Shown here in pieces: positions 1-64,000 of a stretch of 64,000 nucleotides of DNA (position 1 is the first letter of the stretch; every line of letters begins with the position of its first letter). A model generated the notes under the pieces. It did no database searches. It was not told the origin of the DNA and worked only from the letters and a program-made list of their open reading frames with translations. The stretch spans positions 800,948-864,947 of the forward strand of contig JAMXDE010000026.1 in the NCBI GenBank assembly GCA_026770025.1, given 5' to 3'. The translations under genes and the position numbers were made by a program. Source of the DNA: Craspedostauros australis (Eukaryota > Bacillariophyta > Bacillariophyceae > Mastogloiales > Achnanthaceae).

Positions 1-3000
1 TAGCTATCCTGGCGGCTACCAATTCGGATCCGTAGGTTGATGTCTCCACTGTGTTCTGTCGCTTGCAGATGGTCTTGACGATGGTGTTGTTGATCAGTAG
101 AACCACGCCCGTCATGGACTTTCGTGTGACCTGGTCATGGCCATGGTCGGCGTCCACGTAACACGTGATTTGAACCGGTTTCCCTTTTGGTGTTGGTACT
201 GATACGGGGGTGACCTCTGATGCGGTAGGGTAGAATTCTCTCCAATGGCTTGAGAGGGTGGTGTCGATGTTCGTGTGGTCCACTGGGTTGGGGTCGCAGA
301 GGATGGCTCCCCTTTCTCGACCTTTGAGGTATCCAATGATACGTTGGATGGTCAAAAGGTGTCCTTCCCTTGGTGCCATGGCGAACCGTGCCATCGCCGT
401 CGTGGCGTATTGGATGTCCAGCCTCCCGAGGGTCACGACCCAATTGAGGCAACCCAGTATCGATCGGTAGGTCCTGGCGTCTTCAGCGCTTGTGAAGTCC
501 GAGGTGTCGCTTTCTGGGTGGCAGGCCTCTACCATGGGGGTGGATGCCTTCGGGATCGTCTTCCCTACTAGTTGCTCCACTCGTTTGATGACATTTCCGA
601 TATACGTCTGGGCTGAGAGTCCGATGTTGACTCCCCTGTCCTTCCAGTTCTTGGGAAGGTCGACGATGTTCCCGCCAAGGTAGTACTCTGGGTCACCGCA
701 TTGTTTCATGGTGTACCGTTTCTTGAGGTCGTCGATGATTGGGATGGGGTCCTTACTGAAGACCAGTACGTCATCCACGTATGTAGTGATCATCTCGTAG
801 TGGTCGTCGGCTTCTCGGGTGTAGATGTCATTGTCGGCCTTGGAGGGTAGGAATCCCATGGTTCGGAGGGTGTCCGCGAAGTGTTCGTGAAACCTCGCAC
901 TTGATGTCCTCAGGCCGTAGAGTCCCTTTTGGATGATGAGGGGTTTGCCTTCGAGGTTACCAAATTCAGGGCCTGCTCGGATGTAGCATTTCTCGAGGGT
1001 GTCGGCGTATAGGAACGCGTTCCCTACGTCGCCGGCGTATGCTCTCAGTCCGTTGGCTGCTGCGATGGCGAAGGCGATTCGGATGGTGTCTGATGCTACC
1101 ACCCCTGAGTATACGTCTTCGGTTGGTGGGGATGTCTTGTTCCCGTTTGCCACCAATCTTGCCTTTCGACGTAGGTCGAACTTCACGTCGTAGACGATGT
1201 GGTATGGGATCTTGGTGTACCCATCGAGTGCTTCGTTCGGTCTTGGTTGTCTGAAGGTCCCCAACCGTTTGATCTGGTTCAGTTCCTTGTTGATGGCTTC
1301 GCTCCAGAGTCCGTTTCCGTTGAGCCTGTCGATAGCCATGGCGTGTTTCAGGCTGTTGGGTACCAGGGTGCCGAACTTGTACTTGTTTCCTGGGCGGTGG
1401 TTCGCCAGTTTGGTGGCTAGCATTGATCGCATGTGCTGGTTCCTTGCTCTGTGGAGTTCCACCCATTCGAACCCTTTCTGGTCCTGTAGGCGGTTCTGTT
1501 CGGTGTATTCGATGATGATGTCCGGCTGTTGGGCCCTTAGGTCTCCCATCCTGCACCATGATCGCATTCCGTTCATCCATAGGATCTCTAGGATTGCTTC
1601 AGTGGTTCCGTCCTCTCGTGTCTCGTGGTGGTGACGAGTGATTTCCTTTGCCTTCCAGTTGAGGTTCCTTCCATCGAGGATGAAGTTGTCTCTTTCGGTG
1701 TACTGGTCACATTGGGCCAGGTATGCGAGTTGGTTGACTTCTGTTGCCGTCAGGTTGCAGGCAAAGGAGATGGATGTCGTGTCCCATGGGATGTTCGTGT
1801 TGCACCCTGGTGGGTTCTGCCTCGGGTTCCCTGGATGGTTTGTTAGGGTGGGTACCCTTTGCGGTGACGCGGTGTTCACGCCTGTCGTGACTGGATCCGC
1901 TGCGATGGTCTGGATTATGGATCTGATCGTTCCATGGACGATGTTCTTCCATGGGATCCCTTTCCTGGTACCTGTTGACAAAACAGATCGTTTGTTTTGC
2001 TTGGTCCTCTTATTCCCTCCCCGTTCTTCGGGGCCGTCATCCATGCGTTGGTATGATGGTGGTCCCGACGAACACGGAAGATACGAAGACCCTGGGTCAG
2101 AGTCTCCCCTGTCTGGCGCATCGGGGCTCGTTCGCGGATTGTCCTTCTCGGTGGTACGCGTCGTGGGTGCCTTCGCTGTCCGTTTGGTTAGCGTTTGGGA
2201 TCGGGTGACAGGTCCTGTGCTCCGTGCCTCCCCTGAATTGGGGATCCCGGTGGGTCGCGTCGGTTTGTTGGTCTTGTTCTCCCATGCCCGTGGGTGCGTC
2301 GTCTTGGCCGTCGCTGCATACCCTCTTTTCGGTGGGATCTTGGTCTTCCATCCTTGTGGGGTACCAGACAGTTCCAGCGGGGTCCGTGTGCTGGGGTTAT
2401 CTGTCTCGGGTTCCATGTCTTGGTCGAAGGTGACACGCCTGTTGTTGTTCATACCCTTCCTGAAGGGGCGGACCACGCTTCGTACCAGTACACGTCGGGA
2501 TTCGTCATCCAGCACGTGGTAGGTGAGGAAATCCCCATGGGACTCTGCCACGCCGAGCCAGTATCCTGACTTCTCCTTCGAATTCGGGAAGGTAGCGTTG
2601 GGGTCATGGTACAAGACCTTCTCGTAGAATTGGAAAGTCAAGAGCGCAGAGATGTCGACGGTCTCTCCGTGTCGTACGGTGTATGGGATTGCGTACCGTA
2701 GGGACAGGTCTGATGTATGGTTGTGCACGTAGCACATGTATCGGAAAGCGTGGAACCATGCTTTTGGTGGTGCCCCTGTCCGGTCAATGAGCGTCGTGAC
2801 ACATCGCTTCATGTACAGGATGGCGTTGTGCTCGGCCGGGTTCTGTTGCGGGTTGTGCGGTTCTGTCAGCCTTGATTTGATGTGGAGGTCCCTAAGAAGC
2901 TTGAGGACCTTCTCTCCGGTCTGTTCCTTCGCGTTGTCGCTGTGGAAGGCCCATGGTGCACCCTCTGTCCTGATGAAATCTTGGAAGGCGACGAAAACTC

Positions 3001-6000
3001 CTTCTTTCCTCTTCAGGCCATATGCGTTAATCATGTGGGAGGATGTCCCGTAGAAGATTTGCGCCATGGAGTATCCGTCTCCAAAGGACTTGACGTTGGA
3101 GAATATGGTGTCCGTCGCCACGATCTCCCGGATTCGTTGTCGTCGCATCCATTCGAATCTGGACTTCTTGTGCCTTCGCATAGGGTAGGTGATCACTGCC
3201 CGCATGAGTTGTGTGGTTCTGGCAAGGGTCTGTTTGATCACGTGCGTGGGCAGGTATCCGAGGTACGGTCGGATCTTGTGAAGATCGATGGACTTCCATT
3301 TAGCTCGGAACGGGAACCCTTGGTGGCTGTACTCGGTCATAGCCTCCGCAGGGTGTCGGTCCATGGTGTCCATGGGATTGTCCTTTCCTGGGTCGTCAAT
3401 CCCGGCGGGGTTCTCGCCCTTGGTGTGCCCGTGGTATTCAGGTGCGCTTCGCGGGTCTCCCCGGAGGGTGTCGACACGTGTTGCCTTGGTCACGCCGATC
3501 TCGTTGGGGATACGAAAAGTCTCCCGATTTCTCTGGAACGCCGGTTCGGATCCTACCGAGTGTAAGGATGAGATGACGCTGTCAGCCTCGCCATCCGGAT
3601 CTGAAACCTTTGTCGATAGAACGTTGGTTGGCTCGATGTATCCTATTTGGTCCGTTCCTACTGCGTTGGCCTCGCGATCGATGCCCAGCTCCCTGTATAG
3701 GTGGTCGATGTCTCCCGCGGAGAGATTGTCCACCATGTCGAAGAGGGTGCCTTGGATCGAAATGGCAGTGTCGGTAGCCGATTTCGCGAATGTTACCGTG
3801 TCGATTGCATGTGACATTCCGATGAGCTCCTCGAGACTTAGAGTGTCAAGGAATGCGTCCACCTTGGGGTACTCCTCGTGTACACGGTTGGGTTCTCCTG
3901 TGGCGTGCTCATCTGGATGACGATCGTTGGGATCCATGGGTTCTCGTCCTTCCATGGGATTATTCGGGATACCGTCTATGGCCTGGCGTGTCCTGGGTTC
4001 CGTGGGATCCTTCGATGCGTTGTGGGCGTTTGGGTCCATTGCTCCAGCGTTACGCGGTGCATCAGGTTGGTCATCCCAGTCGACAACCTTGTCTCCTCCG
4101 ATTGGGTCCCTGGTAAGGTAGCAACCCATGGGCACGTTGCATACGTGTCCTCCTTGGTGATCCGAAGGGTTCCATCCTTGCTTTGGGGTGATGTCATAGG
4201 TGGGCAGATCCTCATTGACCTCCATGATGGGAAAGACGTCGAACGTCATCAGCGCGTCTCGCATCTCCAAGTTGATCGTCGTGTCTTCGTCAGGCATTAG
4301 GCATTGTTGGCCTGTGCCTGGTGTCGAAAACGATGCCCGGTGTTCCGACGAAACCGTATCGAGGACGGCTCCACTGGCTCGAATTTGGTGGTCGGAGAGC
4401 AGCGTCACCCGACTGTCGACGTTCAGAGCGGCTTCGTAGATCCGGAGGATCACTTCGTTGCCTTCTCTGGTCCTGGCCTTGATACTTGCGTCTACCACCG
4501 CGAGGTTGTTCTTCCTCATCGTGCTGGCCACGGCACCGACGATGTTGTACGTCCGATGCGGGTAGATGTAGTCAATCTTCCAGACCCGGTCCTTGTTCCC
4601 GATAACGCAGCATTGTGCGCCTCCGTCACATACCGCGTATGTTTGCGGAGAGAAGGTTGCCAGGTTGATCAGCTGTTCGGGTACTGATTGGCGTTGCTTG
4701 GATTCTGGTGGATCGATAGGGCTTGGGGCGTCGGATGAGTCACTCATCGTGATCATCTTCACGAGTCGGTCGTTGCCGTTCTCCTCGTGTCCTCCATAAT
4801 CGACTAGGAACTTGGCGAGCTCCGAGGCGTCAATCGAGGATAGGTCCGATCCATTCCCGTCCTGGGAATCAGATTCCTCGGTGGATCCTGCGGTGTACCT
4901 GGCCAGGTTCGCGTGGGTGACACCTCCATACTGCTTGTGTGGCTTGGTTTCCTCCCCTTTCTCTGGGGGCTTCACGCTGGCAGGTGGTTGGGGTTCTTCC
5001 TGCTCCTTCTTGCCCTCGACGCGGGTGAATCCGGATCCGTTCCGGTCGTTATTGCGGCGGGCCCAGCGGAGGGAACTGCGGAGTTTCATGATCACTCGAC
5101 GGACCTTCTCGGGCAGTCCATCGAATACTTCTTGTGAGATGAAGGTGGGATCCTCCTGTAGTTTCTTCGAAATGGCATTGATGACCATCTCAGTGTTGGA
5201 TTCACCTTGATCTTGGTTGGTTTCGGCGGTTGCCTTGAAGATCCTGCGTTTGCCGGACCTTGATCCCCGCTGGTTGTTGGCTACCGCATTGTCCCTGGCG
5301 GACTCGGAGATGAGGTACATGCAGGTGGCTCCCATCGACTGCATGTCCGGGCTTCGCTCGATGCTCCGGACCATGGTGCGAACGTTGATGTCGTCGCAAC
5401 CGATGAGGTGGTTAAGGAGCGTGCGGCGTTGTTGCGCGTCGGAGACTTGTTGATCCGGATTGGTCGCCAGGAAATTCACGTTCGCGAATATATCCTGGAT
5501 TTCCTTCACATAGGATCCCAGGTCCTGTCTGCTGGGGTTGAAGTCGTGTACCCTCTTCATCAGAGAGTCGACCTCCATTCCTCGGATCCAGTCGTTATCG
5601 TAGGTATTGAGGAGTTCATTCCAGAATAGGATACCGTCCTCGGTGAGGAGTCCTCTGGTGGCGAGTCCATGTGCTGGGCCGCCGGCGAAGACGGAATATA
5701 GTCCCGCGAATAGGGTCCTGACGTCGCTCGCGACCTGTTCTGGTGATGTGGTTGTTGGCACTCCAGTCACCGGGTCAATGTGGTCCTTGATCGCGTGGAT
5801 TCCTTGGGAATGGTATCGGTGCCGGAACTGGTCATTGATCAGGTACGCCATGTCGTTTCCCAGGAGGTGGGCATGGATTTGGTGTTTCACCACTTGGAAG
5901 GATGCCGCATCACTCGTGAATTTGACAGAGTCAGGGATGGGGCGTCGCTTCGTTAGCTTGGCCTGGGCGACCGGTGGTTCGCTTCGGGTGGGTCCTCGAT

Positions 6001-6340
6001 GGGGTGCATACCCGGGTTCGTGTTGCCCGTGTGGGGTGTTCGGGCCCATGTTACGAGGGTCATGTCTTCCGAAACCTCCGTTGGGTTCGGTTGGGCGGTA
6101 CCCATATGCGGGTGGTCGTGGTGGATACCCGGGGTGAGGAGGTCCGACAGGGGTGAAGGCTCCTTGCGGCATTGGAAAAACTCCGGCTCCATGGGGAAAA
6201 TGGCCAATGGGGATAGGGATTCCGATGGGCGGGAATCCTCCTGGATGGGTTCCGTGGTACATCGGGAGCGGTGGACCATGAGGGAATTGGTTTCCCATGT
6301 TAGGAAATGCCCATACGGGTTGCCGCCGTGGTGTCCATGG
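1..6340 (-). CDS. E1 Pol polyprotein (PR-IN-RT-RNase H), partial at window edge
   Basis: One minus-strand frame is open from a stop at 6341-6343 to base 1, over 2100 codons; the first ATG is at 6298. It begins with a Pro/Gly-rich linker. A retroviral-type protease motif CDGGAQCCVIG is near 4600 (Asp-Gly-Gly rather than Asp-Ser-Gly). The integrase core shows HSDNAKE near 2935 and NPQQNPAEHN near 2850. The Copia reverse transcriptase starts near LWSEAINKE (about 1300), with the catalytic YVDD at about 776-787. RNase H has YVDADHG near 150 and RQNTVETSTYGSE at about 60-20, where the window ends. The order PR-IN-RT-RH defines Copia. The frame differs by one base from the gag ORF, which overlaps it by 388 bp. 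Expression would need a frameshift, reinitiation at 6298, or the copy is broken. Confidence 0.88.
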
Positions 6341-7725
6341 TTAATTGGAGGTCCATGGTTGTCACGATGCGGACGGCTTGTCCCATGGTTCGCGGGTGGG
6401 TTGCTGGCAGGGTTTCGGTTCACGGGTTCGTGCCCGTTGTTGCCTCGATAGTCACTCACGCCATGTGAGGCTGGTGTATCCGCGGTACCGTGGTAGGGAT
6501 GCGGGTTCCGATCGTAGGGTGGGCGGTTCCCGTCGTTCTCTGGGTAGTTCATCCGGGGTGGGTTGGTACCTCCTGGGCCTCCGGCGGTCGTTTCGGGGGC
6601 GAAGGTTACTACCTTGGCGCCGGTGGGGTTGCGGTTGTAATCGCCGATCGTCGCGGGGTCTACGTTGGGGAAGAGTCGGTTCCGTCCCGTGGGGCCGCGG
6701 TTGTCGGGTACGTCTACGGTATCGTCGTTACCAGGGTGTTGGTCGTAGTTGGTGCCTGGTTCGGTATCTTCGTTGGGCGGAGTGGTGCCACGGGTGTCGA
6801 TGATCACTGGTGACGTGTTTTGTGATCCTTGCTTGGCGATGCTGGAGAGTTGGGTTTCGTTCTGGAAGTTGGGTGGGGTACGGTGCGGTGTATTCCCACC
6901 AAGCATGAGGGAGAGCCCAGATGGGGTTCCTCCTGGGTGGCTGTCGTTGTCGCGTCCGGTTCTATGGGTAGATGCTTCTGACCCAGATGAGATGCTGGTT
7001 GCGGATGCGTTGGAGAGTGCTTTCTTGTGTTCCCCGATGGCATTCAACCAGGCTTGGTTGTGATGGCGTTTGCCGCATCGTTCGGAACGGCAGAAGTCTG
7101 CCATGGCTTTGGCAGTGGTGTCCGTGTCGGTGAACATCGCGTCAAGGGTGGATTCGAGAGTGGATTCCTCTTCAACTTCGATGGATCTGATCCATTCTCC
7201 GATGTGGTAGATGAGGAGTCCTGTCTCGTAGTTCCTTGCGACGTCGTCCGGGTGCTTGAGGTTGAACATGATTAATGCCGGGTTCATGTCGGTGGCTTCT
7301 TCATGGATGGTGATCAGCAGTTGGGAGATGGTCTTCTCTTCTGCGAGGGTCTTGGCTGGAAAGAGATCAAAGATCATGGCGGTTTCGATGCTGATCCGGA
7401 ACTCCTGTTTGAGTTCCGTGAACGCGTCCCAGGTAGTCTTGTGGACGTGGCGCACGACTTCGGTTTCGTTGGTTCTTTCCTTTCGGTTCCATGCATCCAC
7501 GATGATGGGGTGTCGGAAGGTGACCTCGATGAAGTCGACTCCGATCTCTGTGAAGGAGAGCGAAGATGGCCCGGCCGTTGGGTAGCCTGGCGTGCCATCA
7601 AGGATGGCAGAGAGGCTTGGGTCCTTCGGGTCCGCGGGAAGGGTCTCGAAGGCTTCGGTCCTGTCTCCTGGGCTCCTCTTGGGAGGTGGCCGGTTGGAGG
7701 CTTGGAGGCGTTGGGTGACGGTCAT
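5953..7725 (-). CDS. E1 Gag-like protein
   Basis: A 590-residue ORF upstream of pol in E1. Residues about 60-210 are a structured, helix-rich region typical of a capsid-type segment (Trp, acidic and hydrophobic repeats), with FCRSERCGKRHH at its end. From about residue 250 it is a low-complexity Gly/Asn/Pro/His-rich tail. No CCHC zinc knuckle is visible. Around 6300 the composition of this frame changes, while the overlapping pol frame becomes the natural-looking Pro/Gly-rich one. The last roughly 115 residues are therefore probably a frame-shifted tail rather than real Gag. Position and context give the assignment; sequence similarity could not be tested. Confidence 0.65.
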   Translation of the reverse strand: MTVTQRLQASNRPPPKRSPGDRTEAFETLPADPKDPSLSAILDGTPGYPTAGPSSLSFTEIGVDFIEVTFRHPIIVDAWNRKERTNETEVVRHVHKTTWDAFTELKQEFRISIETAMIFDLFPAKTLAEEKTISQLLITIHEEATDMNPALIMFNLKHPDDVARNYETGLLIYHIGEWIRSIEVEEESTLESTLDAMFTDTDTTAKAMADFCRSERCGKRHHNQAWLNAIGEHKKALSNASATSISSGSEASTHRTGRDNDSHPGGTPSGLSLMLGGNTPHRTPPNFQNETQLSSIAKQGSQNTSPVIIDTRGTTPPNEDTEPGTNYDQHPGNDDTVDVPDNRGPTGRNRLFPNVDPATIGDYNRNPTGAKVVTFAPETTAGGPGGTNPPRMNYPENDGNRPPYDRNPHPYHGTADTPASHGVSDYRGNNGHEPVNRNPASNPPANHGTSRPHRDNHGPPINHGHHGGNPYGHFLTWETNSLMVHRSRCTTEPIQEDSRPSESLSPLAIFPMEPEFFQCRKEPSPLSDLLTPGIHHDHPHMGTAQPNPTEVSEDMTLVTWARTPHTGNTNPGMHPIEDPPEANHRSPRPS

Positions 7726-7770
7726 CTTGCAGAGGTCTAAGAGCTTGACAATCTTTTGCGACTGTTAATC

Positions 7771-8298
7771 TAATAGAGCCCAAACGTAATGGCTGTTGTC
7801 TTGTTGGCTGTTCTTTAGCTGTAGGCAGAGGCTTGACTGGCAAGCGATCCGGACAAGAGTCTTCTGTTCCACAAGTAGTCAATTGAGAATACTGGTAGAT
7901 GGTGAAGAAACGTGCGGATTATGAGATTAGTGCTATGGTTCTTCTCTTCGAGGGGAATCTCCTGTGATGTCCTGTATGACAATGCGTGTGAGTTGTGTAG
8001 CCCAAGTACCGTGGGTCGAGATCCGTCGTCTGGGTTCTGTGAGAGACAATGGGCGATGATGCTCGTTGTTGTAGCTTTGGTTCCGTGCGTCGGCGTTTTG
8101 GCGATGGTGGGTGTCAGAAACTTGGTTATCGGAACCCCAATGGTTCCCTGACATGAATTCCGAAGATCCGCTTCAAGGTTCTGGATCTGTCCCCAAACGT
8201 GGGGTTCGGCGAAGTGTCCGTTCGATCTACTGGAATGCTGACGAGTCGGATGATTCGTAGTCTCTCTCGCTAAGGTGGTTACTAGTTTAGCTCTATTA
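7771..8298 (-). repeat. putative 5' LTR of E1
   Basis: A 528-bp segment bounded by inverted termini: TAATAGAGCCCAAAC at 7771-7785 and GTTTAGCTCTATTA at 8285-8298. It sits directly upstream of the E1 gag start. Termini are not the usual TG...CA. The partner LTR is outside the window, so this is inferred. The region carries no convincing gene of its own; a 170-codon minus-strand ORF here has no recognisable features. Confidence 0.45.
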
Positions 8299-8350
8299 AT
8301 CCACGCCACCCAAAGCGAGTGAACCACAGCGCAAGCTTGTCTACGACAAG

Positions 8351-11300
8351 ATGTTCATGTGGTGCGCAAAGTGTCGTCGTTGGCGTCTTTCGCATAACAC
8401 CGAGAGCCATCAAGACAACTTCAAACCGAAAGGTAAAGGCAATAACAACGCCAAGCCTGACCACCTCGTCGTCGACATGGCCGCTTGGACCTGCTTAACA
8501 GCCACCGCTAGCCAAGACGAAAAGGAATGGTGGTCGTTTGTGTGGAACCTCTTCACCTCCTTCAACTACCTCAGCTGTGTGATCGGATCAATCCTTTCTT
8601 TCGTGAGCCTCCAAGTTTACACTCTCGGAGTCGAGCACGGGTGGTACGTCACGGCTACTAACGCCTGGATGATAATTGCCATCACGCTGCTCCTCCTTCA
8701 CTCAAACGTGCCACGAAGACACAGCCCCAACAGAGCTGTCGACGCCACTCAAACAATAACTCGAACCAAGTCCAAGAACAACATCCGCCGACCCATCTAC
8801 TTCAATGAACCAGTGAAGCGCACTCTCTACGACGTGATGGCAGAGAACAGTAAGACAACTGATCCTGTGCCAATGCGAGCTCTCAATACTAGTCCGCCAC
8901 GGAACGCGCAATCAAAACATCGCCCTGCTCGGACCAAAACTCGCAAGCGCAACCAAAAACGTCACCATTGGGATAAGCCCAAAACACCGTTGGAGTACTC
9001 CAAATATGGCGCGAAACAAAACAATTCGCAAAATCCAATCACACGTACACGAAGTCGCACATCAACCCTCTCACGAAATCTCTGGAACATTTACCCAAAG
9101 CTCGGCATTGACTTGGCTTGCGGCAAAAGTCAGACTCAACCCTGCGATACTGACGCTCCTGCACTTCTTTCTCTGCAAGGCCTCACCTCCTTCTTCACTA
9201 ATCGTCACGCTTTTGCATCTCCACAGAAGGCAGAGAACTGTCTCTCTCCCAACGCTCCATTCGAATTGGTGTGGGACAGTGGAGCTTCTATCTCTGTCAC
9301 CAACGACCTCGATGACTTCTGCACCACCCCAAGCCTTCCACCGAAACCAACCTTTCTGAGTGGATTCCTCAAGAAAATCCAAGTGAATGCGTTGGGGACG
9401 GTAGAATGGCATGTGCTCGATGTGCGTGGAAATCCACGCAAACTACGATTGCCCGCCTTCCATGTACCCTTGTCCAAAGTGAAGCTCATCAGCACTTCGA
9501 GTCTCCTCGAAGAATACCCTGGAGAAACAATCGTCTTTGACAATTCTTCATGCAAATTGAGCGGATTGGACGGGCATGAGGGTCACAGCGCTGTTGTTGC
9601 CAACTACAAGAAGTCAACGAAACTACCAACTTCAGTTGGCTACAACTCGGACAACATCCACGACCTACCCAAAGCGCTCTCGTCAATTGTGTCAACCGTG
9701 TCAAACCACAACGTCAACCTCACTCAACCGCAAAAGGAGCTTCTCCGCTGGCACTACCGCCTCGGGCACCTATCCTTCAACAGAGTGAAATTCCTTCTAC
9801 GTTCAGGTGTTCTCACTGGATCCGAAGCATCTCGAAAAATGCAAACCGCAGCCGCCAAAGTCATCGACCTCCCTCTTTGTGCCGCATGCCAGTTTGGAAA
9901 GTTGCACCGGCGCCCTTCGCCAGGTATAACTCAACATGTCGTGCGTGACAAACAAGGTGTGTTGCGGACCGACCACTTGTTCCCAGGCCAACAAGTGTCA
10001 GTAGACCACTTCGTCGGACGAACACCAGGCCGCCTCTTTACAGGAAGAGGAAAAGGAGACCCAATTGATATGTATAAGGGCGGAGCTATCTTCGTTGACC
10101 ACGCATCAAGCTACATTCACGTGGAACCAGTAGCAGCGCTGACTACACACGCTACTCTAGAAGCCAAGGAACGATTTGAGCTAATGTGTCGCGATGTCGG
10201 CGTACCCGTGCGCTCTTACCTATCAGACAACGCAACCACCTTTACTTCACCTGAGTACACTCGACACCTCGAAGCCTTCCATCAAGTCCATCGATTCGCC
10301 GGAGTCGGAGCCCACCATCACAACGGCATAGCAGAGCGAAGCATCCGCACCATCGTGTCGATGGCCCGAACAATGATGATGCACCAAAGTATTCATTGGC
10401 CTGACATATTTGATGCACAGCTATGGCCTATGGCAGTGGTACACGCAGCTTACATTTACAATTGTGTGCCCAATCCAGCAACAGGACTAACTCCATACGA
10501 TGTTCTTTCTCGTGTCCGACTTCCACTCAAACAGCTCCACAATTTACATGTATGGGGCAGCCCTGTGTATGTGCTCAACAAAGCACTCGCAGATGGACGC
10601 AAGATACCTCGATGGGAACCAAGAGGAGAGCGATACGTCAACGTGGGTCTCTCTACAAAGCATGCTTCGACAGTGCCCTTGGTGCTCTCACCACGAACAG
10701 GATCCATCACACCTCAATTCCATGTGGTGTTCGACGATTGGTTTGCTACTATAGCAACCGATCCCAAACACTTGCCGAACTACCAATCAGAAGAGTGGAC
10801 ACGTATGTTTGGTGATACAACCTTTCAGTATCCATTTGATGACGACGATGTAGAGGCTATGGAACAGGAAGAAACCCTCAACTCCGACCTCATAGACCAT
10901 AATCGATTGAAGCGAAACGATGCGATCGAACCAAACGTTCCAACTTCGCCTCACATCCCCTCTCCATCCGCTGACAATCAAGGCGCAGAGGCACCATCGC
11001 TGCCTGCTCCAAAGCAGAAACCAATGATGCAAACGGACTCAAGCTTCACTAATAATGACTTCGCCCCTCCAATGTCAACTTCAGAGGGAGTGAATCAACC
11101 ACTGTCGTCGACAGAGGGAGACTTCAGCTATCCTCCTGCAGCAAGTGAAGGCGAGGAACTTCAAGAGCGCCCCGCTTCACAAGAACTGCAATGGGAACCT
11201 TCTGACCGGCTCCCTGATCCGCTGAAGAAAGATCAGTCAGCTCAACCACCACTTCAACCCGTGTCCTCTATGCCAACATCAAATGTACCAGAGACCACGA

Positions 11301-14122
11301 CCTCATCACCAATTCCACCAGCGTCCACGATTACGCCCAAACGAGAACGAAGCACCAGAATTCGCAAAGAACCACAGCGGTTCACCTATGGACGCCTCGG
11401 AGGCAAGGCAGCATGGCTTGAAGACGACGATAGTGATGAGTACCTCCTCTGTGTTGCGACGGCTGCTGAAGAAGAAATTGAATCAGACGACGCCACATCT
11501 GACATACATCCAGATTCGTATCCAATTCACGTATTCTCACGAGCTGTCATCGATTGTCTGAACACAATTGAGTTTCTGCAACGAAACGGCAGTGACCCTC
11601 GCTCTATCTACCTCCACGATTTCAAGGTCAATTCACTATACCTACTGCGCCAACTCCGCCAACGCTACCGAACTCTCAACCCACAAGCTTCAGTCAACGA
11701 CTTGCCAAGAATGGAGCCTGAGGAGTTTCAAGCGAACATGGTCGATTGGTGGCAACCGGAACCAGCAGACATGACGGAGGACGCCCCGTTCAACGTATCA
11801 GATCTATACGAAGACTTCTTCTTGGATATGGAGCTCCACATCATGGAGGATCGCGAGTGCGAATTCCTCTTCGAGGAACAACAGAACGAAGTGACAGTCT
11901 ACGCTGTGCGCAAGTTCCTCGGGATCATGAGCAAATACATGCTCACAGGAATCATGACCCCACACTTCGATGCACTCGACTTCGCAGCAAGCTCTCTTCG
12001 TGATCCAGCCGAATCCGACGACCTCGAAACACTGATGAACGAAGGGCACACTCCTCCAGAATGCGGACTCGGAGCAACAATGTTCAAGGCAAAGTTCCTC
12101 TCCATCTGGAATGCGATCGGACAGAGCCACAACTACAGGCTGGCATTCGAATCCTTGCGACAGCACACAAGCACCATTCGTCCAGGACCATGGCAGCAAC
12201 CAAGCAAGTTTGAAGTTCAGCAATTCAACCTTGGAGTGCAAGAAGGAGGCACAGAGCCGATCCATCACGTACCCAACACGCGCGAGACTGACTTTCAAGC
12301 CATCCTCCAAAGCACCCTGACAGTTGATCCGAGCTACATCCTTGACACCAACAACTGCATCCCACAGAAGGATTGGGCCAACATCGAGCAACATGCATAC
12401 TCCGTAAACATCATCGAGCCACAACCAGATGCCACCAACTTTCCAGCTTATGTTGACTGGCAACTCATGAGCTACTTCGCCACAGGCGCCGACCTCGACA
12501 TCTCTGAGCGAACGGCAGTGTACAAGGCTTCCACCTCCGACCCAGACACACTCTCCTTCGACGAGGCCATCCGTGATAATAATAGAGACGCATGGATGCA
12601 AGCAGCGAACAAGGAAATCCAAGATCTCACCGAAAAGGGTACATGGGAGGAAGTCGACAAGAACACCGTGCCCTATGGAGAAAGAATCTACCCAGGTACG
12701 TGGGTCTTCCGCCGCAAACGCCTCCCCGACGGTACAATCAAGAAGTACAAGGGTCGATGGTGCTGCCGCGGCGATCTCATCCTCGAAGATGCTTCGACTT
12801 ATGCGCCAGTCGTGGCATGGTCCTCCGTCCGCATCTTCCTAATCACATCCATCGTCCTGGGATGGGTCACAACATCAATCGACTTTACCAACGCCTTCGT
12901 CCAAGCCGAAATTCACAAGCCGGTGTTCCTCCATCTACCACGAGGATTCAAGTCAAGCAAGGGGTCGAACACCTGCCTTGTCCTCAAAAAGAGCCTATAC
13001 GGCCTAACCATCGCCCCTCGCCTGTGGTACGAACACCTCATTCGAGCTCTCCTTGCCGAAGGATTCACGGCCTGCGACCAGGAGCAGTGCCTCTTCATCC
13101 GCGAAGGCATCATGATAGTGCTCTACGTCGATGACGCCGGCATCGCATCCAAGACCAAGAAATTCGCAGACGACTTCATCCGCTCAATGCGAAACCGAGG
13201 ATTCGAACTCACCCAAGAAGGAAGCTTCAACGAGTTCCTCGGTATCGAAGTCAACCGTGACCCACAAGCCGACTACATCCACTTGCGGCAGCCAGGGCTC
13301 ATTCAAAAAGTGCTCGCGGCGACAGGCATGATGGAATGCGGCGGAGCCGACACACCCGCGGCCCAAACCGCACTTGGCAGGAACGAGCATGAGCCACCCA
13401 TGGATGAAAATTGGAACTACCGCTCCGTGGTGGGCATGCTACTCTACCTTACTACCAACACACGTCCAGACCTCGCGTTCGCTGTCTCCCAAGTCGCTCG
13501 CTTCGGAAGCGACCCTCGTCGCTCACACGCAAAAGCGATTAAGCGAATTATGCGATACTTGAAGGCTACGCAGGACAAGGGCACCATCATACGCCCGACT
13601 GGACAACTGGACCTCACGTGCTTCGTTGACTCCGACTTCGCAGGACTCTACAGACAAGAGCCCGACCAGGATCGCACAGCGGTCAAGTCGCGTACCGGAT
13701 ACCTCATCAAACTGGGAGGATGTCCGCTCATCTGGAAGTCCAAGCTTCAAACGGAGATCGCGCTCTCTACAATGGAGGCTGAGTACGCTGCGCTTTCCCT
13801 AGCAATGCGCACCCTCATCCCGATTCAACAGCTCATCCGCCAGGTCATCGACAACGCTGGCACAGACATGCCCTTGCACACAAACCTTCAGTGCACTGTC
13901 TTCGAAGACAACGAAGCATGCATCTCACTCGCCACCAATCACCAACCCACGGCTCGAACCAAACACTTCCTCACCAAGTGGCACTTCTTCTGGTATTGGG
14001 TCAAGGCTGGGTTCATCTGTGTACAACACATCCCCACAGGCGAGCAGCTGGCCGATGTCTTCACCAAGGGATCAATCGTCCAGACCTTTCGGTACTTGCG
14101 ATTCCAAATCATGGGATGGTAA
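8351..14122 (+). CDS. E2 Gag(C-term)-Pol polyprotein
   Basis: A 1923-residue ORF; the same frame is open upstream to 8300, so the listed ATG is probably internal to Gag. Residues 1-25 carry a Cys/His cluster (WCAKCRRW...H...H) of the kind found at Gag C-termini in this clade. Two hydrophobic segments follow at about 75-120. Protease active site DSGAS is at residue 309. The integrase zinc region starts at HYRLGH (about 468), and the core acidic residues are near 555, 626 (SDN) and 662 (HHHNGIAE). Between integrase and RT lie an acidic/Pro-rich linker and an unusual helix-rich stretch (about 1057-1400). RT spans about 1400-1640 with LYVDDAG at 1591. RNase H has FVDSDFAG near 1757 and a STMEAEYAALS motif. 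No internal stop or frameshift was seen. It encodes all pol activities for copying and integrating the element. Confidence 0.93.
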   Translation: MFMWCAKCRRWRLSHNTESHQDNFKPKGKGNNNAKPDHLVVDMAAWTCLTATASQDEKEWWSFVWNLFTSFNYLSCVIGSILSFVSLQVYTLGVEHGWYVTATNAWMIIAITLLLLHSNVPRRHSPNRAVDATQTITRTKSKNNIRRPIYFNEPVKRTLYDVMAENSKTTDPVPMRALNTSPPRNAQSKHRPARTKTRKRNQKRHHWDKPKTPLEYSKYGAKQNNSQNPITRTRSRTSTLSRNLWNIYPKLGIDLACGKSQTQPCDTDAPALLSLQGLTSFFTNRHAFASPQKAENCLSPNAPFELVWDSGASISVTNDLDDFCTTPSLPPKPTFLSGFLKKIQVNALGTVEWHVLDVRGNPRKLRLPAFHVPLSKVKLISTSSLLEEYPGETIVFDNSSCKLSGLDGHEGHSAVVANYKKSTKLPTSVGYNSDNIHDLPKALSSIVSTVSNHNVNLTQPQKELLRWHYRLGHLSFNRVKFLLRSGVLTGSEASRKMQTAAAKVIDLPLCAACQFGKLHRRPSPGITQHVVRDKQGVLRTDHLFPGQQVSVDHFVGRTPGRLFTGRGKGDPIDMYKGGAIFVDHASSYIHVEPVAALTTHATLEAKERFELMCRDVGVPVRSYLSDNATTFTSPEYTRHLEAFHQVHRFAGVGAHHHNGIAERSIRTIVSMARTMMMHQSIHWPDIFDAQLWPMAVVHAAYIYNCVPNPATGLTPYDVLSRVRLPLKQLHNLHVWGSPVYVLNKALADGRKIPRWEPRGERYVNVGLSTKHASTVPLVLSPRTGSITPQFHVVFDDWFATIATDPKHLPNYQSEEWTRMFGDTTFQYPFDDDDVEAMEQEETLNSDLIDHNRLKRNDAIEPNVPTSPHIPSPSADNQGAEAPSLPAPKQKPMMQTDSSFTNNDFAPPMSTSEGVNQPLSSTEGDFSYPPAASEGEELQERPASQELQWEPSDRLPDPLKKDQSAQPPLQPVSSMPTSNVPETTTSSPIPPASTITPKRERSTRIRKEPQRFTYGRLGGKAAWLEDDDSDEYLLCVATAAEEEIESDDATSDIHPDSYPIHVFSRAVIDCLNTIEFLQRNGSDPRSIYLHDFKVNSLYLLRQLRQRYRTLNPQASVNDLPRMEPEEFQANMVDWWQPEPADMTEDAPFNVSDLYEDFFLDMELHIMEDRECEFLFEEQQNEVTVYAVRKFLGIMSKYMLTGIMTPHFDALDFAASSLRDPAESDDLETLMNEGHTPPECGLGATMFKAKFLSIWNAIGQSHNYRLAFESLRQHTSTIRPGPWQQPSKFEVQQFNLGVQEGGTEPIHHVPNTRETDFQAILQSTLTVDPSYILDTNNCIPQKDWANIEQHAYSVNIIEPQPDATNFPAYVDWQLMSYFATGADLDISERTAVYKASTSDPDTLSFDEAIRDNNRDAWMQAANKEIQDLTEKGTWEEVDKNTVPYGERIYPGTWVFRRKRLPDGTIKKYKGRWCCRGDLILEDASTYAPVVAWSSVRIFLITSIVLGWVTTSIDFTNAFVQAEIHKPVFLHLPRGFKSSKGSNTCLVLKKSLYGLTIAPRLWYEHLIRALLAEGFTACDQEQCLFIREGIMIVLYVDDAGIASKTKKFADDFIRSMRNRGFELTQEGSFNEFLGIEVNRDPQADYIHLRQPGLIQKVLAATGMMECGGADTPAAQTALGRNEHEPPMDENWNYRSVVGMLLYLTTNTRPDLAFAVSQVARFGSDPRRSHAKAIKRIMRYLKATQDKGTIIRPTGQLDLTCFVDSDFAGLYRQEPDQDRTAVKSRTGYLIKLGGCPLIWKSKLQTEIALSTMEAEYAALSLAMRTLIPIQQLIRQVIDNAGTDMPLHTNLQCTVFEDNEACISLATNHQPTARTKHFLTKWHFFWYWVKAGFICVQHIPTGEQLADVFTKGSIVQTFRYLRFQIMGW

Positions 14123-14202
14123 GAGAAACATTCACACATCAACCACGGATGAAGTTTTCACCGATGTCACGATTCTCACTGCGACTCAACACTGAGAGGG
14201 AG

Positions 14203-14955
14203 AGTTGAAGTTCATCTGAAGAACGGACTACTTTTCACTCAGTGTGTTCCTTGTCGCACCTTGAAATTATTTTGGCGCGAAATTTTGGCGCGAAACCTCC
14301 CACCAACAAATACGGAACAATCACTCTTTTCCCTCCTTCTCCCACACTCATTCATGAATCACCACTGACTCAAACACTATCCGAAGTCAATGGGATCAAG
14401 ATACCCTGGGAACTATGTGCTCCCCTGAACTATTGTAATGCAGCCAACCTGAATTCCGTTGTCAGCTAAACAACCTGACAACCTTGCATGACAACAGCCA
14501 AGAGATCCTCCCTGCTTCAACACACGCAGGGAATCTTACATCAATTCCTGCGGCCTGACAACCTGTGTTCTCGATCCCAAACCTCAATCAAGGTGTCAAG
14601 GCTTAGTACTCGAACGTAGAACGACTACGATGAGATACTGGAGAAAGAGAGAAAGAGAGGACCCGTCCACCTTCAGCACTGAACCTCAGGAGGTCAGTGC
14701 AGAGCCGCACCATTCAGACCGACTATCGTTTCTTCATCCTACATCTCAAACTGATCAACTCACAATGCAGACTATTCAAATAACTAATAGCACAACTCAA
14801 GATCAGCACTTCAACACTAATCTACTTCATTGTCACATACTACTAATCTCAAGACGGTCGCCACACGTTGACTTCACCATCAGATTCCTTGAATCTGGCA
14901 GTCAGCTAGGCCATCCCTTCCGGATCGTGTCACAACAGCACACGAAAATCCAACT
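14203..14955 (+). repeat. 3' LTR of E2
   Basis: A 753-bp block after the purine tract. It starts AGTTGAAG and ends ATCCAACT (short inverted termini). The inverted copy at 27973-28725 has the same length and the same two boundaries, which defines the repeat ends. It contains a repeated TTTGGCGCGAAA-type motif near 14270-14295. Between the pol stop and the LTR there are 80 bp of untranslated sequence. Confidence 0.8.
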
Positions 14956-15170
14956 GATGTCATGCATTTCTGTCAGTTGATGGACAGACTGCATTCCTGA
15001 TGCTCTTAGAAATGATTGTTCACAAATGGCCTTCCGAAATTCTGATTTTTTGTGTGTGCCCGATGTTGTGATGTGATTTCGATCAACCACAGATCAATCA
15101 CAGATCACTCACGACACAAATGTTTGCGCCGCTTGTGCGTAGAGCATAAGAGAACAATGGGTGAGTGATG
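14956..15170. other. spacer; E3 target, resembles an old E3-type LTR end
   Basis: No gene. The last 45 bp (AGAGAACAATGGGTGAGTGATGCACATA), together with sequence after 23110, resembles the terminal part of the E3 LTR (AGAGAATAGCGGGTGAACGATGCACATA). This suggests E3 inserted into a decayed relative of its own LTR. That is inference from short similarity. Confidence 0.4.
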
Positions 15171-15176
15171 CACATA

Positions 15177-15966
15177 TGTTGGCAAGTTCCGCTCACGGTA
15201 ACCTACGATCGTGGAAGATGGTGTTGGTTGATAGTCGTCTGTTTGCTATTTCATTACTTGGCTACTCCGATGCTCTCGGTGTACGCCGTTCTCTTGCCCA
15301 ATGCTCTCGGCGCTTCAATCTGTTTCGTAGATTCAGTCTCCGACTATGAGTCGGTACGCGAGATGCTCTCTCGCTCCTCTCTGTATTCTCTCTCTCTCTC
15401 TCAACGTCGTGTGCTCGTGCTACACAATACTCCGTGTTCGATGCGTACTCCGCATTTGACACTCTGTTCATTCAGTACTGGTTCCTACTCCATGAGTACT
15501 TACCATTTGAAGTTCACCTTCAGTATCCATGATCTTCATGGGTCATCGTATCTTCGCCTCCTGCTCTGACTTGGAGACAACTGTCGACGTGGTGACATGT
15601 TGACATCCTGTCGACGTCAGTAGGCGTGCTTCTGCTCTCCAGATGTCATGTTCCATTGGTGATGCAGCAGTCTGTCAGATGATATCGTCATCTGAGGTTT
15701 AGTTGGGAAGTACCTCGAGATTCTCTTGGTACCATTGATGCATGGACGGACGATCTTCTGATTCTCCCAGAAATCGTTATTTGCAAATTTCCTCCAGAAA
15801 TCTTGCCCCTTTTCATGTGTTCCATTTCCACTGTAATTCTGACGAATCACAGTATACTATCGACACGAGTGTAGTTATACCGTCCAAGTGCGTATGAGAG
15901 AATAGCGGGTGAACGATGCACATATACACGTACATCTTGACGTATACTCACATGTACATCTCGACA
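15177..15966 (-). repeat. E3 3' LTR (left)
   Basis: 790 bp. In element orientation it starts TGTCGAGATG and ends CTTGCCAACA. It contains a CT microsatellite near 15390. Near-identical copies are at 22320-23109 and 28840-29629, and a more diverged inverted copy is at 57014-57802. Confidence 0.93.
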
Positions 15967-15986
15967 CCCTTCCTGTGTGCATTCGG

Positions 15987-18900
15987 TCATTCGAATGTTC
16001 TCGATGTGTCAAGGTACGACTTCTCATGTTCGCGTTGTAAGTCGGCCTTGATGTTCTTGGTGAATCCGTCGCTTGTGTTCTGCTCGGATTTGACGAAAAT
16101 GATTTCGATGGTTCTGTTGATTACCATGTTCCTCACGTAGTGATGGCGCACGTCGATGTGCCGCGATCGTTGGGATGTTGATGGGTTCTTGGCGATGAAG
16201 ATCGCCCCGATGTTGTCCACGCGGACCTTGATCGGTGTCTTCACTGGGACGCCCACACTTTCGAGTAGCTGCATGACGAAGAAGATTTCCTTTGCCGCTT
16301 CGGAAAGGGCAACGTATTCTGCTTCGGATGAGCTGAGTGTGACGGCCTTCTGTGCCTTGGATCGCCAAAGGATTGGTACCTTGCACAGGTATAGGATGAA
16401 CCCTCCTACGCTGATTCTTGTGTTCTTGTCTCCTGCATATTCGCTATCGCAGAAGAGCTCCATGTCCCAGCCGTCGTCGTCTGGACGTGCTGGATGGATC
16501 TTCAATCCATAGTCCTTTGTATCGATCACATACTTGATGATCCGATACATCTCCTTCATTGCGGCCTTGGTGGGCCCGATCAATACCTTGGAGAGTTCCC
16601 TCACAGGGTTCGCGATATCTGGTCGCGAGTGCTTGATGAAGAAGAGTAGCATACCGACGCCTCGGCGGTATTCGGCATGTTCTTCCGGTCCGACCTTCTG
16701 TAGTCCGTTGTCTTCGGATGGTCGTACGATGATTTGGCCCGGGGTTCCCGGTGTCCCATAGCGTTGCATCTTCTCAACCTTGGTTCCAAACTCTTCAATG
16801 AGGTGTCGGATGAGATGTGGTTGACGCAATGTCGCTCTAGTCTTGTCATGATTCAGTTCGATGTTGCAGCTGAGGTAGTCTCCGAGTCCGCGCTCGATTG
16901 TCACCTTGAACTTGCTGCCTTGGATGTCCTTCAGGAATGTCTCCAGTGCCTTGGAGTCTCCGCAACAGAAGCAATCGTCCACGTAGATGGCCACGATCAT
17001 GCTTCCTTCGTTCGTCTTCCTGTAGAACAGGCACGGGTCTGCTGCGCTCTGTTCGAAATTGATATTCTTGAGGGTCGATACCAACATCTTGAACCATTGC
17101 CTGGCGCTCTGCACAAGTCCGTAGATTGGCTTATGTAGGGTCAGGGCTTCGTCTGGTTGATGATCCATCCCGTTGGGACAGTTCATGTAGATCTCCTCGT
17201 CGAGGTCTCCATGTAGGAATGCCATTACGACATCGACGAGTGCGCAGTCCATTTTCTTGATCAGCATGATCACCATCATGACCTGATAGGTCACGTCGTG
17301 GATGACTGGTGAGTAATGCTCTTGGAAGTCTACTCCTGCGACTTGTGAATAGCCACATGCAACGAGCCGTGCTCGATGTGTGCCATCACGCTTCAGCTTG
17401 AAAACCCATTTGCACTTGCAGCATCTGCGGCTGCGTGGGATGGCGTCTCGTTTGATCTTGCTGTACACCTTGCGTGTATCCATGGAGTCGAACTCCTTCT
17501 TGATGGCTGCTCGATATCCCTTCCGATGGATAGGATCTGGATGATTGAAGGCTCCATCGAACGTTGTAGGTTCGATGTGCTTCTCTGGTTCCTTGTTCTC
17601 GTCCTGCATCGACATTCCGATGTCGATCGCTGGTCTCTCGGTGATGATTGCATTCATCCCGTACAATCCAGTTGTGCTATGGTGAGTGATCTCGATCTCT
17701 TCATCTTCGTCTTCGATTTCTTCGTCATCTGTAGTTTCGTTGTTGGAATCGTCGATCATCTCGTCGCTGAGTTCGTCACTCGCCTCATTGGATGATGGAT
17801 CGCTCTCATAGCCTTCTTCCTTTCGACCTCGTTCGTTGAAGTCTGCGAGCTCGCGCAGAGCTCTGGGAATACTCTTCCCTGCAGTTGACTTGGGATTAGC
17901 TTCTCCCTTCCTGCCTCGTGCTTCGTGACGTCGGATCCTCTCCTTTCTAGCTATGTCACGCTTGCTTGGTTTGCTCGGTGGAGGTCTAGATGATGTGTCA
18001 TGTGTAGACCTCGCTGGTGTATTCGGAGGGGTGACGCCTATCTCATCATCGGCTTCGTCGCCGGAGGGTAGGATTTCGTCATCCTCATGATTGGATTCGC
18101 TCCGATCCTCCTCGTTATTTTGGATTAGTTGAGTCACTACTCCGTCGTCCTCATTATCCTCATCATTACTGTCTGATAGGATGTAGTACCTGTTGCTGTC
18201 AGTGAAAGATACTCTCTTCGCTTCCGATGTTTGACGCGTTGCCGTCCTTGGCGTTGCTCCCTTCCGTCCGATGGTTGTGAAGCCGTCTGCGTCCGTTGTT
18301 CCTGTTTTGTTGGATATCTTCGGTGTTGGTGCCCAGCCACGGAATTGTCCGTATGATTGGTTGAGCCACTTGATGTCCCGTGAACAGATGAGTGACTTGG
18401 TCGATGGTCTGTACATGTTGTAGACTCCTGATGCATGTTGGTGTGCATATCCAATGAACACCATCTCTTCTCCTCTGTTCTTGAGCTTGGCGGTGATCCC
18501 GCCGTAGGTAGTCTTCACAACACCCACCTCTCCAAACGTGCGGAGTGCATCCGCATATGGTGGATCGTTACCGAAGAATTGTCGATGTGGTGACTCCTTC
18601 TGGTTCTTCGCTACGGTGATATTGGCGATGGCGGTGGCAGTGCTAGCAGCTGCTGCCCACAGGCCATGCCTATACTCTTCGTCGAGCTGTGCTCCGTTGA
18701 GCATGGAGCGGATCTTGGTGTAGAGGTACGCGAACTTGCGTTCTACTCTGCCGTTCTGTTGCGGCGTGTTCGATGCCATGAATTCGAATTTCACGTTGAG
18801 TCCTGCATCGATGAGAATATCCTGCGTGGACTTGTTCTCTCCGCTGTTGTCACCTCGGAAGATGATCTGTTGGTCACCAGTCTGTGATTTGATCGTTTGA

Positions 18901-20090
18901 ACGAATCGTTTGATGTATCCTGGTTGATCACTCTTGTTCTTGAGAAAGAAACTCCAGCAGTGATCCGTGCAGTCGTCCACGATCAGGGTCCAGTAGCGTT
19001 TATCTCCAAAGCTTATGTGTTTAGTGTAACTAATGTCAATGAAGAGCCGTTTGCCACGGCGAGTTGCTCTTGGAATGGCTGCCTTCGGGATGTTCTTCAC
19101 TCTTGCGTTCGCGACCGCGCAGTCGCGACATACCGGCATCTCGCCGATGATCTTCCATCCATACTGAGCGGCCGTCCGCTTCATGGTCTCGAGTGGCGCG
19201 TGGCCGAGCATTCGGTGCAGGTTCACCGCGCTGATCTCCTTGGATGGATTCTTGACGATGGCTGTGCAAGTCTTGTCGTCGTCTGTTGGCATGATGGGAT
19301 GCATCTGCACTCCCGTGATGAATCTGTTGGATGTAGGGAAGACTCGATCGAACACGATCTTCGTTCCGGATCCGTTGATGATGTCCATCAGAATGCCGTT
19401 GTTACCAAGCTGGTAACCGTTGTACAGAGCCTTGTTCGTGGAGAAAAGGTTCACCGCCATTTTCGGTGTGTACTTCACATCATCGAGCCGGATGACGTGG
19501 CCAGTGTTGTCTTGCTGCTTGACCTTCAAGCGAATGGATCCCATCTTGGGAGAATCCAGCTTCGTGCTGTCTCCCACTTGGACGAAGGACTTGATGTGCC
19601 GCACGTTGAAGAGAGCGGCGTCCGAGTTGACGATGTGACACGAAGCTCCGCTGTCGGCGAGCCAGGTGTCCTTGTTGACCTTGTCCTTGTATCTGGTGCT
19701 CAGCTCGTGGAGCTGCTCCACGGCTGCCGCAGCTATCTCGTCGTTGAGGCTGCCGTCATCGTCGTCTTCGTGGACTCCATCTTCGTTGTATGGATTGCGG
19801 TGCTCCTCATCGTCCATGTCATCGGGTAGTTGTGCATAGTCCGATGGAATCGTGTTGCTTCGGTGTGATCCTGTGGCTGGATCGTATGGGTGGACGCGTG
19901 ATCGCTCGCGTAAGAGCACGCGCATGCATCCTCCAAGGATGTAATGCAGATCCGTCTCTGGGATCGTTTCCGAGTTGTTCGCTTCCAGTATGCGGTTGAT
20001 GATGATCGCATTGACAAGGATCTCTTCGATTGATTCGAAGTTCTCGGATAGGATGGATCCCATCATGTTTACCCATATTGGTCTGAGCAC
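15987..20090 (-). CDS. E3 Pol polyprotein (PR-IN-RT-RNase H)
   Basis: 1367 codons; the listed first codon is GTG. The same frame is interrupted just upstream by TGA at 20094-20096 and continues to about 20165, so the true N-terminus lies further up. Protease WLADSGAS is at about 143-150. Integrase zinc region: LHRMLGH...C..C. Integrase core: FIDISYTKH, RGDNSGEN and QQNGRVERKFA. An acidic Ser/Asp-rich linker follows, then RT with YVDDCFCCGD near 1035, and RNase H with LFCDSEYAGD and TLSSSEAEYVALSEA near 1248. It is closely related to the E4 Pol, also in the linker order. Gag lies upstream in a different frame. Confidence 0.9.
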   Translation of the reverse strand: MLRPIWVNMMGSILSENFESIEEILVNAIIINRILEANNSETIPETDLHYILGGCMRVLLRERSRVHPYDPATGSHRSNTIPSDYAQLPDDMDDEEHRNPYNEDGVHEDDDDGSLNDEIAAAAVEQLHELSTRYKDKVNKDTWLADSGASCHIVNSDAALFNVRHIKSFVQVGDSTKLDSPKMGSIRLKVKQQDNTGHVIRLDDVKYTPKMAVNLFSTNKALYNGYQLGNNGILMDIINGSGTKIVFDRVFPTSNRFITGVQMHPIMPTDDDKTCTAIVKNPSKEISAVNLHRMLGHAPLETMKRTAAQYGWKIIGEMPVCRDCAVANARVKNIPKAAIPRATRRGKRLFIDISYTKHISFGDKRYWTLIVDDCTDHCWSFFLKNKSDQPGYIKRFVQTIKSQTGDQQIIFRGDNSGENKSTQDILIDAGLNVKFEFMASNTPQQNGRVERKFAYLYTKIRSMLNGAQLDEEYRHGLWAAAASTATAIANITVAKNQKESPHRQFFGNDPPYADALRTFGEVGVVKTTYGGITAKLKNRGEEMVFIGYAHQHASGVYNMYRPSTKSLICSRDIKWLNQSYGQFRGWAPTPKISNKTGTTDADGFTTIGRKGATPRTATRQTSEAKRVSFTDSNRYYILSDSNDEDNEDDGVVTQLIQNNEEDRSESNHEDDEILPSGDEADDEIGVTPPNTPARSTHDTSSRPPPSKPSKRDIARKERIRRHEARGRKGEANPKSTAGKSIPRALRELADFNERGRKEEGYESDPSSNEASDELSDEMIDDSNNETTDDEEIEDEDEEIEITHHSTTGLYGMNAIITERPAIDIGMSMQDENKEPEKHIEPTTFDGAFNHPDPIHRKGYRAAIKKEFDSMDTRKVYSKIKRDAIPRSRRCCKCKWVFKLKRDGTHRARLVACGYSQVAGVDFQEHYSPVIHDVTYQVMMVIMLIKKMDCALVDVVMAFLHGDLDEEIYMNCPNGMDHQPDEALTLHKPIYGLVQSARQWFKMLVSTLKNINFEQSAADPCLFYRKTNEGSMIVAIYVDDCFCCGDSKALETFLKDIQGSKFKVTIERGLGDYLSCNIELNHDKTRATLRQPHLIRHLIEEFGTKVEKMQRYGTPGTPGQIIVRPSEDNGLQKVGPEEHAEYRRGVGMLLFFIKHSRPDIANPVRELSKVLIGPTKAAMKEMYRIIKYVIDTKDYGLKIHPARPDDDGWDMELFCDSEYAGDKNTRISVGGFILYLCKVPILWRSKAQKAVTLSSSEAEYVALSEAAKEIFFVMQLLESVGVPVKTPIKVRVDNIGAIFIAKNPSTSQRSRHIDVRHHYVRNMVINRTIEIIFVKSEQNTSDGFTKNIKADLQREHEKSYLDTSRTFE

Positions 20091-20131
20091 TCCTCATGCA
20101 GTCCCTGCGAACAGTCGCATCTCCGCTTCCA

Positions 20132-22237
20132 TTACGGCGTCAAAGATGAGCTGCTTTGGATTATCAATGCTGTTGCTGTTGCATTCGGGATGGTGCTGTG
20201 ACGGAGGAGGTAATCGACGCTGTTGGGATCCTCAATATCTGGGAAGTCGATGTTCCCTGGGTAGACAACACGCTCGTTTGGATTGAAGCTGTCGTCTGGA
20301 CGATTGCTGTCCTCGGATTCGTTGCTGTCATCCTCGTCGAAGATGCCCGATCTGTTGTTCCCCGCCGCTGGAGGAGGCGGCGCCGCGCTGCGGTTCGTTT
20401 CGCCTTGGCCTCGATTAATGAAGGTCCCCGTTCTCTCGTATCTCCCAGCTTGAGGAGGAGGCAACTCGTCGCGGTTCACCTCGTCGTCTTCATCTGCGCC
20501 GTCCTCGTCGGCGTCGTCGTCGTCATCGCTCATGGCCTCTTCGATGTCGCTATCGTTGGCCTCGTTGTCCATCTCAGCTTCGTCGCCGTATGAACCGATC
20601 AGGTTGTTTGCGTTGAAGCAGCATTCGTAGCTCACTTCGCGTCTTGGATCCACCTCGTGGATGATTGGCTCCTCGCTGAGCCACTCCGGGATGATCTCAT
20701 CATCCTGCACTTCGTCGTCACTCCCGACGTATTCGAAGTTATCGAAGAAGGAGTCTTTGATGTAGTCGTCGGACACCGACATGCAGAGCGGCATGTCCTT
20801 TGCAGAGAGTACCATCTCGTGCCCGCTCTTGTCGTGTCCTTGTGTTGCTGTGTTGGCCTGCTCGTCGGCCTTCTTGTTCTCGTTGAACTTCTTCTTTTGG
20901 CACTCCGCCTCGCGATGTCCGAAGATGCCGCAGTAGTTGCACTTGCCCTTGAAGCCGCTTCCCTTGTTGCGCTTTCCGTTCATCTTGTTGTTGTTGTTAT
21001 TGTTTTTCTTGTTGTTCGATTTCTTGCGTTCTGGGCAATCGGCGGATCTATGGCCATACACGCCACAGTTGTGACAAGTACCCTTGAAGTTACCGGTGTT
21101 TGTGAAGCCGGTGTCGTTGCTCTTCGTGTTACTGTCTTGGAAGTCGTCGATGTATGCCTTACCTCCTCTGTGCGTGGCGTATGCTGTGCGGAGTACTCCT
21201 TTGATCGTGTTGATGGTGACCAGTTCCGGATTGAACGTGAGTTGGTGATGGAAGTTCACGACGTGGGTTCTGTATTCCACGCTCACCGTGCTGAGGATTT
21301 GCATGATCATCTCCTCGTCCGTGATCGTGTACTTGACATCGTGGAGACGCGATCGAAAACCTTCGAGTCGCGTGATGTAGATGTCGGGGTCCGAGTCTTT
21401 CTTCATCTTTTCGTTGTTGAATTGGCGCTTGAGTTTGATCTTCGTTGCCGCATCGGATGGTCGGAACTTCTCCGCGAGAACGTTCCACGCTGCGTGTGCG
21501 TCTCCTTCGGGGTAGTCGTCGGAGATGCATTGGTTGATGTACTGGATGGCCTGCTTGCCTTTTCCTTTCCCTGCATCCATCATGAGAATCAAATCGCTAA
21601 AGCAGTCGCATCCCAGCTCGTAGATCTCTTCCATCGCTTCCTTGGCTTCATCGGCGGCTGCCGCGATCTCGCTCACTGTTGGCACCTTGGTCTTGCCCAA
21701 CATCACGTCTTTCGTCTTCTGTGCACGGGCGTATGCCTTCGCTTGGGACTCCCATGCGGTGTAGTCTTCCTGTTCACCGCTGAACATTGGCGCCTTGATG
21801 CGTCGCTTGTTCATGTTGGCTGATGTCGCCATGTTGGTTCGTTGTTTCGTCGTTGGTGCGCTCGTGCCCTTGATTTCCGTTGGTTTCTGTGTTGTCGATT
21901 CTTCGATTTTCGCTTGTTGTTTCGCGAGGATTGATTTGCTCACAAATTCTCCTCCTGGTGGTGTCTCACTTTTCCCACTCTGTTTGGCTGTGCGAATGCT
22001 CTCCGTCACACCAGTCTCCTCTTGCTTGGCCGCCTTGAGAATCCTCTCCTCCTCGCGGTGTAGTCTTGCAGACCGTTCTTCTTTGGTCTCGTCGATCGCG
22101 CTTGCGTATGCGCCTGATAGGACAGTAGCCGCAGCTGCTTCCTTCTCTTGTCGTGGTGGAGTCTCACTCGCACCTTCTTCTATCTTGATAGCCGGATTGG
22201 ACAGAGGGATGTCTCTCAATTCCTCTTCCTCGCTCAT
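20132..22237 (-). CDS. E3 Gag polyprotein
   Basis: A 701-residue ORF starting MSEEEELRDIPL, directly downstream of the 5' LTR and leader. The capsid-like region (about 145-360) has AWESQAKAYARAQ and the pattern of UBN2-type Copia Gag. Two CCHC zinc knuckles follow: CHNCGVYGHRSADC and CNYCGIFGHREAEC. The C-terminal third is acidic with Asp/Glu runs. Compared with E4, where gag and protease share one frame, this ORF leaves the conserved frame near 20165 and stops at 20132, which points to a single-base indel separating gag from pol. The protein would coat genomic RNA in virus-like particles. Confidence 0.85.
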   Translation of the reverse strand: MSEEEELRDIPLSNPAIKIEEGASETPPRQEKEAAAATVLSGAYASAIDETKEERSARLHREEERILKAAKQEETGVTESIRTAKQSGKSETPPGGEFVSKSILAKQQAKIEESTTQKPTEIKGTSAPTTKQRTNMATSANMNKRRIKAPMFSGEQEDYTAWESQAKAYARAQKTKDVMLGKTKVPTVSEIAAAADEAKEAMEEIYELGCDCFSDLILMMDAGKGKGKQAIQYINQCISDDYPEGDAHAAWNVLAEKFRPSDAATKIKLKRQFNNEKMKKDSDPDIYITRLEGFRSRLHDVKYTITDEEMIMQILSTVSVEYRTHVVNFHHQLTFNPELVTINTIKGVLRTAYATHRGGKAYIDDFQDSNTKSNDTGFTNTGNFKGTCHNCGVYGHRSADCPERKKSNNKKNNNNNNKMNGKRNKGSGFKGKCNYCGIFGHREAECQKKKFNENKKADEQANTATQGHDKSGHEMVLSAKDMPLCMSVSDDYIKDSFFDNFEYVGSDDEVQDDEIIPEWLSEEPIIHEVDPRREVSYECCFNANNLIGSYGDEAEMDNEANDSDIEEAMSDDDDDADEDGADEDDEVNRDELPPPQAGRYERTGTFINRGQGETNRSAAPPPPAAGNNRSGIFDEDDSNESEDSNRPDDSFNPNERVVYPGNIDFPDIEDPNSVDYLLRHSTIPNATATALIIQSSSSLTP

Positions 22238-22307
22238 TCAGTCTGTTGCTCCTGAATGATGTTCGTCTTCCTCGCACGATACGATTCGCGGGCTCGCCCT
22301 GATCTAT

Positions 22308-22319
22308 CGTTTATAAACG
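22308..22319. other. palindrome CGTTTATAAACG directly after E3 5' LTR
   Basis: A 12-bp perfect palindrome beginning at the first base after the 5' LTR, the position normally taken by the tRNA primer binding site. E4 has the identical 12-mer at the same position (43288-43299). Both E5 units have CGTTTCGAAACG there (38312-38323, 42023-42034). Role unproven: primer binding site or RNA dimer site. Confidence 0.6.
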
Positions 22320-23109
22320 TGTTGGCAAGTTCCGCTCACGGTAACCTACGATCGTGGAAGATGGTGTTGGTTGATAGTCGTCTGTTTGCTATTTCATTAC
22401 TTGGCTACTCCGATGCTCTCGGTGTACGCCGTTCTCTTGCCCAATGCTCTCGGCGCTTCAATCTGTTTCGTAGATTCAGTCTCCGACTATGAGTCGGTAC
22501 GCGAGATGCTCTCTCGCTCCTCTCTGTATTCTCTCTCTCTCTCTCAACGTCGTGTGCTCGTGCTACACGATACTCCGTGTTCGATGCGTACTCCGCATTT
22601 GACACTCTGTTCATTCAGTACTGGCTCCTACTCCATGAGTACTTACCATTTGAAGTTCACCTTCAGTATCCATGATCTTCATGGGTCATCGGATCTTCGC
22701 CTCCTGCTCTGACTTGGAGACAACTGTCGACGTGGTGACATGTTGACATCCTGTCGACGTCAGTAGGCGTCCTTCTGCTCTCCAGATGTCACGTTCCATT
22801 GGTGATGCAGTAGCCTGTCAGATGATATCGTCATCTGAGGTTTAGTTGGGAAGTACCTCGAGATTCTCTTGGTACCATTGATGCATGGACGGACGATCTT
22901 CTGATTCTCCCAGAAATCGTTATTTGCAAATTTCCTCCAGAAATCTTGCCCCTTTTCGTGTGTTCCATTTCCACTGTAATTCTGACGAATCACAGCATAC
23001 TATCGACACGAGTGTAGTTATACCGTCCAAGTGCGTATGAGAGAATAGCGGGTGAACGATGCACATATACACGTACATCTTGACGTATACTCACATGTAC
23101 ATCTCGACA
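22320..23109 (-). repeat. E3 5' LTR (right)
   Basis: 790 bp, paired with 15177-15966. It is followed on the right by the CACATA duplication. It differs from its partner at scattered single positions, for example near 22568, 22625 and 22792. Confidence 0.93.
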
Positions 23110-23179
23110 CACATACACATATGTACATTCCAACAGGCAAGGCAGCAATCACAGGGCACACATTCACAGCAACTCTGGC

Positions 23180-24590
23180 TGTTCATTGCTGTCACAACCA
23201 TGGAGAACAAGACCATCTATGGCACTGGCATTTACAATGCATTTGCAGAGGCTTCTTGTGGTGCACAGAAGTGCTTCATGCATGTTGACAGTTCCTTTGC
23301 TGACTGGTGGCAGTTGTAGGGACGTGCACCCATTCCGTTTGGTTGCATGACTCTCATCAGCAAGAATCTTCAGGGTCATTCCTGAGCACTATGGCAGTGG
23401 GCAGTGCACATCAATGCATAGCTGCAGCGCATGGGTTTCAGGCCCACCACACATGCTCCATGCCTATACCTCGCTGCTTACAAAGGACACAACATGCTCT
23501 TTCTATGTCAGGTTGATGACTTTGCCATTGCATGCAGTGATGTAGCGGCTTGCTCCACGATCTTCAATGAGCTTGGATTCGTTCCTGTTCATTCCCATAA
23601 AATGATTCAGCGTTCTCCAACACTTCATTGGTGCAGATCTGATCCAAACTGCCACACATGTCTCCATCCACAATAGTACACATCTCAACAAGGTTTTCAA
23701 TGGAATGAGCAGAAGAAGATGAATGGTGTGCTCACTCCAATGGATGATGGCAATGCGCACGTACGCAAGCTGGACGATTCTGAAGCCTTGGATGCATGCG
23801 GCCTCAAGCAGGCACAGGCAGACATTGAATGCTATTGTGAGGCTATTGGCAAACTCATCTGTCCCATGATCACCTGTAGGCCAGCCATCGCTTTTCCCAT
23901 TGTGAAACTCTTGCAAGTCTCGGCGAGGCTGGCCATAGATCATTTCGCTGTCGCCGAGCAGGTTTCTCGATACCTCTTCCGCACTCCTGCTCAAGGCATC
24001 GCGATGCATTGCACCGACGCTGTCCCTGCACTACCGCCCATGCCTGTTCCAGCCAAGCAAATGCCAGCGCATGATAATGTATTTGGCCATCCAGCAGAAC
24101 AACCCAATGTCCTCTAAAGGTATGCTGACAGTGATTGGGCCATGGACACTCAGCAACAACAGTCAGTGTTGTCCATCGTTTTCCATCTTGCTGCTGCTGC
24201 CATCGCATGGAAACTGAGAGTGCAAATCACGGTCGCCATGTCCAGCACAGAGGCTGAACCTCTCTGTGCTTCCGATGCTGGTCGCATGGCATTATGCATT
24301 CGTTGCATCCTTGGCAAGCTTGGTGTACTTCAGCGGTGTGGTACGGTGCTGTACGAGAACAACTGAATTGCGCTCATGATGGCCAGCGCACGGCGCCATT
24401 CGACATTTTGCTGTTCAACAGTGGGTGGAAAACGACCACATTGCGTTCGCAGAAACTTGTCTGCTTTGATCGCTGCCGACATGTCTACCAAGCAGATCTC
24501 TCCGCCCCTCTTCACAAGGCACTGGGACCATGTCTCCGGAGTGATGTCCCTGTGTGGCCAGCAACATGAAGCGAGCGGCGGCTGCAACTG
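23180..24590 (+). pseudogene. decayed Copia pol (RT-RNase H part)
   Basis: Plus-strand remnants of a Copia pol spread over several frames. Recognisable pieces are the RT motif FLCQVDDFAIAC (near 23500-23540, with QVDD where YVDD is usual in Copia), CRPAIAFPIVKLLQ (23875-23915), a DSDWAMD RNase H motif (24130), VAMSSTEAEPLCASDAG (24230) and a terminal AADMSTKQ...FTRHWDHVSG (24470-24545). Stops and frame changes separate them; no ORF exceeds 132 codons. The motif set matches a Copia clade distinct from E1-E5. No LTR was found. Confidence 0.7.
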
Positions 24591-25977
24591 ATTAGAGTAG
24601 TTACATACTTTTGGATCGTTTGGTTGTCCCAGTCCATCAATTGTAGCAGGTGTCACAGTCTGGATATTGTCCATCTGTGTGGACAGAGACTTCACGTTTT
24701 TACTCCACCTCACACCGAAATCATAATTCTTGTGTTCTCTGCTTTGTACAGGCTCTCACACCATGCACTCATCACAATGGATGCAGAATAGCTACTTTGT
24801 ACCACACATGAGCTTGCTTTTGTTGGAGGAGCACCCATGCACATTTTACATATGTTTTTTGTTTGTGCGGTGATGCTTTGTTTGTGTACTTCATTGGCAC
24901 TCCATTGGCCAGCAGTTGCATTCCAGCTTTCCACTGTCGCGAAGATTGGAGAGTGATGGGTTCCATCCAGGATTCTGAGGTTTTGACCTTCTGTAGAAGC
25001 AAACTGTGTCATGGACGTACATGACAGGTGTTCCAGTTCAATGCGTCCTCAGACTGAGACAATGATGGAGAGTGATGTTGTGTTCAACAACATGGCTGAT
25101 GGTTGCGTTGGACATTTGTGGATAGTCCTGTCCACACTGTTCGACATCAGGTGTTGGATCCAAGCCATGTTGACACCATTGTCTCTCCGGCATTTGTGAC
25201 TCCCCCACCAAATCCATACAGCTGCAGCAAAGCAAAGTAGGCTGGACAGCCATGATTTGGGGCGGATGGGCGATGCAGTGGAGCGGAATGCGCAAGCACC
25301 TCCCATGGCACCTCACCATCACAGACGCGCCCCCGACTGCTTCACGATTGGCAGGCCAGTGTCACCAACCTCATGTGAAACATGACACTGGCGCAATGGC
25401 AGGGCCAGACCGAGGTCAAGGTGTCCCAGGCTTCCGATGACATAATGCCCATGCTGCTCCAATATTTTCAGGTGCTGCGAACATGCCCGCCAACTACCAT
25501 TCCTGCAGTCCTACACCCACTTTGGGAGCATCATCTGCACACTGAGCAGACCGCCCAGCTCATTCCGTGGGTCCAGGCCATGTGCCAAGGCATTGGAGGC
25601 AACATGCCACCAGCCACGGTGGTGCTTGTGAACTGGATGCGGAACTATAGGCGGATCGCACCCTGAGACGATTCCCCCACCGCCACAACATTGCCAGCGA
25701 ACAGACCTGCCTAATGGACACAGCCCTCTCTCCCAACACGATCAGAATGCCGACACATCCGTTCCCGCTGCATGCAGACACGGAGAATAAACGAGGTGGA
25801 ATCAAAGTGCCCCCAGCGCATGACTTAACAGTTATAATCAGTGAGGTATATTATAACACCATCATCTCAAACCTCAGAAGTAGAGCATTGATGAAGCATT
25901 GAAGTGACTGTAGTCTTCTGGGTGGTAGTGAGTATGCTGGGGGAGGGAAATGGTGGAACCCTCCCGCTCGTTGTCAC
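24591..25977. other. no recognisable gene
   Basis: Moderate-complexity sequence with short ORFs only: 100 codons on the minus strand at 24710-25012, and 94 codons on the plus strand at 25382-25666. None has a motif I recognise. It may be further decayed transposon sequence, as it follows the Copia remnant. Confidence 0.4.
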
Positions 25978-26142
25978 TGTCGAAATTCCCCGTAGTCCCA
26001 AAAGTAACGTGCTCCTGTAACGCTCAGGAGTGATCGATCATGCGCTTGCCATGTTAACGGTAGGGGGGTAATTGTTGTTTCTGTACTCTATTCTGGTTTA
26101 GTCCCGTACAATCGGGAATTACTGATGTCACACATTTCGACA
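25978..26142 (-). repeat. solo LTR of a TRIM-like miniature retroelement
   Basis: 165 bp with inverted termini TGTCGAAAT...ATTTCGACA (TG...CA) and a perfect 5-bp duplication GTCAC on both sides (25973-25977, 26143-26147). An inverted copy, about 95% identical by eye, is at 32255-32419, where it is followed by a short internal region and a purine tract. A small LTR with a target duplication and no internal part indicates LTR-LTR recombination. Confidence 0.8.
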
Positions 26143-26554
26143 GTCACTTTTGAGCAAGGGTGTTCATCTTCCATATCGGCTTGTGTCATGTCCTACAATA
26201 GAGTTCGTCCTCAAAAGAACTTGTCTACATGATTTCTACATGCGTGATACGTGTATGATGCAGGTTCACATTCAAAATGAGATGATTGTTCACTTGATTT
26301 CGTCGTTGACACTATCAAACGTCATCATATGATTCTCTGTCCAATCATTTCGTCCCGCTCTCCTGACGTTTCGTTGCGACAGTCATGAAGCACGCCTGCC
26401 AGATGCAACCAATTCGACGCGTCTTTTGGTGGGACAGGAACGGGAACAGAAACGGAACCACACGATCGTCAATTCATTCTGGTGCTATGTACATGGCAGA
26501 ACATCCGTCTGTACGCATGACCCCCAAGCTGTCGATCTGTAGAAAACACAACGA

Positions 26555-26920
26555 TTGGATCAAAATAATTCAAATATTTTCCAGCACGAGTCAAACAGAG
26601 AACGCACGAAAGAAGCACATGCAAAGGATGATTTATGTTTAACGTTGATGTTCTCTCATTTCCCGAACAAGATCAATCTTGTCTTGTTTGACATCTTCGA
26701 AGACGAACAAACAGGGTTCAAGGCTTCTCGTTACTTAGCGCTAGCGTCTCTCTTTGGAATCCCTCCAGGGTTCCACGTCCTTTCTGGAGACCACCAGAAA
26801 CCACCTGTTGGCAACTGTGATGCTGTATTTCTTGTCGATCCGAAGCCCCATCAACGAAATCGTGTTCTGACACGATCCTTTCGTCTTCACTTCGTGCGTG
26901 CCTACACGGAGTCTACCTGA
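26555..26920 (+). CDS. unrecognised ORF with a GDHQKPP motif
   Basis: 121 codons. The second half contains LVLFDIFEDEQTGF and then FHVLSGDHQKPPVGN. This spacing recalls motifs II (DExx) and III (GDxxQLPP) of superfamily 1 helicases, but Walker A and later motifs are absent and the key residues are imperfect. It could be a fragment of a helicase-bearing transposon or chance. Upstream sequence (26150-26550) is AT-rich without a longer frame. Confidence 0.25.
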   Translation: MDQNNSNIFQHESNRERTKEAHAKDDLCLTLMFSHFPNKINLVLFDIFEDEQTGFKASRYLALASLFGIPPGFHVLSGDHQKPPVGNCDAVFLVDPKPHQRNRVLTRSFRLHFVRAYTEST

Positions 26921-27105
26921 AACCCACAGCAGCCCATAACTTATCTAATATAATGATGATCCACCTCGGACATTTTTTAATATATACTTCACAATACGCT
27001 GCATAATATTCTGCAATAACCCGAAAACGCATGTAGACTGCTCCCCCCGCGACTCGTTGGTTTGTGACTGAATGGGCTCTTAAAACAGCCCTCTGCAACA
27101 ACCTC

Positions 27106-27704
27106 ATGGAAACTGCTGATCACGACGCGATGTGGAAGGATACAACTGCTGCTATGGATCTTCCTCCTGTTGCAACACCGAGTTGCGCCGCAAAGAAGAC
27201 TCGATCGTTTGAGCCTATCCTGACTATGTGTTGGCAGAGCTGATCAAAATCTGCGTACTTGCTTGCCATGACTCAAGGAACAGAATGTCGGACTACGACG
27301 CACGCCAACAACTGATGACGATGGAACGGGTGAAAACAGACTGGCACGCTCAACTACAAGTATCACCACTGAGAGCAAAAGCATACCTCACCATGGAATA
27401 TCTCAAGTTCAAAAAAGAACAAGAAAAGAAGTCAAAAACCGCTGAAACGATGGAGTGCACAATGGTAAGTATGACTGCGAGCGCCAGTGCGCAACCAACG
27501 CTGCATGATTCTGGTTGTGACGAAGAAGAATTTGGACGGTGCAAAGCCAAGGAAGACGAGAATTTGGAGCAAACCCACGATGATTTGCATCCACATGCGG
27601 CAAAACAAGCAGTCGAAAGTGCGGAAACATTGGAGGAAAATGTGACGTGGGAAATTGTGAATCGTGTCAGAACCAGATTGCAAGCGACAAGTAATTCAAA
27701 ATAG
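27106..27704 (+). pseudogene. hypothetical protein, two overlapping frames
   Basis: Two overlapping plus-strand ORFs: 27106-27240 (starts METADHDAMWKD) and 27228-27704. The listed start of the second is GTG, and its frame has a stop at 27210. The second encodes 158 residues, Lys/Glu-rich and probably helical (LTMEYLKFKKEQEKKSKT), with an acidic C-terminal half. No domain was recognised. A one-base indel could have split one gene of about 200 codons; no GT-AG intron joining them was evident. Confidence 0.3.
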
Positions 27705-27972
27705 GAACAGGTGTGACATCATCAGCGAGTTTTGGCGATACCCTGCGAAGTCTAAGGAAGGTCTACAACGGCCGAAGACCAAAACTATTGCAAGGTCTAT
27801 AACTTTTGATCCACAACTCTCCCGATTTTTAAATTAAATACCCCTCGACAGAATTTTACGTAGATTCCGAATATGTACTTATTTTGTTAAAGTTTAAGTC
27901 AGTATCAGACACGACTGCACCTTCGTTCACTCAAGTGGGTCTTATGAGCCCGATCAGTGAGTCGACCTGCAC

Positions 27973-28839
27973 AGTTGGATTTTCGTGTGCTATTGTGACA
28001 CGATCCGGAAGGGATGGCCTAGTTGACTGCCAGATTCAGGGAATCTGATGATGAAGTCAACGTGTGGCGACCGTCTGGAGATTAGTAGTTAGTGACAATG
28101 AAGTAGATAAGTGTTATAGTGTTGATCTTGAGTTGTGCTATTAGTTATTTGAATAGTCTGCATTGTGAGTTGATCAATTTGAGATGTAGGATGAAGAAAC
28201 AATAGTCGGTCTGAATGGTGCGGCTCTGCACTGACCTTCAGAGGTTCAGTGCTGAGGGCGGACGGGTCCTCTCTTCCTCTCTTTCTCCAGTATCTCATCG
28301 TAGTCGTTCTACGTTCGAGTACTAAGCCTTGACACCTTGATTGAGGTTTGGGATCGAGAACACAGGTTGTCAGGCCGCAGGAATTGATGTAAGATTCCCT
28401 GTGTGTGTTGAAGCAGGGAGGATCTCTTGGCTGTTGTCATGCAAGGTTGTCAGGTTGTTTAGCTGACAACGGAATTCAGGTTGGCTGCATTACAATAGTT
28501 CAGGAGAGCACATAGTTCCCAGGGTATCTTGATCCCATTGACTTCGGATAGTGTTTGAGTCAGTGGTGATTCATGAATGAGTGTGGGAGAAGGAGGGAAA
28601 AGAGTGATTGTTCCGTATTTGTTGGTGGGAGGTTTCGCGCCAAAATTTCGCGCCAAAATAATTTCAAGGTGCGACAAGGTACACACTGAGTGAAAAGTAG
28701 TCCGTTCTTCAGATGAACTTCAACTCTCCCTCTCAGTGTTGAGTCGCAGTGAGAATCGTGACATCGGTGAAAACTTCATCCGTGGTTGATGTATGAATGC
28801 CTCTCTTACCATCCCATGATTTGGAATCGCAAGTACTGG
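27973..28839 (-). mobile_element. truncated E2-family copy: 3' LTR plus end of pol
   Basis: The reverse complement matches E2 from the last pol codons through the full 753-bp LTR (27973-28725). Only 114 bp of internal sequence remain (28726-28839), including the end of RNase H. It breaks at 28839/28840 exactly where an E3 LTR begins. Small indels and substitutions relative to 14203-14955 show it is a separate insertion. Confidence 0.85.
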
Positions 28840-29629
28840 TGTTGGCAAGTTCCGCTCACGGTAACCTACGATCGTGGAAGATGGTGTTGGTTGATAGTCG
28901 TCTGTTTGCTATTTCATTACTTGGCTACTCCGATGCTCTCGGTGTACGCCGTTCTCTTGCCCAATGCTCTTGGCGCTTCAATCTGTTTCGTAGATTCAGT
29001 CTCCGACTATGAGTCGGTACGCGAGATGCTCTCTCGCTCCTCTCTGTATTCTCTCTCTCTCTCTCAACGTCGTGTGCTCGTGCTACACGATACTCCGTGT
29101 TCGATGCGTACTCCGCATTCGACGCTCTGTTCATTCAGTACTGGTTCCTACTCCATGAGTACTTACCATTTGAAGTTCACCTTCAGTATCCATGATCTTC
29201 ATGGGTCATCGGATCTTCGCCTCCTGCTCTGACTTGGAGACAGCTGTCGACGTGGTGACATGTTGACATCCTGTCGACGTCAGTAGGCGTGCTTCTGCTC
29301 TCCAGATGTCATGTTCCATTGGTGATGCAGTAGCCTGTCAGATGATATCGTCATCTGAGGTTTAGTTGGAAAGTACCTCGAGATTCTCTTGGTACCATTG
29401 ATGCATGGACGGACGATCTTCTGATTCTCCCAGAAATCGTTATTTGCAAATTTCCTCCAGAAATCTTGCCCCTTTTCATGTGTTCCATTTCCACTGTAAT
29501 TCTGACGAATCACAGTATACTATCGACACGAGTGTAGTTATACCGTCCAAGTGCGTATGAGAGAATAGCGGGTGAACGATGCACATATACACGTACATCT
29601 TGACGTATACTCACATGTACATCTCGACA
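28840..29629 (-). repeat. solo LTR of E3 family
   Basis: 790 bp, same ends as the E3 LTRs (TGTTGG...CTCGACA on the plus strand). There is no internal E3 sequence on either side. The flanks (TACTGG left, AACATC right) do not form a target duplication, so simple LTR-LTR recombination does not explain it. Confidence 0.88.
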
Positions 29630-29858
29630 AACATCGGAATGGATGCAGATGGAGAAAGACGAAATCCAACGGATGTGCAGAAGACACCCACAGGTAATGC
29701 AAGAGGGAAATGCACCATGTGTTGTCGCGTCGGAAGAATAAAACGACAAAACACGCAGTGCACAACATCACGAAGAATCAGTAGAGAGATTTATGGTGAT
29801 CGAGTCGAACTAATCCAATCTCAGAGGGAGGGTAATCAAACTAGTCATTTTGTGTTCG

Positions 29859-29972
29859 TAAGTGGAATTACCAATCCAGTTACGTAAGTGGATTGGCGAG
29901 TCCACTTACACAGCAACAAAAATGTCAAGTGGATTGGTGAGTCCACTTAGCGCTAAACGGACTCACGAGTCC
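29859..29972. repeat. cluster of short hairpins
   Basis: Consecutive palindromes: an imperfect one at 29859-29884, GTAAGTGGATTGG...CCACTTAC at 29884-29909, AAGTGGATTGG...TCCACTT at 29927-29948, and GGACTCACGAGTCC at 29959-29972. They lie just upstream of the duplicated MATH-BTB segment. Function unknown; possibly the end of a foldback element. Confidence 0.6.
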
Positions 29973-30149
29973 TTTTATTTCCTCACGGATATTGTGTGGA
30001 GCAACAAACAACACGAAGAACCGGGTGGTGGTTTGAGAACCCAAAACAACACGAAGAAACACGCGATGTGGAAAGGGTGTTGTTTGCCATTTGGTCGCAC
30101 AACCCTACCACGATAAAACGTCGCGACAAATCGTCGCGGTATTTTTCGT

Positions 30150-30208
30150 TTGTGTCAGGACGCACCAGTCCACGCACACCGCTAGTAGAAGTGTGCGACC
30201 TGACACAA
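30150..30208 (+). promoter_or_regulatory. inverted repeat upstream of MATH-BTB 1
   Basis: Arms TTGTGTCAGGACGCAC (30150-30165) and GTGCGACCTGACACAA (30193-30208) pair with one mismatch. They lie about 130 bp before the start codon. The same arms are kept upstream of MATH-BTB 3 (54073-54088 and 54116-54131). It could be a factor-binding or 5' UTR structure, or just inherited with the duplication. Confidence 0.45.
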
Positions 30209-30334
30209 GGGGTCCTCCATCGTGGGGAAAAATCATAATGGATATCCTTCGTCTGCCTCCCTTCCAGGCATCCGTCTCTTCCTCCATCCCTCACTTACTC
30301 TCATTCTCGCTTCAGAACCACATCATCTTCGACG

Positions 30335-31639
30335 ATGTCTCAACCACTCAACAACAACGAGACCGTGAAGGTCGTTCACGTCAACAAGCAGGGAAAGAAC
30401 GAGAATGACGACAACAACGACGACGATTGTGATGATGACTATGAGAAACACTTGATTGTCGTGCAGTTCCATCACTTCTCTGAGATCAACTACAAGAGTG
30501 ACAAGTACACGTGCTCTCCTGTCTTTGAGTGCGGCGGTGCTCGATGGAAGTTGATACTGGTATTCTTAAAAGATAACGCACAGTCAGGGGGAGGCTCTGA
30601 CTCACCTCAAGGATATCATCTTGGGATGTCTCTTCGTCTCGACAAAGCGTCATGGTTGTTGGGTGAAGAGTACTCTGTGAAGTGCACAGCCTCGATTCCC
30701 AAGTTAGGCATCACCAGGACCACAGGAGAAAGAACACGTCGTGCGGGCGAACAGACCACTTGGGGATGGGGCGAAGTTACGACCATGAAACAGGTTCTCG
30801 ACCATGGACTCGATGATGACACCCTCTCTGTCCACATCAAGTTTGATCACCTTCAACACATCCGCAAGCGCTGGACTCCATCCCTGAGCTTCAACAAAGA
30901 ACGGCTCAAGATGATTCGTACAGGAACTCTCGCCGACATCACCTTCGTTGTTGGCACCGGCGATCAGCAACAACGCATCAAGGCGAATACCATGTTCGTG
31001 TTAGCAGGAGCACCAGCCATGAGGTCATTCATTGATGAAGCTACAACTTTCGACGAGGAAGATGGGGAGGAAGATGGCGACGGAAAGTCCATCTCGTTTC
31101 CAACGATCGACCCCGACCATTTCCGATTCATGCTTCGTTTCATCTACGCTGATGATACATCCTTCCATACAGATGACACGACCCAACGTCAATTGCAAGA
31201 TCTGCTGATCGTCGCCAACCGCTTCGGTTGTTGGAAGCTCAAGATCTTGCTGGAGACGAAGCTGACAGTGAAGTATCTCCGCCTGACTTCATGCGTCGAC
31301 CTTCTGTTGTTCGCAGATGCACACAGTTGCTATGTGCTGAAAGAAGAGTGCATCAAGGTGATGGGGAAGAATATTGCCAAAGTGTGGCAGCAACGTGAGG
31401 TCGGTCAACTGATCGATTCAGTTGAGCTGATGAAGGAGATTCATCTGTGTGCAAGTTTTGAGGACTTGACGAAAACAACTGGAGACAAATTTGATCGAAT
31501 GCGGATCGATGAGCTGTACGAATGGTTGGAGAAAAGAGATGATGTGATGATCGAAGAGGACATGGACCGGTCCTCTCTGTTGAAGAAGATTCGATCATTG
31601 GAGACAAAGCAGAAGACCGCCAACAGTGAAGTCAATTGA
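30335..31639 (+). CDS. MATH-BTB domain protein 1
   Basis: 434 residues, no intron evident. A short Asn/Asp-rich acidic N-terminus (25-37) precedes a MATH/TRAF-like domain (about 40-172: VVQFHHFSEI, then SPVFECGGARWKL). A BTB/POZ domain follows (about 200-310: ADITFVVGTGDQQ, FVLAGAPAMRSF, FRFMLRFIYADD), with a BACK-like helical stretch to about 365. The C-terminus (385-423: MRIDELYEWLEKRDD...SLLKKIRSL) looks like a SAP-type helix-turn-helix. Proteins with MATH then BTB usually act as Cullin-3 ubiquitin-ligase adaptors, with MATH binding substrate. It is very similar to gene 3 and less so to gene 2. An acidic run within the BTB (239-250) is longer than in gene 3. Confidence 0.9.
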   Translation: MSQPLNNNETVKVVHVNKQGKNENDDNNDDDCDDDYEKHLIVVQFHHFSEINYKSDKYTCSPVFECGGARWKLILVFLKDNAQSGGGSDSPQGYHLGMSLRLDKASWLLGEEYSVKCTASIPKLGITRTTGERTRRAGEQTTWGWGEVTTMKQVLDHGLDDDTLSVHIKFDHLQHIRKRWTPSLSFNKERLKMIRTGTLADITFVVGTGDQQQRIKANTMFVLAGAPAMRSFIDEATTFDEEDGEEDGDGKSISFPTIDPDHFRFMLRFIYADDTSFHTDDTTQRQLQDLLIVANRFGCWKLKILLETKLTVKYLRLTSCVDLLLFADAHSCYVLKEECIKVMGKNIAKVWQQREVGQLIDSVELMKEIHLCASFEDLTKTTGDKFDRMRIDELYEWLEKRDDVMIEEDMDRSSLLKKIRSLETKQKTANSEVN

Positions 31640-32254
31640 TTGGATGTGATAAGGACAAGATTGGGATGAGGTGGGTGATAAAATAGGAACGTACACTCCA
31701 CGACGCGCTCCACGACAACCTCCACGACAACCTCCACGACACACTGGCATTGATGAGTATTGATGAGCTTGAGCACCTTGAGGCACTAATCCAACATGGA
31801 GTGGAGTGTTGGTACTTTGCTCTGTTCTCTGTTCATTCCGAAGCAGGAACAAGGACAACACGGTGGTTCTGTCAGAGGCTTCCTCGCAGCTGAAGATGTC
31901 GTTGTTGTGGAATACGGAAGATGGGCTGCGCTCCTGCGATCTACTCCTGTGGACATGGACTTCGGCAGCGACTCATCGACTCATCGATCTGGTAGACGCA
32001 GAGGTCTCTGGAGACAGAGATGTCTTCGAACAGGGAACATGTGGTGCACAAAAAGCACATCCAAGCGTTTGGTTTGCCATTTTCGAACTTGTTCATCAAA
32101 CGTCTTCTAACGGTTGTGATCATAAATCCGAAATCAACACACACCATGTCACCACCACAAACCACACAACAACAAGCAAAGGACAACAAAGTCCTCCGTT
32201 CTGTCTCTCAACCGTCTTGGAGCCTCCATCTCCACCAACAGGACATACGACTAG
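31640..32254. other. MATH-BTB 1 downstream region ending in GACTAG target duplication
   Basis: No further gene. It starts with a stretch also found after gene 3: a CCACGAC-type tandem run near 31700-31740, repeated fewer times in gene 3. Similarity to the gene 3 downstream region continues to about 32115. Bases 32249-32254 (GACTAG) recur at 50608-50613 beyond the composite element. Confidence 0.6.
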
Positions 32255-32773
32255 TGTCGAAATGTGTGACATCAGTAATTCCCGATTGTACGGGACTGAA
32301 CCAAAATAGAGTACAGAAACAACAAATACCCCCCTATCGTCAACGTGGCAAGCGCATGATCGATCACTCCTGAGCGTTACAGGAGCACGTTACTTTTGGG
32401 ACTACGGGGAATTTCGACATGGTAACGTAAACCTGTGGCTTACGCCCGGGAGAGCGAAATAGTTGACTGAGGAAGAATCAGACCGGACCAACTTCATGGG
32501 TTCGATACCACCGACACCTGATTTTCCGAAGCAAAAAGATGAACGACGATACAACGAGAAAAAAGTGCAAAGCAACCCGCAGGTGGAACATCGAGACCTG
32601 GGAGGGCGACCGCTTGCATCAGCGGTATACGAAAAAGGAACGTGACAACGGTTTCAAGCAGAGTGCAAGAGAGAAGCTGAAGGCCCAATGACCCCAGAAG
32701 AAGACACACAGAGACAGACAAGCACAACAACCAACCAACCAATCATCGAGTACAAATCGCGAATTAGGGAGGG
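32255..32773 (+). mobile_element. TRIM-like miniature LTR retroelement (5' LTR, PBS-like site, PPT)
   Basis: A 165-bp LTR (32255-32419) is followed directly by TGGTA, the first bases of a common initiator-tRNA primer site. Then come about 350 bp of non-coding internal sequence and a purine tract TTAGGGAGGG ending at 32773. The next LTR (32774) is E4-type rather than a TRIM copy. Both LTR types begin TGTCGAAATGTGTG here. Size and parts fit a terminal-repeat retrotransposon in miniature, which needs an autonomous element's proteins. No coding capacity. Confidence 0.65.
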
Positions 32774-32870
32774 TGTCGAAATGTGTGTACTCGGATGTGT
32801 ATGCATCAGTCACACTTGCGCGCCATCATCCAGAATATTTGGTGGCGGAATCACGACCCAAAACTATGAC
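32774..32870 (+). repeat. E4 5' LTR, first piece
   Basis: 97 bp matching the start of the E4 3' LTR at 50037 (TGTCG[A/G]AATGTGTGTACTCGG), broken at ...ACTATGAC where E5 begins. Confidence 0.88.
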
Positions 32871-33647
32871 TGTTGGAAATCCGGGGTTATAGTAGTAGAC
32901 TAATCTGTTATCAGTCTGTACCGTTTTAGAACTGTGAGCACAACATGCTCATCTCCTTTCGATTCCAATTCACAACAAGCATGATCTGCAGCAGCCACCC
33001 AAGGTTACACCCTTTAGCTTGGCTCCTTTCGTCTGCATCTCCATCTTGCGTTCATCATGGTTCATCGCTTGCTTAGCTGAGAGTTGGAGAGTACCTACAT
33101 TCGTCAAGTTCATACTCGTAGACCTGTAGGTACCTCTCCTTCGGTCTCCTGTCACTTCACTGGTCCCACTTCATTTCAGTTCCTCCCTCCGGTCATCTCG
33201 ATGGTTGCCTTTGGATGCTTGGAACTTATTGTCATCTGGATCGTGGTCTTGGGTGAATAGGGATCGCCTCTGTTTCGCTTTCTCACATTAGGTTCTCAGG
33301 GACGCGTCGACTTGTTCAGATATATTGGTTGTCGCGCTCATTCGATTCACTCAGGGCTGGTGTGTTGCCATCGTCATAGATCTCTCGGTTCCCGACCGTT
33401 ATTGGGACATGGCCGAGTAGGCCACTGGATGAGGGTGCTTGGATGTCGCATAAGACAGGTAAGGCCATTGGGCTGTCCGAGTGCAACTGGTCGATTGCTG
33501 GGTTGCGGTTTGTCTGGGAGATGCTATTGGGGGTTGCGGCAATCATGGGTATCTTTGCACTTAATACCATTCCGGTTCCAGTCAGTCCTCATGGGAGCTG
33601 CGGTAGAATAGGGTATCTTTGCAAAGTCGTACCCCCGATTCCTGACA
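32871..33647 (-). repeat. E5 LTR1
   Basis: 777 bp, plus-strand ends TGTTGGAAATCC...GATTCCTGACA. It serves as 3' LTR of unit 5a. The adjacent purine tract on the minus strand is GGAAGGG. Confidence 0.9.
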
Positions 33648-33743
33648 CCCTTCCATTGTCGCACCACCATACTCACTCACACTCACAAATCATCTCTCGT
33701 CACACTCCCTTGTCTCGCTCTCGCACTCATCTCTTCTGTCCCA

Positions 33744-36700
33744 TTAATCCATGGTCGATCTCAATTGAATGATACTCCCTTTGTGTCTATCGTAGATCTC
33801 CTTCTTTGTGTTCTTCGTGAAGCCGTCTGCGATGTTGTCCTCTGAGCGCACAAATTGAATCCGTGCCTCTCCGTTGTCTATCAGCTCCCGGGTGAAATGA
33901 TGTCGTATATCGATGTGTCTCGTTCGTGCTGATGTAGACGGATTGGAGGCAATGAAGATAGCCCCTACATTGTCCGCATACACATCCACTGGTTTGGTCA
34001 TCGTCAACCCAATGTCCTCCATCAGTTGCGTGAGGAAGCGAATCTCCTTTCCTGCTTCTGATAAGGCGACGTATTCCGCCTCTGTTGAGCTGAGAGTTAC
34101 ACTTCGTTGTGCCTTCGATCTCCATACGATGGGCACCCCTTGCAATAGGACGAGATGTCCCCCGACACTGATCCGGTTATCCTTGTCTCCCGCAAACTCA
34201 CTGTCTGCGTAGATCTCGATCTTCCATGCGTCGTTCTCCAATAGGGTTGGTTGCATTCGTAGCCCGTAGTCCCTCGTGTCCGATACGAACTTCATTACTC
34301 GCAGCATCTCCTTGTATGCAGCAGCTGATGGTCCGTCCAATACTTTGGTAAGCTCACGCACCGCATTCGCAATGTCGGGTCGCGAGTGCTTCACCAAGTA
34401 TAACAGCATACCTACTCCGCTTCGGTATCTGCTGTGTCGGTCACTGTCCACTTTGGGTAGGTCGCTGTTTCTCTGGATACCCTGTCCTGGTGTTCCTGGG
34501 GTTCCGTATCGTTGTAGAGTCAGCACGTCATCCTTGAATGTATCAATGATATTCTTGATGATGTGTGGCTGGTTCACCCAGCAGTTCGACTGGTCGTTGT
34601 TGAAGATGATCTTGCAGCTGAGGTAGTCTTCGAGGTCGTTCTCCACCTTGATTCCGAATTGCTCAGCTTTGATGTCGATCGTCAGTTGCTTCAACTCCCC
34701 CTTTTCTCCTATGCATAGGCAGTCGTCGACGTAGGTGCCTATTAGCAGTAGTCTCCCTTCCTGATTCCGAATCAGAAGGCATGGATCCACTTTGCTCTGC
34801 CGAAATCCCAGCTTGAGTAGAATGTCGACCAGCTTTTTGTTCCATTGTCTGGCGCTCTGCACTAATCCGTAGATGGTCTTCTTGAGCAGTAAGCATTCGT
34901 CGGCCTCATGCCTCATGCCCTTTGGGCATTGCATGTAGATCTCTTCATCGAGTTCTCCATGCAAGAATCCTGTCTCGAAGTCGATGATTATACTATCCAT
35001 GTGCAGCAGCATCTTCATAGTGAGCATGATGCGGTAGGTTGCATCATGAATCACTGGTGCGTGGTGTGCTGAGAAGTCCACTCCCGCGATCTGTGAGTAG
35101 CCGCAGGCGACGAGTCTGGCCCGGAAGACTCCGTTCCTCTTCTCCTTGAATACCCATTTGGTCTTCACGCATCGCCGATCTCTTGGCATTCGGTTCCTCT
35201 TGATCTTCTCCCATACTCCTCTTCTGGTCATATCGTTGAACTCCTTATTGATGGCCTCTCTCCACTTCTTTCTCTTCTCGGGATCTGCATGGTCCCAGCA
35301 TTCTTCGAAAGTGGTAGGGTCTAGCATCATAGCTACGCTTGCTTGTTCGGGTCTGGCTCGATCATTCGTTACTTGGCTCGCAGTGATGAAGTCATCCAGC
35401 CTCATCTTTCCGTGAGTGGTGTCTATCATCATCCCTGCGACGTCTCTGTTGAACATCGACCCGTCTGTATGGAAGTTTGGCCCCTCTGTCGCCGCTGTTT
35501 CGGCTTCTGTCTCTTGGGCTGTCTCTTGCTTCTCATCGTCAGATTCCGATGTCTCGCTGGATCCGTATTCTCTGTCCTCCTTAGCAACAGGCGAATTGTT
35601 ATACCCTGCGAGATCTCTGACCATTCTCGGTACGTATGCAACAGGTGTTGCGACTGGAGTCGAGGGCGGTGCTTTCTCTACCGTTCTTTCCTCACTCCTT
35701 CCATCCTCGTCCCTTCCGGATTCATCGCCGACGTCATCGTCTGGTTTCTGATCCTCCTGGACGGGTAGCAGGTCGTCCTCCTCTAGCGCAGCATCTTCTG
35801 AATCTCCTTGTTCTCCGGTTCTGCTGCGTTGCTCATCGTCATCGGTCTCTATATTGCTCATACTGTCCGATTGACGAAGCCAAGTCACTCCTCTCTCTGG
35901 AGATGAGTCTCTTGATGACGAGTCGTCGTCCGCGTTCATTACTCTGGATATATTGGCATCCTTGATACCCTTGAACTCTCCATACGACTTATTCAACCAT
36001 GTTACGTCTCGAGTCATTAGGATTCTCAAGGTAGCAAGGTTCATCATGCGGTACACTCCTTTCGCGTGCGACTCTCCGTATCCCACGAACATGGCAGGTT
36101 TGGAACGGTTGTCTAGCTTGGCCTTGATAGTCTGTCCACCGATGTGTACCATCCCCATTTCACCGAACACACGCAGGTCATTTGCATACTTCGGGATTTT
36201 TCCGTTTAAGAGTATACACGCTGGTTCCCTTGACTTCGTGCCAATGATGTTCTCCAGCTGCGTCGCCGTGTGAGCAGCCTCTGCCCACAGTTTGCCTCGC
36301 GTTGTTTTTGGTAGATGGGTTTGGTTCAGCATGGCGCGTACTTTGCCGTAGAGTGTCGCGAATTTCCTTTCGACGCGACCGTTTTGTTGCGGGGTCGATG
36401 CGGCAGTGTACTCGAAGGTTGGGGCGAATCCCCTGTTAAGTAAGAGTTTCTCTGTGGAACGATTCTCTCCTGCATTGTCACATCTGACATTTTGAACCGT
36501 TACTCGCTGATTCGCCTGGAGCCATTGGAACAACAAGAGCATCTTCGACCCCACGTCGCTTTTCTCTGCGACGAAGTAACTCCAGCAGTAGTCGCTATAA
36601 TCGTCGACCACAAGAAGCCAGTATTTGCCCCTTCCCAGGCTGTGTGTCTGGACGCTTGATGTATCCATGAACAATCGATCCCCGACTCCTTTCGCTCGTT

Positions 36701-36938
36701 GTTGAGTCGATTTCGACATCGGTCTCTGTCGCGATTTCCCAATCGCGCAGTCAACACACACGTTCAGTTTTCCTGTCACGTTCCAGCCGTACCTCCCTGC
36801 TGTTCGAGAGATGGTGTACGCGTCAACGTGACCTAACTTTTTATGAATTGTGTTGATGTCGACTGGTGCGTCGGTCGACACACCAACATGAGCTTGGTCG
36901 TCGGCCTTGGCGTTGCTCACCATGTTCACTCCGCACAC
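33744..36938 (-). CDS. E5a Pol (IN-RT-RNase H, no protease)
   Basis: A 1064-codon ORF overlapping the gag ORF by 98 bp in another frame (+1 relative to gag). It opens just before the integrase zinc region (HKKLGHVDAY, then CVDC). The integrase core shows FMDTSSV, RCDNAGEN and QQNGRVERKFA. RT has YVDDCLCIGE near residue 737. RNase H has YADSEFAGD and TLSSTEAEYVALSEAGKE near 950. It ends with the DGFTKN tail common to E3 and E4. No DSGA protease motif occurs in this ORF or in the gag ORF. Confidence 0.88.
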   Translation of the reverse strand: MCGVNMVSNAKADDQAHVGVSTDAPVDINTIHKKLGHVDAYTISRTAGRYGWNVTGKLNVCVDCAIGKSRQRPMSKSTQQRAKGVGDRLFMDTSSVQTHSLGRGKYWLLVVDDYSDYCWSYFVAEKSDVGSKMLLLFQWLQANQRVTVQNVRCDNAGENRSTEKLLLNRGFAPTFEYTAASTPQQNGRVERKFATLYGKVRAMLNQTHLPKTTRGKLWAEAAHTATQLENIIGTKSREPACILLNGKIPKYANDLRVFGEMGMVHIGGQTIKAKLDNRSKPAMFVGYGESHAKGVYRMMNLATLRILMTRDVTWLNKSYGEFKGIKDANISRVMNADDDSSSRDSSPERGVTWLRQSDSMSNIETDDDEQRSRTGEQGDSEDAALEEDDLLPVQEDQKPDDDVGDESGRDEDGRSEERTVEKAPPSTPVATPVAYVPRMVRDLAGYNNSPVAKEDREYGSSETSESDDEKQETAQETEAETAATEGPNFHTDGSMFNRDVAGMMIDTTHGKMRLDDFITASQVTNDRARPEQASVAMMLDPTTFEECWDHADPEKRKKWREAINKEFNDMTRRGVWEKIKRNRMPRDRRCVKTKWVFKEKRNGVFRARLVACGYSQIAGVDFSAHHAPVIHDATYRIMLTMKMLLHMDSIIIDFETGFLHGELDEEIYMQCPKGMRHEADECLLLKKTIYGLVQSARQWNKKLVDILLKLGFRQSKVDPCLLIRNQEGRLLLIGTYVDDCLCIGEKGELKQLTIDIKAEQFGIKVENDLEDYLSCKIIFNNDQSNCWVNQPHIIKNIIDTFKDDVLTLQRYGTPGTPGQGIQRNSDLPKVDSDRHSRYRSGVGMLLYLVKHSRPDIANAVRELTKVLDGPSAAAYKEMLRVMKFVSDTRDYGLRMQPTLLENDAWKIEIYADSEFAGDKDNRISVGGHLVLLQGVPIVWRSKAQRSVTLSSTEAEYVALSEAGKEIRFLTQLMEDIGLTMTKPVDVYADNVGAIFIASNPSTSARTRHIDIRHHFTRELIDNGEARIQFVRSEDNIADGFTKNTKKEIYDRHKGSIIQLRSTMD

Positions 36939-38304
36939 GAATCCGCTCTGGGTTGCTCATCTTGTTGTTGACGTTGTGTGGTCTCAAAGAAAGAATGGGA
37001 GATGTGTCAGTCTGTTCGATAATGGCTGCAAAAGCGACGTCCTCCAATACCTTGGAGTCAGCTTGGTGGTTGCTGTCGTTGTCGCGTGTTTTCGCCTCGC
37101 CTGTGTTCACAGACAAGTTGGTCACATTTTCCAATTCGTTCATGTTTCTCGAGGTGGGCACACAAATTAATTCGTCTGTCATCACAAGAGCTACGTCGTT
37201 ATTTCCCTCCATCCCATCAGTTGCCACATTAGCCGAGTCTGCCTCTTTCATGGCTGCCTTCAGCTTGAAGCACTGTAGGATCTTGTGTCCCTTCTTACCG
37301 CAGTACTTACACTCCCCATTGAACTTGGGCTTGCTGTTGTTGACTCCTTGGCCACTCTTCTTGTTCTTGCCGTTGTCTTTCTTGGGGGCGGAGCGGCAGT
37401 CTGCTTTCTTGTGCCCGTAGGCACCACAGTTGCGGCAGTGACCTTTGAAGCCTCCTACTGCAGCGAATGCAGTCTCTTCCCTGTTACTGTTGTTCTCACG
37501 TCTGTTGCCGCCGAGTTTGAGGTATCGGCCGTCGTAGGTGGCACTGACAGCCTCGCGGATGTCTTCGAGGGTCATGGTATCCTCCATACCGTCGAACTTG
37601 AGCTCCAAGAGCTTCACGTCCGTCTCGTATTCCCTTCCGAGGGCGTTGAGTACGAGCATGTGGTACTGTTGCATATCTATCTTGATACCAGTACTACCGA
37701 GGCGATTACGCAGCACTTCCATCTCGGTCAGGAACGTGTCTGGGTGTTCGCCTTTCTTCAACCGCATCCCGTTGAGTTGAGCCAACAACTTTGCCTTGAT
37801 AGGCGCGGTACGTTGCTCGTAGATGCGCTCAAGGGCCTTCCACGCCTTGCGTGGGTCTCCACTCTCAGTGGGCCCGCCCTTGGTTCCCACCACAGCCATG
37901 AAGGCGACATTGCCTTCTGTAGTTTCATGGTTGATCGCCATGGCCAGTTCTTCAAACGCGCACTTAGCCAGCCCATTCTTGTATACCTCCTTCTCCTCAG
38001 CAGTCATCGAGGCTATCTTCTTCGCGATAGACTCACCCTCTTCGATCTTCACATCGGAGATGAGGGCGCTGGGGCCGAAGGGAGCTGGCTTCACCTCCAC
38101 CTTGTCTAGATCCATGAGATACAGGTCCTCAAGGCCCCTGCCCGCGGCGCGAGCTAGGAATTTGATGCTCCAACCTGTCCAGCTGGAACGCTTGCCGTCG
38201 AAGATAACGACGCGGTCGTTCTTGCGGAGATAGGAGCTCATGGTGGTGTGGTGGTGGTGATGTTTGTTGCTGTGTTGGTGGGTGATGGAAACGTTGGATT
38301 TCAA
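36841..38304 (-). CDS. E5a Gag
   Basis: 487 codons from the first ATG; a better start is the ATG at 38241 (MSSYLRKNDRVV), because the preceding His-rich stretch is leader-like. The UBN2-type Gag domain spans about residues 30-265 (DPRKAWKALERIYEQ). Two CCHC knuckles follow: CRNCGAYGHKKADC (about 288) and CKYCGKKGHKILQC (about 332). The last roughly 30 residues overlap pol and are Arg/Gln-rich, so they may be out-of-frame tail. The protein is identical to the 5b Gag. Confidence 0.88.
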   Translation of the reverse strand: MKSNVSITHQHSNKHHHHHTTMSSYLRKNDRVVIFDGKRSSWTGWSIKFLARAAGRGLEDLYLMDLDKVEVKPAPFGPSALISDVKIEEGESIAKKIASMTAEEKEVYKNGLAKCAFEELAMAINHETTEGNVAFMAVVGTKGGPTESGDPRKAWKALERIYEQRTAPIKAKLLAQLNGMRLKKGEHPDTFLTEMEVLRNRLGSTGIKIDMQQYHMLVLNALGREYETDVKLLELKFDGMEDTMTLEDIREAVSATYDGRYLKLGGNRRENNSNREETAFAAVGGFKGHCRNCGAYGHKKADCRSAPKKDNGKNKKSGQGVNNSKPKFNGECKYCGKKGHKILQCFKLKAAMKEADSANVATDGMEGNNDVALVMTDELICVPTSRNMNELENVTNLSVNTGEAKTRDNDSNHQADSKVLEDVAFAAIIEQTDTSPILSLRPHNVNNKMSNPERIRVRSEHGEQRQGRRPSSCWCVDRRTSRHQHNS

Positions 38305-38323
38305 TCGTAATCGTTTCGAAACG

Positions 38324-39099
38324 TGTTGGAAATCCGGGGTTATAGTAGTAGACTAATCTGTTATCAGTCTGTACCGTTTTAGAACTGTGAGCACAACATG
38401 CTCATCTCCTTTCGATTCCAATTTCACAACAAGCATGATCTGCAGTAGCCACTCGAGGTCACACCCTTTAGCTTGGCTCCTTTCGTCTGCATCTTCATCT
38501 TGCTTTCATCGTGGTTCATCGCTTGCTTAGCTGAGGATTGGAGAGTACCTACATTCGTCAAGTTCATACTCGTAGACCTGTAGGTACCTCTCCTTCGGTC
38601 TCCTGTCACCTCACTGGTCCCATTTCATTTCAGTTCCTCCCTCCGGTCATCTCGATGGTTGCCTTTGGATGTTTGGAACTTATCGTCCGGATCGTGGTCT
38701 TGGGTGAATAGGGATCGCCTCTGTTTCGCTTTCTCACATTAGGTTCTCAGGGACGCGTCGACTTGTTCAGATATATTGGTTGTCGCGCTCATTCGATTCA
38801 CTCATGGGCTGGTGTGTTGCCATCCTCATAGATCTCTCCGTTCCCGACCGTTATCGGGACATGGCCGAGTAGGCCACTGGATGAGGGTGCTTGGATGTCG
38901 CATAAGACAGGTAAGGCCATTGGGCTGTCCGAGTGCAACTGGTCGATTGCTGGGTTGCGGTTTGTCTGGGAGATGCTATTGGGGGTTGCGGCAATCATGG
39001 GTATCTTTGCACTTAATACCATTCCGGTTCCAGTCAGTCCTCATGGGAGCTGCGGTAGAATAAGGTATATTTGCAAAGTCGTACCCCCGATTCCTGACA
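38324..39099 (-). repeat. E5 LTR2 (shared between units 5a and 5b)
   Basis: 776 bp; 5' LTR of 5a and the left end of 5b. It carries variants not in LTR1/LTR3. On its left the palindrome CGTTTCGAAACG (38312-38323) abuts it. On its right there is no purine tract; LTR sequence is joined straight to pol codons. Confidence 0.9.
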
Positions 39100-40650
39100 G
39101 AAGTCATCCAGCCTCATCTTTCCGTGAGTGGTATCAATCATCATGCCTGCGACGTCTCTGTTGAACATCGACCCGTCTGTGTGGAAGCTAGGTCCCCCTG
39201 TCGCCGCTGTTTCGGCTTCTGTCTCTTGGGCAGTCTCTTGTTTCTCATCGTCGGATTCGGAGGTCTCGCTGGATCCGTAGTCTCTATCCTCCTTAGGAAC
39301 GGGCGAGTTGTTGTACCCTGCGAGATCTCTGACCAACCTTGGTACGTACGCAACAGGTGTTGCGACTGGAGTTGAGGGCGGGTCTTTTTTTACCGTTCTT
39401 TCCTCACTCCTTTCGTCCTCGTCCCTTCCGGATTCATCCCCGACGTCATCGTCTGGTTCCTGATCCTCTTGGACGGGTAGCAGGTCGTCCTGGTCTAGCG
39501 CGGCTTCCTCTGTATCGCCTTGTTCTTTGGTTCTGCTGCGCTGGTCATCGTCATCGGTCTCTATATCATTCATACTATTCGATTGACGAAGCCAAGTCAC
39601 TCCTCTCTCTGGAGACGAGTCTCTTGATGAGGAGTCGTCGTCTGAGTTCATCACTCTGGATCTGTTGGCATCCTTGATACCCTTGAACTCTCCATACAAC
39701 TTATTCAACCATGTTACGTCTCGAGTCATTAGGATTCTCGAGGTAGCAAGGTTCATCATGCGGTACACTCCTTTCGCGTGCGACTGTCCGTATCCCACGA
39801 ACATGGCAGGTTTGGAGCGGTCGTCTAGCTTGGCCTTGATAGCCTGTCCACCGATGTGTACCATCCCCATCTCACCGAACACACGCAGGTCATTTGCATA
39901 CTTCGGGATTTTTCCGTTTAACAGTATACACGCTGGCTCCCTTGACTTCGTGCCAATGATGTTCTCCAGCTGCGTAGCTGTGTGAGCAGCCTCTGCCCAC
40001 AGTTTGCCTCGCGTTGTTTTTGGTAGATGGGTTTGGTTCAGCATGGCGCGTACTTTGCCGTAGAGTGTCGCGAATTTCCTTTCGACGCGACCGTTCTGTT
40101 GGGGAGTCGATGCCGCAGTGTACTCGAAGGTTGGGGCGAATCCCTTGTTAAGTAAGAGTTTCTCTGTAGAACGATTCTCTCCTGCGTTGTCACATCTGAC
40201 ATTTTGAACCGTTACTCGCTGATTCGCCTGGAGCCATTGGAACAACAAAAGCATCTTCGACCCCACGTCGCTTTTCTCTGTGATGAAGTAACTCCAGCAG
40301 TAGTCGCTATAATCGTCGATCACAAGAAGCCAGTATTTGCCCCTTCCCAGGCTGTGTGTCTGAACACTTGATGTATCCATGAACAATCGATCCCCGACTC
40401 CTTTCGCTCGTTGTTGAGTCGATTTCGACATCGGTCTCTGTCGCGATTTCCCAATCGCGCAGTCAACACACACGTTCAGTTTTCCTGTCACGTTCCAGCC
40501 GTACCTCCCTGCTGTTCGAGAGATGGTGTACGCGTCAACGTGACCTAACTTTTTATGAATTGTGTTGATGTCGACTGGTGCGTCGGTCGACACACCAACA
40601 TGAGCTTGGTCGTCGGCCTTGGCGTTGCTCACCATGTTCACTCCGCACAC
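39034..40650 (-). pseudogene. E5b Pol, truncated (integrase only)
   Basis: 538 codons. Residues 1-517 match 5a Pol (integrase and acidic linker) with scattered changes, for example VIDDYSDYCWSYFITE against VVDDYSDYCWSYFVAE. At 39100/39099 the frame enters LTR2 and ends after 21 LTR-encoded residues (CQESGVRL...). RT, RNase H and the purine tract are missing. Corresponding sequence in 5a continues at about 35390. The unit cannot replicate by itself. Confidence 0.88.
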
Positions 40651-42016
40651 GAATCCGCTCTGGGTTGCTCATCTTGTTGTTGACGTTGTGTGGTCTCAAA
40701 GAAAGAATGGGAGATGTGTCAGTCTGTTCGATAATGGCTGCAAAAGCGACGTCCTCCAATACCTTGGAGTCAGCTTGGTGGTTGCTGTCGTTGTCGCGTG
40801 TTTTCGCCTCGCCTGTGTTCACAGACAAGTTGGTCACATTTTCCAATTCGTTCATGTTTCTCGAGGTGGGCACACAAATTAATTCGTCTGTCATCACAAG
40901 AGCTACGTCGTTATTTCCCTCCATCCCATCAGTTGCCACATTAGCCGAGTCTGCCTCTTTCATGGCTGCCTTCAGCTTGAAGCACTGTAGGATCTTGTGT
41001 CCCTTCTTACCGCAGTACTTACACTCCCCATTGAACTTGGGCTTGCTGTTGTTGACTCCTTGGCCACTCTTCTTGTTCTTGCCGTTGTCTTTCTTGGGGG
41101 CGGAGCGGCAGTCTGCTTTCTTGTGCCCGTAGGCACCACAGTTGCGGCAGTGACCTTTGAAGCCTCCTACTGCAGCGAATGCAGTCTCTTCCCTGTTACT
41201 GTTGTTCTCACGTCTGTTGCCGCCGAGTTTGAGGTATCGGCCGTCGTAGGTGGCACTGACAGCCTCGCGGATGTCTTCGAGGGTCATGGTATCCTCCATA
41301 CCGTCGAACTTGAGCTCCAAGAGCTTCACGTCCGTCTCGTATTCCCTTCCGAGGGCGTTGAGTACGAGCATGTGGTACTGTTGCATATCTATCTTGATAC
41401 CAGTACTACCGAGGCGATTACGCAGCACTTCCATCTCGGTCAGGAACGTGTCTGGGTGTTCGCCTTTCTTCAACCGCATCCCGTTGAGTTGAGCCAACAA
41501 CTTTGCCTTGATAGGCGCGGTACGTTGCTCGTAGATGCGCTCAAGGGCCTTCCACGCCTTGCGTGGGTCTCCACTCTCAGTGGGCCCGCCCTTGGTTCCC
41601 ACCACAGCCATGAAGGCGACATTGCCTTCTGTAGTTTCATGGTTGATCGCCATGGCCAGTTCTTCAAACGCGCACTTAGCCAGCCCATTCTTGTATACCT
41701 CCTTCTCCTCAGCAGTCATCGAGGCTATCTTCTTCGCGATAGACTCACCCTCTTCGATCTTCACATCGGAGATGAGGGCGCTGGGGCCGAAGGGAGCTGG
41801 CTTCACCTCCACCTTGTCTAGATCCATGAGATACAGGTCCTCAAGGCCCCTGCCCGCGGCGCGAGCTAGGAATTTGATGCTCCAACCTGTCCAGCTGGAA
41901 CGCTTGCCGTCGAAGATAACGACGCGGTCGTTCTTGCGGAGATAGGAGCTCATGGTGGTGTGGTGGTGGTGGTGTTTGTTGCTGTGTTGGTGGGTGATGG
42001 AAACGTTGGATTTCAA
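40553..42016 (-). CDS. E5b Gag
   Basis: 487 codons, identical in protein to the 5a Gag. The DNA appears identical over about 1.4 kb apart from a change near the start (the His repeat, about 41960) and one base in the leader. Same zinc knuckles and likely start at 41953 (MSSYLRK). It overlaps the truncated pol by 98 bp in the same +1 arrangement as 5a. It could still supply Gag. Confidence 0.87.
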   Translation of the reverse strand: MKSNVSITHQHSNKHHHHHTTMSSYLRKNDRVVIFDGKRSSWTGWSIKFLARAAGRGLEDLYLMDLDKVEVKPAPFGPSALISDVKIEEGESIAKKIASMTAEEKEVYKNGLAKCAFEELAMAINHETTEGNVAFMAVVGTKGGPTESGDPRKAWKALERIYEQRTAPIKAKLLAQLNGMRLKKGEHPDTFLTEMEVLRNRLGSTGIKIDMQQYHMLVLNALGREYETDVKLLELKFDGMEDTMTLEDIREAVSATYDGRYLKLGGNRRENNSNREETAFAAVGGFKGHCRNCGAYGHKKADCRSAPKKDNGKNKKSGQGVNNSKPKFNGECKYCGKKGHKILQCFKLKAAMKEADSANVATDGMEGNNDVALVMTDELICVPTSRNMNELENVTNLSVNTGEAKTRDNDSNHQADSKVLEDVAFAAIIEQTDTSPILSLRPHNVNNKMSNPERIRVRSEHGEQRQGRRPSSCWCVDRRTSRHQHNS

Positions 42017-42034
42017 TCGTAACGTTTCGAAACG

Positions 42035-42812
42035 TGTTGGAAATCCGGGGTTATAGTAGTAGACTAATCTGTTATCAGTCTGTACCGTTTTAGAACTGTG
42101 AGCACAACATGCTCATCTCCTTTCGATTCCAATTCACAACAAGCATGATCTGCAGCAGCCACCCAAGGTTACACCCTTTAGCTTGGCTCCTTTCGTCTGC
42201 ATCTCCATCTTGCGTTCATCATGGTTCATCGCTTGCTTAGCTGAGAGTTGGAGAGTACCTACATTCGTCAAGTTCATACTCGTAGACCTGTAGGTACCTC
42301 TCCTTCGGTCTCCTGTCACTTCACTGGTCCCACTTCATTTCAGTTCCTCCCTCCGGTCATCTCGATGGTTGCCTTTGGATGCTTGGAACTTATTGTCATC
42401 TGGATCGTGGTCTTGGGTGAATAGGGATCGCCTCTGTTTCGCTTTCTCACATTAGGTTCTCAGGGACGCGTCGACTTGTTCAGATATATTGGTTGTCGCG
42501 CTCATTCGATTCACTCATGGGCTGGTGTGTTGCCATCGTCATAGATCTCTCGGTTCCCGACCGTTATTGGGACATGGCCGAGTAGGCCACTGGATGAGGG
42601 TGCTTGGATGTCGCATAAGACAGGTAAGGCCATTGGGCTGTCCGAGTGCAACTGGTCGATTGCTGGGTTGCGGTTTGTCTGGGAGATGCTATTGGGGGTT
42701 GCGGCAATCATGGGTATCTTTGCACTTAATACCATTCCGGTTCCAGTCAGTCCTCATGGGAGCTGCGGTAGAATAGGGTATCTTTGCAAAGTCGTACCCC
42801 CGATTCCTGACA
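42035..42812 (-). repeat. E5 LTR3
   Basis: 778 bp, outer 5' LTR of the array. It is followed on the left by CGTTTCGAAACG (42023-42034) and on the right by the TGAC duplication and the rest of the E4 LTR. Closest to LTR1. Confidence 0.9.
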
Positions 42813-43287
42813 TGACATCACAGGAATACCACCGCAATACCACGAGGATACCGCGATACTACGACAGCAGGATACCGCGATACCAGCGGATACCACAGTA
42901 TCCATCACACGTGACGTCACATTGAGACCTTAACTACCAGGTCTACAGGAATGAAATATGTTGTGAATATTCCATCAGATTCGATCAATCATCAGATTCA
43001 ACAAAACCTGAGAACGGAACAACGACGAGACAACGAGAGAGAAACGACAACGTTGACAATGAAGTCAACATCAACGAGCAACATGAGAGCAATGTGCATG
43101 AAGGTGCAAGAGGATTGCACCAAGCAATGAGAGCAGGGAAGAGATGGATCAAGAGAGCATCTTGATCATCTCATTTCCCCACGCTCGCTCACCAACAATC
43201 AATAGCAACAACAGTAACAGTAACAGAAACACTTTCGACAAAGAGTGTTGACTACTACCGATTCTCCGTGCGCGGAGCCTTCCAACA
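42813..43287 (+). repeat. E4 5' LTR, second piece
   Basis: Matches the remainder of the 3' LTR (from about 50133 to 50607), ending CCTTCCAACA. It contains GATACC-type short repeats and an intact TGACGTCA at 42912-42919. It is followed by the palindrome CGTTTATAAACG (43288-43299). Confidence 0.88.
42912..42919. promoter_or_regulatory. CRE-like palindrome TGACGTCA in E4 LTR
   Basis: Perfect 8-bp bZIP/CREB site in the 5' LTR; the 3' LTR has TGATGTCA at this place. A second site position, TGACGTCA at 50133-50140 in the 3' LTR, is the point where E5 broke the 5' LTR. In diatoms CRE-type sites are known in CO2/cAMP-responsive promoters; a role here is inference. Confidence 0.4.
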
Positions 43288-43344
43288 CGTTTATAAACGT
43301 TAGCACCAGGGAAGCCCTGTGCAAGGAGAGATCGAAGAGCAAGA

Positions 43345-43590
43345 GACGCTGCATGAGTGACGAGCGAGAGACGAGCTAGCATACCCTCTCACACCGGTGA
43401 TCGAGGACGAAACGAAGAGCGCAAGGCGCTGAATGAGCAGAAGAGACTGAAGTGGCAGAATACCCTCTCACGCGCGTGATCGAGGACGAGACGAGAAGCG
43501 AGACGAGCGCTGAATGAGCGAAGAAACAGAAGAGACTGTATTCCCTCTCACACCAGTGATCGAGGACGAGACCGAGGGAGACGAGGAAGA
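43345..43590 (+). repeat. E4 leader: three about 80-bp direct repeats running into gag
   Basis: The motif CCCTCTCAC...GTGATCGAGGACGA recurs near 43384, 43463 and 43543. The third copy lies inside gag, encoding PLTPVIEDE. Each copy also has an ATGAG just upstream of it, so the gag start region has been triplicated. Upstream ATGs could affect translation. Confidence 0.7.
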
Positions 43591-46500
43591 GACTCCGAAC
43601 CTCACGCGAGAAGGAGCGGGTGCGCCCATCCAACAACCAAGCGCTCAGCAAGGAGCCATCATCGAAACGGAAGCAGAGCAAGCTGCACGAAGAGCCGGCG
43701 GAGAGACGCGGCAGAGAGACCAGCCGAGACCGACATCGGCATCAACAGAGCCACCCATATCGACTCCATCACAGCGAGTGTTCAAAGTGGAAGCGTACGA
43801 GACAGAAGTACAGCAGACGGAAACAGAAGGCAGGGGTAGCGCGTCAGAGAGAGACAGTGGCATCGATCCCCTCGTATCCAACGACAACGAAGAAGAAGAG
43901 AGAGAAGAGAGCCAATCGACAGGCGGCACACAAGACACGAGCAAGCAGACAACAACGAGAAAGAAGATGACGAAGGACACGTACAAGAGGCGCAAGGCCC
44001 CACTCTTCAGCGGGAAGAAGGAAGACTACAACGCGTGGGAATCGCAGGCAAAGGCTTACGCGCGTACGCAGCGATTCAAGGCCATCATGATGGGAGAGAA
44101 GCCCATCCCAACGAAAGAAGACATCGAGAAAGAGAGTGATGAAGAGAAGAGGGAGGCCCTCGAAGAGACGCGCGAACTGGCGCTGGACTGCTTCAGCGAT
44201 CTGATCCTGATGATGGATGCAGAGCAAGGCACTGGAAAGCAGGCGATCCAGCTGATCAATCAATGCTGCGACGAGCAGAACCCCGAGGGGAACCCAGCTG
44301 CAGCATGGAAGATGCTGAAGGAGAAGTACCAGCCGACCGACGCATCCACGGTGCTGCGACTGAAGCGCCAATTCAACACCGAGCGCATGGTGAGGGATAC
44401 GGATCCTGACATCTACGTCACACGGCTTGAGCTGCTCCGCACTCGCCTCCAAGATGTGAAATACGAGATCAGCGAGAGAGAGCTGATCATGCAAGTACTC
44501 AGCAGCCTCAGCAAGGACTACGACGACGAAGTGAGCAACTTCGAATACCAACTGCAGATGGGTCCAGAGAAGGTGACGATCGAGGCCATCCGGAATGTGC
44601 TGAACTACAGATACTCCAAGCTCCAAGGCGGAAAGGCGTACGTGGACGACTTCGCGGATACTGGCAGCAAGCGCGACGACGCGGCGATGGCTGCGACAGG
44701 CGGATTCAAGGGCAACTGCCACAACTGCGGAAAGTACGGCCATCGGTCTGCGAATTGTCCAGACAGAAAGCAAGCGGCCGACAACAACAACAACAACCAC
44801 CAATCCAACAACGGCCGACGAGGAGGCTACAACAACAGAGGCAACAGAAGAGGAGATCAGCGCGGCAATCAAGGAAACCGCGGCAACAGAGGAAGAGGTC
44901 GAGGCAACGGCTTCAGCGGGAAGTGCCATTACTGTGGCATCCCAGGACATCGAGAGGCAGACTGCAGGAAGAAAAAGTTCAACGAAAAGAGAAAGCAGGA
45001 AGAGCAAGGAAGCACGGCGCAAGACGGCGCCGATGATAGATTCGAGATGGTGATGACCATGCTCGACACACCCACACAAACTCACACTGCCTACGCCGTC
45101 GATGATTCATTCTTTGATACCTTCCAACACCGTCCAGGAATAGACGAGGTCCACGACGACACGAGCATCTCAGAATGGCTCAACGACGGACCAATCATTC
45201 ACGAGGTGACGCTCGACAACGAACCTCGATTTGATCTCGATTTCGATTACTGCCTCAACACGCACGACTTGCCGAGCAACGGCAACCGAGAAGAAGACCC
45301 CGAGGAGGATATCGATATCCTCGCCATGGAAGAAGCCGGGGAGCCCCCGATTGAGCAAGACATGCTCCTGGACGACAATCTCTTCGAAGAGACATCAGCT
45401 GCTGGCTCCGCCGAAGAAGAGATCGCTCAAGATGACGGAGATGACAACAGCAACGCAACTCGTCCACTATACGTCCGGAACAGATTCCGTCCTCCCAGAC
45501 CAGAAGGTCAACGAGTCCTTAACCACCACGAAGACGTGATCTTCCCAACCGGCCTACGCTTCGGGCCCACGGACTTCTTCAACCAACGAGGGGCGCACGG
45601 CAGGCACGACACTGTGCCGTACCCAACATTCACGGCCGAGATCAGACAACGCAAACTGATCGGCAACGCCATCCTCAACGCGGCCTGCAATCTATTCCCG
45701 AACAACCGACGTATCCAGATGGCATTCGTCGGACGAGTGTCAGGAATGTTCATCATGGCAGAGCTTCTGTCAATCGAAGAGATCCTGGCAAACAGCATGA
45801 TTCTTAACAGGATCCTCGAGCGCCACGGCCAACCACCACTGAGCATCATGGAGCGGCACTTCATCCTCGGAGGATGCATGGCGGCACTTCTTCACCACCG
45901 ACCACAGGAAAGGCGACCTGAGCCACCGCGACAGGCAAGACCGGAGCCGCCACAGCAAGCGGAACCAATGCGCCCTCCAATCAATTGGGACGATTCCAGC
46001 ACGGGTGAGTCATCCGACGACGACGACTCCTCCTATGACGACGAGTTGGCAATCATGGTTGTGGATCGCACGCGCTTTCGTGCATCCAACCATCACACCG
46101 ACACACCCGATCAACACACATGGCTCGCCGACAGTGGAGCCTCATGCCACATTGTGAATTCGGACAAGGGGATGTTCAACATCCGCCACATCCAATCCTT
46201 TGTGAAGGTCGGTGACAACACGCAACTCAACTCACCAAAGATGGGATCCATCTATCTCCGAGTGAAGCAACGCGACAACACACAGCGCACCATCAGACTG
46301 AACGACGTCAAGTTCGCGCCCAAGATGTGGGTGAATCTGTTCTCAACGAACAAGGCGCTGGAGAATGGATACCAGATCGGCAACAACGGTATCATCATGG
46401 ACATCGCGAACGGCAACGGGAACAAGATCGTGTTCGATCGAGTGTTCCGCACGCGAAATGGTTTCGTGACTGGCGTGCAGATGCATGCAGTCAAGCCACG

Positions 46501-47584
46501 CACAGACATCACGGCTGCGGCCGTCACATCGGATCCACCAAAGGGAATCAACGCGTCCACACTCCATCGCATGTTGGGACACGCCCCACTTGAGGCAATG
46601 CAACGAACCGCATCGCACCACGGATGGAACATCGTCGGCACCATGCCGCCATGCAAGCACTGTGCCATCGCCAACGCACGAGTGAAGAACGTCCCGAAGG
46701 CGACCATCGCGAGAGCATCGCGACGATGTGAGCGATTCTTCATCGACATCAGCTACACAAAGCACACGAGCTTCGGAAACAAGCGGTACTGGGTGTTGAT
46801 CGTAGACGACCACACAGATTACTGCTGGAGCATCTTCCTCACCAACAAGGGTGACCAACCGGCCTTCCTGAAGCGATTCCTTCAGAAGATCCGTCCGCAC
46901 ACCGACGGCAAACCAATCATCTTTCGCGGAGACAACAGCGGAGAGAACAAGGCATCGGAGGCCCATCTGCTCGAAGCCGGATTCGACGTCTCATTCGAAT
47001 ACACGGCATCCAACACACCACAACAGAACGGCAGGGTCGAGCGCAAGTTTGCATACTTGTACACGAAGATGCGATCCATGCTGAACGGCGCCCAGCTCAA
47101 CGAAGAGCACAGACACGGTCTATGGGCTGCAGCAGCCAACGTCGCGACCGCGGTCGCCAACATCACCGTGGCGAAGGGACAGACCAAGTCGCCACACAAC
47201 CTATTCTTTGGAGAGGATCCGAAGTACGCGAGCGGACTCCGTACCTTCGGCGAAGTCGGAGTCGTCAAGACGGCCTATGGAGGCATGACAGCGAAACTCC
47301 AGAACAGAGGCGAGGCGATGTTGTTCGTCGGATATGCTCCACAGCATGGATCCGGCGTCTACAATATGTACCGTCCATCCACCAAGTCCATCATCTGCAC
47401 CAGAGACGTGAAGTGGCTCAACAGATCGTACGGGCACTTCAAGGGTTGGACCTACGGCTCGGACGATGGGAAGCCGGAAGGGAGTCAGATTGTCGCAACT
47501 GACGCCGAGCACCCAACGGAGACTGACGATGATGGATTCATCCTGGTCGGAAGGGAAGGGACAGCACCGTCCCACACAGCTTGA
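43514..47584 (+). CDS. E4 Gag-PR-IN polyprotein (first part of gag-pol)
   Basis: 1356 codons starting MSEETEETVFPL. Gag domain about 140-380 (AWESQAKAYARTQ), zinc knuckles CHNCGKYGHRSANC (about 402) and CHYCGIPGHREADC (about 473), Asn/Arg-rich spacer between them. Protease DSGAS at 873. Integrase: LHRMLGHAPLE (about 1017), FIDISYTKH (about 1076), RGDNSGEN (about 1139), NGRVERKFA (about 1173). It stops at TGA 47582-47584. The next ORF (47606) and the last one (49661) are in the same frame, so this was one gag-pol frame now cut by two TGA codons. Gag and protease share a frame here, unlike E3. Confidence 0.9.
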   Translation: MSEETEETVFPLTPVIEDETEGDEEETPNLTREGAGAPIQQPSAQQGAIIETEAEQAARRAGGETRQRDQPRPTSASTEPPISTPSQRVFKVEAYETEVQQTETEGRGSASERDSGIDPLVSNDNEEEEREESQSTGGTQDTSKQTTTRKKMTKDTYKRRKAPLFSGKKEDYNAWESQAKAYARTQRFKAIMMGEKPIPTKEDIEKESDEEKREALEETRELALDCFSDLILMMDAEQGTGKQAIQLINQCCDEQNPEGNPAAAWKMLKEKYQPTDASTVLRLKRQFNTERMVRDTDPDIYVTRLELLRTRLQDVKYEISERELIMQVLSSLSKDYDDEVSNFEYQLQMGPEKVTIEAIRNVLNYRYSKLQGGKAYVDDFADTGSKRDDAAMAATGGFKGNCHNCGKYGHRSANCPDRKQAADNNNNNHQSNNGRRGGYNNRGNRRGDQRGNQGNRGNRGRGRGNGFSGKCHYCGIPGHREADCRKKKFNEKRKQEEQGSTAQDGADDRFEMVMTMLDTPTQTHTAYAVDDSFFDTFQHRPGIDEVHDDTSISEWLNDGPIIHEVTLDNEPRFDLDFDYCLNTHDLPSNGNREEDPEEDIDILAMEEAGEPPIEQDMLLDDNLFEETSAAGSAEEEIAQDDGDDNSNATRPLYVRNRFRPPRPEGQRVLNHHEDVIFPTGLRFGPTDFFNQRGAHGRHDTVPYPTFTAEIRQRKLIGNAILNAACNLFPNNRRIQMAFVGRVSGMFIMAELLSIEEILANSMILNRILERHGQPPLSIMERHFILGGCMAALLHHRPQERRPEPPRQARPEPPQQAEPMRPPINWDDSSTGESSDDDDSSYDDELAIMVVDRTRFRASNHHTDTPDQHTWLADSGASCHIVNSDKGMFNIRHIQSFVKVGDNTQLNSPKMGSIYLRVKQRDNTQRTIRLNDVKFAPKMWVNLFSTNKALENGYQIGNNGIIMDIANGNGNKIVFDRVFRTRNGFVTGVQMHAVKPRTDITAAAVTSDPPKGINASTLHRMLGHAPLEAMQRTASHHGWNIVGTMPPCKHCAIANARVKNVPKATIARASRRCERFFIDISYTKHTSFGNKRYWVLIVDDHTDYCWSIFLTNKGDQPAFLKRFLQKIRPHTDGKPIIFRGDNSGENKASEAHLLEAGFDVSFEYTASNTPQQNGRVERKFAYLYTKMRSMLNGAQLNEEHRHGLWAAAANVATAVANITVAKGQTKSPHNLFFGEDPKYASGLRTFGEVGVVKTAYGGMTAKLQNRGEAMLFVGYAPQHGSGVYNMYRPSTKSIICTRDVKWLNRSYGHFKGWTYGSDDGKPEGSQIVATDAEHPTETDDDGFILVGREGTAPSHTA

Positions 47585-47605
47585 ACCAAGCCAAAGCGAC
47601 GCTCC

Positions 47606-49639
47606 GTGTCATTCGCCGACGCGAATTCCTACCACGTCCTCTCAGATGACGACGATGAGGACGATGACGACACCAACAACAACACGAGTGCGAAGGAGGA
47701 CTCACCAGGTCTCGCGAGCGAGACGGCGACCACACCAGTGGACGAAGGGACTGCGTCCGAAGAAGAGGTTGACGCGATCCCTGTCGACGACAACACAGTG
47801 ACCGACATTGAAGATGTCGCCCCACCGAGTGTCCCGCCAAGCATCCTCCGCACTCCGCCAACATCACGCAAGCGTTCGCACGAAGCGAACGATGATTCGA
47901 AAGCTAGTCGCACCACGACAGCTGATCCCCCAAAACGACCAAGCAAGCGCGATACCACTCGCAGCGAACGACAACAGCAATACATCGAGCGAAGCAAGCA
48001 TCAAGCAAAAACAAATGCGAAGTCGCGTGCATCGCTGCCATCCAACGTGAAAGGAAAGAGCGAATTGCGCAACCTTGCGAACTACAACAAGCCAGGAAAG
48101 AAAGAGAAGCATGAAGGCAAGCGGTTCACTACAAACCTATCCGTCTTCAATAGGGGAAGCGACACCGACGACGACAAGAGCAACACAGACCACGATCAGG
48201 ACAGCAGCGAGGAGGCCAACGACGATGACGAAACCAATGGCGACACCACCGACGAGAATGAGGAGAACAACGAAGCTACGGACGACAAAGACAGCGATTC
48301 TCCTCCATCAGATATCACCAACGCAGTCACAGATGCTCTATTCGGTAACAACGCAATCAGCACCGACGACTTCGAGATAGAGATCTGCGCAACCACCCAA
48401 GATGAGACAGGAGAGACATCGACGCACATCGAGCCATCAACCTTCGACCAAGCATTCAACCATCCGAATGCAACACACCGGAAGGGCTACAGAGCTGCCA
48501 TCGCAAAGGAGTTCAGTTCGATGGATGCTCGATCCGTCTACAGCAAGATCAAGCGCTCATCGATTCCAAGGGACCGCAGATGCTGCAAGTGCAAATGGGT
48601 GTTTAAATTAAAGCGCAATGGAACCTATCGAGCGCGTCTGGTGGTGTGTGGCTACTCGCAGATCGCAGGAGTGGACTACCAAGAGCACCACTCGCCTGTC
48701 ATCCACGATGTCACGTACCGTGTGATGATGGTGATCATGATGCTGCAGAAGATGGACTGCGCACTCGTGGACGTCGTCACGGCATTCTTGTACGGCGACC
48801 TCGAAGAAGAGGTGTACATGAATTGTCCAAGCGGAATGGACAGCACACCGGATGAAGCGCTGCTGCTACACAAGCCAATCTACGGGCTGGTCCAGAGCGC
48901 ACGCCAGTGGTACAAGATGCTGGTGTCAACACTAAAGGGAATGCGATTCGACCAGAGCGCGGCGGATCCGTGTCTCTTCCATCGCAAGACGAAGAACGAA
49001 ACAGTCATCGTGGCGATCTACGTTGACGACTGCTTCTGCTGCGGACATCAGAAGGCACTCGAACAATTCATGGTGGACATCCAGAAGAGCAAGTTCAAGG
49101 TCACCATCGAGAAGGGTTTGGGTGACTACCTCAGCTGCAACATCCAGCTCAACGCAGACAAGACGAGAGCCGTCCTACGCCAGCCACATCTGATCCGAAA
49201 CCTGATCACCGAGTTTGGTGCAGAGGTGGAGAAGATGCAGCGCTACGCGACGCCAGGGACGCCAAGCCAGAGCATCGTTCGCCCATCCGAAGAGAACGGA
49301 TTGCAGAAGGTAGGTGCAGCAGAGCATGCTGACTATCGCAAGGGAGTGGGAATGCTTCTTTTCTTAATCAAGCATTCACGTCCCGACATCGCCAACCCTG
49401 TCAGAGAGCTGACGAAGGTACTCGACGGACCGACCAAGGCTGCAACCAAGGAGATGCGGCGTATCATCAAATACGTCATCGACACGAAGCACTACGGTCT
49501 GAAGATCCATCCCGTCATGACAGACAACAGCGCATGGAACATGGAGATGTTCTGCGACAGCGAATACGCCGGAGACAAGGACACTCGCATCAGTGTCGGC
49601 GGATTCATTCTCTACCTCTGTCAAGTCCCTATCCTCTGA
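47606..49639 (+). pseudogene. E4 Pol, RT part, ending at an in-frame TGA
   Basis: 677 codons in the same frame as the upstream ORF. An acidic/Ser linker (to about 270) is followed by RT (AAIAKEFSSMDARSVY, WVFKLKRNGTYRARLV, YVDDCFCCG at about 471, SRPDIANPVRELTK) and the start of RNase H (FCDSEYAGDKD). It ends at TGA 49637-49639, directly after VPIL. E3 has Trp (TGG) at this position, so a G-to-A change explains the stop. Confidence 0.88.
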
Positions 49640-50017
49640 CGATCCAAGGCGCAGAAGGCAGTGACACTCAGTTCATCAGAGGCAGAGTACATCGCGCTAT
49701 CCGAAGCGACGAAGGAGATCTTCTTTGTGATGCAACTCCTGGAGAGTGTGGGAGCGCCAGTGAAGACTCCAATCACCGTGAGAGTTGACAATGTTGGAGC
49801 CATCTTCATCGCGAAGAATCCCTCAACATCGCAACGCTCCCGCCATATCGACGTACGCCATCATTACGTCCGCAACATGGTGAATGACAAGCTGATCGAA
49901 ATCATCTTCGTCAAATCAGAGAACAACCGAAGCGACGGCTTCACGAAGAACATCAAGTCGGAGCTACAGCGCGAGCACGAGAAGTCCTACCTACACACTG
50001 GCGACAGCAGCGAATGA
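49640..50017 (+). pseudogene. E4 Pol, RNase H C-terminal part
   Basis: Continuation in the same frame after the TGA. The first ATG ORF starts at 49661 per reading, with TLSSSEAEYIALSEATKEIFF, VRVDNVGAIFIAKNP, RHIDVRHHYVRNM and a DGFTKN tail; ends at 50017. Without readthrough of the TGA this segment would not be made as part of Pol. Confidence 0.85.
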
Positions 50018-50036
50018 CTGACGCCTACAGGAAGGG

Positions 50037-50607
50037 TGTCGGAATGTGTGTACTCGGATGTGTATGCATCAGTCACACTTGCTTGCCGCCATCATCCAGA
50101 ATATTTGGTGGCGGAATCACGACCCAAAACTATGACGTCACAGGGATACCATCGCTGTACCACGAAGACACCGCGATACTACGACACGAGGATACCGCGA
50201 TACCAGCGGATACCACAGTATCCATCACACGTGATGTCACATCGAGACCTTAACTACCAGGTCTACAGGAATGAAATATGTTGTGAATATTCCATCAGAT
50301 TCGATCAATCATCAGATTCAACAAAACCCGAGAATGGAACAACGACGAGACAACGAGAGAGAAACGACAACGTTGACGATGAAGTCAACATCAACGAGCA
50401 ACATGAGAGCAATGTGCATGAAGGTGCAAGAGGATTGCACCAAGCAATGAGAGCAAGGAAGAGATGGATCAAGAGAGCATCTTGATCATCTCATTTCCCC
50501 ACGCTCGCTCACCAACAATCAATAGCAACAACAGTAACAGTAACAGAAACACTTTCGACAAAGAGTGTTGACTACTACCGATTCTCCGTGCGCGGAGCCT
50601 TCCAACA
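50037..50607 (+). repeat. E4 3' LTR
   Basis: 571 bp, TGTCGGAATG...CCTTCCAACA, preceded by the AGGAAGGG tract and followed by GACTAG (50608-50613), which equals 32249-32254. It includes TGACGTCA (50133-50140) and a GATACC-rich stretch (50145-50220). Confidence 0.92.
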
Positions 50608-50919
50608 GACTAGTTGACACTCTTCCCTCAGTGGCAGGGGATGCCGAGATCTGTTCCGTTCTCGCTGCCTCTCTTGGCTCCACGAGACGAAGCTCTTCGT
50701 TTGTTGTGACATTGAGGATAGCTCGTAGTCGTACGGATGTTGTGATTGCCACACTCACCGTCACTCTGGTGCGATACGAGTCGGGACATCCATTGAGCCT
50801 CTTCCTCCACAACCAAACCAATACGCAGCCATCATATCATATCATATGATACTTGCAAAACAGGAATCAATCCGGGACGATCGCCTGCGCTGGCGGTAAC
50901 ACACAGAGTTGGTTCATCC

Positions 50920-52383
50920 ATGCGTCCAGTAGATCTTTCTGCAGAATCAACATCACGGTGGATCATGTCAAAACGCCCTCGTGTCAACTCCATCTCCAGC
51001 TCGTCAGAGCCTGGCTTTCAATACGAAGAACGCACTATCGGAGAACGCACTATCGATCAGGGCGTGAAGGTTGTGCACGTCAACAAGCGAGCAAAGAGGG
51101 CAGATTGCAGTGATGACAACAACGACAACGACAAGGACTGCGACAACGATAACGACAACGACCATGAGAAAGATGTGATCGTTGTCAAGTTCCATCAGTT
51201 CTCAAACATCGATTTCAAGGCAAAACAACGCACATACATATCCTCTCCTGCCTTCGAGTGCGGTGGTGTGCGATGGAACTTGAAGCTCACTTCCTCAACG
51301 GACAGCACACTGTCAGGAGAAGGGCCCAACTCATCCCAAACCTACCATCTTGGAGTGTACCTGTTTCTTGACGACGCGCCATGGCTATTGGGAGAAGAGT
51401 ATGCTGTCATCAGTACAATATCGATCCCCAAGCTTGCCATCTCTGATCGCGGGGAAGGGCCAGACTTGTATCGTGTGGATACCAATGGTGCATGGGGAAG
51501 CGACGATTGCACGACCGTGAACAAAGTGCTCGATGATGGGCTCGATGACGACACCCTCTCTGTGCACGTCAAGTTCCATCAACTTCAACACATCCACAAT
51601 CGCTGGACACCATCCCTCGCCTTCAACAGGGACAGGCTCAAGATGCTTCGGACCGAGACGCATGCCGACATCACCTTTGTGGTCGGCACCGGTGATGAAC
51701 AGCAACGCATCAAGGCCAACACCATGTTCATACTGGTGGGAAATCCAGCCATGCGATTGATCATGGCTGGAGCCACACCCGTGGAAACTACGTCTGCACC
51801 CGCGACAGCTGTTGGTGGCAGCATTGGCGATGAAAAGTGCATCTCGCTGCCAGAAACCAATCCACGCCACTTTCGATCCATGCTCCGATTCATCTATGCG
51901 GATGATGTATCCTTCATCACAGATGATACCACACAAGCCGAGCTGCGAGATCTGTTGCTTGTCGCCCATCTCTTCGGTTGCTGGAAGCTCAAGATCGTGG
52001 TGGAGACGAGACTCGCAGCAAAGTATCTGGATGTGGCTTCATGTGTCGATCTGCTGGTGTTCGCAGATGCGCACAGGTGCTGTGTGTTGGAGGAAGAGTG
52101 TGTCAAGGTGGTCCTCAAGAACTTGACTGAGGTGTTCCAGCGTGGCCATCACATCCAGCTGGCCAGATCAGGCGAGTTGATGAAGAAGATAGCTGAGAGT
52201 CCCGGTCACAAGCGCAGCAGCGGAGACGACAGGTTCGATGGAATGCGAATCGATGAGCTGTACAGGTGGTTGGATGAGAGGGAGGATGTGGTGTTGGAGG
52301 GGGATATGGGGCGGGGATGTTTGTTGGAGAGGGTTCGATCACTGGAGAGCAAGGGGCAGAGTGCGAATGGGAGAGCCGATTGA
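50920..52383 (+). CDS. MATH-BTB domain protein 2
   Basis: 487 codons from the first ATG; the ATG at 50965 (MSKRPRVNSISS) may be the true start and gives a basic KRPR stretch that could be a nuclear signal. An acidic Asp/Asn run follows (about 64-82), then MATH (about 85-225: VVKFHQFSNIDF, SPAFECGGVRWNL), BTB (about 246-365: ADITFVVGTGDEQQ, FRSMLRFIYADD), BACK-like helices, and a SAP-like C-terminus (about 440-478). It is clearly paralogous to genes 1 and 3 but more diverged, with a longer N-terminus and a Thr/Ala-rich insert in the BTB (MAGATPVETTSAPATAVGG). Predicted Cullin-3 adaptor. The composite retroelement ends 313 bp upstream, so its promoter may have been separated from older upstream sequence. 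Confidence 0.88.
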   Translation: MRPVDLSAESTSRWIMSKRPRVNSISSSSEPGFQYEERTIGERTIDQGVKVVHVNKRAKRADCSDDNNDNDKDCDNDNDNDHEKDVIVVKFHQFSNIDFKAKQRTYISSPAFECGGVRWNLKLTSSTDSTLSGEGPNSSQTYHLGVYLFLDDAPWLLGEEYAVISTISIPKLAISDRGEGPDLYRVDTNGAWGSDDCTTVNKVLDDGLDDDTLSVHVKFHQLQHIHNRWTPSLAFNRDRLKMLRTETHADITFVVGTGDEQQRIKANTMFILVGNPAMRLIMAGATPVETTSAPATAVGGSIGDEKCISLPETNPRHFRSMLRFIYADDVSFITDDTTQAELRDLLLVAHLFGCWKLKIVVETRLAAKYLDVASCVDLLVFADAHRCCVLEEECVKVVLKNLTEVFQRGHHIQLARSGELMKKIAESPGHKRSSGDDRFDGMRIDELYRWLDEREDVVLEGDMGRGCLLERVRSLESKGQSANGRAD

Positions 52384-52950
52384 TTGGATGTGCCAAGAAT
52401 GAGATGGGGATGTAGAGGAGAGTGAGGAGCAGAGCGAAGTAGGTGATGAAGTGGGCAATGGGGTAAGAGTGCGCACTTCACACAATGCAGATACACAAGC
52501 ATTGATAAGCGTGAGTACTGTGCGTTGGGATGTATCATACCTGTAGAGCATACTGGGTTATTCTCTTGTTGTCTGCTCAATCCGAGACGAGGACATGCAT
52601 CAACCAATGGCTGTGTCAACCAATGGTTGTGTCAATGGGTTGCTCGCGCCTGAAGACGTCGTCGTTGTGGAGCACAGAAGATGGTCCAGATCTTTACTCC
52701 TGCAGGCATGGGCCCCGGCAGCAACCATCATGTCCGACTCACGCTCGCAGAGATCTGATACAACTAGATGTATTATATAATACTGTACTATTATATAATA
52801 TGATATGATCTATAGTTGTCAAACTGAATGTCTCTGGACAGGGGATGCAGTGCACAAGAGTGCGTCGCAGCGATTTCGGAAGGTGGCACATTTGAACTTG
52901 TTAGTTAGGATTCGGGCGTAGTCGGCGCGAATCGGTGGGGGATGCCTCGT
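52384..52950. other. MATH-BTB 2 downstream region
   Basis: No gene. The pattern seen after genes 1 and 3 recurs: a GATGTCGTTGTTGTGGA-type stretch near 52657-52672, and GGGATGCAGTGCACA...TTGAACTTGTT near 52842-52903. This supports tandem duplication of the whole locus. An AT-rich TATATAATA palindromic run lies at 52770-52810. Confidence 0.5.
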
Positions 52951-53600
52951 GAATCTGCTGGGTTCGAGATAGCCGTGTAATGCAGTTCAAGAGAGGTGTA
53001 CTGATTGAAGAGTTGTTACTGTAACAATGAGTAGAAGAGTGCTTTGTAGCTAATCCTTGTCTGTTTATTATGAGTTAGCTTGTAGTGTTAGTAGGGTGAA
53101 GAAACAATGCCACACAACTTGGCAAGACCCTGCACTGATGTACTTGGTTCAGTGCTTGAGGGTAGACAATCATTACAGTGCCTTGCTCTCCATACATGTA
53201 GATACACTGTAGTGTAGGTCATGACACTCAATAGTGACAGTCATGAAGCAGTGGCTGTGGCTGGAGCTTGCCCTTGGATTCCATTGCTCAAGTTGAAGCG
53301 GATTGGATACACGCGTCAAGAGTACAGCAATGGTGCAGTAGTCATTATCATGGAGGGAATCGAGGTGTGTTGTAGTCAAAGGATCTGAGGAGCATATAGT
53401 TCCCAAGGTGAGGTGTGAGTCAGATCGGTCATGTTTGAGTCATGATGGACTTGTGAATGGAGGAGAGAAAGGAGGAGAAAAGACTTGGTGGTCGATCAAG
53501 TCGGAAGATTTCGCGCCAAAACAAGAATTTCTCCCATCGGGGTCGATACCGTGTCCGGTAATAGTCTGTCCCTTATTCAATCTCAGCACCAGCCGTTGAA
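52950..53600 (-). repeat. old, diverged E2-type LTR
   Basis: Pieces match the inverted E2 LTR at 27973-28725 in order: GGTGAAGAAACAATG (53094), CAGTGCTTGAGGGTAGACAA (53151), AGCATATAGTTCCCA (53392), GAGAGAAAGGAGG (53463), TTTCGCGCCAAAA (53508). Much divergence lies between them. Boundaries are approximate. No ORF of note; sequence on to 53900 is unassigned. Confidence 0.5.
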
Positions 53601-53910
53601 TCAAATCTGTGGATGACAGGCATGTCCTTGCTCCGTCCGGTGTCTGTCCCGGTAGCATTGTTCCGATCAGAGTCAACCACACCAACAGAGGAGCTGAGGG
53701 GTCGCACGTTCGACCAACATCGAAGAAATGAAAGGAATCAGTTGGACATTGCAGCCACCGGATACATGAAATTAAAGACCGTAGATTGTTCCTTGGCAGT
53801 TACATTGCGCGAAACAGTTGGGAGAGGCAGCTTCCTATTCATAATCGCTCTCCAAACAACAACAAGCAAAAGTAGAGAGTGTCTGGGATAGAATGCACAC
53901 AAAAGCACGC

Positions 53911-56036
53911 GATATTGTGTGGAGCAACAAACAACACGAAGAACCGGGTGGTGGTTTGAGAACCCAAAACAACATGAAGAAACACGCGATGTGGGAAGGG
54001 TGTTGTTTGCCATTTGGTCGCACAACCCTACCACGATAAAACGTCGCGACAAATCGTCGCGGTATGTTTCGTTTGTGTCAGGACGCACCAGTTCACGCAC
54101 ACCGCTAGTAGAAGTGTGCGACCTGACACAAGGGGTCCTCCATCGTGGGGAAAAATCATAATGGATATCCTTCGTCTGCCTCCCTTCCAGGCATCCGTCT
54201 CTTCCTCCATCCCTCACTTACTCTCATTCTCGCTTCAGAACCACATCATCTTCGACGATGTCTCAACCACTCAACAACAACGAGACCGTGAAGGTCGTTC
54301 ACGTCAACAAGCAGGGAAAGAACGAGAATGACGACAACAACGACGATGATCATGAGAAACACTTGATTGTCGTGAAGTTCCATCAGTTCTCTGAGATCAA
54401 CTACAAGAAAGACACAGACAAGTACTCTCCTGTCTTTGAGCGTGGCGGTGCTCGGTGGAAGTTGCTACTACGATTCTCAAAACAAGGTGCACAGTCAGGG
54501 GAAGGCTCTGACTCACCTCTAGGATATTGTCTTGGGGTGTATCTTTGTCTCGACGAAGCGCCATGGTTGTTGGGTGAAGAGTACTCTGTGAAGTACACAG
54601 CCTCGATTCCCAAGTTGGGTATCACCAACACCATGGGAGAAAAAACATATCCACATCGTGCGGACAATTATGCCGGATGGGGATGGACTAGAGTTGCGAC
54701 CATGAAACAGGTGCTCGACCATGGACTCGATGATGACACCCTCTCTGTCCACATCAAGTTCGATCACCTCCAACACATCAGCAAGCGCTGGACTCCATCC
54801 CTCAGTTTCAACAAAGAACGGCTCAAGATGATTCGTACAGGAACTCTCGCCGACATCACCTTCGTTGTTGGCACCGGCGATCAGCAACAACGCATCAAGG
54901 CGAATACCATGTTCGTGTTAGCAGGAGCACCAGCCATGAGGTCATTCATTGATGAAGCTACAACTGTCGAGGAGGAAGATGGTGATGGAAAGTCCATCTC
55001 GTTTCCAACGATCGACCCTGACCATTTCCGATTCATGCTTCGTTTCATCTACGCTGATGACACATCCTTCCTCACAGATGACACGACCCAACGTCAATTG
55101 CAAGATCTGCTGATCGTCGCCAACCGCTTCGGTTGTTGGAAGCTCAAGATCTTGCTGGAGACGAAGATGACAGCGAAGCATCTCCACCTGTCATCATGCG
55201 TCGATCTTCTGTTGTTCGCAGATGCGAATAGCTGCTATGTGCTGAAAGAAGAGTGCATCAAGGTGGTTAGGAAGAATATTGCCAAAGTGTGGCAGCAACG
55301 TGAGGTCGGTCAACTAATCGAGTCTGTTCAGTTGATGAAGGAAGTCCACAAGGCCGGAAGGGACCCCTTGTTCATGTACGGGGGGCACAGTTGCGCTGAA
55401 TTCAACAAAATGCGGATCGATGAGCTGTACGAATGGTTGGAGAAAAGAGATGATGTGATGTTGGAAGAGGACATGGACCGGTCCTCTCTGTTGAAGAAGA
55501 TTCGATCATTGGAGACCAAGCAGCAGAACGGCAATAGCGAAGCCAATTGATTGGATGTGGCAAGGACGAGATTGGGATGAGGTGGGTGATAAAATAGGAA
55601 CGTACACTCCACGACGCACTCCACGACATGCTGGCATTGATAAGCATTGATAAGCTTGAGCACCTTGAGGCACCAATCCAGCATGGAGTGGAGTGTTGGT
55701 ACTTTGCTCTGTTCTCTGTTCATTCTGAAGCAGGAGCATGGACGACTCAGTGGTTATGTCAGAGGCTTGCTCGCAGTTGAAGATGTTGTTGTTGTGGAGC
55801 ACAGAAGATGAGCCAGATCCTTCCTCCTCCATGCATGGGCCCCAACAGCAACCATCGTGGCCGACTCACGCTCGCAGAGATCTGATAGATGTACTATTCT
55901 ATTCTACGATCTACTATGTAGAACTGAGTGTCCCAGGACAGGGGATGTAGTACACACAGAGCGCATCGTGACGGTTTTGGATTGTGGCACATTTGAACTT
56001 GTTCTCCAAACGTCTTTAACGGCTGGATCTGTTGTG
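53911..56036 (+). repeat. segmental duplication carrying MATH-BTB 3
   Basis: From GATATTGTGTGGAGCAACAA (53908) on, this matches 29988 onward, including promoter, coding sequence and about 480 bp downstream. The upstream 350 bp are almost unchanged, and the coding part is mostly conserved with in-frame indels. The left junction is sharp; the right end fades near 56030. Confidence 0.85.
54258..55550 (+). CDS. MATH-BTB domain protein 3
   Basis: 430 residues, start and first 30 residues identical to gene 1. Acidic N-terminus, MATH (about 36-168: VVKFHQFSEINY, FERGGARWKLLL), BTB (about 196-305: ADITFVVGTGDQQ, FRFMLRFIYADD), BACK-like helices (HLHLSSCVDLLLFADANS) and SAP-like end (MRIDELYEWLEKRDD). 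Differences from gene 1 concentrate in the MATH domain and in a loop at about 365-385 (KAGRDPLFMYGGHS against LCASFEDLTKTTG), while the BTB is nearly unchanged. This fits a constant Cullin-binding part and changing substrate-binding part; that reading is inference. Confidence 0.9.
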   Translation: MSQPLNNNETVKVVHVNKQGKNENDDNNDDDHEKHLIVVKFHQFSEINYKKDTDKYSPVFERGGARWKLLLRFSKQGAQSGEGSDSPLGYCLGVYLCLDEAPWLLGEEYSVKYTASIPKLGITNTMGEKTYPHRADNYAGWGWTRVATMKQVLDHGLDDDTLSVHIKFDHLQHISKRWTPSLSFNKERLKMIRTGTLADITFVVGTGDQQQRIKANTMFVLAGAPAMRSFIDEATTVEEEDGDGKSISFPTIDPDHFRFMLRFIYADDTSFLTDDTTQRQLQDLLIVANRFGCWKLKILLETKMTAKHLHLSSCVDLLLFADANSCYVLKEECIKVVRKNIAKVWQQREVGQLIESVQLMKEVHKAGRDPLFMYGGHSCAEFNKMRIDELYEWLEKRDDVMLEEDMDRSSLLKKIRSLETKQQNGNSEAN

Positions 56037-56250
56037 TTCTGAATTGCCCCAACAAACAACAACCAACACAGTCGCTCTGGGGCTTCCGGTAAAACGGACT
56101 ATCGGACTAACGAACAGCATCACTATTTGGTTAACGGACAATCTTAGTCGTGAATGAGAAATTCTTAGTCCTGGTTGGAATGTCGTACTTGACATTTATT
56201 GTTTTATCAATACGTGATTGAACTGTCTCTAGCCTACAGCGAAAAAAAGA

Positions 56251-56392
56251 TGCCCTAAAATAGGGCACCTTTTTAAAAGATGCCCTATTTAGGGCACGTT
56301 TTGAAAAGGTGCCCTATTTAAGGCACGTTTTGAAAAGATGCCCTATATAAGGCACGTTTTGAAAAGGTGCCCTATATAAGGCACGTTTTGTT
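56251..56392. repeat. 29-bp hairpin repeats, cluster 1
   Basis: Five units, starts at about 56251, 56281, 56310, 56339 and 56368, each a palindrome TGCCCTA-TATA-AGGCAC with a GTTTTGAAAA spacer. The spacers keep complementarity (AAAAGGTGCC / GGCACGTTTT), so each unit can fold as one hairpin. Confidence 0.85.
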
Positions 56393-56613
56393 TCACAATA
56401 GCCCAGCCACGATGGGCACATTCCACAAACCCATCAACGGGGAACGATGTGGACGTCACTGAATGACGAATCAGAACACTAATACTTATCGTCATCTTGG
56501 CGTGACATGCCTTTGATAATCCTCTGTCGTCGCGTTGTTGCGCGGGATTTGCTCTTGCTCTTTCTGTCGTCCAATCGGCTGCGAACAGCGACGTGTGGAT
56601 GAGGGAGAAAAGG

Positions 56614-56696
56614 TGCCCTATTTAGGGCACGTTTTGAAAAGATGCCCTAATTTAAGGCACGTTTTGAAAAGGTGCCCTATTTTAGGGCATCTTTTG
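56614..56696. repeat. 29-bp hairpin repeats, cluster 2
   Basis: Three further units of the same palindrome at 56614, 56643 and 56673, separated from cluster 1 by 220 bp of unrelated sequence. Confidence 0.85.
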
Positions 56697-57013
56697 ACAT
56701 CGCACAAATACGAGTCGCGAGTGGCGACGACAGTGTCTGAAGGACATGGCAACCAAGACTAATAAAATCTCATTCACGACTAACATTGTTCGTAAGTCCG
56801 TTAAAATGCACCCGAACCACCATGTCCGGCAGTTTACCGGAAGCCCCTGTTGTGATGTGTCACCATGATCCTCATCTGCGATCTGCACAACACATGGCAG
56901 ACAACAACGGAGACAACTTGCTGGATCGTCGCAATCAGAGCAAACGTCCGCGGATCCATGGCATAGTAGTACGACTACGACTACGAGCACGTACGGAGAG
57001 GCCACTTCAGAGA

Positions 57014-57802
57014 TGTCGAGATGTACATGTGAGTATATGTCAAGATGTACGTGTATATGTGCATCGTTCACCCACTATTCTCTCATACGCACTTGGACGG
57101 TATAACTACACTCGTGTCGATAGTATGCTGTGATTCGTCAGAATTACAGGGGAAATGGAACACACGAAAAGGGGCAAGATTTCTGGAGGAAATTTGCAAA
57201 TAACGATTTCTGAGAGAATTAGAAGATCGTCCGTCCATCCATCAATGGTACCAAGAGAATCTCGAGGTACTTCCCAACTAAACCTCAGATGACAATATGA
57301 TCTGACAGACTGCTGCATCACCAATGGAACGTGACATCTGGAGAGCAGAAGGACGCCTACTGACGTTGACAGGATGTCATCATGTCACCACGTCGACATC
57401 TGTCTCCAAGTCAGAGCAGGAGGTGAAGATCCGATGACCCATGAAGATCATGGATACTGAAGGTGAACTTCAAATGGTAAGTACTCATGGAGTAGAAGCC
57501 AGTACTGAATGAACAGAGTGTCGGATGCGGAGTACGCATCGAACACGGAGTATCGTGTAGCACGAGCGCACGATGTTGAGAGAGAGAGAGAATACAGAGA
57601 GGAGCGAGAGAGCATCTCGCGTACCGACTCATAGTCGGAGACTGAATCTACAAAACAGATTGAAGCGCCGAGAGCATCGGGCAAGACAACTGGTGTACAC
57701 CGAGAGGATCGGAGTAACCAACTAATGAAATAGCAAACGAACGACTATCAACCACCACCATCTTCCACGATCGTAGGTTACCGTGAGCGGAACTTGCCAA
57801 CA
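57014..57802 (+). repeat. diverged inverted LTR of E3 family
   Basis: 789 bp, TGTCGAGATG...CTTGCCAACA, opposite in orientation to E3. It carries more substitutions and indels than the other three copies, for example CCACCACCATCTTCC near 57758. No internal sequence and no matching flanking duplication (AGAGA left, ATCTT right). Confidence 0.85.
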
Positions 57803-59837
57803 ATCTTTCCGCAGTCTCCCATGACGTCAAGGGAAGCCATGTCCTCGTTGTTTCAATGCAATGGGATGAGATGACACTCTGCCATTGTCGCCTCGTCCGC
57901 ATTCGAGGATGTCTGCATGATGTGGTGATGTGGTGGTGATACGGTGATTTGGTATTGCCATCCTGTTCAGAACATCGCCGTGCTTTCACATTGCGCGCCA
58001 ATTCTAACACAAGAATGATTGCTCTTCTTGTCTTTGAATGACACATCTCACATCACATCATCTCATACTGCTCCACTCTATTCTCATGCAATGGGATACC
58101 GCCACCACCATTGTCACCACTCTTACATTGCAGCAACAGTGGCAATGTAAGAATAAAATGCATTCAACCTCTACCAAATATATCCACATCCAGTAATCAC
58201 GACGACGACGCAGCGGCTGCACCCGTCAATGTCAATGTCATTGTCACCATCTTCTCTTCGCGAATTCCACACGCATCTGATGGTTTGCAAGGAGATCACA
58301 TGGCGGATGATGACAGCTGCATACCGCATTGCATGCCGCGCATCCGCCCAAATACAGCGATGAGATTGGCAGTAGCGGCAACATCAGGAACCGCAAGAAG
58401 AAGAGCACCAACAACAGCGGCGCGGCCCCATTAACAAGCAGCATATCACACACACAGCACAAGCAGATCTACTCCTACTTCGCACATCAATCAACACCAA
58501 CTGCTGTTCCAATGCCTGCGTCAATTCAAATATCATCCCAATCCATGGAATCATAGTCCTGCATCAATGGTCAACGTCAATGGTGACACTCACAATCCAC
58601 TTTGTTATGCCACAGCTGCCTCCTTGCTGAGATCGAGAGCTGTGGATCTCACATCGTCTCCATCGACTTCAGCAGGTCCGTATACTCTGCCCACATTCGA
58701 GTGGTGCACGCACATCTCTCAACTGCACCATCAAACCAGTTGTCGACAGCAGCATCAATCCCACTGGTGTGGCCGTCTTTGTGAACTGCGGCATGCAGTG
58801 GGTCGCCATCTGAAGCTCGATGTCGCCTCGCACATCACCCCAGATGAGTACTCGTATTCCATATCACTTTTACGCGCTCACCTCCGCACATCATTATCTT
58901 CCGCTGCCACCGACCTCGAGATGCACTCCGTACATACTCGGCAAGCATGACTACGATCGTATATGGAAACACCGTGCTCGTCGCTTCGTCAATGTTTCGC
59001 ATGAGCGCAGTCAGCAACGACAATGACTTCGACTTTGATGTGTTGTGGCTCAAATGATTGGCTGGGAGGGAATGATTGTGGACGCTGCTCGCCATTTCTC
59101 ACAACACTCTGCTGCTGCGGTCCACTGTTCCTCTTTTCTGTCACACCATCTCATTTGGAATTTCGCATCTATGTGCCTGCCCTCCTTGTATACCATCCTA
59201 TCCTTGCATGTCACAATGCGCAACCAGACATCATTGTCAACAACAGCAGAACAGAACAGTGCAGCACTGGGCAGAGAAGAGCGGGACAGGACAGGGCATG
59301 ACATGTTGCAACATAATAGCAAAATGCATGTTATCCATTCTCCACTCTCCTCTCATTGACTCCAGATTACTCCATTGCAGTCGCTGAAGAGTCACCAACA
59401 CAACAACAACAACAACAATCACCTTCCTCATTGTTCCATGACCAGATCTCCAAAACAGTGACGCTGCTGGTAACGTTGCACAAACGAAGCAGCCACAGCC
59501 AACATTCCTCTGGCCTCATGCTGCAGCATGTTTTCCAGTCCATCCCAGCACGGTCGTTGAAAGGCTGTAACGTCGACGCCACGCAAAACATGCACTTTTC
59601 TTTTCACCCAAGGTGAGTTGCTGAAGCTGGTTTCTCTCGTTGCATATCGATCGTTTCGCCATTGTGCCACCTGATTCGCTACAGTGTTGCTTTCCTCGGC
59701 TCCAGGTATTACCTCTGCTCCAAAATTTCCACTTGGTCTGGCTTTGCTCCATCGCTCCTTCACACAAGGCGACACGTTGTCAGTGTACTGCACCGAACTC
59801 GTACGTCACATCACAATTCACGAATATACTATTTTGC
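57803..59837. other. no convincing gene
   Basis: Low-information, CA/AC-rich sequence with short overlapping ORFs (127 codons or fewer). The longest plus-strand ORF (58567-58950) has no motif I can name. A CAA-type microsatellite lies at 59398-59420. It may hold decayed transposon or a host gene with introns that cannot be resolved by eye. Confidence 0.4.
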
Positions 59838-61502
59838 TTAAATATCTCCCTCTGTTTCTTCTTCCACATCAACGCCGATCAAATCAATGATCTCTGCTGA
59901 TCCAGGATTGTTATCCATGGCATCATCCATCTTTGCTGTCTCATTGTGATGGAAAGGAGGATCGTCAGTTGAGAGACCAATCGTTTTCGCGCTGGTCTGA
60001 TTGACAGCAGCATTGGAATGCACCTCCCGGGTAAGGACAGCAGCTGGGTTTGATGAGTGAAACTTAGATGCATCGATTACCACCTTCAGCCACTCGCGTT
60101 GTCTCAGCATCTTCCACTGTGCTGTGCTCAATTTCGCGAAATTGTACTGTTTGTCTCCAACTGAGATGAAGCCAATGTTTCGCTCACGTGCTCGACTGGA
60201 TAAGTGTTGGTGGAACAGGTCAAGGCTGGTTGAATTGGACGCATCATATCGTTGTCTTGGCCTTGGTACTTGGCGAGCCTCCTTTGATGGCTGTTGAGGA
60301 AGGAGGAAGTAGCGCAGGAAATGTGGAGACACATTGATTGAGTGGTTGGAGATCAGCATTTCCCTTTTCAACTCACCAGCTCCAATCATGAGTTTGATGA
60401 TATTGCCAATTCTTCTTGGATGGCTGCATTGCTTTGACGTGTACAGCTCTGTGCATTGCAGCACCTGTTTGTGAAGGTGGCCACTGGCCTCAAGCCGAAG
60501 GCCAGCTTCTTCAAACACCACATTGGTCCGCCAGGAGTTGCCCTGTGCGCGCCACCAATCGTCCAATTGCCAAGAGGAATCAATTTCGTTGCAAATTGCA
60601 ACAGCCTCCTTGTATACGCCGTTGCTGTAGGACACCCCACAAGATGGGTGCTGTCGAGTGATTGGTTGCAGCATGTTGTGTAGATTCCGATGCAGTTGCA
60701 ACACAGTCAGATGCAAAGTGTCCTTTGCGTGCCCCTTGTACTGCTTGATGGTGTTCGACACGTCCCTGTAGTACCATCTCATGCATTCAGAGTTGGTGGC
60801 GAAGTCTCCCAGAATTGTTGCATTTGCTTGGCCGACAGAAACTGGCTTCCCAGCCAGAATGGCATCGCATATGGCTGTGTTTATTGCACCAGCTAGTCCG
60901 GAATGCGCAGAGAAGTACTGCTTGGGGTAGCCTGCGCTCAGACAAAGGTGCCCAAGGAACTTGCATATTGCATTGGGCGACTGGATGCAGAATGTATTCC
61001 CTTTCTGTGTCCAATCCACGTTGTGGCGACATCTCCAAAATTGTTCAAATGCAGTTGATGCCTCCTGCGACAATATGACGTGCCTGTAGTCAAGGCGGCT
61101 TTCTCCAACCTTCACATTTGGATATGTGATGGTCCATCGGCCTGTCAAGTGATCTTTCCTGGGAGCCTTCTGACTTGGTTGACAAAATGCGACGCTCCTG
61201 GCTCCAGTCTCGAACATAGTGTAGAGCAGGGCGATGTTCCTGTACGTTTCTGGATTGGGTGCAGCGCACTTCTGAAATCTGCGAATGTCAGCCAGCATGA
61301 TCGGTTCCGCCCGGAGCACGTCCTGTGAGCTGTTCATTTGGACGCCCCTGAGGTTCAGTTCGATCTGAGCGTAAGTGTGCGATTTCAATCTCACTGCTCC
61401 AATTCCTTTTGCGTAGGCGATGTCTCTCCAAGACGGGAATCGCCGAATTAACTCGTCATAGGCCCAACACACCTTGACATGGGCACAAGTCAGCCATTTC
61501 AT
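59838..61502 (-). CDS. Crypton-like tyrosine recombinase
   Basis: 554 codons. It shows the layout of the phage-integrase/tyrosine recombinase fold: Arg I in FETGARSVAF (R102), a beta-rich part (GRWTITYPNVKVGESRLDYRHV), a His box YFSAHSGLAGA (H200), and a Tyr box CMRWYYRDVSN (Y244/Y245). In the usual His box (HxxR) the second Arg is replaced: HSGL. The catalytic set therefore looks incomplete, suggesting decay or an unusual subfamily. The C-terminal 200 residues are not recognised. Eukaryotic genes of this type belong to Crypton-type transposons, and related genes occur in stramenopiles. The first codon lies inside the adjacent minisatellite unit, so the N-terminus may be artificial. Confidence 0.7.
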   Translation of the reverse strand: MKWLTCAHVKVCWAYDELIRRFPSWRDIAYAKGIGAVRLKSHTYAQIELNLRGVQMNSSQDVLRAEPIMLADIRRFQKCAAPNPETYRNIALLYTMFETGARSVAFCQPSQKAPRKDHLTGRWTITYPNVKVGESRLDYRHVILSQEASTAFEQFWRCRHNVDWTQKGNTFCIQSPNAICKFLGHLCLSAGYPKQYFSAHSGLAGAINTAICDAILAGKPVSVGQANATILGDFATNSECMRWYYRDVSNTIKQYKGHAKDTLHLTVLQLHRNLHNMLQPITRQHPSCGVSYSNGVYKEAVAICNEIDSSWQLDDWWRAQGNSWRTNVVFEEAGLRLEASGHLHKQVLQCTELYTSKQCSHPRRIGNIIKLMIGAGELKREMLISNHSINVSPHFLRYFLLPQQPSKEARQVPRPRQRYDASNSTSLDLFHQHLSSRARERNIGFISVGDKQYNFAKLSTAQWKMLRQREWLKVVIDASKFHSSNPAAVLTREVHSNAAVNQTSAKTIGLSTDDPPFHHNETAKMDDAMDNNPGSAEIIDLIGVDVEEETEGDI

Positions 61503-63020
61503 GGGACTTGTGCCATCCTCCTGTAGTTGGAATGTGTTAACAATAGTTCATTTGATGTTGACAGATAGTTCATTGTGTGTTGACTGTTGTATCACGGTCT
61601 CACATGTTGTCGTGTGTTGTGGCTGGTTGTACCATGTGGCAGTGTGTGTGTGTGAGCACGTGGATGTGTGAGTATCACAGTTGATGGTGTTGACTTCCCC
61701 CTCCTCTCCCACAAGCCAGCCATTTCATGGGACTTGTGCCATCCTCCTGTAGTTGGAATGGTGTTGACTTCCCCCTCCTCCCCCACAAGTCAGCCATTTC
61801 ATGGGACTTGTGCCATCCTCCTGTAGTTGGAATGTGTTAACAATAGTTCATTTGATGTTGACTGTTGCATCGTGGTCTCACGTGTTGCTGTGTGTTGTGG
61901 CTGGTTGTACTGTGTGGCAGTGTGTGTGCATGTGTGTGTGTGAGCACGTGGATGTGTGAGTATCACAGTTGATGGTGTTGACTTCCCCCTCCTCCCCCAC
62001 AAGTCAGCCATTTCATGGGACTTGTGCCATCCTCCAGTAGTTGGAATGGTGTTGACTTCCCCCTCCTCCCCCACAAGTCAGCCATTTCATGGGACTTGTG
62101 CCATCCTCCTGTAGTTGGAATAGTGTTGACTTCCCCCTCCTCCCCCACAAGTCAGCCATTTCATGGGACTTGTGCCATCCTCCTGTAGTTGGAATGTGTT
62201 AACAATAGTTCATTTGATGTTGACTGTTGCATCGTGGTCTCACGTGTTGCTGTGTGTTGTGGCTGGTTGTACTGTGTGGCAGTGTGTGTGTGCATGTGTG
62301 TGTGTGAGCACGTGGATGTGTGAGTATCACAGTTGATGGTGTTGACTTCCCCCTCCTCCCCCACAAGTCAGCCATTTCATGGGACTTGTGCCATCCTCCA
62401 GTAGTTGGAATGGTGTTGACTTCCCCCTCCTCCCCCACAAGTCAGCCATTTCATGGGACTTGTGCCATCCTCCTGTAGTTGGAATAGTGTTGACTTCCCC
62501 CTCCTCCCCCACAAGTCAGCCATTTCATGGGACTTGTGCCATCCTCCTGTAGTTGGAATGGTGTTGACTTCCCCCTCCTCCCCCACAAGTCAGCCATTTC
62601 ATGGGACTTGTGCCATCCTCCTGTAGTTGGAATGTGTTAACAATAGTTCATTTGATGTTGACTGTTGCATCGTGGTCTCACGTGTTGCTGTGTGTTGTGG
62701 CTGGTTGTACTGTGTGGCAGTGTGTGTGTGCATGTGTGTGTGTGAGCACGTGGATGTGTGAGTATCACAGTTGATGGTGTTGACTTCCCCCTCCTCCCCC
62801 ACAAGTCAGCCATTTCATGGGACTTGTGCCATCCTCCAGTAGTTGGAATGGTGTTGACTTCCCCCTCCTCCCCCACAAGTCAGCCATTTCATGGGACTTG
62901 TGCCATCCTCCTGTAGTTGGAATGGTGTTGACTTCCCCCTCCTCCCCCACAAGTCAGCCATTTCATGGGACTTGTGCCATCCTCCTGTAGTTGGAATGTG
63001 TTAACAATAGTTCATTTGAT
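61490..63020. repeat. subtelomeric minisatellite with higher-order structure
   Basis: The basic unit is 74 bp (TGGTGTTGACTTCCCCCTCC ... CCATCCTCCTGTAGTTGGAA), repeated singly or up to several times. It is interleaved with a longer unit beginning TGTGTTAACAATAGTTCATT that holds a TGTG-rich tract and ends in AGTATCACAGT (starts at about 61532, 61833, 62195, 62633 and a partial at 62997). Spacings 362 and 438 bp differ by about one 74-bp unit. Small ORFs starting MGEEGEVNTI on the minus strand are products of the repeat, not genes. Confidence 0.9.
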
Positions 63021-63684
63021 GTTGACAGATAGTTCATTTGCCATTGATGGATAGATCATCTGCCATTGACGATGTTCATCTCACATTAACACGGTTGCAC
63101 GTGTTATCACATGTTGTTTGTGTTGTACTCATGCATCACTATCTCCATCACCAAGTCGATTCAGAGTGTGGTTCTTGTTGTCACACGTGCGTATGGTCAT
63201 GGTGAACATGTGTGTGTGCTTACATGTACATGGCACTGTGTATTGCAAGTACTGGTTGATGTTGAGTACTTTGATCATCCATATCTCACGTTGTAGTGGT
63301 CCATTGAAGATGGTAGAAGTGTTGATGTGTGTGGATGGACGTGGTGCGTGTGTGCGTACACATAGATGTACGTGAAAATGTGTTCAACATGGTGTACATC
63401 GGTGTACATGTTTAACACGGTGTATCGCGTGGCTCGTAGTATCTCGTGTTGTTTGGGAGTTGCGGATGTTGAACATTTGTCCGCACTTTCGGGGAGTTGC
63501 GGATCATCGACATTTTCCATACAAAAACGTCCGTACGTCGACCGTGTGTATTGCGTGCCCATAAAAACGTCTGTACGTCGACCGTCAATCGACCCAAACT
63601 TCGGTCTGGCCGTCGTACGTCACCGTGTTAAATCCTCGTACATTAGGGTTTGATTGGTTGCACCTGCGGACACTCAAATCCGGG
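63021..63684. other. telomere-adjacent unique sequence
   Basis: No gene. There are short repeated words: GTTCATTTGATGTTGAC-like pieces to 63075, ACGTCCGTACGTCGACCGTGTG and ACGTCTGTACGTCGACCGTCAA at about 63526 and 63565, and GGGAGTTGCGGAT twice (63457 and 63490). This is a typical telomere-associated patchwork. Confidence 0.5.
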
Positions 63685-63990
63685 TTAGGGTTAGGGTTAG
63701 GGTTAGGGTTAGGGTTAGGGTTAGGGTTAGGGTTAGGGTTAGGGTTAGGGTTAGGGTTAGGGTTAGGGTTAGGGTTAGGGTTAGGGTTAGGGTTAGGGTT
63801 AGGGTTAGGGTTAGGGTTAGGGTTAGGGTTAGGGTTAGGGTTAGGGTTAGGGTTAGGGTTAGGGTTAGGGTTAGGGTTAGGGTTAGGGTTAGGGTTAGGG
63901 TTAGGGTTAGGGTTAGGGTTAGGGTTAGGGTTAGGGTTAGGGTTAGGGTTAGGGTTAGGGTTAGGGTTAGGGTTAGGGTTAGGGTTAGGG
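63685..63990 (+). repeat. telomere, 51 units of TTAGGG
   Basis: An uninterrupted run of TTAGGG, G-rich strand pointing right, preceded by CGGG. It marks the right chromosome end. The final ten bases (TTGGGTGAGG) depart from the repeat and are probably a read or assembly end. The 114-codon Arg-Val repeat ORF across it is a translation artefact. Confidence 0.97.
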
Positions 63991-64000
63991 TTGGGTGAGG

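Follow-up and report, generated by a model that had tools for sequence, protein, structure and literature searches.

In the window (the whole stretch of Craspedostauros australis DNA that was analysed, 64,000 nucleotides), a TRIM unit and a copia-type element, E4, form one composite block of 18.35 kb that occupies a single target site, is joined at a junction unique in the assembly and carries a mosaic E4 5' LTR. The best explanation, which we regard as moderately probable, is that a TRIM cDNA and an E4 cDNA were fused as DNA before integration and then entered the genome in one event.

Structure and target site of the block

The window forms the terminal part of contig C24 (assembly of 74.8 Mb, 90 contigs), and the contig terminus is a telomere repeat, (GGGTTA)n, with 53 copies at positions 63682-64000. 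The block opens with an intact TRIM LTR start and closes with an intact E4 LTR end, as expected of substrates for an integrase (Table 1). The LTRs of E4 are 568 bases (5', nested insert removed) and 571 bases (3') long. The 5' LTR is interrupted by a 9.9-kb nested copia element, E5, a point absent from the initial annotation; much of the 18.35-kb block is thus a later insert.

Table 1. Features of the composite block, in positions of the window
Feature	Position	Strand	Remarks
Left target-site duplication copy, GACTAG	32249..32254	.	Single copy at two empty paralogous sites on C31
TRIM 5' LTR	32255..32419	+	165 bases, TGTCGAAAT...ATTTCGACA; ends set by 8 complete two-LTR copies
TRIM internal region	32420..32773	+	354 bases; terminal purine tract AGGGAGGG at 32766-32773
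E4 5' LTR, first part	32774..32870	+	LTR positions 1-97; opens with the 14 bases common to the TRIM LTR
Nested copia element E5	32871..42812	-	Later, three-LTR composite, within the E4 5' LTR
E4 5' LTR, second part	42813..43287	+	TGAC at 42813-42816 repeats 32867-32870
E4 internal region	43288..50036	+	Copia type; purine tract AGGAAGGG at 50029-50036
E4 3' LTR	50037..50607	+	571 bases, TGTCGGAATG...CCTTCCAACA
Right target-site duplication copy, GACTAG	50608..50613	.	

The initial annotation had read the block as one integration flanked by GACTAG. Exact copies of this hexamer stand directly against the left end (TGTCGAAATGTGTG...) and directly after the right end (...CCTTCCAACA), and the chance of a 6-base match at two fixed positions is about 1 in 4,096. 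Neither unit alone has matching flanks, as had been claimed: the TRIM purine tract lies to the left of the E4 LTR and E4 lies to the right of the TRIM body, and separate duplications of the two units were not seen at the block. Two paralogues of both flanks were found on contig C31, identical to the joined 600 bases at 526 of 596 and 505 of 598 positions. The sequence at both is ACATAC-GACTAG-TTGACAC, with a single GACTAG; at each site the matches to the two flanks share exactly 6 bases, and nothing extra lies between the flanks. Because the C31 sites are paralogues, they show the preinsertion state of a duplicated segment and not an allele. An empty site lacking GACTAG would have spoken against the annotated reading, and both paralogues carry the hexamer. 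The single GACTAG at two empty sites, together with the 6-base duplication, indicates that the whole block sits in one target site, and to this extent the initial reading was upheld.

Six bases were the usual duplication length for both families. Duplications of this length flank all eight complete TRIM copies, six of seven E4 LTR pairs (L059/L056 mismatched) and, among the 29 E4 loci compared, five of seven solo LTRs (L058 and L068 mismatched). An element of a second copia family, E6, has CGCGTC on both sides on contig C13 (read by eye).

The TRIM-E4 junction and candidate partners of the TRIM

At the junction, the TRIM tract AGGGAGGG leads directly into an E4-type LTR and not into a TRIM LTR, as the initial annotation had noticed. 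The junction falls exactly at the LTR start, within sequence common to both families: 14 bases, TGTCGAAATGTGTG, or 18 if the final AGGG of both purine tracts is counted. Over these 14 bases the LTR starts, reported as identical, agree fully when the TRIM LTR is set against the E4 5' LTR; against the E4 3' LTR the match falls to 13 of 14, with G at position 6. The TRIM internal region has 12 occurrences in the assembly (13 rows, since one copy is split); it runs into a TRIM LTR at 11 of them and into an E4 LTR in the window copy alone. The E4-type junction pattern, with up to 3 mismatches, occurred at 31 places, 30 with the E4 tract AGGAAGGG and one with the TRIM tract. A joint purine-tract/LTR pattern gave 43 places (30 E4, 10 TRIM-TRIM, 2 E6 and 1 TRIM-E4), and among these 43 junctions none had the E4 tract ahead of a TRIM LTR. 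The genome search for further TRIM-E4 junctions thus returned only the one in the window, and one such composite was found in the assembly.

The TRIM family comprises eight complete copies, with LTRs of 165 bases (166 in one) and internal regions of 354 to 357 bases. Two short direct LTRs around a short internal region, with a target-site duplication, are the features by which the unit is recognised as a TRIM. The 354-base internal region is too small for retrotransposon proteins, and no open reading frame of at least 230 amino acids (the threshold used) was found in the window copy. The purine tract is present, and the LTR is followed by a putative primer site, TGGTAACGTAAACC, the start of which resembles a primer site; Rfam and tRNA searches of the TRIM gave no match. 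In the TRIM search, 40 of 57 candidates were scored. An autonomous element bearing the TRIM signals (the LTR end and the bases after it, with 3 mismatches allowed) was sought by pattern matching and was not present among the 12 matches, which were 11 TRIM copies and one 3-mismatch match on contig C43; the reversed control gave one match.

Two candidates on contig C7 were examined and rejected. The pair of TRIM-type LTRs lying 7,371 bases apart (L085, C7:1658500-1666200) had the appearance of a long autonomous relative; it is a repeated segment with a solo LTR. Two identical 300-base stretches each contain a TRIM-type LTR, the identity starts 78 bases outside the LTR, and the locus has no long coding frame. 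A TRIM longer by 1.24 kb, considered as an ancestor, owes its extra length to an inserted element: this copy (L018/L038, C7:1609352-1611277) carries a 1,237-base insert whose ends are perfect inverted repeats of 40 bases or more, together with a CTG duplication of 3 bases. Elsewhere, loci L002, L003 and L007 have TRIM-like LTRs 84 to 85% identical to that of the window, inside longer repeated segments; they are either an older TRIM subfamily or copies spread through segmental duplication. A solo TRIM-type LTR, 96.4% identical to the TRIM 5' LTR, lies on the minus strand of the window at 25978-26142.

E4 contains a copia gag (Retrotran_gag_2, 5.1e-13) and an RVT_2 reverse transcriptase (2.2e-40) between its LTRs, which assigns it to the Ty1/copia type, together with Pol_BBD, SH3_retrovirus and zf-CCHC domains; the integrase core domain gave no match at E <= 0.001. 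Its coding region was read as two open reading frames, 43514-47584 and 47606-49639, both ending in stops. In the E4 LTR search, 40 of 123 candidates were scored. E6 (L008 on C2; L086/L087 on C13), whose LTR measures about 574 bases and occurs in two identical copies, is approximately 76% identical to E4 (L008, over 1.5 kb up to the 3' LTR start), and its LTR opens with exactly the 14 bases of the TRIM. Directly after the 5' LTR, E4 (at 43288), E2, E5 and E6 have a palindromic CGTTTATAAACG or CGTTTCGAAACG and no TGG-type primer site.

The initial annotation had presumed E4 to be the autonomous partner of the TRIM. The common LTR start, 7 of 8 purine-tract bases, the 6-base duplications and the fusion itself speak for this role, which is nevertheless unproven, since E6 shares the 14-base start equally and the TRIM differs from E4, as it does from E6, at the LTR 3' end (TTTCGACA in the TRIM and TTCCAACA in E4) and in the bases after the LTR, where the primer site would lie (TGGTAACG and CGTTTATAAACG). 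Beyond the LTR start, no above-chance similarity was found between the TRIM and E4. A partner as described in the part of the plant TRIM survey consulted (PMC4717578) shares LTR and internal cis sequences with its TRIM, whereas the likeness here consists of the LTR start (13 to 14 of 14 bases) and 7 of 8 bases of the purine tract. Because the 14-base start is common to E4 and E6, it belongs to the clade, and the candidates number at least two, E4 among them. The proposed link between the TRIM and a mobiliser therefore stands at the level of a copia clade and not for E4 itself. Such a link bears on a general question, since for the majority of TRIM families no autonomous partner is known: in the same part of that survey, 278 of 289 TRIM subfamilies were without a related coding element.

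Mosaic LTR and origin of the composite

LTRs were compared across 29 E4 loci (L040-L068), with L001 added in the mosaic analysis and the diverged relative L004 left out; subfamily 2 of E4 was defined after inspection of the alignment. Between the 5' and 3' LTRs of the window E4, 20 of 568 bases are different. For comparison, the six E4 pairs flanked by matching duplications showed 0, 0, 2, 0, 1 and 2 differences, and the unmatched pair showed 4. Three of the 20 differences are private to the 5' LTR and 2 to the 3' LTR, while 15 are common to other E4 copies; they are concentrated in columns 1-152 (max-chi-square permutation, p = 0.0024). With only 5 of 20 private and an excess in the first 152 columns, two E4 sources met at this locus. 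Seven columns between 47 and 120 have a subfamily-2 state seen in no more than 2 of 22 other copies, and the 5' LTR has this state at six of them; its first 97 bases are identical to locus L001. Both window LTRs have T at column 459, found in 0 of 30 other copies, thereby indicating that the remainder of the 5' LTR belongs with the window E4. The right edge of the exchanged tract is poorly placed, because no state beyond column 152 is rare outside subfamily 2. A subfamily-2-like patch is also present in the E4 3' LTR (columns 61-88), so mosaic LTRs are not peculiar to the fusion event and exchange is frequent in the E4 family. The A at position 6 of the 5' LTR was considered as a TRIM-derived footprint and rejected: A stands there in L001, the nearest E4 relative, and in 7 of 77 other E4-type starts as well (7 of 8 subfamily-2 copies have G), and the base therefore fails to place the crossover.

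The sequence of events that we consider moderately probable is as follows. A TRIM cDNA and an E4 cDNA would have been joined within the 14-base stretch common to the LTR starts (18 bases when the purine-tract end is included), giving a fused linear DNA bounded by a TRIM LTR on the left and an E4 LTR on the right. An integrase would then have put this DNA into one site ahead of a MATH-BTB gene, with duplication of GACTAG. To form the join, two double-stranded cDNAs could have crossed over, or the E4 minus strand could have been extended along the TRIM plus strand; the 3' end of the E4 minus strand is complementary to the start of the TRIM 3' LTR, and the extension would presumably act like overlap extension. 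By an additional exchange, another E4 subfamily would have contributed a tract of at least about 100 bases beside the junction, and the nested copia element would have split the composite later. The private changes (3 in 519 bases of the TRIM body; 3 and 2 in about 570 bases of the two E4 LTRs) are similar in number, which makes the ages of the TRIM and E4 compatible with one date, a comparison of little power.

The initial annotation had proposed template switching, and the outer LTRs argue against this origin at the RNA level. Ordinary reverse transcription of a chimeric RNA gives alike outer LTRs, whereas those of the block are a 165-base TRIM LTR and a 571-base E4 LTR, at chance similarity past the first 14 bases; the structure therefore requires either a join at the level of cDNA or DNA or a subsequent recombination into a resident E4. 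Switching between copackaged TRIM and E4 RNAs, as in the Triticeae complexes, would account for the single duplication around a three-LTR structure by a mechanism described in PMC1950507; we consider it improbable, since it survives only with a second, late switch, that is, as the extension variant of the cDNA fusion. The main rival is later recombination, in which E4 came first to GACTAG and TRIM DNA was subsequently recombined at the 14 shared bases of its 5' LTR start, as a 519-base one-LTR circle through a single crossover or as linear cDNA through gene conversion. Here, too, the parts would stand in the observed order inside one duplication, and the TRIM unit would consist of exactly one LTR and its internal region, 519 bases in all; the E4 5' LTR is mosaic beside the junction, as gene conversion would leave it. 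However, it requires an exchange within merely 14 to 18 bases in a chromosome. In addition, a resident E4 with G at position 6 would leave G in one junction copy and both copies have A, a weak argument because an L001-type E4 has A. On balance, later recombination appears rather unlikely.

An assembly artefact at the junction would fit the repeat-rich subtelomeric setting, where E4 and the TRIM are repeated and telomere repeats end the contig 13 kb away, and would also fit the uniqueness of the junction; it is very improbable, since a false join must produce both a matching 6-base duplication and the exact empty-site sequence. Least credible of all are two neighbouring independent insertions fused later by LTR-LTR recombination. 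This is the commonest origin of three-LTR complexes according to PMC1950507, but it would give no matching outer duplication, and here the duplication matches and the empty sites are clean.

The composite fits neither class of three-LTR complex described in PMC1950507 (Sabot and Schulman 2007), in which template-switching complexes have alike outer LTRs with a duplication and LTR-LTR recombinants have unlike outer LTRs without one. It resembles template-switching complexes in its three LTRs, two internal regions, matching duplication and single integration; those complexes, however, have highly alike outer LTRs and two units of one family, whereas here the outer LTRs come from different families and one unit is a TRIM. 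With the recombinant complexes of Devos et al. 2002 (via PMC1950507), it shares unlike outer LTRs and a middle LTR common to two units; those complexes lack the matching outer duplication that is present here. Tandemly arrayed TRIMs of plants, in the part of PMC4717578 consulted, also have TRIM units joined via a shared LTR, sometimes with duplications on the outer sides, but they join TRIM to TRIM within one family and not a TRIM to a coding copia element. New Onsen insertions, as described in the portion of PMC5668417 used here, likewise have LTRs derived from more than one family member; in contrast, they arise by within-family exchange during reverse transcription, with no third LTR or TRIM partner. 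VejuL and BARE2 are cited in PMC1950507 as apparently made by jumps between different packaged RNAs. The composite thus represents a three-LTR class with a single duplication and unlike outer LTRs. Our literature search found no case of a TRIM/autonomous chimera with one duplication, though a published case may exist.

Within the reading of fusion before integration, the source of the enzymes can be proposed tentatively. Copia-clade machinery may have processed the TRIM inside a shared particle or nucleus, with E4 minus-strand ends, after a switch to a second E4 template, being extended onto TRIM DNA and the resulting unlike-LTR cDNA being integrated; we consider this possible, with doubts that prevail. 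If so, a TRIM U3 end and an E4 U5 end can serve as a pair for a copia-clade integrase, and the conserved 14-base start of E4, E6 and the TRIM would be the recognition end. One integration with a TRIM end and a copia end would be physical evidence of contact between the two DNAs and of one integrase able to act on both ends, evidence that is independent of overall sequence similarity.

The nested E5 element and the neighbouring gene

The nested element E5 came later than the formation of the composite and has three LTRs of its own. Its outer LTRs differ by 0 substitutions, and the middle LTR (38324-39099) is 97% alike. One of its units is truncated and joined exactly to an LTR start (GATGACTTC directly followed by TGTCAGGAATC), with no visible microhomology, and the flanks of the element have the 4-base TGAC repeat only. 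E5 resembles the template-switching complexes of PMC1950507.

The flanks of the block belong to a MATH-BTB gene family, with three protein matches, all from the diatom Craspedostauros and the best 79% identical. The open reading frame of the neighbouring MATH-BTB gene (50920-52383) starts 307 bases past the insert, and the insertion may lie in the promoter or 5' leader of this gene.
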